A stretch of DNA of 64,000 nucleotides. It comes from Loxodes magnus (lineage: Eukaryota > Ciliophora > Karyorelictea > Loxodida > Loxodidae). The notes beneath the pieces are model-generated. The model searched no databases. It was not told the DNA's origin and worked only from the letters and a program-made list of their open reading frames with translations. Positions within the stretch are counted from its first letter, which is position 1, and each line of letters begins with the position of its first letter. A program made the position numbers and the translations under genes. Below are positions 1 to 64,000 of this stretch, in pieces. The DNA is taken from NCBI GenBank assembly GCA_946699065.1, contig CAMPDV010000008.1:496001-560000 (forward strand), read 5' to 3'.

Positions 1-211
1 TAAATTAGTAGTATGTAAAATATAATATACTTATTTATTTTATTTAGATGAAACTATTTAACCATTTCTTTTAATCTAAAATAACAAATTTCAGTAACTT
101 CCTATTTATGATTTTACATTTTAAATATTTAAATTATATACTCCTTCATCTTTATTTTAGTCTAGTTGCTAGACTATTATTAAGTTTTATGATAGAAATT
201 TTAAAATCGAC

Positions 212-661
212 TCATTTTTCTTGAGGTTTTCCAATTAAGGGAAAATTTGGTATTTTCTTCCTGATTTTATAATTATAAGAGGAGCTCTAACTTAAAATTG
301 AATATTCTTCAAAATTCCTATGAATTATCTAATATTAGTTGTATAAATTACAAGATTACTAAATTCTATTTAATAGTTTACTCCTTACAAATAGATATAA
401 TATAATAACTTATGGAAAATTTAATTTAATATAGTGCATTTTTAATAATGACTATCTTACTCTTTTTTATTATAAATATAAATAAATGCTTATTTTATCC
501 TATATCTACATCTATTATTTTTGTATATAGAGCTTATAATTTAGTTTTGTTAATTTATATACTTTTCCTTTATCTAGCTTATGATTAAATTTCTCTAAAT
601 AATTTACTGTTTCTACTATTTGTGTAATAATATCATTAAGCATATCGCTTACTTTATACAT
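212..661 (-). CDS. possible small unknown protein, 149 aa (low confidence)
   Basis: Reading TAA/TAG as Gln gives 149 codons from an ATG at 661 to a TGA at 212-214 without any internal TGA. The N-terminus (MYKVSDMLNDIITQIVETVN) and C-terminus (FPLIGKPQEK) look protein-like. The middle is rich in K, I, Y, Q and L, as random AT-rich DNA would also be. It would be divergent from the kelch-like gene that begins near 854. No family is recognised and there are no clear membrane segments. It could be chance, because long open frames are easy in this code. Confidence 0.25.
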
Positions 662-853
662 TGCTATTTTTCCTTAAATATAAAAATAGTCCTAAGCATA
701 GAAATATTTAATTAAACTAGATACCTACCTTTTAAAATTAACAGAAACTAGCAAAAGTCAGTACTATATTAAGAGATCTCTAAAATTTTTAATTTAAAAT
801 AATAAAGTTGTAGTGATTATTTATAGTAGTAACTACATAAAGAGTTATATTAG

Positions 854-2444
854 ATGGCTAAGCAAGCAAAAGTGAAATAGCAATTCTAAGAGATAAATAG
901 GAATAATTATTTAAATAATATAAATATTATTAATCAAGATAATCTATCTAATAATAGTTAAAGCCATAATTAAAAAAGTATTAAAGAGAATATAAAATAA
1001 GACTAAGAGAAGAAAATGCTATAAAAGAATAAAATTATGAAATAGGGAATAAGGATAAGAGGGCTTGCTAGATAATTTAAGTATTTATAATTAATACAAA
1101 TGAAATATTTAAGCTGAGAGAATAAACATTGTAAAAGTGCTAATTGCTTAGTTTATTAACTATAACTATTTTGTTTTACATAAGATAAATTTTTTAAATA
1201 TCTTTAAAAATAAAGCTAAATAATGCTATTATTTGCAATTAGAAATGAAATCATAAATTAAATGAGTATCTAAAGAAAAAGTGGCTATGAAAATAATATT
1301 TGCAAGGAAAGTCTTAAGACTCTAAAATAAGCAATCTTAATCTTCACTTTAGTAAAGCTGAGCTAGCATACCGTTGCTTTTAATCAAATATGAAATAATT
1401 GAAAAACTTCCTAGCACTTTTGAAAAATACTCTCTATGTTGCTTTTTAAAAAAGAATCTCTAAGTACTTAACATTTTGTCCTAAGAATTGCTTTAAATAG
1501 ATCTAAGCCAATTCATAAGCGATACTAGCTAATTGAAAGATTTAAATTCTGATTGTTCCCTATGCTTAGTCTAGAATATGAGCCTGATTGTAATATAACC
1601 TCTTGAATATAGAATACAGTAAGACATCAAACAGTTAATTAAAACATCAATTTTTGAAATAAATCTTGAGCAGCAATTTATCAGATATTTAGGAGATCTT
1701 ATACCAGCATCTAGAAATTCAGAAACTATATACTACAAAAATAAGCTTTATATAATTGGAGGTTTTAGTGGTAAATAGTTATCTAAACGAACAATGTAAG
1801 AGCTTGATTTAAAGAGCTATAAGATAAGATAGTTATAAAAGCAGCTAATAAGAAAGTTGAACATATGTGCAACAATAAACAGATATAAAGGAATGATATA
1901 CATTAGTGGAAACTAAATCAATTCTTAAAATCTGTATCTAGAAATGTATGAAATTAAGAATGATGCATGGAGTTGTAAATCCTTTTTCTAAAATCAAAAC
2001 ATTAAAATTATTAATCTAACTCAAGCTTCTCCTTCATAGTTTCTGGTTTTAAGTGAGTAAGGTCTTATGTTCAAAACTGCACAATCATGGTTGCTTGAAA
2101 CTAATAATAATAAGTGGGATTTAAAATATCGCTTCTTATCAAACTTGAATGAAATATAATCAATAAATACTTAGTCTAGAAGATATAACTTTATTAATAG
2201 CTCCATTTATCTACATAGGAAATTATATTTTATGGAGTATCAGTAAAGTGGCTAAATTGTTATTCTTAAGTTTGACATCAATAATGGATTTCAGCACGAA
2301 ATCTTCTTTCAATTTAAGTTGGAAGAATCAGAAATTCCATACTAAAGATATTTTAGCAGATACTTTGTGAGTAGAAACTATAGGGAACAGTAAACGGAAG
2401 TTTAGCAGGAATTTTCTAAATAAGCTAATAGTTTGACTAAATGA
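854..2444 (+). CDS. kelch-repeat-like protein with coiled N-terminus
   Basis: The C-terminal half is one clean frame ending at TGA 2442-2444. It holds a kelch-like beta-propeller signature (NKLYIIGGFSG, then MIYISGN, then further strand-like blocks such as NNNKWDLKYR). Kelch repeats usually form protein-binding propellers, often on cytoskeletal or ubiquitin-ligase partners. Upstream, another frame reads as a charged helical segment (YKIRLREENAIKEQNYEIG), so the gene is spliced. A 20-nt GT..AG intron at 1555-1574 joins that frame to the propeller frame. The first exon is uncertain: ATG 854 is the nearest plausible start and would need a further intron of about 29 nt. No other domain is recognised. 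The family call rests on the GG and strand pattern, not on a full set of six repeats. Confidence 0.55.
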
Positions 2445-2908
2445 ATCTAGTTAAATAGACTCAATCAAATTTATTCAATTTAAAGAAATTTCTTTTCTTG
2501 TTTTTATATTTTAACTTAGCCAATCTATTTACATCAAGCTGTCTTTATTTTCCCTTCCTCTGAAATAAATAAAAATAAATAAGAAATTACATTAGATAAT
2601 CTATGATTTCTTACCTATGATTAAAGAATATATAATGTACTTATTTAAAGAGAATGGTAGATGCATATTCAAAAGGGTTAATTTAAAAGATTATAAAAGT
2701 AGCAGTTGCAAGGATTAGACTAAGTAGGTAGTTATATTAGATAGGATTGAATAGTTACTAATCAAATAAATGAATATAACATAGTTCTTTATTTAGAGGG
2801 TAGTTTATAAAAGAAGTGTTTATGAGGAATTAATTAAATGATGAGTATTTAGTGCTAATTAGTATTTAAATATGCTGCTTTTTAACATTAAATTTCAATC
2901 CTTCCAAT
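2445..2908. other. intergenic spacer
   Basis: AT-rich sequence between two co-directional genes. I see no protein-like frame, RNA gene or repeat. It should carry the 3' end of the kelch-like gene and the promoter of the next gene. Confidence 0.5.
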
Positions 2909-5900
2909 ATGCAAACTAAATTTGAATTGGAATCAATAGCAGATAAGTTCTTAAATACTGGGAATTAAGAGTCCGCTGAAAGAAAATGAATGAAAAGATT
3001 GCTAAAGGAGCCAGAATGCTAGGAGATATTTGCTGAAATGATGAGTAGAGTAAGTTTATTTAAAATCCAATTAGCTAAATTAAGTTGTTAATAAAAAAAA
3101 GCAAAGCACCAAGAGATTTAAGGAAAACACCTTAGAAGCCTTGCTATAATAATTTTATATAAAGGCTCAAAACTTTGCTTAGAAAACAGACTAGTTAGCA
3201 ATAACCATTGAAAAGAAAGCAAAGCCACTCTAGGAAATGGAAAAAATTCTTGAACACTGTAAAAGCATCTTAGGCAGCTATGATGACTCAGATTTCTTAT
3301 AAATGGGAGAACCAATAACTGACATTGATGAATTGACAAAATCAAGAAAATAGTTAGAAGAAATACTAATAGAGCTAAGTCTAAAAGAAATACCTTTGGA
3401 AAGCGAAATAAACTAAATTTAGGTAATTTTTCATGCAGGAAGATATTTGAACTCGCTATTTTTGTGTTGAGCACATTATTCAGTAAAATGAGCAAAAGTT
3501 TAAGTAAAAAATAGAAGATATGAGTGTTGCTAACTATAATAAAATTCAATGATATAAAGAAAAAACTGCCATATAGATTTAAGATCTTCAAAACTATATC
3601 TTGAAAGCTCAAGAATCTACATTGTTTGAAGAGGATTAAATGAAAATGATGATTGAAGACTTTTGAGGAACTTAGGTTAGATTTTAGGAGTTAACAGACT
3701 CTAAAGGTAAATCTAAGCCTACTGTTCTAAGATAGAAACTGATTATTTCTGAGCAAAACTTAAATATGTACAAAGCACAAAATAAGAAACTATAAGAAGA
3801 TATTTAAGCTTCCAAAGCCATCATGCGAGAATTAACTCTTGAATAAGAAGAATTTAAGTTTAGCAACAGCATGCTCAAAAGTACAATCTTGAATATTTTC
3901 AAGACTTAAGGGAAATATTTTGATAAGCTTTATTCACTTTATAAGAGCTAGGAGTTTACTAAGATTACTCAATGGTTTGATGAGGAAACAAGATATAAGG
4001 ATCAATAATTATATGATTTATAAATGGATCAAGATTTGCTTGTGGAGCATTTGAAATTTATCTTATAAAGACCAATTTAAATGTATGATAAAATAGTGAC
4101 TTCATCTAGAATTTTAGAACTTCTAGAAATTGATATTGAAAATTTAGAAATCTGGAAGAACAATTTAGGAACTTTGTTTTCTATGAGTAAAGAGAAAGTT
4201 AAGAAAAAAGCAAAAAAACTTGCTAAAGAACCTTAAAAAGAGATTGAAGAATAAAGTAAAGATTTTGATAGAAAGAAAAGAAGAAAAGCTCTCAAACCTA
4301 AAGATATGTGGGGTTCATAAATTCCTAATACTATTTAAGAAAATATCGAGAAGGAAGATAAAACAAAGGAGGAACAATAAATTTAAGAAGAAAGCGATCA
4401 ACCAGAAGAAGATTAAGAAAAAGACTAATAGAACTAATTACTGCAAATATTTATCAAACCATCAAAAAGTTCTTTACAAATTAATTAAGATTACTACGAG
4501 CCTGAAGATTATGATTACGTAAAATCCAAGATGAAAATTAAAACGCAGGAAAGTGAAACATAAACTGAGAACGTAGTAATAATAAACTAAAATCAAATGG
4601 AAGAATTCTCTACTTTGTTACAACAATATAGCATGACTGCTATTACATTAGAAAACTAGCATATTGAATAAGAAAAAGAAGACCTAGAGAAAAATTAAAA
4701 TTTCTAGTTTTCTTCTATTTTTATACAACCTGATTTATTATTGCAGATTAGAAAATCACCTATTAAATAAATTAAAAACTTAACTACTTCAAGATCTTCT
4801 TCAGAGCAAGAAATCTAGTTCTAAACTTCTCGAATTTCAAGAGAAAAATCTTCTTAATCACCTTAGAAAAAAGCTACTCACAGTGAACATCAGCCTTTGT
4901 TTTTTAATTTGCAAGATTTAAATGGATAAAGCCCTAGAGAAAGTTCTTAATAAACCTGAGAATAAGTATATTCGATGAATTAAAATCTTATTGAATTTGA
5001 ATAATATTTAGGCTCTTCTACGCAAGGCCTTGAAAGAGGAAAAAATAAAAAAATATAAGTAACACCTTAAACACAAAGTTAAGAAACCTAATGTTGATAC
5101 TATTAGCAAAAAACCCAATCAACTGAAATAGAAAACTAATATTTTACTAGTGAAATTGCCATATAAACTAAGAATCAACTCCTTGATGATCTTCTTAAAA
5201 CTTATAAAATTGTAACTGTCGAGAAAGGAATTTAAACAACTTAAATAAAGATGAAAAATTAGAGTATTTCTACACCTATTATGCTTTCTGAAAAGTTCTT
5301 AAAAGATACATAACTTAACAAATTAGTTGATGAGACGGGAGTTTAAACAAATGAAGACTATTTATTCATTTCTAAAATTTTAAATGAAAAGCAATTTCAT
5401 TTTTAGGAAAAAGTGCAGATAGAAAAGCAATATTAAGTAATGAAGATGGATTATGATCGCTTAAAAAGGAACAATGAAATGGTTAAATAGTAGTATGAAG
5501 AGTTGCAGGCAGTTTTTTACCGTCTTTAGAGAACTCCTAAGTTTGGAGCTTTCAGAAAATATGCAAATTAGTAATAGTAAAACTCACCTAAAGACTAATC
5601 TTCTTATAAACTATTTAAGACATCAAATGCCTTTATCTAAGACTCTTAAGGTAGACTATTTGCTTAAGACTAAGCTGATCAGCAAATAGAAAAGTCTGAA
5701 AACACTTCTTTTTCAAATTTTGATGCATAGAACTAGCACCATCAGGACTATAAGCTTGAAAGTGAGAGAGAAAAATCCGATATTTCAAATATTTAGGACT
5801 ATTCTTATTAGAAAACCTCTTAAATTTTAATGGAAAGTCCTAATTAGTCTTTAATCATGAAAACCAAAAATTAAAAGCTAGAAGTCTCTTAGAAATAAGA

Positions 5901-6936
5901 AAATGATGTCTTTTAATCTTCTGCATTCTAAAGTGTAGATGTAACTGATGCTGAAACCAACCTTCCTCATCGTTCAAAATTTTCTTCAGTTTATACTAAT
6001 TAAAGCAATTACTTATCTGAAACCTTGTCACACATTGCAAAATACCAAACGCAAGAAATTAGCACATTTACTCCAAAGTAATACATTGGAATGAAGCTAA
6101 ACGTAGTTAATTTTCCTTATAGTGAAGCAAGCACAAATATAACTTAAAATGCAAGAAGAGCTGCACAAGTGGATAAGCAGACATAAATTTCTAAAAAATG
6201 ATAGGAAGAACTTCAAAAATAAGATCTAGTTAAATAGCTCAGAGACATTTTAACTATCTTTAAGATTTAGGTAGTCTATGACGAAAATGATGGGTTATCT
6301 AATGTTTGGAACTGAGTGATTAGAACAAGAGTAAATAAGCAATTTATGCTAAAAGAAATAATTATCTTAGGAATGCATCTTATAACTGATACTAAGTACA
6401 ATGTTCAGCTATAACCTCAATCATTTGAAAAATCTGATTATAAAAGAACCATATAGTCACCAATTACTACCATGTTTGATTAGTGCTCCTATAATATTAA
6501 AAGGAAACATCGGGCTAGACATAAGTGGAAATTACTTCTCTAAAATTTTTTTAAGCATTATGCATAAAATTTGGGTAAAACGTATAGATTTAGGATTCTA
6601 GTTGATCCCCTAGAAGTGTGATATTAAATGATTATAAATGCTAAACATGTGAAAACTTTATTAACTTCTACAAAATTTATTTCCTAAATGGAAGAACTAG
6701 ATTTAGAAATTTTACCGCCATTATAAACAGCTTAAACAGATAGAAATTCTTCTGTACCTCCTTCATTACTATAAAGAAGAAAACTCTAGTATTAGCGTAG
6801 AAGATTAGAATCAATGGGAACTTAAAATCCTGGAGATATAACACCTAGATAAATCTTAAGGAAGCCTATGGAACCAGGATAATAGTAATTAAAAACCATT
6901 AAATTTGACTTGGCAAAAGAGCTCGAAAATTCGTGA
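2909..6936 (+). CDS. large coiled-coil/low-complexity protein, about 1,328 aa
   Basis: Three exons joined by introns of 25 nt (3050-3074) and 16 nt (3423-3438) give 1,329 codons from ATG 2909 to TGA 6934-6936. Both introns are needed to keep the frame protein-like. The N-terminal 400 residues are helical and charged, with repeated EKK/KELE heptad-like stretches. The middle is Q/S/E-rich and probably disordered, and contains a conserved-looking patch YRLQRTPKFGAFRKYAN near residue 845. The last 250 residues form a more ordered basic region (NVWNWVIRTRVNKQFMLKE) followed by a Pro/Arg-rich tail. In-frame TGA codons fall where Trp is plausible (NVWNW, PLEVWYQ). I do not recognise the family. Length and composition would fit a ciliary or cortical scaffold protein, which is inference only. 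Confidence 0.7.
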
Positions 6937-7521
6937 TTGCTAGCTATAAATAATTGTGCTTTTAAGTAACTTCTATAATTATTTCTCAAATAAATATATG
7001 TTTAACATCATCTCAGATAGTACTAGTAAAGCAGTTCTTCTGCTATTAAGATAATATTAAATCAAGTTATATTAATAGCTAAGTTTATATAGTTATTAAT
7101 TTCTCTTAAGCAAATATAGTTTAAATGATTTAATATCATGAAGCAGCAAGAAATATAAATAGATTTTTGTGTAAAGCATTGAAAGTATAAAATGACTATT
7201 TTCTTGAAGAATAAGCGTTAATGACTTAATTTATAATAATTTATCTTGTATTGTTTAAAGATGAATATCTGATTTATCTTTAGTTAATTTCCTTTATAAA
7301 ATAGATAAGTTATTAAGAAATTTACTAATAATGTCTTTATTCAATTTAATCAAATATTAAAACTCTCTTAGTGCTTTAATTCTTCCTTCTTTTTTCTAAA
7401 TTAGCTTATTTTTGCTAAAGTTATTTTTGAGAATAGTTTTGCTATCAATAGTTTGACTAATAATTTGATAATGAAGTGAAATTAAAAATTTGATTATAGA
7501 TTAAATTTTGAAAGTATCTGA
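6937..7521. other. intergenic spacer between convergent genes
   Basis: AT-rich DNA between the 3' ends of the coiled-coil gene (+) and the Tim10-like gene (-). No protein-like frame, repeat or RNA gene was seen. Confidence 0.5.
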
Positions 7522-7737
7522 TCACATCATTTTTTCTTGAATTTTAATTCTTGCAATCAACTCTTGAACTTGAAGAAATTTGAAAGCACATCTATCCATG
7601 CAACTCAATTCCGAAGATTTAAGTTCTTCTTCCACGTAATCAGGAATACATTTCTTTAGACACATTTACTCCAATTTATTGTAATAAGATTTATTTATTT
7701 TCGCAATAGCTTCATTTGTAAACTTTAACTAGTCCAT
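7522..7737 (-). CDS. small Tim chaperone, Tim10-like
   Basis: A 71-codon gene from ATG 7737 to TGA 7522-7524. It encodes a small Tim protein, the family of hexameric chaperones that carry hydrophobic precursors across the mitochondrial intermembrane space. The family hallmark is twin CX3C motifs, present here as CLKKC and CMDRC separated by 15 residues (the usual range is 11-16), each followed by a helix. The residues after the second motif (CAFKFL) and the acidic spacer resemble Tim10 more than Tim9 or Tim8, but the exact paralogue is uncertain. The length suits the family (about 70-100 aa). No intron is needed. A TAG in the N-terminal helix is read as Gln. Confidence 0.88.
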
Positions 7738-9104
7738 TTTAAATAAATTAACTATTTTATTTCCTTTTATTTCTTAATCATGTCAATCCTCTTAAATGCC
7801 TACTATTCAATTAAATCTAAAATTACATTAAATCAAACTATTTACAAGCACTTATTCTTTATTTATATACAAGGCATTTCTAGTTTAATAGTAGAATATA
7901 ATCTCAAAAGAGTCAGCAAATCATCTACTATTGCAATTTAAGTGGCTTTATTTAAATTAGTGCTAGATTTAAAAATTTAAGGTATTAATACTTAGATTTA
8001 TATTAATAAGCTAATATTATTATTTTTCTCTATATTGGTTTTTTGAAAACTCTCTATTAACTTTAATTTCTCACTTTTTATGTTCATTATACTTTAAATC
8101 CTAAAAATTAAATTCAAATGTGATTTTAATTGTGCAATGTATTAAGTTTTACTTATCTATATTTATTTTAATTTTGCAAGCGTCAGATTATCTATTTAGC
8201 TATCTAGATTTTATGGATTGAAGTAAATGTTTATTAGCTATAGATTTCTAAATAATTAAGGATATTCTTATACTATTAAATGAATGCTAGTTTTAATTAT
8301 AAGAGACTTATTCTCATTTAGATATATATTGTTAACTGTTTAGATTGACTTCTTCTTATTTCAGAATTCATTTAGCTAGCTATTTAAGCTATTTTATTAT
8401 CGATCTAATTATTATAGCTTGCATAAGTTAGGTAACACTATAATGTCAATAATTTTACACTTGATTGCCTTTAGTTTTATGAATGCTTAATAAATTGTGC
8501 AGTTAGTAATAAAAGGAAATTATTCTTTTTACCTAAGTTTGCTAGTTATACAAAAATGTCCTAATAAATGCTTACTTGGAAACTATGAAATGAGCTTCTA
8601 TAATTAGATAATTTAAGAGGCATAAGTTTGAATATAAAATAACTTAGGCATAATTATTATTATGCTATTGAAGCATAAATTACATTGCTTAGCTCATACT
8701 AAAAGCTATCTTTGTAATCTTAATATTTATTATAAGTTAAGAAGCATATCCTTAAGAATTTTAAACTTAACTCTCTTGCTTAATACTGTCCTATTACATT
8801 CTAAGATATAACTTCAGAGGCTAATTTATAAAATAGAAAGTGATATAAAATTATCTCTAAATAAAGAAGATCTATCATTATATATTTTTGAATAACATTT
8901 AGTCAAATATTAGTGATAACTTTGCTATGTTAGATTTAAAATAAGGACTATAAATAAAGAATATACTTATAAATCTTAAGTAATGCTTAAGTCTTAAACC
9001 ATTTTTATTACCTTCTATACTTTAAATCCTTAGTATTTACGCTAAGAAGTAATTCTATAGATATTAGAACTAATTAATTTTAAAATAGTTAAAAGGCATA
9101 AAAT
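7738..9104. other. intergenic spacer between divergent genes
   Basis: About 1.4 kb of AT-rich DNA between the starts of the Tim10-like gene (-) and the glycosyltransferase-like gene (+). It should contain both promoters. I see no convincing coding frame on either strand and no clear repeat unit. Confidence 0.45.
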
Positions 9105-10779
9105 ATGAAAATATTAAGACTCAGACTTTGTTTATTAATAGCAATAATAGTTACCTTTATGATGATAAATTTTGCTTAATAAATCACTATGAAGAATGAG
9201 GTTGGAACGCAGATTTAGCAATAAAAATAAATATAATAGAAGGAAGTTAAAAGAACTTTAGCGTATTACAAAAATAAAAACGAAAGTATGAGTAATTATC
9301 TATAAAACTAAATGACTTTAAAAAGTTATGATTCTGTATTTTTTGAGATAAATAAGTATTGACGTAAATCGTATGAAAATGTAACTAAGATTAGCTAAAT
9401 TTTAGAAATGTATGATAATATTTCTTAGTGTGTTCAAATTGATTATCACTAAATTTGAAAGTACTCTTCATTTCCACCTAATAGATATGCTACTATTTCA
9501 GCTACTTCCAATTCTTTTTCTGATTTTTTACCTTTTGTTGGAATGGTTTATAAAATTTGTGGATATGAGCCAGTTTATTTTTTATAAGGGTAAACTAGTG
9601 AATGAGAAAGTGAACTGAATTAATTAAAACTAAGGTTTTTAAAAGATTAAGGTTATAGAATGTTTCACTTCGACATTTTGCCTCCTGAAGTATTCAACTA
9701 ATCAATTAAAAATTTCAGCTGAGCCCAAGATCTTAGAATATGAATTCCATTATTTTTCAACCCTAACGACTTTTTGATACAAACAGATGCTGATCTCATA
9801 TCGATTTAATGTGGGTTATACTATTTACATAATATAACTTAGTATAAATTTTTTCACACCTGAAGAAATTTCTATAAGCAGAGCTTTAAATTTAGAGGGT
9901 AAAGTATCTCCTAAAGGCTTCTATTTTATTTTTTATCCTATTATGCTTCAGATTATGTTCAAATATTTTTAAACTCTACTGATAAATTAAAATGAACAGA
10001 TTAGTAAAAGAAGAGCTATATATAAGATTAAATGATCCAAATATTTAGAGGAAGAGAATGATAATTTTTTGATGAACTTTATATATCTCAATATACTTAA
10101 AACTGATCCTTGCTTTAGAATAATTAAACTTGACTCAATCAAGCTTATAAAAGCTATGGAATGAATTAAAGCACTTAAATGCTTTTCGGTGCTAAAATAA
10201 GGAATTATGCGTATAGATATAAACATGTTTACGAAAGGTTTTATAACTAGAGGACTTAATGCTTTTTAAACTTGAGGAATAAAAACTGATATAATTTAGC
10301 TTATATTTATGAAAAATGCTGAATACTACATATAAAATAAACATACGAAGATTTACCTTGATTGTTTGCTATAAAAATGGGCTGCTATTTTAGAGATTAG
10401 CTTCTAACTTTAGCATAATACTCATAGTCTAGTAAAAAAATGAGAAATTAGGATTGGCAAGATGTTTTAGATTACTTGTAGCAAAATAAAAATTCATAAG
10501 CAGATAAATAAATTAGGGGATTGTTAATTATCTTATTTAAATCTAATAGTCTTTATTTCTTTATGCTCTCTAGAAAGAAAATACTTAATTTCGTCTTATC
10601 CTCATAATCTTTACTTTTAAGCCTTTAATTATAATTAACTCATTAAATTAAATTTATATGATGCTCTTGATCTTAAGTTAAGAAATAAGTTTAAAAAGCT
10701 CTTAAGTATTAAAATACAAAGCAGAGTAAATTTTGATGATAAATAGCTAGTGTATAATATTATAGGCTAATAATAGTGA
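9105..10779 (+). CDS. type II membrane glycosyltransferase-like protein
   Basis: ATG 9105 opens with a basic stretch and one hydrophobic segment (MKILRLRLCLLIAIIVTFMM), typical of a signal anchor for Golgi or ER type II proteins. Around residues 140-250 the order of motifs resembles GT-A glycosyltransferases of the nucleotide-diphospho-sugar class: a strand (YATISATS), a helix with GYEPVYFL, and then the metal-binding DxD motif in NDFLIQTDADLISI. Several N-x-S/T sites fit a secretory protein. The frame is clean to about 10426. A 25-nt intron (10427-10451) then moves it into a last exon ending at TGA 10777-10779 (550 codons). The last exon reads well (SSYPHNLYFQAFNYNQLIKL), but the exact splice is inferred. 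Donor, acceptor and linkage cannot be told from the sequence. Confidence 0.6.
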
Positions 10780-12216
10780 AGATTATAAATTAACTATAGC
10801 TAAAAGTAGAATCTAAAATAAAATAGTTTTATAGCTTAATAGTTAATAACAAACAAGTAATCCATATTTAAATTAAGCTATTGATACAAACACAAAGAAC
10901 TATAGATTTTATTACAAAGAGACTAATTGTAGCAGTTATACTGATAATTATATTATTTATATAAATATTAAAATTACATTAGTGATATAAATCAAAACTT
11001 TAACTTTTAAATGCTAGTATCTATATTAGTTAAAGATATAATTATCAGTGAGCAAATGTTTCTTATTAATTAGAAAAAGATAATTAAGTTGATAAATACA
11101 ATTTTAGTAAAAATGAAATTAATTATTTCCAAAATTTTAATGCAACAGTCATAAGTAATTTTTATAAGGCTTATGTAAAATAAAGTTTAGAATATACTTA
11201 AAATAATTAAATTTTATGAAATTTACACTTTAAATGTTTTTAAAATCATAAAATAGTCAAATTCTTAATCTTTGAAATATTAAATAGGTAAGCTTAAACA
11301 ATTTGAATATATAGCATTTTAAAGAGAGATGAGTATCAATGATATTATATAATAAAATTAAACATTTACTAAATCTGTATTATCAGATAGCTATATTTTA
11401 ATACCTATTCATTGATTTACCAAAACTTAAAAATCAATTGAATATTAGTTGTTTCTATATTTATACATTATGCTTTTATATTTCTAACTTATTAAACTGA
11501 GAAATATTTTATTTTCAATAGTTTATTCAAAAAGCAAAATATTTAATAAAAGGGCATAAAGTTCATAAGGTATATAAAGAGTTTAATAAGTTATAATATG
11601 AGCATAATTAGCCTTTTATTTAAATTTAAATTTTCTTAATTTATTTCTATTTTTATATGTTTAATACTTCTTTACTATAGCACTTTATATTTTAATTGTA
11701 ATTTTCCTCTTTCTAATATTGTACGTAATCATTTGACGGAATTAAAAGATATATAAATAATGCCTTAAAGTTGGATGGTTTTATTTCTTTTATGATCACT
11801 ATATAAATACCTCTTTTATATATTAATTGCTTGCTGAAGATAAAAATAATTGGTGACATTTTTAATTTGCTAGACTCCATTTTATAATTATCCATATTTA
11901 AGCAAATTTATTTAAAATTATTATAAAAAGATGATGATTACATTAGCTCTAGTTGAAGAGTGAAATCAAACTGCCTTCCTTCTGAAAATTATTATATTAA
12001 AATGATGATAAAATAATGAGATTTAATGATCTAACAAATGAGCTTTTTAAAACTGATTATAGTAAATACTAAGTTTGCCTTAGAAGTATTTCAATATTGT
12101 TATTAATCTAACACTATTACATTTAATCAACTGCTCTTTATTTATTTAATTGGATATACTTTATTTCAAGCTACTTTCCTAATAAGTTAAAGTTGTATAG
12201 AATTAAAGCAACATGA
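10780..12216. other. intergenic spacer between convergent genes
   Basis: About 1.4 kb of AT-rich DNA between two 3' ends. A 60-codon standard-code ORF on the minus strand (11713-11895) lacks protein-like continuation and is not supported. No RNA gene or repeat array was recognised. Confidence 0.45.
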
Positions 12217-13062
12217 TCATTATAATTTAAAAGAAAGCTTTAGAGATAACAGTAAGCTATTAGGATATATCATAAAGTACTCTTCACGTTCATAAGAAGT
12301 TAAACTCTTTATTTATAAAATAGATAAAGAGAAAGTAAGAGGATCTATCCATAAAGCTTAGATAAAACTTCGTTCTTCTAGTGAATAAGTAAAATACTTA
12401 CTCTGCAGGTTAGAGATAATTATAAGCATTAAATCTATAAATAATAAACAGCTCTTCAAATATTTCCATTAAGGTATAGCTTTGCTTATTTAATTCCTTA
12501 TTTCATTTATTTTAGAATTATTGCTATAAAAGTCACTTCTATGAGTGAGACACTTTATATATTATTAATTCTTTAGCTTCTAAAATAATTAAGACTTCTA
12601 TCTAGTAATTTCCTAGTTTATCAGCAAAAGTATAAAGGAGTATGTAGAAGAGAGCGATTTAACCTATTAAGGAGATAAATTAAAGCATAACACTTCGTTG
12701 ATATGGTAAGTTAATTAAACCAATTTTGCTAAATAGCTTGATAATAGTTTGAATGGATAAATAAGAAGCAAAAGTTGTTAAAAATGATAGTTAAAATTAT
12801 AGAGTTATTGCTGCTAATTTCTTGTAGTTATAAGTAAATTCTGGGGAGTATGCTCAGTTAATCTTTTTAGGTAAAAAGTAAAAGCACTAAGAATTACGAA
12901 TCCTAATATAAAGAGGAACATAATGTAAACAAAGTACTCCACTAAAATCTCCTAATCGAACAAATGTTTCATATTAAAATCTTCCAATGAGAGACTATTT
13001 GCTGGACACTCTTCAATACAGTTAATTAGTAAAAGGGTTAGAAATAGAATGAGGGATTTCAT
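12217..13062 (-). CDS. membrane protein with signal peptide, unknown function, 281 aa
   Basis: One open frame of 282 codons, from ATG 13062 to TGA 12217-12219, with no internal TGA. It begins with a textbook signal sequence (MKSLILFLTLLLINC) followed by a Cys-containing lumenal stretch (EECPANSL). A strong transmembrane segment (YFVYIMFLFILGFVILSAF) spans about residues 45-65, and a Lys/Arg cluster follows it. The remaining 200 residues are probably cytosolic, with charged and amphipathic segments. The start lies 165 bp from the divergent eL8 gene, so a shared promoter region is likely. No family is recognised. The coding call rests on the absence of TGA, the well-placed signal peptide and the membrane segment. 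Confidence 0.55.
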
Positions 13063-13227
13063 TTATTTATTTATAATTAAATAGCTAGAATTATTAATAT
13101 CAATAGCAAGTCTGCTAATAGGTTAAGTTGGTAAGCATTAGAATTGAAATAAAAGAGATTTAAACTAAATTAATGTAAAACTTGAAAGACTTTCTTATTT
13201 GATTGAGATTCTTCATTTTTATAAAAG
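13063..13227. promoter_or_regulatory. bidirectional promoter region (inferred)
   Basis: 165 bp separate the start codons of the membrane protein (-) and ribosomal protein eL8 (+). Both promoters and 5' leaders must fit here. No named element could be picked out with confidence. Confidence 0.4.
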
Positions 13228-13983
13228 ATGGTGAAGAAAACATCGAAAGTAAAGAAGCCTAAAGAGAGTGAAAGCAGTAATCCTCTTTATGAGCAAAAAG
13301 TAAAGAACTACACCATCGGGTGTGATATCTAGCCAAAGCGCGACCTCTATAGGTTTGTGAGATGGCCAGAGAATATTCAAATCTAACGCAAAAAGCGTAT
13401 CTTGCTTAGAAGATTGAAGGTTCCTCCTGTTGTAAATCAGTTTAATGAGACTTTGGACCGCAATTAAACTAAAAAGCTCTTCAAATTATTACTCAAATAT
13501 AGACCTGAGAGTAAAGAAGAGAAAAAAGAGCGTTTAGAAAAAGTAGCTCAAGAAAAGGAGGAAAAGAAGGAACAGTAATAGTAAAAGCCCTATGTAGTAA
13601 AGTATGGATTAAAGCACGTAACAAATTTAATTGAAAACAAGGCAGCTAGATTGGTTGTAATTGCCAACGACGTTGAACCTTTAGAAGTTGTTGTATGGTT
13701 GCCCACCTTGTGCAGAACTATGGATATTCCCTTTTTGATTGTCAAAAACAAAGCACGTTTAGGAACTCTTCTTTACAAAAAAACTGCATCTGTTCTTGCT
13801 CTAACTGACGTAAAAAAAGAAGATTCAAATGAATTTGAAGGATGGTAAAAAACGGCTAGATCATAGTTTAACGAAGCCAAGAAAACATGGGGAGGAAAAG
13901 TTATGGGATGCAAACATCAACATAAAATGGCAGCCAGAGAGAGGGCACTTGCAGCAGAAGCAGCTAAAAAGGCAGGACTTTGA
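13228..13983 (+). CDS. RPL7A: 60S ribosomal protein eL8 (L7a)
   Basis: 251 codons plus TGA at 13981-13983, no intron. eL8 is a structural protein of the large ribosomal subunit and belongs to the L7Ae RNA-binding superfamily. Recognisable blocks in order are the basic N-terminus, [47 protein letters not shown], the L7Ae core ([21 protein letters not shown] and [22 protein letters not shown]) and the C-terminal TWGGKVMG block. Length is close to other eukaryotic eL8 proteins (about 255-265 aa). This gene anchors the code: TAA codons fall at Gln positions (IQIQR, DRNQT) and the frame ends at TGA. Base composition is less AT-rich than its surroundings, as expected of a highly expressed gene. Confidence 0.97.
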
Positions 13984-14876
13984 ACATTCAACATTTAAAA
14001 ATTTAACTAATAATTAAAAATTATGTCTTATCACCAAAACCTTTACCTTGCTAAAAATTCACATAAGCTTAATCATCTATTCACCCTTTCTTATTTAATA
14101 GCAACTACTAAAACCAAATAAGGAAGCACAAACTCCTTCTAGTTATTAATCAATCTAAATACTTCTTTAATCATAACTAGGAATAAAATTAGCCTTTAGT
14201 AACAAAATGAATAGCATTTAATAATAAATGAGTTGATTATAACTAAGTTTGGTAAATTTAGGTATAAAATAAATAATTAGTTATTCTAAAATTTTAAATA
14301 CCAAATCAAATTATTATCTAATCGAAAATAATTTATTAAGCTGTCTTTAGTATAATTAGAAGCATTTACTGCAATCCAAACTTGATTTTTTACATAATAG
14401 ATAACCACTCTAGTTATTTAAGTTAAAGCAAAGTTATTTCATTTTTTATTGCTCAAATAAGAAAATAAAGTCTTTAATAAGACATTTATCTTATACTTCC
14501 TAGATTATCTGAAGTTTCTACGTTTTAATAAATTATTATTTAAAAATTGCAGATAATTAGCCTTTAAATAGTATAAATCCAAACTAACTAATTAAAAATA
14601 AAGCACTAAATTACTAAAATCTTATACTTTTTAAAGCATCTAGAAGTTAAGATTAAATAGATGTATCAACTGTCTTATTACTAAGCTAGTCAGTTCTATA
14701 TTAATCTTAAAAGCATAGTGTATTTATATTTTCTTATTTGGATTTAACTAAAGGCTTTTAAATGAGAAATGTAGTTACTTTATTTGGTTTATATAGAATT
14801 ATTATTTATATAATGGAGAATAATAAAAGTAAGCTAGATAGAGTAAGTTTAAAATAGAGATTATTAGTTTATATAA
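13984..14876. other. intergenic spacer
   Basis: AT-rich DNA between co-directional genes. No protein-like frame longer than chance, no tRNA-like fold and no repeat array was noted. Confidence 0.45.
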
Positions 14877-15995
14877 ATGTATTCAAGAAAAATTAAAACT
14901 GATCATTCTAAAGTTGAGTTTGATTATACACCTCATGAAAACTTTTTAGAGGTTTAGCAATACAGATAGATAAAGCTTTAAGCTTCAAAAAATGAACAGT
15001 TTATTAAGGTTACTTAAGGAACAAGCAATAGTAATAATATGTAATGTATATTGGATAATGAAGATTTCAGTTGCTCACATATAGTAATATGTCGAAGAAG
15101 TGAGATACATTCAGCGCGTTATCAACTTTTCAAATAAGCTTGTAGAATATTAAACTAGAATGAGATGGAAATGTATGGCTCCTTTATAAAAAATCTAATC
15201 TTTTTGGAAATTAATCTGATAAAGCAATACTTGAACATCAAAATCAGTAAAGATTAATTAGAAGAACTTTATTAAGCTAATGAGAAGTTTTGATAGCAAA
15301 TATGGTTTACTGACAACTAAATTATTAAATCTTGCTGAAATTCTTTAGATAAAAATAGCAATATTACTGGAATTTTTGTTCAGCTATTATAGAACGAAGC
15401 TTTATAAAAGGAAAAAGAAAAGGAAAGATAGAAATAAATAACTTAGCAAGAAAAATTAAATAAATAATACAGGATTAAATAAAAGCCTGAGCCTTAATAG
15501 TAATAATATGAAGAAGGAAAGGTACTTTAGATTGGAGATATTTAGGATCCACTTATTAGTTAGTAAATAATGGAGCAAAAATCCTAAAAAAAATGTTAGT
15601 ATGATAATATGAATTGATCAACTTATCATATAGTAAGTTGCACACATCCTTAAATTAAAGAATTAAAAACTGAACTTTTAACTAATGCCAATAAAGCTTT
15701 TTAGCAATATTCCATGAGATGAAAATCTATCAAAATACAGGATTTAATATTTTTTGATTTTGAAGGATTTGAAAAGCTTTTTAAAAAGTTCAAGATATAA
15801 ATAAGTAAATAATAAAAGTAGTAGTTGGAAGAAAGTCTAGACAAATAAGTTGTTAATTTTTGGAAATCAATATTAAAATTTGACAATTGTTTAGTAGAAG
15901 AATATTGAAATCAAATTAAAGATTATGACTGTAAGATTAAAAACTTACTAGAATTAGCTATAAATGATGAGGAGAGTGGTAATTTAAATTAGTGA
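14877..15995 (+). CDS. unknown protein, 372 aa, with charged central coil
   Basis: A single frame of 373 codons from ATG 14877 to TGA 15993-15995, no intron needed. Residues 60-170 are ordered and helical (ARYQLFKQACRILNQNEMEM, FWQQIWFTDNQIIKSCW). Residues 175-215 form a K/E/Q-rich helix with a run of Gln encoded by TAA/TAG. The C-terminal 150 residues are again helical (FFDFEGFEKLFKKFKIQ, FWKSILKFDNCLVEEYWNQI). TGA is read as Trp at several aromatic positions. No signal peptide or membrane segment is visible, and no family is recognised. Confidence 0.6.
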
Positions 15996-16188
15996 ATCTT
16001 TATTTTTTATTCCTTTTGCCTAATTTCTAATAAATCACTTAAGTTATTCATTTTGATATTTCAAATTAATCTATATAAATGAGTTTCTTATTAAATGATC
16101 ATAAACCTCATTTTATGAAAGTTTATTAAATCAAATAAATCTTTATATTCGCTAAATCAAATATGCTCGTACTTTGTAAGCTAATAGT

Positions 16189-17457
16189 ATGGTATACAAA
16201 GGTATCCATGAAACAACTTATAATAGTAAAGAATATTTAACTAAGCAATAAATTAAAAGTAACTGAAGTGATTATTGTCTTTATTTTACTAATTCACTTA
16301 TTATCTACACTCGCAAATTAAACTCTCACACTAAAAATAGTTTTACATACATTTTGCTATTTTAATTTCTAATTATTTAATAAATAAATTGCTTTAGATA
16401 GATAAAGCTAATTAGATAAATAATAACTGAGTAATATAAAGGATTTACTAGAAAATTAAAGAACACCATTCAAATAATTAGCTGATTGACTTTTCTAATA
16501 AAGTAAAAAATGCTATTAGTCAATTTAACTACTTTAGCTGCTTCAGAAGTTATTTTAAGTTAATTTTATTAAACAAATTTGTATTAACTGGATAAATAAA
16601 AAAGATTCATGAATATGTGAATTTACAATTGCAGGAAATAATTGAGAATAAGTTCAAGGAGCCTGAATTAATACGATATATAAGCGCAATTTACTATTAA
16701 AGTAAAAATATAAATAGATAATATCAATTTTAGTGACAAATTATAAAAATAAAATACTACAATGATACAGTGAAATAAAGAAAAAGCCTTTAAATTATTT
16801 GATCTTATTGTTAACTATATTAATAGATAAATAAAAACTAATTAGATTGAAAATTCAATTTATTAAAGAATTATATAGTTAATTAGCTGAATTAACTATA
16901 TAGAAGGTATATTTCCAATATTACTTAAAACAGATATCATTAATTTAACATTCGTATATTGCAAATCGTCAATAAACATTGTGAATTATTATAAACTAAA
17001 CATATTTTATTAGATATATAAAAAGTTTGCTTTTATACAAATTGTAAGCTTTATCGTATTAAAACGAGATAAGAAAATTCAGAGGAATTCAACTTTAAGA
17101 AATTATAGACATAGTTAAAGTATCATATCTAAAGATCTAATTGAAGTATTTAAAATTGCACATTCTATTAAAATATATTTTGAAACTATTACAGAAATAC
17201 TTAGAAAAATTTGAAAGAACCTTTTGTATAAAATCAAATTTACTACCATAAATAGATTTTCTGAATTTTCATAATTTCTAAAAGATTTATGTTATCAATA
17301 AAAAAATTCGAAACAATTGCAAGTGAAAGCTTAAATTTAAAAGAAAATATCAACTTTATTATTCATTGAGTTTGCTTATGTTTAACCTTTGAAATATCAA
17401 TAGTATTTTTAACTTCTTCTAATGACTTAATTGTATCATGACTAGATTTTCTTATGA
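16189..17457 (+). CDS. unknown helical protein, spliced; exon borders uncertain
   Basis: Three protein-like frames follow one another. ATG 16189 opens MVYKGIHETTYNSKEYL. A second frame from about 16460 reads FSNKVKNAISQFNYFSCF and QLQEIIENKFKEPELIRY. A 16-nt intron at about 16694-16709 then gives NKEKAFKLFDLIVNYINRQ and FKIAHSIKIYFETITEILRK. The junction of the first two frames is unresolved. The first in-frame TGA of the last exon is 17455-17457, which would overlap the 3' end of the minus-strand LRR gene by about 95 nt. An unseen last intron could instead end it at the TGA at 17367-17369. The protein is mostly helical, with no recognised family. Confidence 0.4.
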
Positions 17458-19252
17458 TAGAATCTGAAACTCCTACAATTTGTTCTTTTAATAAATCTCT
17501 TTATTCTAAAAGTTTTACAATAACTTCTTTATATTTTTTATTTCTGGCTTTCAAATGCTCAACATGCTCTATTATCTTTTATTAAGAATTCTTCTTTTTA
17601 TCAGGTGAGGAGTTATCCTAAGAAGAAGAATCTTGCTATGAAGATCTGCTTGTAGGACTTAAAAATTCAGAATTTTAAAATGAAACTCTAGTTGAGTTCT
17701 CAATTTGTTTTTCAACTTAGCGTATTTTTTCCATAAAGTTATTAGTAGTTTCCGTCATTTCTTCTTAAAGTCTTTCATATTCTAGCTATAAATCAATGTA
17801 TAACTTTTTGTATTTTTATTTTTCTTCTTTGTACTTTAAATTCTGCTATTACAAAAAATCGTTTAATTATACTAACTCTTAATATGTACTTTACTAACTC
17901 CCTTTTTCCTCTTTCTTTGTTTCGCTTTAATTAATTTAATTTTTTTCTGATTTTAACAAATAAATTTTTCCTTGTTCTTTAATAAGTTAATCTCTAACAC
18001 TATTCTAAGGAGTAGAATTATTTTAAGATTTCTAGTTTTTTTAAATAAGTTATTAGAACTGTTACTACATTTAATCCACTTGATCTAGGGTAAAGGTTTT
18101 ATCTAAGAATTGGCTAACCATCTTGAAGATAACTTCATATTATTTGACCTAGGCATTTATTTTATCTAATTCTTTTTGAAGTTTGCTTTTTTCCCTTATG
18201 TTTTAAGCATTCTTTTAGATCGCATTTCTCAGATGCTAATTATCACTCTAGTCAGTTTTATTTTAGGAAGACTATTGAATTTTCAATATTTGCTATTGTA
18301 GTGTTTATTTATCCTATTTTATCTATGTAATTTATTCTTCACTTTCTTTTAGTTTCTATTAGTACATTTATACTCTTCCTTACAGCTAAATTATTATCTA
18401 CTTCTCATTTTCAAAAGATTCGCTTTCATTTTAGTTTGATTAATTTTAAATACTATCTTAAGACTCTAACTACAAAGTGAAAGTTTAAGAACTAATAAAA
18501 GAATTTGAGCAGTAGACTCCTATATTTTTCTATTAGAGGTAGCTAGGGACTAATTTATTTAACTGTCCTTTTTAACTTTTATCTTATATAACAGAATTCT
18601 CTGAACAATCTAAAAATTATAGGTTAGAAAGTTCTTTTACATACTTTAAGTTCTAAAGTTGCTTTATCTAGTTGTAACTAGCATCTAAAATCTATAAGCT
18701 AACCATTGATTCGACTCCTTCTAAGTCTTCTATTTAATTATGATGCACCTCTAACAATTCTAACTCCGTTTTATTGCCAGAAAGATGATTTAGTGAAGTT
18801 AATTGGTTATAGGATAAGTTGAGTTCTCTTAAGTTAGTAAGCAAAGGGAATACTTAAGAAAGGTCTTTAATTAAGTTATTTGATACATTTAGAATCTCCA
18901 ATTTATTACTAAGTGCATACATCTTTACTATCTAATTGTTACTCAGATTTAATTATTTGAGGTATTGCAGATATAACAGCTCAGGTTAAGGTTTCGAAAG
19001 CTTATTATTTGATAAATCAAGGTCAACCAGGTTTTTATAATCTCTAATATTTACATTAGACAATCTCTCTATGTTTTGATTAGAGAAGTTTTATGTTATA
19101 TAAGTACTCTTAGAAATATCAAAATCCTAGAACATTCCTAAATTCCTTTGTTCAGAGAATTAAACAGTTGAGAGGGATAATTAATTTTTATTATATGTTT
19201 TCTTTTTCTTTTCAGAATATAGTTTACCCTTAAGTATCTAGCTAGGTCTCAT
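17363..19252 (-). CDS. leucine-rich-repeat and coiled-coil protein
   Basis: 630 codons from ATG 19252 to TGA 17363-17365, unbroken. Residues 70-250 hold about seven LRRs of the SDS22-like type (LVDLDLSNNKL, LKQLNLSNNQI, LEILNVSNNLI, LRELNLSYNQL, LELLEVHHNQI, LQILDASYNQI, LQFLDCSENSV). Residues 290-600 are predicted coiled coil (ESFENEKQIIIQLQGRVQMY, KYKEEKQKYKKLYIDLQLEY). This domain order (LRR, then a long coil) is common in ciliary, basal-body and centrosomal proteins such as LRRCC1, where the LRRs bind partners and the coil dimerises. The assignment to that group is inference. A Ser-rich linker near residue 520 could be a phosphorylation site. No signal peptide. Confidence 0.85.
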
Positions 19253-19965
19253 TTTTAGTTCAATTGTAATTTAATTTATTAAAAATTTCCTTCACTAAGA
19301 TAGTTTAAATTATACTATCTCAGCTTTAATTTAATGAAGCAGCTATTTAACTTACTTCACCATTAAGCTCTCATTCTTATACTATCATTTCTATTAGTAC
19401 CTTTTATAATCCTTATTTCTTAGGCCTTTTAATATATTAACTTAGCTCATATTTTTGCAAATATGCCAGTTGTTTAACTGATTCATTGTAAATTGGAAAA
19501 ATAAGTTAAAAAGAGACCAAAAAGGGTATAAACTTTTATTTAAAGGAGAAAAATTTAACAAAGCTAGATTTAAAAGTTTCGATGTAGGTATTAATGATAG
19601 TAACTTAAATATTCAAATAAAACAGTAAATAAGTAAGTAATAAAAGTCTTATAGGATCTAGCTTTAAATTAAGTTTACATATCATCATATTTAATTAACT
19701 ATGAAATACTAAGATATTTATAGCTGTCTCTTAATAGAATTATATTAACTATAATTTACTAAAGCCTTTAAAAAATAAATAAGCAATACTATTTTCAATT
19801 GCTACATTTTATAATTCCTACTTAAAGCTGAAACTGCTAAATAGCTGGAATAATGTCTAGTATTTATTTGAAATGGAATTCATTTTTTATTTTAAAGAGC
19901 TAATATTGACTCTCTAATGATCCTTCACTTTTATTAAATTATGTTATATGTTCATTTTATTTTAA
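19253..19965. other. intergenic spacer
   Basis: AT-rich DNA upstream of the LRR gene and downstream of the 69-aa ORF. No supported gene, RNA or repeat was seen. Confidence 0.45.
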
Positions 19966-20175
19966 TCACCTTCTTTTATTTTTATCCTTATCATTATTTA
20001 AGAAAGATTTAAGTTCAGCTTATATATGCGAATGTGAAGAATTATAACCATAACTAAGAGCTTGATCTAAAATATGACAGTATGTGTTGTAATGAGTTGG
20101 TTTAAAATGATTGAAGAGACGAAAGAGGGATGATTGGTTTAATAATATATAGAAATTATAGAAATTATTAGGCAT
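19966..20175 (-). CDS. small basic protein, 69 aa, unknown
   Basis: 70 codons from ATG 20175 to TGA 19966-19968. Composition is unlike random AT-rich sequence: it has several His, Ser and Tyr, one Cys, a patch YNTYCHILDQALSYGYNSSH, and a strongly basic end (DKDKNKRR). It lies 118 bp downstream of the 304-aa gene on the same strand. No membrane segment is clear beyond a weakly hydrophobic start. No family is recognised. Small ORFs can arise by chance here, so this is a candidate. Confidence 0.4.
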
Positions 20176-20293
20176 TATTTCCTCATTTAGTATAAATCCT
20201 CATTTATAGACGTTCAATCTAGCATTATTTAGCTAAATGTTTACTATCTCATTAGAAAATAAAAATTTAATTAAAATTTTGTTATTTAACTCA

Positions 20294-21208
20294 TCAAAGA
20301 GGAAATAGCTGGCTAAATCCGGGTAGATTAATACATACTTCTAAACCTCCAACTGGAGCAACAACAAAAATATGTACTTTTCCATTAAGATTTTGTGCTA
20401 AGAATTTAACGAATTCAAGGTCCTCACCTTAGGTCATCATTGAAAAGTTTCCTCTTAATAACTCTCTTTTCTCAAGAAAAGTTTTTCCTACTTAAGATGT
20501 TAGTTCTTTAAGATTTTGAGGTAATTCAGTGAAACTTGAAAAATTGACTTCAAAATTAACATTGCTCAAGATCTGAGCTGGCCCTTAAATAAGTTTGAAA
20601 GAAGATGGTATCATTTCCCCAAACATCTATATTGCTTACTTTCTGAATTCTTTTAAAATATTTAAGCTTAGTTCTACTGAAAAGCCTTCTAAGACTTTTT
20701 AGAGGGGAAGAGTTTTGTTTGTTACGATTTCACCAAAAGAGTTATGTAACTTTGCTGAAAAATCTACAGTATTCATATGCTCTAAAAGAGGACCTGCCAT
20801 TGCTTATGCTTATCCAACTAAAGTTTCAATACTTTGTGAAATTGATTACTCGGGATGAATTTGAAGAACTACATTATTATCACTACCTGATATAGTTTTC
20901 TAAACTGATCCTTTTATCATGTTTAAAATATTTCCTAATTACCCTAGAGAAGGTGATTAGACATCTGTGGTTTTATTTACTTGAGCTTCTAATGCAGAAG
21001 CTACAGAAGCTCCATCTCCTTCTACACCAAGTACAATAGTAATTTGCTTTTCAGCAGCTTTTCCTCCTGAAACTTAATTTGCTTTTTCAAGCGTAATTTT
21101 TGCTCCATTCACACCAGTTTTAAAGTGCAAGCAAACATTAGACTTAGTTTCCTAATCTAAATGATCTTAACCGACAGCAATTTTTATATGAATAGGAGGT
21201 TGAGACAT
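20294..21208 (-). CDS. unknown soluble protein, 304 aa, tandem TGA stops
   Basis: 305 codons from ATG 21208 to TGA at 20294-20296, followed immediately by a second TGA. Residues 1-60 look like beta strands (SNVCLHFKTGVNGAKITLEK, then KQITIVLGVEGDGASV). Residues 95-170 are mostly helical. A Gly/Val-rich strand (VHIFVVAPVGGLEVCINLPG) closes the chain. No signal peptide, membrane segment or catalytic motif is visible. GC content and codon choice are richer than in neighbouring genes, which suggests a well-expressed protein. The fold could be a lipid- or ligand-binding beta/alpha protein, but I recognise no family. The double TGA fits TGA as the real stop in this genome. Confidence 0.75.
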
Positions 21209-21983
21209 ATTATTTATTAAATAGAGAAATAAGTTTTCACAATCAAATTATTTATATTTGTAAACAGTCTAAAATTATACAAGTTCTTTACTTCAAATGA
21301 CAAGCAATATAATTCTTTAGTATCTTTTGAAATACCTTTTATATCTATCTAAATATATCACCCAATTTCAGTAAACTTTATCTATTTTTCTCAAAACTTA
21401 AGCTTAAATAACTAGATCAGATTACTTTTTTATAATTATCTTATTGTTATGAACTTAATATGCTAGCTGCAAAGATAAAATAGATAAATAAGTAGATATA
21501 AATTAGAAATCTCTTACATATCTTTAAATAACTATTAACATTTTTCCCTTTTATTTAATATATTTCTCTTTTTTCTAAATTATCTATCTTCTTTAATTTG
21601 CTTTTTTAGAGTAGATCTAATAAAGAAAGTAAGGAAATAGCTAGATGAAAGTAAGTTATTTAGATATACTTATTTAAATGTAATTTATCAGTTTAATTTA
21701 TTTGAAAGTTAAATTATTGCGAAGTATTTAATTTTCTATGCTAAATTTTATTCAACTAAAATAATTAAGATAATAAAGGCTAGAAAGGTTTGAAATGCTT
21801 CAGACTCTAGATTTATATATTTTGTCTATTTTGAATTATTTTAAAATATCTTTTTCTTCATTTCTTATTTAGAAAGATTATTATGCTATAGAAGTTTTTT
21901 ATAGCAACAATAATATTGTAATATAATATCGTAAATTCTTTATAATAGTTAATATTTATCTTCTTTCAATTCCAAAACACCTT
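21209..21983. other. intergenic spacer
   Basis: AT-rich DNA between two tandem minus-strand genes. No protein-like frame is supported and no repeat array was seen. Confidence 0.45.
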
Positions 21984-22515
21984 TCAGTTTTTAAATAAAT
22001 GAATGATTGAATAATTGAAATTCAATTGTTTTTTAATTTTTTTAACCTTAATTGAATCTTGCTTTTTAATTTTCTAAGTTTAGTAATTAGATCTGCATAA
22101 TTGCTTTTTTTCTGTTTCTTCTATATTTAATACAATTTAAATATTTTATTCTATTTCTGAACTAGAAATTAATACTTGTTGCAATTCTTCCTGTTTGGAG
22201 AACTGAGAATGATTTCTTCTTTTCTTCCTGCTAGTTGATTCTTACAATTAATTTAATTTCTACAATATGACTAAATATCTTTATCTTAGTTATTCACTTT
22301 TTTCAAATTTAACAGATTATCACATACTTTTATTTTTCTTCTTTCAATAAACAAATTTTCTCCTTTAAATTGCCAAACAATAATAAAAATTTTCTAGCAC
22401 TAATTTAATACTCTTTTGACTAATGGTATCATACATAAGCAAATATGGAAGCTTACTCTAGTTTAGAATATATATAAACTTTGCTTTTTACTTTTTTTAT
22501 TTTTCTACAATTCAT
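21984..22515 (-). CDS. possible coiled-coil protein, about 166 aa
   Basis: ATG 22515 opens a basic N-terminus (MNCRKIKKVKSKVYIYSK) and a helical stretch (GNLKEKICLLKEEK). The frame then changes. A GT..AG segment of about 31 nt restores a second helical frame (QRYLVILQKLNQLQE, then SKQEELQQVLISSSEIEQN) that ends at TGA 21984-21986 after 167 codons in total. 31 nt is longer than the introns supported elsewhere in the window, so the exact junction may differ. Heptad-like spacing of Leu/Ile suggests a coiled coil. No family is recognised. Confidence 0.4.
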
Positions 22516-22719
22516 CTATTAAGTAAGTGGGTAATTTCACTTTATATTAGATTTTAGATTTAATTTTATAGATGCAAGATAAGTATTACTTGAAGATTTG
22601 ATTTTGCTAGAACTAAAATTATATACTTTAATTATTGGGACTATCCTTACTTTTTAAAATTTTAATGATATTTAAGTGATAATTTTAATGAATTGAAGAT
22701 GTTACTAGGTATAATTTTC

Positions 22720-24456
22720 TCAAAACTTGAGATCAGGTACTGCCCAATTGCACATAGATTCAATATTCAAATTGTCTTTGTACATTTGCATTCTAAACCA
22801 TCCACCTTCTCCCCAGTAAGTACCCCAACTATTTCTTCCTATCCAATATTCCTAACCTTATTCAGTTACACCCCAACCTGCTACACTAATTATGTGATTA
22901 ATGCTTGTTGTTTAAATACTTTCACTGTAAACTCCTCCTTTGTATTCATCAAAAGCGTCAGTAACGTAAATTGCACATGATATTGGTCCTCTTGCATAAA
23001 TTTCCTTTTTCATATCTAGGGCGCCAGCTACGTCTCCAAATTCAGAAACTTTATATGTTCTCCAAGGCTTTACTGCATTGCATTAACTATGTTGGCCTAC
23101 ATCTGGAGTAGGACCTACACATTATTCGCAAATCTAAACATCCGAACAATCAGCTGATTCAGGATCTGTTGCAGTATATTGCTCACAAGTTATATCAGGA
23201 ATTCCATATTAACTAGCAAATTCATAAACATCTCCAGGCCAACCTCCATTACAAGATCCTCCTGCTTAGCAATTCAAAATCATTTAGACTGATAAAGCAA
23301 CTTAATAGGAGTTATTTAAAGCAATATGGAATCTATCAGCAAGAGAAGAAGTACTTCCTTGGGCCCAGCATGATCCGCAATATGTTGGAATATGCTGATT
23401 TTTGTTCCAAGATACATAGTTAACTCCTTATACATTTCTCCAATCAAAATTAGCTGGAAGTTCCTCATCCTTTATATAATCTTTTGGCTATTTTGATTTA
23501 ATGACTGGACCTGTTTTGTATTTTTTTCCAGTTACAGTACATGCTTCTGAATGGAATTTTTTTGATTCCTAAAGGAAGTTGGTTCTTTTCACTGTTCTGG
23601 TCTAAACTTTAGGAACAGCCCAGAATGAAGGATTACTTTCAATTCCCATGCAATCAACACCTCTTTATATTTTAACATTGCCACCATCTCCCCAAAATGT
23701 ACCCCAAGTGTTTCTTACATTCCAGAATTTTACTCCATTTTCTACACCATATCCAAAAATTTCAACAGCATGGTTGTAAGTGGTGCATGTAGTAGTATTA
23801 AAGATATAACCTCCTTTGAAGTTTAAGAACTATTCGTCGATGCATAAGCTAGCTGTTACTGGTCCATTCTATAATTAATTAATTATTTCACTTTCCCCTG
23901 AAATTTATCCATGTGATTCAATATCATAAACTTCATATTATTCAACCGCCCAGCATCCCTAACCTCTTGCGCAATTCATACATTTTATTTCTTCTGAGCA
24001 AGCTAATCCATTTTCATGTCCTCGTGCTTGATAAAGAGAACAAGTTTCATCAGGAATTCCGTTTTCAGCTATCCAAGTATAAGCATTTCCCTAATTTCCT
24101 CCATGGCATCCTGAATTTTCTGTGTTACATGAAAGTAAAACTTAAACTGACAATTAAACATCAGGAAAAGTAGCATTTCTTAATATCTTTAAACGGTCAG
24201 AAAGTGCCGTTAGTGAAGTAAATGCCCAGCATGCAGCACAATGTTCAGGAATGTGTTGATTTCTGGAAACTGTCAAAAAGTTTCTTCCGTTAACATTGTC
24301 CCAACTTAAACTCTCTGGCAATTCCTCAATTGGGCGATACTAGGGAGGATTTCCGAGAGGTTTATATTGTGACTTTGGTGGAGTTAAGCAACTTGATTAA
24401 ATGCTTTGAGAAAGCGAAGCTCCAAGGAAAGTCAATAAGATGACAATAGCTTTCAT
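22720..24456 (-). CDS. tandem cathepsin Z/X cysteine protease (two C1A domains)
   Basis: 579 codons from ATG 24456 to TGA 22720-22722, no intron. A signal peptide ([16 protein letters not shown]) leads into two complete papain-family units of cathepsin Z/X type, a lysosomal carboxypeptidase. Each unit has the short Cys-containing propeptide-like segment and the diagnostic NQHIP mini-loop. Unit 1 has the active-site sequence HCAACWAF, then [10 protein letters not shown] (His) and RNTWG (Asn). Unit 2 has YCGSCWAQ, then [10 protein letters not shown] and [13 protein letters not shown]. Both keep the oxyanion Gln, Cys, His and Asn, so both may be active. Unit 1 has Ala-Ala in place of the usual Gly-Ser before the catalytic Cys. 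Cathepsin Z is normally one domain of about 300 aa, so this is a fused duplication. It is probably delivered to food vacuoles or lysosomes. Confidence 0.93.
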
Positions 24457-25077
24457 TTTTATAAAATAATATTTAAACTAATGTCTAAAATATTAAATAA
24501 GCATTAAACTAACTTAAATTCCAAGCTAAACTATCAAAAACGCTATTTTTTATAATTATTTTAAAATAGCAACTTTAAAGCTTAAGCCAAGCATAAAAGT
24601 AACAGATACAACATATAAAGGCAAAAAGTGTAATATCAGACAAGCTTAATAAATTTAAAAGATTACTTATTAAATCTATTTTACTTATTGCTTTTATCCT
24701 AAAAGATAATAAGGATAATAAATAAATTTACTTTATAATTACATATTTTCCTTTTGTTCAGCTACATTAAACACTTATAAAATTTAATTTCATTATTCAT
24801 TTTTTCTTTAAATATGGATAAAATTAACTTAACTGTCTTCGATCAGTATTTCTACGATTTATGAAAATAATAAAACAAATATTTGAAAGAGAAACAAATT
24901 ATGCAATTAAAGTATATAGTTGCATTAGTAGCTTTTAGAAATAAAACTAATTATTTCATTTTTAATAGGATCAGTTTATTATAGGTTTTAGGATACTTTT
25001 CTTAGTAGATAAAAGAGAAAAAGTACAAGTAAAAATAGAAAATGAATAAAAAAAGCTTATAATATAATTAAAAGAAT
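24457..25077. other. intergenic spacer
   Basis: AT-rich DNA upstream of the tandem cathepsin gene. Nothing recognisable beyond the expected promoter. Confidence 0.45.
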
Positions 25078-26387
25078 TCATCTTATTAACTATTTTGTAT
25101 CTGGATAAAAAATTCCTCTAAAAAATCTTATAGTTTGTGGAATTTATGGTGGCTCCAATTCAGGTATTTTATACTGGCCAGTATAAAATGGTTCAAACTT
25201 ATTATTTAATTTATTAAGATAGTATTTATGGTTATTGACTAGAACTTATTTCTAAAATTACTCTTATGCTTGTTATTAGTTTTGAAACTTTTACTATTCT
25301 TATATTTATTATTTGAAGTCATTTTGATCTAATGTATTATTGTTTCGTGAATAACTATTTTCATCTATATCAGGTAAAAAATGCTTATCTTTTTCTAAAA
25401 CATTTCCTAATGCTCTTTGGTTATTTGGATATATTTATTCATTATATGCTTTTTCAGAATAATTCAGCGGATTAAATATGATTCGCTTTTATTTTGTCTT
25501 AGATTAGATTTCTGGAAATTAGATGTTATCTTAGTTTCTCTAACTTTACCTCTCTAAAATTTCTTTCGATACATTTTCAACAGGATAATTTCTTGAACTT
25601 TCATATCGATATTTTGCTCTTTATTGAAGATCTAATTAATCTTTATAGTTTTATTGCTATTTCAATTTCCTTTGGTACATTTCTTTTTCCAGCATTTGCT
25701 ATTCTTATATCTGCATTAGTTGGTTTTATATATCCTCAATGTTTTAATTTCTTACTTCATTAGTTAACTAATTATTCTTATACTTTTACAGATCATAAAG
25801 GTTATCTATTTTTCTTTACATTTTCATTTCTTCCTGGGTAAGAGGATTATAACTTCTTCTAAGCAACTCAATATTTGGATAAGGAGAGCGATATTGCCTA
25901 TTTTTTAAGTTAGGAGGTGTTGTTTAGATTTATTTATTAAAAAACTTGATTTAACTTTGATCTAATGATTTATTACCTTGGTCTAAAATTTGCCTTTTAG
26001 CAGAAGTGTTCTAATTAGTAGTATTTTAAACAGAAGAGAGATTAGTTTATATTTCTTAGTCTTTATATTTTTAATTCTCAATTTACTATTTTTCATTCAA
26101 TTATTCAGAATAAACATTTTCAGTTCCAATTTAAACATCAATTTCCTCTTAGTTTTTATCTTGGTAATCCTATATATTTTAGTTTTAGCCCTTTAGATAA
26201 TGAAAGTTAATTTTAGTTTGATTAGTTAAATCTTGCTTGTTAATGTCTTATGAAACAGTTTGTATATACTTATCCTATTATAGTGAAGATTATTGCTATA
26301 CTTATATTTTCTAAGTTCAGTTTGGGCTTAAAACGCTTTCTCCTATTCATCCATAATTTCTCTTCTTTCCTCTTGGATTTTATCCAT
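25078..26387 (-). CDS. Gln-rich coiled-coil protein, 428 aa
   Basis: Two exons joined by a 23-nt intron (26247-26269) give 429 codons from ATG 26387 to TGA 25078-25080. The N-terminus is a charged helix (MDKIQEERREIMDEQEKAFQ). Residues 170-260 form a long Q/K/E coiled coil (NIEDIQNQLMQIQEQQMLEK). The C-terminus is Pro-rich (YKIPELEPPQIPQTIRFFRG). Many Gln are encoded by TAA/TAG. It starts 74 bp from the divergent cyclic-nucleotide-binding gene. No catalytic or targeting motif is seen, and no family is recognised. A cytoskeletal or ciliary role is possible but unproven. Confidence 0.7.
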
Positions 26388-26461
26388 TATGCAACTCAGG
26401 GAAATCAACGTTGAAGAAGTCCTTATGTAACCTTCCCGTTTATCTCAATAAATCCATTTTT
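26388..26461. promoter_or_regulatory. 74-bp bidirectional promoter region (inferred)
   Basis: Only 74 bp lie between the two start codons of divergent genes. Both promoters and 5' leaders must fit here or overlap the coding sequence. No consensus element could be named. Confidence 0.45.
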
Positions 26462-29123
26462 ATGGAGGTAACCGAGTAAATCATAGAAACGTTTAAAATA
26501 TCTCCCTAGGCAAGAACTCGTTATGATATTTAAATACTAGTGAATGCTACTTAGAATATACTGTTCTTTACAAAACTGAAAGAGTAAGCAGGGGACTATG
26601 CTCATTATATCTGCTGCTCCAAAATGTGAATTTAATAATACAAAGAAAAGGAAAAGATAATATAATATGGGGATTAAGGAGACTAGTTCTTCATTCTTTT
26701 AAAAGGAGAAGTTGGTGTCAAAGTTCCTGTTGATAGAATTGCAGCTCTTAAAGCTATCAAATCTTATCAAAAAATATAAAAAGCCTTGGAATTTATAAAA
26801 GAACACATGAACTTGGGTAATTAGCAAGAAGATCATCTATGAAATGTATAAGAGCAAGATTAAGTTTAGTAGCTTGATCTTAAATAAGGTTTAAAAAAAA
26901 ATGATCTATTAAACTAGTAATAAGCTACATAGCCTATATAAAGTAAAGCTCCATTATAAACTTCGCTATTTAGTTTACAAAATTTTAGGTAATTAAACTA
27001 AATACAAGCCTAAGACTAAAGTCAGCAGCAATAAGATGCAAACATTATCTAAAGCCAAGATCTTTAATAGAACTAATAATAAAACTAGCAGCAAAAATAG
27101 CCTTAAAAGTAATTATAGTTCAAGTAACTAATCCAATAACACTTGAAAAGCAAAATTTAATAGACAGTAGCTAATTAAAAAGATTCAGATTCAAGTTCAG
27201 AAGATTCTTTTATATAAACTCCAGTGAAAGCATTTACCACACTTTCTACGATGTAGATTCCTTAAGAAGTAATAAATCCCAACATATCTTAGTAATCAAT
27301 CTAAGAAATTCAGTTAAAAATGTAGAATTAACTATAAAAACGAAACAGCGTTCTGTAAAATAAATCCTTTGCGTCTAAGTTTCTAAGCTTCATTATAGAT
27401 CCTAGAAAAAGGATAGTACTTAAAGAATATACTACTTTAAAAGCTGGAGATTCTTTTGGTGAATAAGCTATTTTAAATAGGGAACCAAGAGCTGCTACCA
27501 TCTTTTGTAAGACTCCTGTATATGTAGCGGTTTTAGATAAGCAAACATATAATAGCGTTTTGTTAGAAATGCAAAAATTGGAAAGAAATGAAGTGACAAC
27601 ATTTCTCAACTCCATTAAGTATTTTTAGGAATTACCTATAAAGTCACTGACTAAATTTTCCCTTTTCTTTAGCAAATAATCCTATGTTAAAAACTAGTTA
27701 ATTTTCAAAGAAGGACAAAAGTCTAATATGATATACCTTGTTAACTCAGGAGAAATCTAGGTAAGTTTATAATGTTCAGCTTAAGAAAGAAGTGACTTAT
27801 TAGTATGATTTAGGGGAAAGATTCTTAACTAAATATTAGAATAAGAATCTCAATTCAAAAGTTAAGAAACAGGAAGTTGATATTGCTGTTCTTGGAAAGT
27901 TTCAAATGCTTGGAATTTTTGAAGCAATTAATGAACTTCCTTATTACTGCTCAGCTCAGTGCTATTCTTTAGAAGCGCACATTTTTTAAATAGAGGCAAG
28001 TAATTTTTAAAGTGAAATCTATAACGTAGCAACGCTTAACCATATTAAGGAAAATGCCTTAATAAGTTATAAGTGACTTCAATAATAATTCTAACAAGTA
28101 GTTGAAAGATCCTTTAAGAAAAATTGGAATCAGTTCAGTATTCAAAATGGCAAATACTAAGAGTCATTCTCATTTAACTATCATCAAAATGAATAAGAAG
28201 GAGAAGTTACTACTGTTAAACTTAAAGAAGACGAAAAATTTTATCTAAAAGTAAGCAAAAGATCAAAATTAATTCCAATTGAACAATCCTAAATGGGTGA
28301 AAAGCTAAGAAAATTGAGAGAGAATAACGATGTGGTTTTTGCTTAAAAATAGTTTTCAAAAATACCTGATTATTCAACACCACATGTGGCAAATCAAGCA
28401 ACTCTCTAGTATTTAGCAAAGAAAATAGAACCAAAGTTTAAAATTCATTTATTTGATGATGATACTTAAATAAAGGATTATTTCGATAAATTCAATTTAA
28501 AGAAACAGAAGCAAAAGCAAAGCAAATGCAAGTTCAAAATATTAGCTAAGGAATGAGATAAGTAAATTATAAGGCTAGATTTTGCATAAATCTTAGAGTC
28601 TAAAATAATTCCTAAAATGGAAAATTCCTAAAAGGATTTCTTCACTGATAGAAATTCTAGCTATTTAGATGTTAGTGAAAGCTGCTTAATTATTAATAAC
28701 ACTAATCAGACTGTTAGCTAAAATAAAACGTTTGGAAATATTTCTTCAGATAAAGCCTAAAAAGAATTTACTTAAATGTAATTATGCAATTCTTTAGGAT
28801 CTCCCAAAAATCTTAATAATAAGTCACTAAGCGAGAGAAAAGGCCAAGAAGTAAATTTATAGGAGAAAATAAAATAGAAATATAGTAATGATATCCTAAA
28901 AAATAAAAAGCCTTTTTAGAATTATAATATTAGACTAAAAAATAAGGAAAAATCAAGCTAAACTTAAAGATTTTAAACAATACAAGTTGAAGATAAATAA
29001 CTATAACAAGAAAATAGTCCTGCTAGTTTCACTCCTTCAGAGATGAATTTAGGAAAAAATAGATACTTGAAGAGAACTTGGCATAATTTGTTTAGATTTA
29101 AAAAAAGAGCAAACATTCTCTGA
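26462..29123 (+). CDS. cyclic-nucleotide-binding-domain protein with split first domain
   Basis: 881 codons including the TGA at 29121-29123, with a 19-nt intron at 27761-27779. The first CNBD begins near residue 60 (EKIIQYGDQGDQFFILLKGE). It is interrupted by an insert of about 220 residues, partly poly-Gln-rich, and then resumes with the phosphate-binding cassette GDSFGEQAILNREPRAAT near residue 327. The Glu and Arg that hold cAMP or cGMP in PKA/PKG regulatory domains are both present. A second CNBD (residues 395-510) has the fold (LIFKEGQKSNMIYLVNSGEI), but its cassette lacks the Arg (GIFEAINELPYYCSA) and is probably not a binding site. The tail is basic and disordered. There is no kinase or membrane domain. 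It may be a cyclic-nucleotide sensor or scaffold. Confidence 0.85.
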
Positions 29124-29534
29124 TTAAAAATAATTTAAAGTATGTAATTCTAATCATTCTAAAAATAACATTTTTGAATCTTTTAGAATAACTTTAAAAT
29201 TAAGCTTTTAAATGTTCTATAATGGAAGCAAATATAAAGTATACAGAATTAGTTTATTTAAAATGGTATTGAAGATTATCAAACTATAATACGTTGTTAA
29301 CGTATTTAAGAGGTTTAATTAAAATCTGATTATAAATACATTTTTTAATTACAGTATCTGAATCAATAGTTAAATTATGAATAGCAGGGTAAAAATTAAA
29401 TATTTTACTTAAAAATAAAAAGCAAAATACGATAGATATTAAGTAACATAATGAGTTTAATGCTAAATAGAATTTAAAACTTAAAATTACTTAATATTGC
29501 ATACTAAAACAAGAGTAGTTTATTAAATTATAAT
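29124..29534. other. intergenic spacer
   Basis: AT-rich DNA between two co-directional genes. No gene, repeat or RNA seen. Confidence 0.5.
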
Positions 29535-30761
29535 ATGGAAATTAAGGATTTACAATTATAACCTGAAGAATAAAACTCATATGTTGATGAGATTGCTATA
29601 AAGATCTAAGAAATTGTTGATAATGGATAGGAAAATTCATTTTACTTACTGAATATTAATGAGATCAATAGAAGAATCAATTTATGGGACACTTTGCTTC
29701 CTCGCGTTGAAATGTTTTACTCTGTTAAGTGTAATTCGGACTAGAAAATATTAGAAACTTTGATTAAAAAAGGAAAAGGTTGCGAATGTGCATCGTACCC
29801 TGAAATTCAAAAAGTAATAAAAAGTGGATGTATATTAGATTAAATCATATATGCTCACTGTATAAAAGATAGAATACATTTAAAAATTGCTACTGAACTT
29901 GGAGTCAATCTTCTTGTTTTCGATTCTGCGGAAGAACTAGAAAAGATTAAATAAGTCAATCCTAGTGCACACCTAATTTTAAGGATTGCTATACTAGAAA
30001 CTGAGGCAAGATGTTCAATGACTAAAAAATTTGGTGCTGTTCCTTAATTATGACCTTAATTATTGCAAAAGGTTATAGATTTAAACTTAAGATTGAGAGG
30101 AGTTGCGTTTCATGTTGGATCAGGTGGAGTTAAAATTAATATATATGAAATAGCTCTCTAATATGCCAAAAAAGTTTTTGAAATGGTAGAATCATATAAA
30201 ATGACTCCACTTGATATATTAAATATAGGAGGTGGATTTTCGATGTCTGCCAAAGTAGGGTAGAATTTTAATGAAGTTGCTCCTCGTTTGGCTCAATTGC
30301 TTGATTAATATTTTCCTATTTCACCTAATATAAGAATAATGGCTGAGCCTGGAAGAATAATCTGCTAAAGTTCTTGTACTTTGGCAATGAGAATAATAGG
30401 AATAAAAGATTTAAAAGAGCATGGACGTCATTACTATATAAATGGAGGCATTTATTAAGGTTTTTCTGCCTAAGTTTATGATTTAGAGTTCAATTAACCA
30501 GAACCTTTACTAACATAAAAATAAAAAATGTAAAGGTAATTAAAACAATCCATCATTTGGGGACAAACAAGTGATGGCTTGGATATAATTTGCAAAAACA
30601 TATTATTCCCAGAAATGGATGACGGAGAGTGGATAATGTTTAGAAATACAGGGGCTTACAGTATAGATTGCAATTCTACTTATAATGGATATGAAATACC
30701 TGATGTCTTGTATATTGAAGTATAACACTTAAATTAATTTGTTTCAAATTTATTCCATTGA
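29535..30761 (+). CDS. ornithine decarboxylase homologue with altered substrate-site residues
   Basis: 409 codons from ATG 29535 to TGA 30759-30761, no intron. It belongs to the fold-III PLP decarboxylases (group IV); ODC makes putrescine from ornithine, the first step of polyamine synthesis. Seen: the PLP lysine in FYSVKCNSD (Lys65), AFHVGSG, LNIGGGF, AEPGR, and the C-terminal GEWIMFRNTGAYSIDCNSTY. Two substrate-site residues of canonical ODC differ. The Asp of YVNDGVYGSF (human Asp332) is Gly in YINGGIYQGF, and the catalytic Cys of GPTCDGLD (human Cys360) is Ser in GQTSDGLD. Asp361 is kept. Length (408 aa) is slightly below human ODC (461), which carries a C-terminal degradation tail absent here. 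It may be a weak ODC, have another amino-acid substrate, or be regulatory. Confidence 0.92.
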
Positions 30762-31167
30762 GTAATCTTAGGATTTCTATTTTTATGATAAATTACTTTT
30801 AATTCCATATCTTATAAGCCTTCAATAATGATATATCAACTAAACTTTGTAAAAGGTATTTTTATATTAATTTAATTTCAACGAGAATAAGTTTAATCTA
30901 TTTGGTGAACCAACTATAAATAGAATTCAATACATTTCATTTGATATCATTCTTTATCAATATATTCTAAATGCTTAATTAAGAAGCAATAACTGCTTAT
31001 TATGTTAAAATCTGTTGTCTTTTAATCTTTCTAAAATAAATGATTGCTAAACTGTAAAGTTTAAGTTGCTGCTTTATTCTGAGCAAAGTTAGTTTGTATT
31101 TATGAAAAGTATATCAGATTATATTAGTTATTTGCTTTATTGAAGTGTTTTATATTAAAAAAAGAAA
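30762..31167. other. intergenic spacer between convergent genes
   Basis: AT-rich DNA between two 3' ends. No gene, RNA or repeat recognised. Confidence 0.5.
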
Positions 31168-31740
31168 TCATTCTTGTGCTTGTTTCTGTGTCTACTGCTG
31201 CTGCTGAGAAGCAAACTTGTTAAAATAATCAATTGTAAACTCTTTCATCAGAAAATTCATTGAAGGAGTTAATTCTCCTAAATATGTAGCAGGATTGCCA
31301 CCATAAACTGAAAAGGGAGCAACTACACTATCTGGCTTAAGAATCGAATTATCAAGGATCATACAGCTATCTTTCAAAACGCATCTATGACTAATAACAC
31401 AATTTTTTCCAATTTTTACAAAGCTTCCAACTTTGGCAGCGCATACAACTGAATCTGCATCTATATAAACATATTCTCCAAGACTCATTTAGGAATATTT
31501 TAAGTGTCCCTTACTTCTCTTATAGCTAGGTCTTAAAACCACATTTTCTTTAATAATTGAATATTTTCCTATCTTTATTATTCCTAAATCTCCTCGAATT
31601 ACAGCTCCCTCTTTTATTATTACTTTTCCATGTAAAGCAATATTAGCTGTCCCTCTAATGAAAGCTCTCTTAGAAATTTTGTTTTTATTTCTAGTTTCGA
31701 AGTATTCTTCCTAATTATAAAGTTCTATTTACTTTTCCAT
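31168..31740 (-). CDS. DCTN5: dynactin subunit 5 (p25)
   Basis: 191 codons from ATG 31740 to TGA 31168-31170, no intron. p25 caps the pointed end of the dynactin filament and helps dynein-dynactin bind cargo such as endosomes. The chain is a left-handed beta helix of hexapeptide repeats, as in the gamma-carbonic-anhydrase family (NIALHGKVIIKEGAVIRGDL, VKIGKNCVISHRCVLKDSC). Blocks match p25 closely: MEKQIELYNQEEYFET at the start, then RPSYK, the ILDNSILKPDSVVAPF turn and GELTPSMNFLMKEFT near the end. Length equals other p25 proteins (about 180-190 aa). A Gln-rich tail (SQQQQQTQKQ) is extra. The start lies 371 bp from the divergent upstream gene. Confidence 0.95.
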
Positions 31741-32111
31741 TTTTACAATTTATCTTTTATTAAATTCATATTAATGCACCCTTTACTCATTAGCACATTA
31801 AACCTTTCATTCTCTAAATTCTTCCTACTTTATATCCAATTATTTCTAAATCGATTTCTTCTCTATATGCTACTTTAAGTTAAAAAACCAAGACAGTTGC
31901 TTGTAGAATAGTAAGGCTATTTTAAACTTTACAATTGCATTGGTTAATTAGTAAAGATAGAATTTAAATAAGCTTAGTAGGGCACATAAAGACTAATAAT
32001 ATTAAAGTTGTGAATAATCTAAATAGTACTAGAGTTTACTTAAGCTAAGAGGATCTAATTACATTGAATAATTATTCCATTTACTCTTAATTAGTTTCTC
32101 TAGTCTTCTAT
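31741..32111. other. divergent intergenic spacer
   Basis: AT-rich DNA between the starts of DCTN5 (-) and the unknown gene (+). Promoters are expected; no element is identifiable. Confidence 0.45.
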
Positions 32112-32998
32112 ATGGAATATTCCTTTATAGCTCAAAGTTACTTACGCTTAATTATCAGAATATTTAGTATTTGTTGAAAGCTTTTTCGATGTATTTTCAT
32201 AATTTAATTAGATATAAAAAGAAAATTTTAATAACTGAAGTGAAAACTAGAAGGGAGATATTATCTCTATTAAGTATGAGGCATTAATAAATAAAGAGCT
32301 AGATTTCTTATGAATAGATTAATAAGCTTAAACTTAATAGATTATTAAGTATCCTAAAAATAAGTTGAAGTATATAAAGGATGCAACTGCATATTATATA
32401 ATCAAGCTTGCTAAATTGCAAGCGTTCGACGAAATTATTACAACAGATCTTATTTTCCTAAGATTTACTTTCTTATTTTAATAATTAGAAGCAAAATATC
32501 TAATAAGCCTTTAGAATTTAAATAATATTAGCAAAATGGAATAATTATAAGGATTTTTAGAGTATTTTAATAAAAGAGAAATGGGGTAATCATTAACGTT
32601 TATCTAAATGGACTATCTTTCTATTACTAATAACTTTAAATTTTTGCTTGTATGATCTATAGTTTTAAAGGAATAACTCCATGTTTTTCATGTATCTAGT
32701 AGAAAGTAAAATAAAAGGGAGCTTAAGTTAAATGAAGATTATTAAAAGGTATAATTTTATGTTTTATAGAAGAGTCTTAAACATGGCTAAAAGATAAATT
32801 CCAATTCGTTATTAAAAATGTCTGTCGATAGTATAATGAACGTGATTATGAGATAGGAGGGGCAATGGAATATTTTAAGTGGTTATTATTTTAAGTTTCA
32901 TAGTAAATATCATAGTGGTAGTAAGCTTAAAAAGAAGACGTTAAAATAGAGAGATTGTATGCAAAATTAAGAGAGTTAAAGTGCTTTCAAATAAATGA
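32112..32998 (+). CDS. unknown helical protein just upstream of the channel gene; splicing uncertain
   Basis: ATG 32112 (MEYSFIAQ) joins through a 22-nt GT..AG segment to a good frame (KYLVFVESFFDVFSQFNQIQ, then YYIIKLAKLQAFDEIITTDL, then EYFNKREMGQ). A second shift leads to another good frame (SQTWLKDKFQFVIKNVCRQY, YNERDYEIGGAMEYFKWLLF). The likely stop is a TGA at 32996-32998 reached after a short last intron, only 42 bp before the channel ATG. Several alternative introns of 17-26 nt fit the middle shift, so the protein sequence is not settled. No family is recognised. The call rests on consecutive frames of clearly non-random composition. Confidence 0.4.
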
Positions 32999-33040
32999 AA
33001 ATAATTTTAAGTAAATTTATTCAAAATTCTAATTTTAATA

Positions 33041-36000
33041 ATGGAGAGACGCTCTTCTATTGACATGTCAAGATTTAGTTCCGTACAATACTTAGGCTAA
33101 AAGGCATATAGAGATTAAAGTCGCAGATCTTCACTTGATTCGAATGCTGTTTCTATAGTTGAAAAATCAAATAAGCGAAATTCAATACTAACTAGCTCTA
33201 TTTTAAGTAAACGAAGCTCAATTGATGCTAGCGATTTATTTAGAGCAGCAAGTTAATCGTAGAATGTTGCAATCAGAAGAGCAAGTATTTAAAGTATGTA
33301 AAACTTACAACAAATTCCTGAACTCAATGAATTTAATGAAGAAGAGCAGAAATAATTTGACTTTAGTGAACTGGAAGATAAAAACTTGACTGATCTTTAG
33401 AAAAAGCTAAAAGTTTTATGATTTTCCAATAAAGAAAAAAATATAAAGGAAGGTAATTTCTTGAAGAATTGGCATATCAACTAAGTTCCTGAACATATTA
33501 AAAAAGGTAGATATTCGCTTGAAAATGACTAAACTACTACTAAAGTTAAAGATCCCTATTAGAGATTGAATTAAGCTTAAAGAAACTATCTAAAACGAAG
33601 GTCTGCTAGAAATAACCAAGAAATGTTTTCAAACTTGATAGTATTTCAAGGGGCTACAGAAGTGATTAGGAAATAATCTAGAAAATCCAGAGCTCAAAGC
33701 ACGAAAAGAACTGAAAGAGATTTAACAAAAAGAAGAAGTGGAAAATTAAAGCATAAATTAGAAATTTTCAATTCTGAACATAAATACTTAGAATCAGAAG
33801 GTAATGAGTTTGAAGAATAGTAACTAACAGGAGCTCTTTTTAAAGTAAATACAGAAATTGAAAGTTTCATTAAAATGACTCAAAGAGCAGGATATTTTTT
33901 TCATATCTACTGAGCATGACTGATGTTCTTATGTAACTCTTATAATATTTTTTCTTGTTTACTATATCTAGGATTAAGAAAATTTCCAAGAGATTGGATG
34001 CTATTATTTGAATGTTTTGCCGAATATATAGTATTAGTCGATCTGATTATTTAATTTTATCTCAGAAGAGATCCTTATATGGCCAAAAGATTTTGAATGA
34101 TAAATGAAGAGCATCGTCCTAATTTTAAGCTTTTCATTTGCATAATTTCAAGTTTTCCAGTATCCATTTTTTTCAAAATTTTGTCATAGTGCATACATTT
34201 ACACTTAGATTCAATCCAGTTGGCATATTTGAGAGTTCCACGAATATTGAGATTCTACTCAATAGTTAACCATTTTGAAAATATATAAATCTTATATAGG
34301 CAAAAGCATACAATACTAACATAACTTCTAGAAATCTTCTTTATTTTAATGTCAGTGTAGCATTTTGGAGCCTGCTTATGACTTTGATCTGCAAGAGTTA
34401 ACATTACTGAAGATGAGTCATGATTTGAATATGAATAAATGGAAAAAGCAAGTATGTGAGAATAATACATCGATGCTAGCTATTGGGGAGTTTGCACAGT
34501 TACTAACGACACTTTTGGTGATATTGCTCCTTCTACTCATATAGAAAGAATATCTGCTTTGCTTATTATGATGATGGGTGAATTTATTTATGGCAAACTT
34601 TTTGGAACTTTTGCAGCAATAATTAATCAACTAAATGGAGTAGAAGTAGAGAACATGTCACTTAAAAATAAAACGTAAGATTGAATTAGAGCTAGAAAAA
34701 TAGAGCCTGATTTCTAGAAGCGTATAATGTCTTTCTATAATTACATAAGGTAGAAGTATTATAACATTAATAATGAACTCATTAACTAACTTCCACTCTC
34801 GCTATAAACTGAAATTAACTTGTAGATATTTCACTAAATGGCTGAGAGATGCACCATGTTTGAGCTTGCTGATCCATCATTTATAATTGCTGTTGTAAGA
34901 AAGCTAAGATAAACATTGGCCACACCTTAAGATTATATTGTTCGAGAAGGTGAAGATGCTTGGGTTTTTTATTTTATCAAAGAAGGAAATGTAGATATTA
35001 TGAGTAAAGGCGAAAGATCTATTTTGGCTAAAATGAAGTGTGGATAATATTTTGGGGAGATTGGAATTTTACTTTAAGACACAAGATCTGTAAGTGTAAT
35101 CGCAACAAGCACTTGTATTCTAGCAACATTAACAAAATAAACCTTTGAAAAATTGCTTAGAAATTTTCCACTATGAAAGGCTTAGTTAATATAGATAGCA
35201 AATTAAAGATTAAAAAGTAGTTCAATCGAAGAAATCAAAAGAAAAACTACTAAAGCTGTCATACCAAAACATTTTCTATCTAGAGCTTAAACTTATTTCG
35301 CACATTTAGATTCATTTGAAGAAAAATCAACTTAAAAATGTAAAGAGGATTCTTGCGACTAAAATAATCCGAAAAAGAAAGAATATTCATTCGCAAAATG
35401 ATTAAAATCAAATTGATTTACTTAAGGATATGTTAAAGCTAAAAATATAAATTATGTTATAGAGCCTAGATCTCGAATATACTATCTTTGAAGCGTATGT
35501 ATGACGTTAGCCATTTGCTTCAACTTATTCTATGTTCCTTTTTCAATTTCTTTCGAATTAGAAGAGCAAATAAAAGATATTTAGCCATTCGATATAATTT
35601 CAGTCATTATTTATGTTGTAGATATATGAATATAATTCTTTATAGCATCAATAGATAATGAAGGATATATTGAGAATAGAAGACAATAGTTAGCTGTAAA
35701 TTATGTGCAGAATTATCTGTTCTATGATATTGTTTCCACTCTTCCCTTTGACATGATAGGCTCAGTAGCCAATGTAGAATACTAAATTTTATCTTATTGA
35801 AGACTATTAAGACTCTTAAGAACATATCGAGTCATAATAATGGTATCTACTTTAATGAAAAATGTGAAGATTAAGCTAACTTACTCCTATCTATTATTCT
35901 ATTTTGTGGTTTATGTAATTTTAAACCATTATACAGCTTGTATTTTCTTTTATATTGGAAGGATTCAATACGATTACTTTCCAAACGCTAGATTTGATCA

Positions 36001-39000
36001 TAAAACATGGTTCTCCTAGTATGGTACAAAAAAGTATAATCTGAATTATAAGAATATATGAGAACTCTCAGAATTCGAGTAATACGTTAATTCATTGTAT
36101 TTTTCCTATTCATGTCTTGGAAATGTAGCTTTTGGAGACATTACTCCAGAGACTATAGCTGAAAAAACATTCGTTATGGTTGTTATGGTTCTTGCCAAAA
36201 TATTTTTAGCATTTATGTATGCAGAAGCAACTAATGTAGTTTAAGCTTCTAAAGCCTCCTTTACAGACTATGTGATGAAAAAGCATACAATTAAATAATG
36301 AATGAATCATATCAATCTCTCCAATGACATTTAGATCAGAATAATGAATCATTAAGACTTAATGTGAAATAAGTTTCAAGGCATTGATGATACATAAATC
36401 TTACACTAGCTTCCTAAAACTTTGAAAGATGATACTCAATTATCTCTTTTGGGAAGATTCTTTGACTCTGACTTATTCTCAGCAGGAGGAATAGGAGTTA
36501 AGATAGCCATTATTAAACGCATGAACCTAGTTATGATTCCTTAAGGAGAGTATATAATCCGTTAAGGTGAGTTAGGAATGGATGTATACTTCATTTTGGA
36601 GGGTACAGTTGCGGTTGTAAATCCTTTGACGGAAGAAATAAGGGTAACTATCGAGCATGGAAAGTATTTTGGTGAAATGGCTATTTTAAGTAACATTCCT
36701 GATGTTAGATCAGCTTCTGTAAAAGCAATTACGAACTGTACTCTAGCAGTTTTGACTAGAGATGATTTCTTCTTTGTATTACAAACTTTTCCAATATTTG
36801 CTGAATAATTTAAAGCTGAAGTAGCTTTGAGATTACAAGAAAGAAAACTTAAAGAGCAAGAAGAAAAATAAAAGTTCTAGCAAAATTTGACTTCAAGCTT
36901 ATCCAAAATTTTATCTGCCAATAATAGCTGGCAAAAATTTAGAAAATTTTCAGTAAATCCATTGGAAAACTAAAATGAGATGGATTAAAACAACTAAGGA
37001 GGAATCCTAAAAGATTAGTTGTAGCAGATACTTACTCTTTCACTGTTTAAAGGAACTTAAAAGAATTTTAAACTTAAAAATGAAGAAGAATATCCGAAGA
37101 AAAAGTCAGTAATTGAAAAAATAAGAAATTCAACAGAAATTATCAGCGAAAATTTTAATTCCCCTAAAAAGATTGAAATAACTGAGTCTTCTCAAAAATT
37201 AGAAAATCAATAGTCGTAACCAACTTTGCATACTTAGTAAGATAATGGCTCACCTAGACAGCAAAAACCAAATATTTTTTCTTTTTTTAAGAAAAAGTAA
37301 AATACAGTACAAGAATCAAAGGTTTCTACTGCAAGTGCAATAAATTCCAACAGTTCTACTTTAATAGTGAAAGAAAACAAGCAATAATAAGTTTAATCTT
37401 AGTAAGAGTCAAATTATTAAACACTTAACCAAAAACCAAGCATTTTATAGTTTTAAAAGAAAATAACAAGTCCAGAAGAACATTAAAAGATAGTAGAGAT
37501 AAAAAACAAAGAATAGCAAATGTAACTTTAAAATGAATAGGATTTATAATAATCTTAAGTACATAAAACAATTAGATCTCCACTAGATACTCTTGTTTAG
37601 TCTCCCAAAAATGAAATAAATGAAAAATAGTTAAAAAAAGATAGCATTTTTGAATAAGCCCCAAAAATAGAAGAAATAATAGAACAAGTTTAAAACTAAA
37701 GGTCTTTTATAGTGAAGATATCCAATAAAGTAGTAAAAATATACAAGAAGATAAAAAATAAAATTTATATCTATAACAGACAGTACGATGGCTTCAATCA
37801 ATTTTTGTTCTTAGTATCCTTATATTTCTACTTAACTATTCCAACATTGATTAGTCTCAAAAGGCCAGTCAATAAAATAATTTTTATCTTTGAAATTTTT
37901 GCTTTAGTTTGATAGAGTTTTGATTTAATAATAGTCTTTTATGAATTTAAGAGCTCGAACAGAAAAAAACTAAAAATAGGCCAAGATTTTGAGATGCTTG
38001 ATAATAAACTATACAAGCAGGTTAATTAGTTTACTAAATCTAAAGAAAATATCAGGTTCAGATGAATAACAAGCAAGAATCAGATCAGCTAAATTGGCAG
38101 TATAGGAATGAGAACAATTTGAACTTTTCCAACAATGATGATTTTTTATTTGTTCTCAATAAAGCCTTGCTAAGATTACTTAACTGTTATATTTCTCTTC
38201 GTTAAACTTACAAGAATAAGACCCTTTTAATAGTTTTGGTACGGCCTCAAGAAAAATTATTTAGGAGCTATTACTCTTATTAGAGTGCTAGAAGCACTAT
38301 TTTACTGGCTTATTATAAATCATCTAATTGGATGTCTTTATGTAATGGTAGGAACTTACTCTGAGAGTAAAGATATAGAAAATACTTGACTTAAAAGAAT
38401 TCCAGTTCCTTAAGAAGAGGGATTCAGAGAAGGCACTTCAGATGATTTAGATCGAATCACTCTTTACATTCACGGAGTTTATTGGGCATTATCAGTATTA
38501 TCTAACGGAGGAATAGGAGAAATCACTCCAATTTCGCTTGAAGAAAAGATTTTTACGATATTCGTGATTGCTTTGGGCACTTTCATTTTCGCTATTATTT
38601 TTGGAAGCATGACTTCCTTAATAACAGACTTAAATTTGTCAAGATGGGATAGTATCAACGAAAAATATGAATAAGTGATGAATTTTATTTAAAAAAAGGG
38701 ACTGAGAAAGTTTGTAGAAAAGTATGTTATAAATTATTATGACTATGTATGAAACTTAAATAGAGGCTTCTATGAAGATCAGTTTCTTTAGACTTTGCCT
38801 CAAAGTCTTAAAAATGATATTCAGCAAGTTTAATTTGATGAAAGTATCAAGAAGTCAGAATTCTTTAAGTTTGATTACGATTATAAGACTTTTCCCCTTA
38901 CAAGATCTATTTTAAACGCTATGAAATTTAAGATATATATGCCAGGAGAAGTCATTGTATCATAAAAAGAAGAGATATTTGATGTATTTGTTATTTTGGA

Positions 39001-41210
39001 TGGCGAAGCATTTGTTGTTGGAAACTTTGGCTGCTTGACTATAGCAACAGGATCTCATTTTGGAGAAATGGCTATTTTGCTAAATCAGAAAAAAAGGACA
39101 GCAAGTGTAATAGCTTCTTCAATGTGCTAAATAGGGATTATACCTTAAAAAGAAATGTCTAATCTAATAGCAGTGTTCCCTAAATGAGCCGATTACTTAA
39201 AAGATATTGCTTTAAAAAGAATGAAAAACAAAAGGCCTGACTTGAAAAAGAAAAGAAAGAAGGAAAGCATACAAAGCACCACTCAATAAAATCTGCTAAA
39301 TCTCCAGTAAATAGATTGAAGCAAACAGATCAAAGAGTAGTTGAGAAGGAGTAAAATTAAGCTAAAGTAATTTATATTAGAAGTTATTCACTTAACTCAG
39401 ATAGTTTACTCTTGTATCTTCCTTCCACTCTTTACAGGAATGAAGGTTAACTTTTCAACACTTTTTATAGTGATAGATGTTTTAATATTTTGTGAAACAT
39501 TTTGCTATATAATTGTTAAAATAGTCTGAAAGGTAGACATTTATGGGAAAATATAGCCCTCGTTATGCTAAAACTTCAAAATAAATTTGAAGTAAGGATT
39601 TATCTATGATATAATTGGCTTATTTCCCTTTAACTTAATTTTTTCATTAGCTGGGATTGAAGAGCCACATTTTTTAATATTCATTTTAAAGAACTTAAGG
39701 TTACTTGGAGCATTTAGAATTCCGAATATAGTAAATACAATGATACAATTAAGAAGACAATCAGCAAGATTCATAGCATCACTGAGATTGCTTTTGTTTT
39801 TCATTATCCTGTGGCACTGGACTACCTGTGCTTGGTTTTATTTAAATATTGAGCTTGAAATTGAACATGAAACATGGTATAATTTCTTTGAAATTTATGA
39901 TGAGCCTATGCAAGCTAGATATTTATGAAGCGTTTACTATATTATGCAGCTCTTTGCACATTTAGGCTATGGAGATGTTTTTCCTGTCACTGATTCAGAG
40001 AGAGTGGCCAGTATTTTTATAATGCTTATGGGTGATGCTTGCTTTGCAATAATATTTGGTACCATGGCTAGTTTAGAAATAACAAGTCTCTCTAAAGAGC
40101 ATTCTGTGGAACTATTTTTGGAGTAAATAAAGAAAACTTAAGAGGTAATGGCTGATTATGACATCAATGAGGATGTTAAAAATAGAGTGGAAAAATTTTT
40201 CGTATATAACTGAAGCATGAATAGAGAACTAGCATCAATGGATTTCTCAAAGCTAAATAAATATTTACCTCAATCGCTTGTTTAATAAATCAGCTTTACT
40301 TACTTCAAGGAAATTCTGCAAACTGTACCTTTCCTAACTCATATGGACATAAATTTCATTCGAGCTCTTTCAGTATACTTAAAACCAGCAATGTACTAGC
40401 CTCTAGATTTTGTAGTAGTATAGGGAGAATGGGGCTAGTAAATGTACTTTTTAATGGAAGGAATTTGTCATGTAATACAGTATAAGAAATAGTAAGCAAT
40501 GCTTAAAGCAGTTCTATAATTTGGGGATTTCTTTGGAGAATACTCTCTACTGAATTAATGTATTAGAAGAGCTAGTGTCATAACAGCAAGCTACTGTAGT
40601 GTTTACACACTAAGAAAAGAACAATTTGACAAGGTTCTAAACGATTTTCCAGATTACTAGAAATTAATTACTAGTTTAGGTAAATTTTTATTTTGCAGCT
40701 GAAAAGTAAATTAAAATTAGAAAGAAGAAAATGAAGGAGAAAGAAAAAGAAGAAGAGAAGAAAAAACAGTTGATTGAATAAGGGCTAGACGAAGATGAAG
40801 CATTTTTCCGAGAACTTAATCAAGAGTTAGAAAATCAAGCGAAAATAAAATCAAGAGGGTTAATTCTGAAAAATACGCTACGAGAGCTTGACAAGCCACT
40901 ACTAACCTAAGAAATTTTAGAAGAGAAGATATAGCAAAATAAGTTGTCACGATCTTATTTTAACTTCTCAAAAAATCCTTTGATCTATAATAAAGATTTC
41001 TTGAAATAAGTTCAAGGTAATTTCTAATTTTAGGAAGAAAAGATTTAACTTAGGATTGACTTGAAGAGGAGACGCTTGAAAGAGAAAAATACAGATTAAA
41101 GTGCTATATCTATCGATAGGAACCTAAAGAAAAACGCCTTCAGAGACGCAAAAGCTTAATTAGTCATGGTAAAGAGTATATTCTTGATAACTATGAAGAG
41201 CTTTTTATGA
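33041..41210 (+). CDS. four-repeat (pseudotetrameric) cyclic-nucleotide-gated channel, about 2,716 aa
   Basis: One frame runs from ATG 33041 through a 19-nt intron (40680-40698) and holds four full CNG/HCN-type units, each with S1-S6, a pore loop and a cyclic-nucleotide-binding domain (CNBD). The pore filters lie at about residues 488 (TNDTFGDIAP), 1028 (GNVAFGDITP), 1821 (SNGGIGEITP) and 2308 (HLGYGDVFP). The CNBD cassettes all keep FGE and a downstream Arg: YFGEIGILLQDTRSVSV, YFGEMAILSNIPDVRSASV, HFGEMAILLNQKKRTASV, FFGEYSLLNQCIRRASV. Repeat 2 has a classic S4 (RLLRLLRTYR); the others are weaker. The N-terminal 130 residues carry several basophilic kinase sites (RRSS, RRAS). A Q/S-rich linker of about 350 residues joins repeats 2 and 3. 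The end is TGA 41208-41210; nearby TGAs at 41216 or 41400 are alternatives. Four-repeat CNG channels (CNGK) are known from sea-urchin and zebrafish sperm. It is probably ciliary or plasma-membrane. Confidence 0.93.
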
Positions 41211-42871
41211 AGAGTTGATACGAGCATTTGTAAACTTTATTTCCTTTAATAGAATTTTTATAAAGAAGTCTTAATTTCTAATCTAAATAGATAGAACTCA
41301 TTTATTTAACAAATTGTTCAATCATATAAACTTACCTTGATTGAGTCATAAGTTGAAAAATACGTATCATTGCTATTTTTAAAGGTTTATTACAAAGAAT
41401 GAATATTAAAGTTATTTAAATTATAAGAATAGCAAGCTTAGAGTAATAGGCTTAATATGATATATTTCCAATTAGCTTGCTAAAGTTAAATTAAAAGCAG
41501 GTTAGCTATTATATACTAACATATGCTTATTAAATTTATTATTTTATTTGAAATCTTTTGCTTTAAATTATAAATAGTATTTTAGCTTTTAGAATCTCTT
41601 TTATAAAGCATTTTATTATTTACCTAGTTTATCTTAGATTTCTAAGGATAAATGATATTATACTACTAAGTTAGTTTATGGAAGTATAAACTTAATAAAC
41701 TTCTAGATATTTACCTTGTAATTATATAGATAGTAAGTCTCAGTAAGTATATTGAAATAGTTTAACTAAATAGAAAGAATTTAAAAGTTATAATAGTAAT
41801 TTTAGAAAATTAGCGTAAGCTTTTGTAAACTAGGAAGGCCTAGTAATCTAATACATTTGCATCTAGGAAATAAGCTTTGCAAATTATTAGACTCATTAAT
41901 AGTACCTCTATATGCAATTCTTGTTTAAGCATAAAGCTAATTAACTTAGTATATTTGTATCTCTTTTTACTTCTCTAAGAAATTAAGTATTCAGGTTGTC
42001 TTTTTAACCCAATGACTCATCTAATTAAATGATTACTAATAAAACACAAGAACTTAGCAGAATTAATAATACATATAAATAAGCTAAGAATGAGATTACT
42101 AAAGGAATATATTCTAATCTTAAGCATTACTACTTTAGCTACTTAGTTTTACTTAGAGGCTTAATTTAAGTTTTCTCTTTATTAAAAGTAAAATCCTTAG
42201 GTAAAGTATTAATTTCCAAATATTATTAGATAAAAAATAAATGTCTCGTTAAGCTATGCAAAATAAATGTAGAAAGGTAGCTTATTTATACATAAGTAAA
42301 TGGCTAGTATTAAAATCCATCTATTTATAAGTATAGCAAGATAAAACATTAAGCAGTCAATAGCAAAAGCTAATATTTTTATTTAAAGTATTTAAGCTTA
42401 TATATTTTATTTAATAAAATTGAAGAAACTAATATAGGGTATTTAAGTCTAGTGCTTTATAGATAGATACCAAATACTAAAGATATTTTCTTCTTCAATT
42501 ATATTAAGAAGGCGGTAAAGTACTATGAGATAATAACAAAATGCTTAATTATGTAAATTAATTTTAATAATACTGATACTAGTAAATTTTTAGCCTGCAT
42601 AATCTACTTAATAATACAATTTAGATAGATAGAGAAATAATAAAGGATAGAAAGGGAAATAGTCTAGAATGTATAAAGCTAGTTTAAAATAAATAATAAT
42701 GAAGTACATTATTTATGTTTGAAGCATTTTGACCTTTAAATAGAGAAGTACTGAAATAACTTAATAAAGATACTCTATTGATCATACATAAAATAACTCT
42801 ATTTATTGTGTTCTTTCAATTCATTTATGCTTTATCTTTCTTTATATTTAATCTTATTTAGACTGATAAAC
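41211..42871. other. intergenic spacer
   Basis: About 1.6 kb of AT-rich DNA. The first 190 nt could still be C-terminal coding sequence of the channel if the TGA at 41208 is read as Trp. A long plus-strand frame from ATG 42012 to TGA 42862 has few TGA codons, but its composition is what AT-rich noise would give. Confidence 0.4.
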
Positions 42872-44014
<1,143 letters not shown>

Positions 44015-44239
44015 TATATGTAAATAAAAATAAGGTTATTTAAATAATTATATTCATTACATCAATTCGCAACTTAAATTATAAACTAACTCACATTCGC
44101 TTTCTTTAGCATCTATTTGATTGCTATATGAGCAAAGGTTTGATTACTTAATAGCAAGGAGGAGTTAAAATAGAAATAGATAAAAGTAAGTTTAATTTAA
44201 TAAATAATTATTATGTATAATTTATATTGAAAGAGAGTA

Positions 44240-47200
44240 TCATATTAAAATAAGAAATCCGAGTAGTTCCGCAATATATAGTATAGAGGCACTATCCTTC
44301 TCTTCTTGTTCCTAGTTTTGCCCATCATTTTCTTCCTAGTCAGAATAAGTAGTAAAATCTAAGCATTTAACGTCTGAGGATGGCGAATTGAAGATTGATC
44401 CATAATGATTAATAGCAACTGCACATGTGGTATACCAAGTGCCAGGTTGTAACCCAGTAAACTATATAATAATTTAAGTTGATTCATCTAGAATTTCATC
44501 CTTGTTACTTGGGAAAGTTGTCTCAATTTAATTCAAAACTTACTAGTTGTTCCAATCTAACCCATAGATTACTTGACTTTTTGAAAGATCTCCAAATGAG
44601 CTATTCTAATAGAGTATTACAACATATAAATAATTCTTTTCTAAGCCTGAATAAGTTAGCATGACATCAGTTTTAGAAATCTATATTAATGGATCGACAT
44701 AGGAAAATTAAGGTTTAACAGAGCTAGCTTGAGATAAATCTAAAATATTTTGAGATTAATTTGAGAATCCAAGCCCAGCTACGTCAGAAGTATTTTAGTT
44801 TTTAGATAAGAGTCCTTAGAAATTTACCAAGCAAGATACACAAGATATAGCTTATTCAAGAGTATATTAGGGGGATGCTTAAGTAAGACCTTAAGGATCT
44901 GAAACCAAATTAACTACTATTTCGTAAGTGGGGCTAGATTAAAGTTGTCTTCTTGAAGAGGACTTCTAAAATATCCAATCTTGGTCGAACTTTATTTAAG
45001 CACAATTTCAGTTAATTGCTTAAGCAAACGCGCATATAATTTAACTTATTACTTCTTCAGTTAAAGTTTCCTTTGAACTTACCGAACAACTTCCAAAGGC
45101 GTCTTGTGGTAATTATTGTGTTTAGAAAGTAACTGTTTAGAGATTTGAATAAGCTCCATTCAAAACTTAAGTTGCTATGTATAAGTTATACTCAGTTTCA
45201 GCCCATAAAAAGTCTTCTTTTAGTTAATTTCCATGACTCAGAGTGATGGCTTAGCTTTCGGAATAAATAATTACAGGAGTACCAATATAATATTAGGAAG
45301 ATAAATGCTAATCATATAGCTCTTAATTTTATAACTCCCAATCAGTAAGGACAATTTTTCCATCTGATTCATTATTTTCTTCTTCCTCTTCTTCTACCCC
45401 TTCTTCTTACTCCTCAGTTTCATTTTAAGTATTATTTTTTCGCTAAAGAATTCTAGAAGCTTCTCTTATATCTTCAGCTGAATTTGGTGTCTCAGTGTTT
45501 TTTGCCCAATTAACCATTTCCTAGGCATTTTAAGGTGGATTTTATTAGGAAGGCATAATCATCCAATATAAAAATCCTTGATCCTGAGAAGTAACTTATA
45601 TATTTTCAAAAGAAAAGATTCCAATCGTCATGCCACTTGTATCTACTGATATGGAAGGGTTTTTATCAACGAGTTCAATAACAGTGAATTTTATATAGTC
45701 ATAGCTATATATTTAGTAAGACTCTGCATTTTCTCCAAAGAAAGTAAAGTTTACTCTAAACGAAGATCCTTTTAGGAAGTCCCAATTAGTTACAGACACA
45801 ATAAAGCTTTATTTTCCTTATCATGTGCTGAATGCTAAGACATTACTACTTAGCTATACATTAGCTTCATTATTGTATGGTGCTTCGATGCTAGTCTACT
45901 CATCTTAGTCAAATTATAAGGACAAGTTTAAGAATACTTGAGAAGATGGATTGCTACTCAGTCAAATTTCAACTGGTAATGAACTATAACCATCTGGAAC
46001 TTAGATTTATCTTGTAGTCATATTTAAATATCCGTATGTATTTTAATTTGCTTGGTAGACAAATACAGAAGTTTTTCCTAAATTTCCGTAAACATTTGTT
46101 GGATTTTGAATTGGTTTATTCCAGATAATATACTTGATAGTCTCAGCTTCGTTATTTTCTGCTATAATTCTGAAGCTAATAGTGTAATCCAATTTATGCA
46201 AAACGTTTTATGTATTATTTTCTCCAAATTAAACCCAATCATTTTCAGCACTTATTTCAACATAATTAATTGTTACTGGGAACTTTTTAGATTCTTCCAA
46301 AGTTTCAGCTGTTGCAATGTAGAATGATTAGCTTTGTAAGCCAGCTGTTACAATTAAAGGATTTTAGCTACTTGCAACGGTTCCATCACTTGACAATATC
46401 CAGAGTAAGTTTAAGAAGCTTGAAAAGCCTTAATAAGCATGAGATAGGATACCATATGATCTTGCATTGGTAATTTGATTAGCATTTTAAGTTGAAATAT
46501 CATGGATCGAAATATAAAACTTAGAGGTATATTTTTGATAAGTAACCCATAAGTTATCAATTAAAATAGTAGGGGTAGGATCGATCCAAGTATAGTCAAA
46601 GGAAGAATCAGTTCTTTTACTTCCTGAATCTGGATTTAAAACATTCTGTATAAGCAATACGTAGTTATAGTAAGTAGTTTAGTCTAAATTTGAAGCAAAA
46701 GTAACATCATTTGTGGGTTACCATTAAAGAGCGTTTCCTTGCTAATTCTATGTATAATTTGCAGTACATGATGTGGCTCCAATTTAAACTCCTTGAGTTT
46801 TATAATCTCCAATACTAGCAACTTAATACATAAAGCAGTTAAAATTTAAAGGATTGCTTTCTGTAACAGCAGTTACAGTAGGCTAAATACTATATTCGTC
46901 AGGGAAATAGACGAAAAATTTTCCTTCGTTTTTACTAAAAGCTGTAGCTGTCTTAGTATCTGTAGAAGATTACATTACATTGAACTTTATTTCGTATTAA
47001 TCAATTCCTCTCAAATTATGGCTTCCTTCTATGTAAGATATGTTTACATTAATTAGATCAAAAGAATGTGATGATTTTTGAGAGAAAGTATACTAAGTAG
47101 AGTACAGCACTTGAATTTTATGCTCTAAGTCTTCATTATTAGGCTGCATTACAGCAAGGTAATATGTTTGAACATCTTAAATAGTTGGATTCCTTATACC

Positions 47201-50200
47201 AACTAGTTGAATTGTTAATTTACTTCCTATTTTAACTTCATCGGTTATCAAAACTCTTACAACATGCTTCTTTACTTTGCAGTTTGCACCTACCAAATAA
47301 TCTTCATTATCAACATTCACTAAGCACGGGAGGAAATAAATTGGATAATCATCTTCATCTGAGATACCGCTAAACCACTCAGAAGAATCTCCAACATAGT
47401 AATCATAAGCTAAGAAGTTGAAATAAATCCATATTTCTTATCCGTAAGATAGAGGAGTATTTTAAGTGTTATTCCAAATTAGCGAAAAAGTATATTATGC
47501 TTATTCTCCATATTGCTCAGGATAGACTGAAAGATTTGCTAATTTGCCAGTACTGAAGGTCTCTGCTTCTGAGGCAAGTTTGGCATATTATGGATCAGTA
47601 TCATATTTACTAATATTAGTTTGTGCATCTACTTGTTAAGTCTAGAAATAAGTCTAAACTAACCAGGCCTAAGTGCTTGTGATGGAGATTTTAGTTGGGT
47701 TTCTTATAAATTAGATCAAATCCAATTTATATTCCTTTTTAGAAATTATATTTTCCATTGGATAAATAATCAATGAAGAGCCTGTTACAACGCATGTAGC
47801 TACGAAATCTGAAAAACAATGATACTATTCGTCAAAATTAGGGTTTACTGAGTAATCTTATGGAATACTAATTACTATTCTTGGCTGCTAAGATAGCTGT
47901 ATAAAATATGAATTATAAGGAAGTGTCGTAGTTACTGTAAAAGTTATTTAGACGTCTGAGTAAATTCATTTGGCTTCTGCACTGATAGGACTCAAATTAT
48001 CTGGAGTTAATTTGACATTAGTTATGAAGGCATATCTATAATCTCTTCTATAAACTTATATTTTAAAGTCATCGTAGTTAACATCTACTCCGCATTTCCA
48101 GGAAATGGCTTAATTTAAATTTTCGCAAAGGTAGATTAACTTAGTTTTATCCCAGTTTCCATAAGCATAGAGATATTTAAGTAAGAAAGCTACTGACGAC
48201 CCTGATTCAAAGTTTTTATTAACCTATTCAATTACTAGTGTATCTTTAAATTCTACAGTAAGTTGGTTATCTAAATCAGATCCGAGATTACAGGTAATTA
48301 CTGACTGTGTAGTCACAGGAGATCCACAATATACTTCATTAACTATAATGAAAGAAGGTAAAAATTTAGTATTATCCCATTAAAACGTTACAGGACATCC
48401 TTTACAAAGTGGCCTATCTCCATATAAGTAGAAATTAGCCTTGAAGTCCACTACTTTTCTTTCATCTACTGAATTTTCTTTAAATGTAGCGCCATAAAAT
48501 CCTTCTTGATATGGGGTAATTAGGATTGAATTATAAGTTTTTCCTGCTTCTCCTTCATCCCAATCATTTCCACATGCCATATATAACTTAAATCCGTCAT
48601 TTGCAAGTGTATAGTCAAGTTGCTCTCCAAAAGGTCCTAGAATATCTAAGATTTCTACATCATTTGTCCAAGTTGGCCAAACATCTTCATCATGATATGC
48701 AATTACTAATTAAGTGGTATAAGATTACCCTTGCTTTTGCATTTCCCAAAAATTGATATAAGTCAAATTACCTCCTCTCGAAGAAGAGGATCTTTAAGAA
48801 ATTAACTCTGATACTCCGTCAAACCAAGTAAATAGATAAGGGATTTGAATAATGCATCAGCTATCTGTTCCCATACCATATTTCATTCTTTGAGTAACCA
48901 TAATATCAGAATATCTACCACTATCTAACTCCCAATCTATCATATTCCAGTTCATGTAAGCTTTATCATTATCAGTATAATAATCACGATAGGGAACTGA
49001 GGATTCTCATATATAAAGAGGTCCATTATTAGAAGATGACGATGAAAGCTAGCCTAATTTTAAAATTGTGCGAGAAAATCCAGTAGCATCAGTCCAAACA
49101 AATACAGCTGAGCAACTCAAAGCTGATACGTGGCTCGTTACTTATTTAGTTACTACGGGAAATAATCCTCAATAAACATTCTGTTGTCCATCTTAATCAG
49201 GATTGTATGTATCATCATATATTATTGTTGCTATATAGTTAGAAACACTCATAGTTACACTTCCTTAATAACTATTTTTTCTATTTCCAAATTCTGATAT
49301 ATCAACTGGATAGTCAGATGCCGATGTGGAATCTAATCCAAAAGTTGAACTTGAGAAATAACTTTGAGAGCTGTCACAGTTAATTTACATTTCTACTGTT
49401 TCACTTTGTTTTGAAGCTGGAATTTCAAAATCCCATGTTAACATATTTTCATAGTAAACTTCATCTTATGCTCTAGTTGGAATTTTAACTTTCCATATTA
49501 ATGCATCCCATCCGCCTTCATGCTAATTACCTATTGGTTTGAGAGAAAAACACTCATCAAGACATCTTTAATCTCCGTCGTTTTCTTATGTTGCGTAATT
49601 AACATTTTTGAAGGCACAGTTCCATGCAACCCATAATAAAGTATCAGGATCTAACTAAAAGGCACAAATTTCATAATAATGATTATTAGGAGTGTAAGCT
49701 GGATATCTAGGTGTTGAGGATTATATGGAAGATGAAACTGGATCCTTTATGTCTTTCAATTAAGTGATATAATAACTAGTCCAAGCTCTATTACTACCGC
49801 CAACATTTTTTCTTTCAAAGGATAAGACTCCATCACCAGCCTATGCTTTAGAAGCAGTATAATAATTTTTTATTTAAGAGCTTAGATGATTATCAGAAGT
49901 TATTAAAAGTTAAGAACCTTCTTCTTCAAAATAATACATATCACTGTTGCTGTTATAAGTTATTTCTATTAATTCTACAACATCATCCTTTATAGTATCC
50001 ATTTAAGTACTAAAAGCAGATTAAGATGTCATTTTAAAGGATGTTGCTGTTCCTGCAGTTCCTCCTTCATTTCATGTCCAACTGAAGTCACTTCCTCCAT
50101 ATAGTTGTTAAGTTCCTATTGTTATTGGAGTTCCTGTAGCTATAGATAGTTTCTCATCAATTTTAGTTACTCCTTAATCTATATATGATACTATAGAAGA

Positions 50201-51535
50201 AAAGCATCCTTGTGATTCTGCTCTTACCTAAGTAATAAGATAGATTTTTGGTCCATTGGCAGTAGAGGCGAAATTACTTATTTAAATAGAATCAGACGAA
50301 ACAAATGAAGCACTGACATAATTATAACCAGCTTGAGGTAACAAACCAGTTACGTAAATTAAGTGGTCGGTATCTGCTTAAATCCCTGTACTTTATTGCA
50401 TTCCTTTCAATTTTATATCAATCCTACCTCCAGCTAGGACTGGATGCTCTAATTGAAAAGAAAAGGTAATAAAAACATTAAGGCCATTAGGGACTTATTT
50501 TTGATTTATGTACTTCACATATTTGTCTTTATTCGTTAAATCACATCCAAAATCGAACGGAATTCCTGTTTTTAAATCACTAGAAAAAGTAACATGCTTT
50601 GATTCATATTTATATACAGGTCCTCCCTCATAAGTATATCTTTAAGTCCATATATCAAAAGCTAGCTGACTTTTGATGAATTTCGCTTGTGGATTAGTAG
50701 CATTATAAATTCTGAAAACTGCATATTTCATATTTTTATTAGAACTCCTAGGGTCTAGATTATTAGCTAAGCCATAAATATTTATTGTTTGTCCTTTTAT
50801 TTAGAAATCTATTTTGTATGAATCATCACTTTCTTGCTAATAAACACTTTTTATTTCGTTTCGAGTTCACTCAGAATACTGTTAGTATCCACTTCCTTAT
50901 CCCATGAATACTGATTTTACATGAGTGACAGTTGATAAATCGAATTTATCAGAAACAGTTATGTAGAAATTATCTCCCCAATACATGGGTTTACTCAAGA
51001 CAATTTAAACCTCAAGAATTGATTTTTCTAGTATTAAGTTTTTCATAGCGCTCTAATTTTCTACGTTATCTTTGTCTAAAGGTGTGAAGAATCGGACTGT
51101 TGCTGACGACAATTCACTTAGCTGCGCTCCAAAGCCCAAGGTTGCAAAATTTCAATTCACGTCTTCTAGCTGTCCTCCAGCATTTTTGGTTCAAAGAGCA
51201 AAAGAGCCTGTTGAAGAGTAAGCACTAGGATTAGTGATTCCTGAAGTAGTAAATGTGTAGCATTATGAATTTCCTATTTAAGTAGCTGTGTAAGATTTAG
51301 CAGAAAAAGAATACTCGCTTGGAAAATCTACAAACACTTAGATAGTTTTTTCCAATAGTTAGTCAAATTTTAAATAGAATGTGTATGTTGCAACAGCAGC
51401 GCCATTGGAAGAGGAAGGAACTATTGGATCTGGATATCATCCTTCATCACAGTATGTAATCCTTCGAGGAAAAGGGTCTTGTAAGGCAAAGCCAACAATT
51501 GAGAGGAAGATCAGTTACAAAATCAACTTTCTCAT
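44240..51535 (-). CDS. giant secreted surface protein, about 2,431 aa
   Basis: One frame of 2,432 codons from ATG 51535 to TGA 44240-44242, with no frame change. It begins with a signal peptide (MRKLILQLIFLSIVGFALQ). The body is Ser/Thr/Tyr/Val-rich and strand-like throughout, with repeated extracellular beta-sandwich-like stretches and scattered Cys (PLCKGCPVTF, GDQRCLDECFSLK). Near the C-terminus FTGLQPGTWYTTCAVAINHY resembles the end of a fibronectin type III-like domain. An acidic run lies near residue 2045. The last residues form a short hydrophobic tail (SASILYIAELLGFLILI) after a charged spacer, compatible with a GPI-anchor signal or a weak membrane anchor. Trp is often TGA. No enzyme motif is visible. 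It is likely a cell-surface coat, adhesion or mating-type-like protein; the role is inferred from architecture only. Confidence 0.85.
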
Positions 51536-52699
51536 ATTTATTAAAAACAATTCAAATTTAATTCATATATCAATTTAAACTTAATAGTTACACTTTAATT
51601 TATTTTCAATTATAACTCTCACAGCTTTTATTTCTAATCATATACAATCTTACTCTACCATCGTTAAGCTGCACAATCATAGCAGCATTAAAACCTATTT
51701 ATACACATGATAGAGTATATTTGAAGCAGCCATGTTTATACAACAGTAAGCTTATAGCTTATTCTTTCTTCCATATTCTCCATATAAATAACTTCTAATA
51801 GTTTAGTTTATAAAATTAAATCATAAGATTCAAGCATAGTAGATGAGCTGTTCTTATATAGTTATAAACTATTGCATATTCTTTGCTGCAATTAATAATA
51901 AAAATTAGGAGGATTGGATTAAATAAAAGCATGGTATTTAATTTATACTATAGTTTAATTTGATTCTTAGAAGATCCTTTATATTTAGTTATTGGTTCAT
52001 TTATTCTTTATTGTATTAAGAGTTAAGTAAATTATTTTCATTCTTAGATATGCGTTTCTTTTAAGCTATATAATTAATTAAAAAATTAACTATTTCTACT
52101 TTGTATGCAAAAATAAGTTTTCCGGTCATCTTTAATCACAAGAATCTAAATTTGTTTCACAATTAGTGCGCATTTAAGAAGGATTAGAGCTAGATAATTT
52201 AAAAGTTTGAGATTATTTATAAAAGCTAATAGCTAGTAATTAAAGTTTAAATTCATAGTAAGTTGAAACAATTAATAGCCAAATGCTTATTTCTCTCAGT
52301 CTTATATAAGAAAAATACTAAAAGCAAATGTAAGTTTTTCCGCTATCTATAAATAGTATTGTGAAGGAAAAACAGAATGAAATGAAATTTCTTAATAAAT
52401 GTAAAATGCAAATATTTAAAGCATAGATAAAGGAACTGTATTAAAACTAATCTTATTGAGTTATTAAAGTTATTTAATAAAAATTAAATTAAAAATATCA
52501 TTTTGAAAGGCAAAGTAGAAAGATTTTGAATAAAGACAGAAAAAACTTTTTATCTTTAGTTTTGTAATTTTTAGTTCCAAATTGGAAGTAATTTAGAGAA
52601 ATATTCAAAAGAAAAAGAGAGTTTTATCAATTTATTAACTCTAAAATACAATAATAAGGGCTTAGTTGAGAAAAAAGTTAAATAAAATAGAAGTTTTAA
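51536..52699. other. intergenic spacer
   Basis: About 1.2 kb between tandem minus-strand genes. A 56-codon minus-strand ORF (51607-51774) is open to TGA but too short to support. No repeat or RNA gene was seen. Confidence 0.45.
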
Positions 52700-54468
52700 T
52701 CATTTGTTGTAGTATTCTTGACTCAAAAACATTATAAGAATAGTTATATCATCAACAACATCATCTTCCTAAATTGTTAATTTTTACTCGCTTCCAATTT
52801 GCTACACTTTCTTTTACTACTTTATCACATGCTGCCATGGCATTGTTTTGCTCATAAAAGGGAATTATCATTCTCATGCACTATATTTAATTTCTTACTT
52901 CATCATTATCAATAAATTCTCAAACTCCATCACTTGCAAGTACAATAAACTTATCATCTGGAGTTATTTCAAATTCAAGAATTTCTATATAAAAATTAAT
53001 ACCTGGCTCAGAAATAACTCCTACTTAAGCTGCAACAGCGTCTCCTAGAGATCTCGACATCGCTAATCCAGGAGCATTTTCATTCTTAAGTCAAACTCTT
53101 GCTGGACCTATAGGATCTCCGTTTTAATCTTTATTTAATATTTTTACCTTTGAAAGGATCAACTCTTCCTCCATTCTTAATTATTCTAGCTTATTCTTAT
53201 TTATCATCAGGTTTATGATCTCTACTTAAGGCTATGCTTTATCAAGAGTTTTTTGCTTTTCTGCACATGATTGCTCTTGAGTCTCCTACGTTCGAACATA
53301 TGAGAAGAGATCCTCTAATCATAACTGTGACACAAGTAGATCCAGAAAAAGAGATATCGATTTATCCATTATTAAGCTCTTAATTAGTTTTCTTAAATCC
53401 TTCTGTAATACATTTCTTTATTACTTCTTTTTCTTATTCTTCATATGGATATCCAGCTTTCTTAACTTTTGCCGGAATTAAGTTTTCTATATGATAAGGA
53501 AGATTCCGCTTTATATAATCACTAACATCATGTCCATGGATGCCATGTCCATCCATAACTGATAGAAATATCATATTCTTTTATTCTACAAAGTCAAAAA
53601 TTTCAAAATGATTATCTTGGTTATTTTTTTTAGGTCTATTTGAAATCTATCCTGTTTTTGACTTCTTAGCTATTTATTACATAACATTTGGAATTATATA
53701 CGGAGTCTAATTATTTTAGCTTTAGTTCTACATTTAGGCGAGGGCATTCAAATGATTTTATGCTATTGATGTAATCTTTGGTACAGTTACAAAATTAGAA
53801 GCTTAAGGTTTCTATTTTAATTAGTATAATTCATTCACAGACTAATTTCTGCTTTTCTACCTTGAAGGACTTTAATTTGTCAACGTAATTAGTCCAGGAG
53901 CTCTGGAATCAAATGAATGTACCCGTTACTCTATTCTATTAGGAAGTAGAATTTGATTACTTTAAATAGAGTTAGGAGCAAGCTTCTTATTATTTTTATG
54001 AGTTTCTTCTAGTTTAGGAAGCTTGACTTTATTAATGGAAAATCCACTTTAGATGTTATTGTTTGATACTTAATTTAAGTAGTCTATTAATTTAGGCTCC
54101 TTATGAGATTTATTCAAGTTTCTCTACTTCTAGGGCGTTTATTTCTTTTATTGCTGTATTTTTAATTCCTCATATTAATTAGCTTTTTAATAAGGTTTGA
54201 AATTATCTTAGGCAAGAACTGAATTTGAGGAAGCAATGTTTCCGTCTAAGCTAAGCCTATGCTAATGTAAGATTTCAGATGAACTAGGAATAATTTTATG
54301 GCTAGTAGGGGCTCTTTATTTGAAGGGAAATATTCCTTTGTTATTAAACGAATCAGATCTAGAGTTTAGCTTTCTAATTTCAATATCTTTATTAAATCTT
54401 GCTTATTTTTCCCTTGATTTGATAGTAGCTTAATGAGGCTTAGACTGGCTTCTCTTTTAAGTTGACAT
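52700..54468 (-). CDS. PP2C-family (PPM) Ser/Thr phosphatase with long N-terminal extension
   Basis: Three exons with two 19-nt introns (53129-53147 and 52769-52787) give 577 codons from ATG 54468 to TGA 52700-52702. The first 250 residues are basic, Ser/Gln-rich and probably disordered. The catalytic domain follows with all metal-binding and phosphate-binding motifs: NNQDNHF, VMDGHGIHG, FSGSTC, VGDSRAI, LSRDHKPD, GGRVDPF, APGLAMSRSLGD, ASDGVWEF and DDITILIMFL. PP2C enzymes are Mn/Mg-dependent monomeric phosphatases. The invariant Trp of SDGVWE is encoded by TGA, and both splice joins are forced by the motif order. The start lies 70 bp from the divergent Sec14-like gene. The N-terminal tail may target or regulate the enzyme. 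No membrane segment. Confidence 0.95.
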
Positions 54469-54538
54469 TTTTATAATTAAAAATTTCCTTAAATTCCATT
54501 TTTGCCATTTCTACATTTCACTACTGAGATTAAAAATA
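54469..54538. promoter_or_regulatory. 70-bp bidirectional promoter region (inferred)
   Basis: Two divergent start codons lie only 70 bp apart, so the promoters must share or overlap. No consensus element could be named. Confidence 0.45.
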
Positions 54539-55852
54539 ATGGAATCGCAATAATAAGTGATAAATAGAGAAAATTACCCTTCTGCATGCGAAGCTTTTAT
54601 TCCTTAAAGTGAAGATATAAAATGATTTTCCTTAAAAAAGGGCCATAGGCTTTTATACGTCAATTAACAGCTTGACTAATTTGAGCAAGAATAGCTACTA
54701 AAGTTCAGATAAAAAGTTAAGGAAAAAAAAATTTAACTTCCTTAATGGGCGGATGATGAATGAGGATTACCAATAAGATTTATGGAAAGCGAAAATTGAA
54801 ATAAGAGTGATGCATTAAAAGCGTTACAAAAATATATCTAGTGAAGAGCGAACTGCTTGCCAATATAATTAGAAAGAGTTCAACCTTTTCTAGTAATGTT
54901 TTATAATACAGAATGTTGGTTTTTCATATTTCTGTGGTAGGACTGTTAAATTTCACCCTGTTTGGATAATATCTATTAAAAAATTTATTGACAGTGGAAT
55001 TTCTTAAGAAGGTCTCTTTGAGACCCTTATTTTTCTTTGCGAATGGGCAAAATAGAACTTATTTATTCCTGGAAAATGCGAATCTTGATGCTTAATAACA
55101 GATTGTGCCGATGTTAAGCTTAAAAAAATAGTTCCTCTAATAAGTGATGTTAACAAGAAAGTAGGAACTCATTATCCTTCTTGTCTATTTAGAAGTTATG
55201 TTATTAATGTACCTAAATCAGTTGAGACAATCTGATCATTAATAAAAATATTCCTTCACGATGTTACAATCATGAAAATAAATATTATAAAGGAAAATTA
55301 TCAAGAAAAGCTAAGAACATTTATTCCCCCTGAAAAACTAGAAAAAAGATTCGGAGGAACTCTCGATGACTTAACTGACCAATTCTTTCCACCAAGATAC
55401 ATGAATTAACTTTTAACTTAATTTATATAAAAAATAACTCAATTAAGTAAGAATCTTTCTAACTCTTACCAAATACAGATTTATATTTAACTAATATTAC
55501 TTCTAAAAATAGCAGTCATTAAGCTAAGTTCATATAATTACTCAAATTAGCATTAATAATTAATTAGATGTTAGATTTACGCTTTTACATTACAGATATT
55601 AAAAGCATATTCCTATTTTACTAAATTTCCTTTAATAAATGCTTCATTAATACTATCTCAATCAAATTATATCAAGACTATTAAAATCATCTGTTATCAT
55701 ATTTATAATTTACTTGTTTTACAGCTAGCTTTGTTTTATTACTATGCATCAATCTTTTTACTTCGTCAGAAAAACTTTTAATAACCCATTACTTCGAAAA
55801 TTATCTAACTATAAATAGTTTTATTTATCTTTAAGGATTTAGAATTAACTGA
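54539..55852 (+). CDS. Sec14-like CRAL-TRIO lipid-transfer protein (C-terminus unresolved)
   Basis: ATG 54539 leads through a CRAL-TRIO N-terminal helix bundle (ALKALQKYIQWRANCLPIQL). A 19-nt intron (54893-54911) then joins to the lipid-binding domain: GRTVKFHPVW, LFRSYVINVPKSVETIWSLI, HDVTIMKINIIKENYQEKL and RFGGTLDDL. Sec14 proteins bind and exchange phosphatidylinositol and other lipids between membranes. The conserved domain ends near 55400 (FFPPRYMN). No TGA follows in any plus-strand frame until 55850. Either a last intron of about 32 nt (55447-55478) leads to the TGA at 55850-55852, adding a hydrophobic tail, or the TAA at 55407-55409 acts as a stop. The end given is the first option and is weakly supported; the core domain is secure. 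Confidence 0.8.
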
Positions 55853-58298
55853 AGGATTTATTAAGAAAATAAAGACACAAAAGTAAAGACTATTTTATAT
55901 GAATATAAGTATCATTAGATTAAAAGTACAGAGAAAAAGGAAAATTTAATAGTAAATAATACTTATTTTTATAAGTAGAAAGAAGTAAAGAAAGCATTAG
56001 AGATAACTTATAGTACTTAGACTAAGGATATTTTATCTTAGCTAATTAGTATGCGCTAATATTACTTGATATATTGATATTATCTACCTTAATAGTTTAA
56101 AATATGATAGAGTGCTTTAAGATTATCAATTGCTATTAAATGCTTTACTTCCATTAAGTCTTCATTTTATTCTTTTACAGTTACATAACTCTTAACTTTT
56201 ATATTTTATTGCTATTATCACTTTTTAGAAACCTCTTCTTTGGTTTGAATCATTTATAAGAACCTTATTAAGTTTAGTTTCAAGGAAAATAGCGGTAAGT
56301 TTTAAATTAAAGCTGATAAATAGAAAAGAAGGTATAGTTTGAATGCTTTAACTAAAGATATCTATTTATTCCTATAATATAAAGCTATAGAGCCTTTTCT
56401 CTATTCTGTTTAATAAACTTACTAACTAAAACTAGGTGCCTTTATAACAGCAAATTAGTAAAATCTAGATGCTTTATTTATATTTGGAAGAAATAGAATT
56501 ACTTATTATCATTTATCAAGAATTACAGAGACAAAATAATAAAATTGATAAGTGAATTTGAAATAAGAAAGAGTAGATAAAGGTAAGGATAGATATAATA
56601 AAGCTATAGCTCTTAGATAAAATCCTAATTAAGCTTTATCTTATCTATTAGTACTTTAATTAAACTTTTGATGTTATCAATCTAATTTATTTAATTGCTT
56701 AAAGATCTAAATTACTAATATTTTAGCTTTATCTTATTTTACAGCTTTGGTGAAATAAAAGTTTAAGATAGTTAGATAACTGGACACATTTTATTTAGAT
56801 TTAAGGAAGGCATAAAATCGATTAAAGGAGGATAGAATAATTTCACTTATGTCATCGTCCTGGTAAAGACAATAAAAGTATTATGAATGAATAAAGCTGA
56901 AAATAGTAAGGAAGTTAGTTATAAAGAAATAGAAAGAGATAATACATAGTAGATATATAGCTGCATTTATATAATAGAAACAAATAATTCTAAATTATTT
57001 GATTCTATATTAATATCTCTATTCAGAATTATTAAATACCCCTTTAAGTGCACTAAGTTCATTAAAGAATAGGTTATTTTAGTTTATCAATAAAATCAAC
57101 ATTATCATCAAAAAGACGTAAGTGAATGGCTTAGTAAATAATTTTACTTTATTATGTGCTATTCATTGTTGATTAGTTAACTCTAACTAATTAACTCAAT
57201 TGAAACTTGAAAAATGATTTAATTAATTAAGCAGAGATAATTTAAAGAACAGTTGATATTATAAAATTAGAATTAACAAAGGACTAATTTAAAGTATTTA
57301 TTTGAATATAGCTAGCTTTTTTATTTTAATATAAGTCTATCATTTAAGTCTCAAAAATTCCAAGCAAAGCAGCTTTTAATAATAATATTTGCTAGTTTAA
57401 TAAATCAGTTTATCTCCTAAATATGCGCTTATAATAGTTTCCTTAATAGATTACATATTCAAACTAAGAGCTGAGACTAATAATACTAAAGAGAGACAAT
57501 AAATACAAATACTTCTGCTTTTTAAAATTAACAATAGTTGATTGATTTAAAATTGCTTAAAAGCTATAGTTGATTAAAAAGTGATTTTATATGGAATACT
57601 AAATAATCTCTTCACTAGATTATTAAAAGATGAAAACTCCAAGCAAAAGCAATATAATATATTATAAAAACATGACTATTAACAATAAAAAACATTAATT
57701 TAGAAAAAAACTAATTAAGCTAGAATAAAGAATACTAGCAATATTCATTTTTAATTATTAGCTTTACATTTATTTTCTTAATTACCTCAACTGCTAATCT
57801 AAATAATAAAGTAATTTAAAATTTACTATTTTATTGCTTTAAGAAATATACAAATCATATTAATACAATCTTTTAAGATTTTCATTTATATATCAACTTA
57901 ATTAATAACATACTTTATAATCAACATTTAGTTATATTTTTAGTAAATAAAGACAACAATAGAAAAAGATAATTTATGAGTAAATATCAAATTTAAGAGA
58001 AATAAGGGGTTTTAATAACTTTGTGGAAAGTTTTATACAATCTCTGCTTAAACTAATAACTATAGGTTAGGAAAATTTAATATTCACTAATAACTAATTA
58101 CGATTAATATTTTCTTTCCCTTATAGATTTAGCAATCATGGATTAGATTATTTTTTAGAGATTTATAAATAAAAGTAAGAATAATGAAGGAAATTATTAG
58201 TAGAAATTAACTTCACATAATTAGTAAAAGCGCATTTACTAATAAGCTAGAAACACATTTAATTAGTATAATTTTATTTTCATATTAGTAGTTAAAAT
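55853..58298. other. long intergenic spacer
   Basis: The longest gene-poor stretch (about 2.4 kb), very AT-rich. TGA triplets occur at about the chance rate in the frame I checked and no protein-like block stands out. A Sec14-frame continuation through it was judged to be noise. No tRNA, repeat array or mobile element was recognised. Confidence 0.45.
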
Positions 58299-61200
58299 AT
58301 GAATAGAGTAATTGAATATTTTTATAAATTTCAGCATAATAAAATATCTCTCAAGTTTCCAGAACAAAATTGAGAAAATATTGAGCCCAAACCTGATATT
58401 TTGCCAAAGGTATTTTTATTTATCTTAGTTTTTCAGTTCTGAAACGCCATAAACCGAATTTTACGTTTAGATTTTAACACTTTAGACTGGAACTAGACTT
58501 TACGCAGGCTGTTTGACGCACAACCACTAAAGCTTAGTGCTAATTTCTCAATTTCCTTTCTATGAACTTTTCCGAACTTTATTATTCATTTTATGAAACG
58601 AAAGTTCAGAATAAATTTAGATTAAGCTTGTTGACTACATGATAAGTGATATACCGATATCACCTTCGAATAATGAATTGGTTGAAATTCAATTTCAAGT
58701 AAAATAGTACTTATTTAGTATAAGTAGCCATTTCTTGCACATGGACTTTACACTTAGGATTTTATTTCGCTGTCTCTCAATAAATAACATTCTGACATTA
58801 TTTGCCTGTGCTGTAACTGAATAGAAAATAATACTATTAAGCACAGATAAAGCTTTACTAACTATAGTAGCTATAAGTATCAGCAAATTGCTGTGGCCTC
58901 TAGAATGATGTCACCCTCTAATTCCCATTTTACCTTTTGTGGATCTTTTCGATTTTCCACTACCTTTTATTTTAGGCTGATGTGATACTAATCTTCCTTA
59001 AATAAATGATGAGAACATAGTAATTGTAGACATCAATAAAGATTAGATATATCTAAATAATTAAATAAAGCAAAAAGAATAAAACTTACCTAAACTTCCT
59101 AGCCATGTTCTCAAGAACTTTAGGAAGAAATTAATGGAAAATGTGAAATTGAACAGACAGCACGAAGAGTTAACCTAATTTTCAAATCCCAAAGTTAAAA
59201 TTACTTCTAATAAGCATAATAAGTCATCATCTCACAAAGCATATAGTTAAAGCGAAGTGCTTGGTAGTTAGGAAGAGTATTTCAATGAAGCAGTTGTAAA
59301 ATCACTATTCCTTTAGTTTTGGGGAAAAGCACTTAAGAACTTCTAGAACTTTATTTAAATTAATGGTAGAATTGATAAAAAAATTATCCAAAACTTTCCT
59401 GAAATTGACTATGACTTTTATAACCAATTATTTGAAACTCAGCAAATTACTAATTTTTCCTCTTAAGTATATAAAAATGAACAGAATGCCCAGAATTTTT
59501 ATGATCTTATAGATCGATTTTCGAAAGATGATCTGCATAATGCTTAATTAACCTAATTCATTCCGCAAAAGTTAATTATAGCACCAACTTTCAATGCTGA
59601 TTATAGAACTGAAAAGAAGCATAGATTTGTTTATAACAAATTTTTAGGTAAAAGCGAAAATAATTTAATAGAGTAGAAAGCTTAACTTATGAAGCTATTT
59701 CAAAAAATTATGGCTTAAGATAAAGGTATGAACTATTTCCTAGGGAAACTAAATTTGAATGATTATAGCGTTTTTAGCTGTGTTAAAGGAGTAAGTCAAG
59801 TTAGCAGTGCATGCGTTTTTTGCAAGTAGTTGTTGTCTTTCTGGAATATACGAAAGGGATTCTCTGCTAATGCGTTTTCACATTGCGAATGTACATTCTG
59901 TGGATAAAAATTTACTCCTTATTTCAAAATAAATCAAAGCAAATTTTAGCTTGAACCTGATGAAATAGCTGTATATGAATATATGTCTCCTACTTTCTTA
60001 AAATAAGAACTGAATGAAATATCTTAACAATAAAAGTAGAAACTTGGAGAAACTTGGATAGAAAACGAACTGTTAAGGCAAACATATCCTAAAATATATT
60101 GGAATCTAGTTTTACTCCTCAACGACCACCTAGTTGACTGCTCGTCAGAGCCTTATCTTATCAGTTTGGAAAATTTTATTTAAGAATCAAAAGAAGATCA
60201 TAGCACATAATTCGAATCCAAACAGATAGAAGAAAAAAATATTGCTATTTAGCAAGAGTCTTTTAATCATTAAATAACACAAACTAGTCAAGTTCAATTA
60301 AGCGTAAGACAAAGTCCAGAAACTGAAAAGATCAAATGACAAAGTCGAACTCCTTAAGGCTAGAAAATTACTACGAGCTTTAAAAATTAGATGATGTTTC
60401 AAGGGTCATAAAAGAAAAGATCAAAAACTACTTAGCATTTTATAACCCAGAATCATATTACTAAATTGAAAGAAAATTTTTTAATATACTAATAAAGAAA
60501 ATCAATGCAACCAAGAACATAAGCTCTATAATCTAAAATCCCTAAAAAAATAGAATAGTGCTTTTAAAATATAACTAACTAGAAACATAAAATACCAAAT
60601 GACAATAAAAATTTAAGTGAATTTAATACTGAATAATTAAGCAAAACTTAAGAGTCTGAAATTATTACACAAAGAACTTATGATAACAATCCAAATCTAG
60701 TTCCGAAACCTAATATTAGACATAAAAATGTTAGCCACACTCCTGTTAGCAAATTTTTATAAAATTATACTAAAATCTAAAAAGTTTTCGAAAAGGAATA
60801 AAAAGTAACACCAAGGCCAATGACTGAAAGAATAAAGAATTTAATAGTAAAATGTGCATAATCAAAAATCTTAATAGATAAAAAAGATTAAAGAATTTAA
60901 ACCAAATAGCAGCAAAAACAAAATTCAAGGACTTTAAATCCTGAAAAAACAAGTGATGTAGTGTTTTCTGAAAATAAGAGTTAAAAATATAAACTTAAAC
61001 CTAATAAAAATAAAAAAAAAATCCTCAAAAAGCAAATAAAAGTAAAAAGTAGCTAAAGTTAACAAAATCCAATAGGATCTTTAAACTAAATTGAGACTCC
61101 AAAAGTTATTCTTATATCTTTGAAAAGTCCTAAAATATATAGTAGAATATCTACCAAACCTCAGTAAACACTAAACTTACTTATTTAATAATAAATTGTT

Positions 61201-61642
61201 ATCTCAAATGTTTTAATCTTCAATTATTAATAATTTATCTTATTATTTAATAAAATTTCCTAATTTTAGTCAAAATAAATAGAATTAAGGCATTAAAGAT
61301 TTAATTTACTAGGCTATTATTATTTTAACTAAACAAGTTATTCAAGAAATCTTTCAATCAATTTTTCACTTTTTTGTCTATAATAAATAATATCTCTCTT
61401 TTGTCTAATTGGTTTACTTATTAATTTAAATATTAGTATCAAATAATTTGCCATAAATTATTTAAAAAAGAATCTTACGATTTTAGGAATATAGATTTTA
61501 TAGAATAGTTGACAGACTTAAGAGAAAGGAATGAAAGCTTAAAATGTTTATTAGGATAATATAGAAATACTTTTAAAACATCCTTATATTTAAATTAGTT
61601 AATTTGGAATTGCTTTACTTTGCTATTATTTCATACTTATGA
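58299..61642 (+). CDS. DENN-domain protein (Rab GEF-like), C-terminus unresolved
   Basis: ATG 58299 and a 19-nt intron (58410-58428) give a frame with the tripartite DENN domain. The uDENN part reads ETPQTEFYVQILTLQTG. The core reads LVLISQFPFYELFRTLL, then FRCLSINNILTLFACAVTEQ, then LLWPLEWCHPLIPILPFVD and FPLPFILGWCDTNLP. The dDENN-like helices follow (NFIQINGRIDKKIIQNFPEI). DENN proteins activate Rab GTPases in membrane traffic. A Cys cluster (CVFCKQ, HCECTFCGQKF, residues 500-545) looks like a zinc-binding site. The C-terminal 350 residues are basic, Lys/Gln/Ser/Pro-rich and disordered. Coding is clear to about 61165. A 16-nt intron near 61129-61144 would lead to TGA 61640-61642; without it no TGA appears until 61510. 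One DENN Trp is TGA. Confidence 0.85.
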
Positions 61643-62710
61643 TTATTTTCCTTTAATTAAATTATAATTATTATTTTCCTTCAGACTTTTTGCTACCATA
61701 CTCTACTAAGTTTAATAAATTATTCATATTAGCAATCTGACTTAGCTTAATAAATTTAAGATATAATTATGTTAAAAGTATAGTAACTTTTAAGTATTAG
61801 TTGTATATCCGTATAATAAGCAATACAAAGCATTAATAGCTAAATTTCTTATGCCAGTTAATTTCTATTTAATATCTATTATCTTTATAATTCTTATTCC
61901 TTATATCCTTCTTTAAGCATAAATCATTATAATTGATTGCAGCAATCATTACTAAGGCCATTTAATATTTATTTTTACTTTGCTATATGCATATTATGAT
62001 AGCATTGCCTTTTACTTTTTTGCTATAACAGATATATCAAGCAAAAGGAGGAAAATACTAAATTGTATAAATCTTGAAAGCATAATCATTTATAATAAGA
62101 TACATTTTATTTATCCTTCTATCAAAAGTAACTATAAAAAAGTACTAATATACATATATCTCTCATGAGTAAGACAAGTATAATATACTTATAGATCTAT
62201 TTCATTCATAATAAGTAGAAACATAAAGTTTGCTTAGAATTATTAAAATAATACAATTTCCTTGATTAAAGTATTGAAGTGCATTATAATTTTAGATGCA
62301 TTAAGGTACCATCTTTATTATAATAGAAGATAAAAAGATTATTCTCTAGTACTTAAAATATAATGCTTTAGGATATAAAATAATTAGAAAAGGCTTTTAT
62401 TCACTCTGAATATTATATTTATTCTGCCTTTTACTTTGGATATTGCTTTTAGCATTAATTATACTTAAAGTATTTTAAAGAACTTATTTATAAGGTAATG
62501 CACTACTAAATGCTAATAGGAAAAATCATTTTTATGAATACTGCGAAGTTTTTATGAATGTAACTGAGTCTTTAACTAACCATAAGAAAAGTAAAGCTCC
62601 TAATTTGAAAGCTTATATAAAAAGATAAAAAGTAAAACAAAGAGAGTTGCAAACTAATATCCAAATAATCCCTTATTCAATTAAAAATCCAAACTTGTTA
62701 TATTTTAAAA
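61643..62710. other. intergenic spacer
   Basis: AT-rich DNA. A 62-codon standard-code ORF at 61980-62168 has no protein-like extension. No repeat or RNA gene was recognised. Confidence 0.45.
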
Positions 62711-63168
62711 ATGGGGAGTAAAAACTCTAAATAGGAACTGTCGAATGAATTAAAATGCAAAATAATAAGCATCTTCGCAAAAATGGATAAAGATAATTCT
62801 ATGTCAATTGACTTTAATGATGCCCTAAAGGTAAAATTTCTATGTAGTGATTTAATTCAAATTATGCATATGTAAATACACTCGCAATGTTTCAAAGCTT
62901 TGGAAAGGTAACTAAGAGCAAAAAGAAAATTGATAGTCTAAAGATAAATTTGGATGAATGAATTTAATTTTGGATTGGTATTAAGGAATCTGGATATACA
63001 GAAAAAGAAATTTTAGATGAGATTGAGCAAATTTAAAGTGGAAGTTCGTGGGTCAAATTCTCCTTTAGATAAATTCCAAGCTCACCAAGAAAAAATAACT
63101 TATCAAGCATCTCTTATTCTAATGAGTATATTGGTTCAAATTCTAAAGTTTCCTTTAGTATTGATTGA
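62711..63168 (+). CDS. EF-hand calcium-binding protein with myristoylation signal
   Basis: Two exons with a 17-nt intron (62831-62847) give 147 codons from ATG 62711 to TGA 63166-63168. The N-terminus MGSKNS is a good N-myristoylation site (Gly2, Ser6). EF-hand 1 is IFAKMDKDNSMSIDFNDALK, with Ca-ligand positions Asp, Asp, Ser, Ser and a final Asp in place of the usual Glu, which may change metal preference. A second hand (DSLKINLDEWIQFWIGIKES) looks degenerate. The tail is Ser-rich (SSPRKNNLSSISYSNE), a possible phosphorylation site. Several myristoylated EF-hand proteins act as Ca-dependent membrane switches, and this is a plausible role. TGA encodes Trp in LDEWIQ and right after the intron. 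Confidence 0.85.
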
Positions 63169-64000
63169 TTAATTTTTTTATTATACCTTTTGAAAATTTC
63201 GTCTTAAAAGTAGCTTAAGCTTATCAAAACTACCCTATAATTATTTAAAGTGATCAAATAAAATTAATTTTTCCTAATATACTTTACCATTAAAATTAGT
63301 TTGTATTACCTTAACTTAAGTTACATTATTTTAAATAAGCTTATCTTATACTTAGCTTTTCCAAACTATTTAAGATGATTATATATTAAAAATAAGCTAT
63401 TTATAAAGTAACATTTTTATAGAGAAAGAGTACTTAAAACAAAGGCATTTCTTATTTCAGCTTCTAATACTATAATACTCATTAAATTAAATACCTACTT
63501 TGATTTCCTTTAATTCAGTAAATTCTTAGTAAAATTATTTTTCCAGCAGAAAATATAAAACCATATGATATTAAAACCCCTTAACTTATGAAGCATCATG
63601 CTAAAATAGTGAAATATTAATAAGAAATTCGTTAGATAGTATTAATTGTAATTCCAACTAATAATGCTAATACTAGAAATGTCTATTATATGGTAATTAA
63701 ATAACACTTCTCGTATATTAATATAATTTGCCTTAAGTCAACTATTTATCCTTAACCTCCTTAAAATAGTTACTTGAGATTCTTTATTTTATGAAATTAG
63801 TAAAGCAGGATAATTACTCTTTATTAAACCAAGGAAAACAGAAAATATTAATTAAATATTAGCAAATTTATGAAGATGTTAGCATGAAATATATCATTAG
63901 CAGGTTTATATCAATCATAACACTTTCTTTTAGAAGCAAACTAGTTTCCCTTTATGAATAATTAAAAGTTTATAAGTTTAATATATAGTAATAAATACAT
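63169..64000. other. intergenic sequence at window edge
   Basis: AT-rich DNA to the end of the window. No protein-like frame, telomeric repeat or RNA gene was noted. Confidence 0.45.

Follow-up and report, generated by a model that had tools for sequence, protein, structure and literature searches.

A single reading frame of the karyorelict ciliate Loxodes magnus (33041–41210, + strand, in a 64,000-nucleotide stretch of contig CAMPDV010000008.1, here called the window) encodes four S1–S6/C-linker/CNBD channel units (Table 1). Such units are normally individual proteins that come together in fours. The initial annotation, made from the sequence alone, had proposed four successive S1–S6/pore/CNBD units, and two profile searches bear this out. 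In a Pfam scan of 33041–40679, cNMP_binding (E = 1.3e-60), Ion_trans (3.5e-36) and Ion_trans_2 (4.4e-25) each matched four stretches. An HMM made only from 18 bacterial channels, run against all six frames of the whole window, matched these four units and nothing else (E = 3e-65, 1.2e-63, 4.7e-50 and 4e-61; repeat 3 only from profile position 93), and it gave zero matches to reversed proteins used as a control. Four unit-length matches from an independent HMM, with an empty reversed control, rule out chance or a misread code. The order of the CNBD-channel superfamily, S1–S6 and then C-linker and CNBD, is present in 4/4 units (Pfam, bacterial HMM; repeat 3 model). The AlphaFold2 model of repeat 3 (mean pLDDT 78.2) has the predicted fold of a CNBD channel; its S4–S5 linker, in the one of four repeats examined, is short (<10 residues, as in the superfamily; helices 150–162 and 164–200). 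The tandem model of repeats 1 and 2 was poor (pLDDT 56.7) and therefore no packing of repeats was seen. The most regular S4 is that of repeat 2, and the S3 aspartate is absent from repeats 1 and 3.

Table 1 Features of the four-unit coding region, as positions in the window
Feature	Position	Strand	Evidence or detail
Whole coding region, 2,716 aa	33041..41210	+	exon 1 33041–40679, intron 40680–40698, exon 2 40699–41210
N-terminal tail, 275 aa	33041..33865	+	
Repeat 1: S1–S6, C-linker, CNBD	33866..35209	+	Pfam, bacterial HMM, LliK E 4.8e-47
Repeat 1 filter NDTFGD	34505..34522	+	
Repeat 1 phosphate-binding cassette FGE...R	35051..35098	+	
Linker between repeats 1 and 2, 79 aa, codons 787 and 792 both TGA	35210..35446	+	
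Repeat 2; closest solved relatives KCNH channels (hERG, EAG)	35447..36841	+	Pfam, bacterial HMM
Repeat 2 filter NVAFGD	36122..36139	+	
Repeat 2 phosphate-binding cassette FGE...R	36668..36721	+	
Linker between repeats 2 and 3, 310 aa, Q/K/N-rich, without in-frame TGA	36842..37771	+	
Repeat 3	37772..39226	+	Pfam, bacterial HMM, AlphaFold2 mean pLDDT 78.2
Repeat 3 filter NGGIGE	38504..38521	+	
Repeat 3 phosphate-binding cassette FGE...R	39059..39109	+	
Linker between repeats 3 and 4, 46 aa	39227..39364	+	
Repeat 4, last helix extending into exon 2	39365..40679	+	Pfam, bacterial HMM, LliK E 1.6e-38
Repeat 4 filter HLGYGD, sole GYG of the four	39959..39976	+	
Repeat 4 phosphate-binding cassette FGE...R	40532..40579	+	
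Intron (inferred), 19 nt, GTAAATTTTTATTTTGCAG	40680..40698	+	frame, helix pattern, Loxodes intron size
Exon 2: C-terminal tail rich in K and E, ending with TGA 41208–41210	40699..41210	+	

Translation used TAA and TAG as Q and TGA as W, as in translation table 27. From the ATG at 33041 the frame runs for 2,717 codons, of which the last is the terminal TGA and 28 are internal TGAs. The ciliate-type code claimed at the outset is upheld by the 24 TGAs inside repeats, 9 of which fall at alignment columns whose most frequent residue, among bacterial rows having one, is W: the C-linker W (repeats 2, 3 and 4), the S1 W (repeats 1 and 2), two S5 positions (repeat 1) and the turret W (repeats 1 and 3), which is TGG in repeats 2 and 4. 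The other 15 of the 24 lie outside W columns and were counted against the reading of TGA as W. The proposal of a single frame with one 19-nt intron also stands: with the intron taken out, a post-CNBD helix pattern like that of the other repeats is regained (IANQR, VALRL, IALKR and LAEKQ), and the mean intron size reported for Loxodes is 19.3 bp. A codon HMM missed this intron and read 39243–39425 in another frame; we retained the main frame there because S1 of repeat 4 is encoded in it and the bacterial HMM uses it. The linker between repeats 3 and 4 may contain a second intron, a 15-nt GT...AG candidate (39307–39321) that would remove TGA codon 2093 in frame; the four-unit fusion is unaffected by this candidate.

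Nearly any frame is open in this code, and two or more separate genes lying head to tail could pass for one. TGA codons are present in the first and third linkers, and 3′-UTRs in Loxodes are short (reported mean 53 bp). However, the placement of stop and start codons between the units speaks for a single chain. Codons 1110–1623, spanning the linker between repeats 2 and 3, contain zero in-frame TGAs. From TGAs 712, 787 and 792 the next ATG is codon 821, within S1 of repeat 2, and from TGA 2093 it is codon 2134, where S1 of repeat 4 ends. The sole pair able to split repeats 3 and 4 is TGA 2049, at the end of the third CNBD, with ATG 2061, 12 codons on; this would leave about 33 nt between genes, and a boundary at this place is very unlikely. 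GC content, at 25–33% in the linkers compared with 22–24% in the flanks, also argues against separate genes. The possibility of internal TGA stops between repeats, raised in the initial annotation, thus fails for want of a workable stop and start at the first two boundaries and persists at the third only through this improbable pair. We infer a single mRNA and consider separate genes highly improbable.

The consensus filter, TVG[YF]G with its close variants, is found in 0/4 repeats, whereas T[VI]G[YF]GD occurs in 18/18 bacterial rows. The threonine of K+ channels is replaced in all four filters (N, N, N and H) and the first glycine of GYG is missing in two; because of these losses the pore most probably passes cations with weak selectivity instead of being strictly K+-selective, with the reservation, voiced in a 2020 survey (PMC7576140), that selectivity is not readable from sequence. 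All four CNBDs retain FGE...R, although intact CNBDs need not imply cyclic-nucleotide gating, because zebrafish CNGK is reported to be gated by pH. Four degenerate filters might also be expected if the protein were a scaffold that conducts no ions, or its gene were decaying, with only the nucleotide-binding domains of importance. The frame, however, is unbroken across 8 kb, the cassettes are intact, and W, G and P positions are kept across all four repeats, which leaves such a scaffold or relic quite improbable.

The likeness to CNGK that had been put forward extends to architecture: CNGK, described from sea urchin, fish, other animals and the choanoflagellate Salpingoeca rosetta (PMC4749565), also has four 6TM–CNBD units per chain, an arrangement read here from genome sequence. 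The filters differ, being canonical GYG or GFG in CNGK (PMC4749565) and TFG, AFG, GIG and GYG in repeats 1–4 here. So do the repeats, which are described as near-identical with equally short linkers in CNGK (PMC6259924), whereas here they are 20–25% identical with linkers of 79, 310 and 46 aa. Because the K+ consensus filter, the near-identity and the equal short linkers are all missing, a physiology of the CNGK type, with K+ selectivity and gating by cGMP, cannot be presumed, and, judged from the filters, ion preference is not transferable from the known animal version. Two-repeat tandem CNBD channels of SAR protists (PMC7576140) likewise have covalently joined 6TM–CNBD units, with inter-repeat identity of 30% and less, but they contain two units rather than four and, in the accessible text, are stated to be absent from ciliates; in dinoflagellates their CNBD elements are partly deleted, whereas here every cassette is complete. 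In the open-licence literature that we searched, four-unit CNBD chains are on record only from animals and the choanoflagellate, and unreported cases in Tetrahymena, Paramecium or others are possible.

Channels with one unit per chain supply the nearest solved relatives of the repeats. For repeats 1, 3 and 4 these are LliK or SthK (filters TVGYGD and TIGYGD), over S1–CNBD or S5–CNBD; for repeat 2 they are KCNH channels (hERG, EAG) and plant SKOR/GORK. The four-domain Nav, Cav and NALCN channels are similar in having 24 transmembrane segments per chain and an asymmetric pore and linkers. They have no CNBDs, and they were absent from the best 60 solved-structure matches of each repeat.

From 80 bacterial loci, 26 ORFs were extracted, and near-duplicates and fragments were thinned (18/26 used in alignment A2, 14/26 in the first tree, 9/26 in the second tree, 7/26 in the score matrix and 6/26 in alignment A3). 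Scores from an HMM that included the repeats themselves were left out of the evidence. Viral contigs were rejected as a source of relatives (134 pattern matches, 0 relatives). In the trees, which compare the repeats with bacterial channels, the terminal branches of the repeats are about 1.9–3.2 changes per site, and the data neither favour nor reject uniting all four repeats in a single clade (p = 0.35, first tree; p = 0.20, second tree). CNGK repeats pair 1 with 3 and 2 with 4 (PMC7576140); the corresponding values in the second tree, with its long branches, are p = 0.49 and p = 0.064. The best trees join repeat 1 weakly with repeat 2 (59/2) and set repeat 4, not repeat 2, apart from repeats 1–3.

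These results bear on two accounts of a common or mixed origin. The chain could be a true CNGK orthologue, in which case a four-repeat chain would predate the animal/ciliate split and have been lost in many lineages, and the fast-evolving ciliate copy could still be a K+ channel. The number and order of units are identical, and neither the single clade nor the pairing of repeats 1 and 3 is rejected; yet the lack of any consensus filter, the low identity and unequal linkers, the borderline pairing of repeats 2 and 4 and the lack of tandem channels from ciliates or apicomplexans in the accessible part of the 2020 survey (PMC7576140) make orthology distinctly doubtful. Slightly better placed, although still unlikely, is a later joining of unlike channels, with repeat 2 from a KCNH/plant-type channel and the others from CNG-type channels. 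Repeat 2 has hERG and EAG as its best solved matches (136 bits, compared with 111 bits for SthK), and every repeat scores higher with one bacterial channel (L001) than with any sister repeat. Fast evolution of all four could produce the same scores, however; the best trees do not single out repeat 2, and repeat 2 has the cassette arginine, which is missing from hERG.

Our preferred reading of function, which we consider likely, is a pseudotetrameric cation channel that is modulated by cyclic nucleotides, has an asymmetric and probably weakly selective pore, carries kinase-type N-terminal sites and probably couples cyclic nucleotides to membrane potential. The single polypeptide, with its 24 transmembrane segments, would fold as a pseudotetramer around one pore lined by four S5–P–S6 modules. 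The four C-linker/CNBD modules would form an intracellular gating ring in which binding of cAMP or cGMP opens or biases the pore. After fusion the repeats would have been free to diverge, and voltage-sensing, pore and ligand roles are therefore probably divided among them. Cyclic-nucleotide signals could plausibly act through membrane potential on ciliary beating.

As to origin, we tentatively suggest, at somewhat less than an even chance, a single-chain 24-TM channel that arose independently of CNGK and Nav/Cav, with a four-way asymmetric non-K+ filter and four competent cyclic-nucleotide sensors. If independent, it would be a natural parallel to the post-fusion divergence of Nav/Cav pores. 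The ciliate channel would also show that fourfold symmetry is breakable in a CNBD channel after fusion, as in Nav/Cav; in the accessible portion of a 2018 review (PMC6259924), no repeat specialization of this kind is seen in CNGK. The ciliate case makes ancient versus repeated four-unit fusion testable and provides a candidate cyclic-nucleotide/membrane-potential link in the karyorelict group, in which the genus Loxodes is described as sensing gravity by Muller organelles (PMC5460273).

The N-terminal tail contains five [RK]Rx[ST]-hydrophobic motifs within residues 3–83 (33047–33289). Shuffles of the tail had a mean of 0.17 motifs and reached five in 0/20,000 cases, and this cluster of basophilic sites suggests putative control of the channel by a kinase.

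The channel gene is open from its ATG at position 33041 to position 40679 when TAA and TAG encode glutamine and TGA encodes tryptophan, and after a short intron the frame terminates at the TGA at 41208–41210. Within it, the Pfam families Ion_trans, Ion_trans_2 and cNMP_binding each match four stretches, and an HMM built solely from 18 bacterial relatives matched, across six frames of the window, the four channel units (R1–R4) alone; a reversed-protein control gave zero bacterial-HMM matches. The frame, Pfam and the bacterial HMM thus support the initial annotation, which had claimed a single frame with one 19-nt intron and four channel units. R3 aligns only from profile position 93 onward because its S1–S4 region is divergent; its AlphaFold2 model (mean pLDDT of 78.2) contains the S1–S6 helices, pore helix, C-linker and beta-roll, and Foldseek aligned it to GORK, SKOR, SthK, AKT1 and HCN4 over 478–509 columns (E = 1.1e-22 to 3.6e-21), with low TM-scores to the R3 query (0.38–0.46 in the seven top rows). 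A tandem R1–R2 model (pLDDT of 56.7) was of insufficient quality for use.

Features of the window, with bit scores of each repeat against the bacterial relative L001 and against its sister repeats
Feature	Position	Strand	Evidence	L001 (bits)	Sisters (bits)
SNORD36-like snoRNA, weak	11997-12061	+	31.1 bits (gathering score 30), E 0.57
L7Ae ribosomal protein	13231-13977		Pfam
Leucine-rich repeats	17371-18778		Pfam
C1 peptidase	22735-24423	-	2 stretches, E 8.7e-87
cNMP_binding protein	26900-29083	+	Pfam, E 6.1e-14 for 26900-27796
Orn/Arg decarboxylase	29565-30719		Pfam
Dynactin subunit 5	31172-31863		Pfam
Channel gene	33041-41210	+	
R1	33866-35209	+		161	114-116
R2	35447-36841	+		147	114-116
R3	37772-39226	+		114	89-92
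R4 (exon 1 part)	39365-40679	+		150	114-116
15-nt stretch	39307-39321	+	GT...AG, in frame
Channel intron	40680-40698	+	19 nt, GT...AG
Protein kinase	42899-44005	+	Pfam Pkinase, E 3.6e-75
Large predicted protein	44289-51501	-	~2,400 aa
PP2C	52764-54612		Pfam, two frames
CRAL_TRIO	54747-55403		Pfam
DENN	58441-60972		Pfam

Among seven other gene tails in the window, TGA is the first of TAA, TAG and TGA past the conserved end in five (L7Ae, C1 peptidase, kinase, PP2C and the large minus-strand gene); a TAG within a glutamine run precedes it in DCTN5, and two TAA do so in the decarboxylase. In Loxodes magnus, UGA is described as the sole stop and also encodes tryptophan, and introns average 19.3 bp (PMC11441545). 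The TGA-first tails and the short intron are consistent with the karyorelict ciliate code, table 27, but do not prove it.

The placement of stops and starts around the units favours a single chain. Codons 1110–1623, a span that includes the R2–R3 linker, contain no TGA; the first ATG past TGAs 712, 787 and 792 is codon 821, within S1 of R2, and that past TGA 2093 is codon 2134, where S1 of R4 ends. TGA codons inside the repeats fall at consensus tryptophan columns in 9 of 24 cases, including the C-linker tryptophans of three repeats (tryptophan in 17 of 18 bacterial rows) and the turret tryptophans of two, which are TGG in the other two repeats. The one awkward pair is TGA 2049 and ATG 2061; two genes split there would be only about 33 nt apart. 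Counting against one chain, a codon HMM favoured a different frame for 39243–39425; the main frame there encodes S1 of R4, and the bacterial HMM follows it. The 15-nt stretch in the R3–R4 linker contains TGA codon 2093 and could be a mini-intron.

Pairwise identity between repeats is 20–25%, and every repeat scores higher against L001 than against any sister. The nearest solved structures are hERG and EAG for R2, and LliK or SthK for R1, R3 and R4. End branches are long (about 1.9–3.2 changes per site). The best trees, whose rows include bacterial relatives and no CNGK, group R1–R3 (94/85 and 88/92) and place R4 elsewhere; a single clade of all four was not rejected (P = 0.35, 24 rows; P = 0.20, 16 rows). 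R1+R2 pair in the best tree (support 59/2), and tests of other pairs gave P = 0.49 (R1+R3), 0.35 (R2+R3), 0.088 (R3+R4), 0.064 (R2+R4) and 0.055 (R1+R4). The four-repeat channel CNGK, with canonical GYG or GFG, is recorded from animals and one choanoflagellate (PMC4749565); its repeats pair 1 with 3 and 2 with 4 (PMC7576140), and, according to a review, its domains are almost identical, are joined by uniformly short linkers and show no specialisation (PMC6259924). A 2020 survey reports that dinoflagellates and oomycetes have CNBD channels with two repeats, and that it found none in ciliates (PMC7576140); searches of open-licence literature likewise gave no ciliate case.

All 18 bacterial rows carry a T[VI]G[YF]GD filter. 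The repeats read NDTFGD (R1), NVAFGD (R2), NGGIGE (R3) and HLGYGD (R4): the threonine is gone from all four, and the first glycine of GYG is missing in R1 and R2. Because HCN1, which has a cysteine at the threonine position in the alignment, is weakly K+ selective, the pore may likewise be weakly selective; the 2020 survey warns that selectivity is not predictable from primary structure (PMC7576140).

FGE and the phosphate arginine are retained in all four CNBDs, whereas hERG has the arginine replaced. The following residue is serine in R1 and R2, threonine in R3 and arginine in R4. In animal channels threonine here goes with cGMP preference; we make no firm ligand call for R1–R4. The S4 of R2 is regular (RLLRLLRTYR), with charges fewer or less regular in R1, R3 and R4; the S3 aspartate is present in R2 and R4 and absent from R1 and R3. 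In sea-urchin CNGK only the third CNBD is described as functional, and zebrafish CNGK is pH-gated despite having four (PMC4749565), so the presence of intact CNBDs does not prove that they gate the channel.

The N-terminal tail holds five [RK]Rx[ST]-hydrophobic motifs within its first 83 residues (shuffled tails: mean of 0.17; 0 of 20,000 reach five). We infer a putative cation channel, controlled by cyclic nucleotides and a kinase, that would set membrane potential. Downstream on the same strand lies a protein kinase gene with a 12-residue motif that we take to be AGC-type; its product is a candidate, and no more, for acting on these sites. Cyclic nucleotides are reported to affect ciliary beating in Paramecium (PMC4588039), and Loxodes to orient to gravity via Müller organelles (PMC5460273).

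Elsewhere in the window (positions 1–64000), ARAGORN found no tRNA genes, and the large minus-strand protein has no Pfam match at E = 0.001. Since the PP2C match spans two frames, that gene probably has an intron near 53130. A few kb upstream of the channel, a separate protein carries two cNMP_binding stretches without a channel domain; its coding frame shifts near 27796, perhaps at a mini-intron. The papain-type C1 peptidase gene, with tandem domains in one frame, is another fused-repeat gene.
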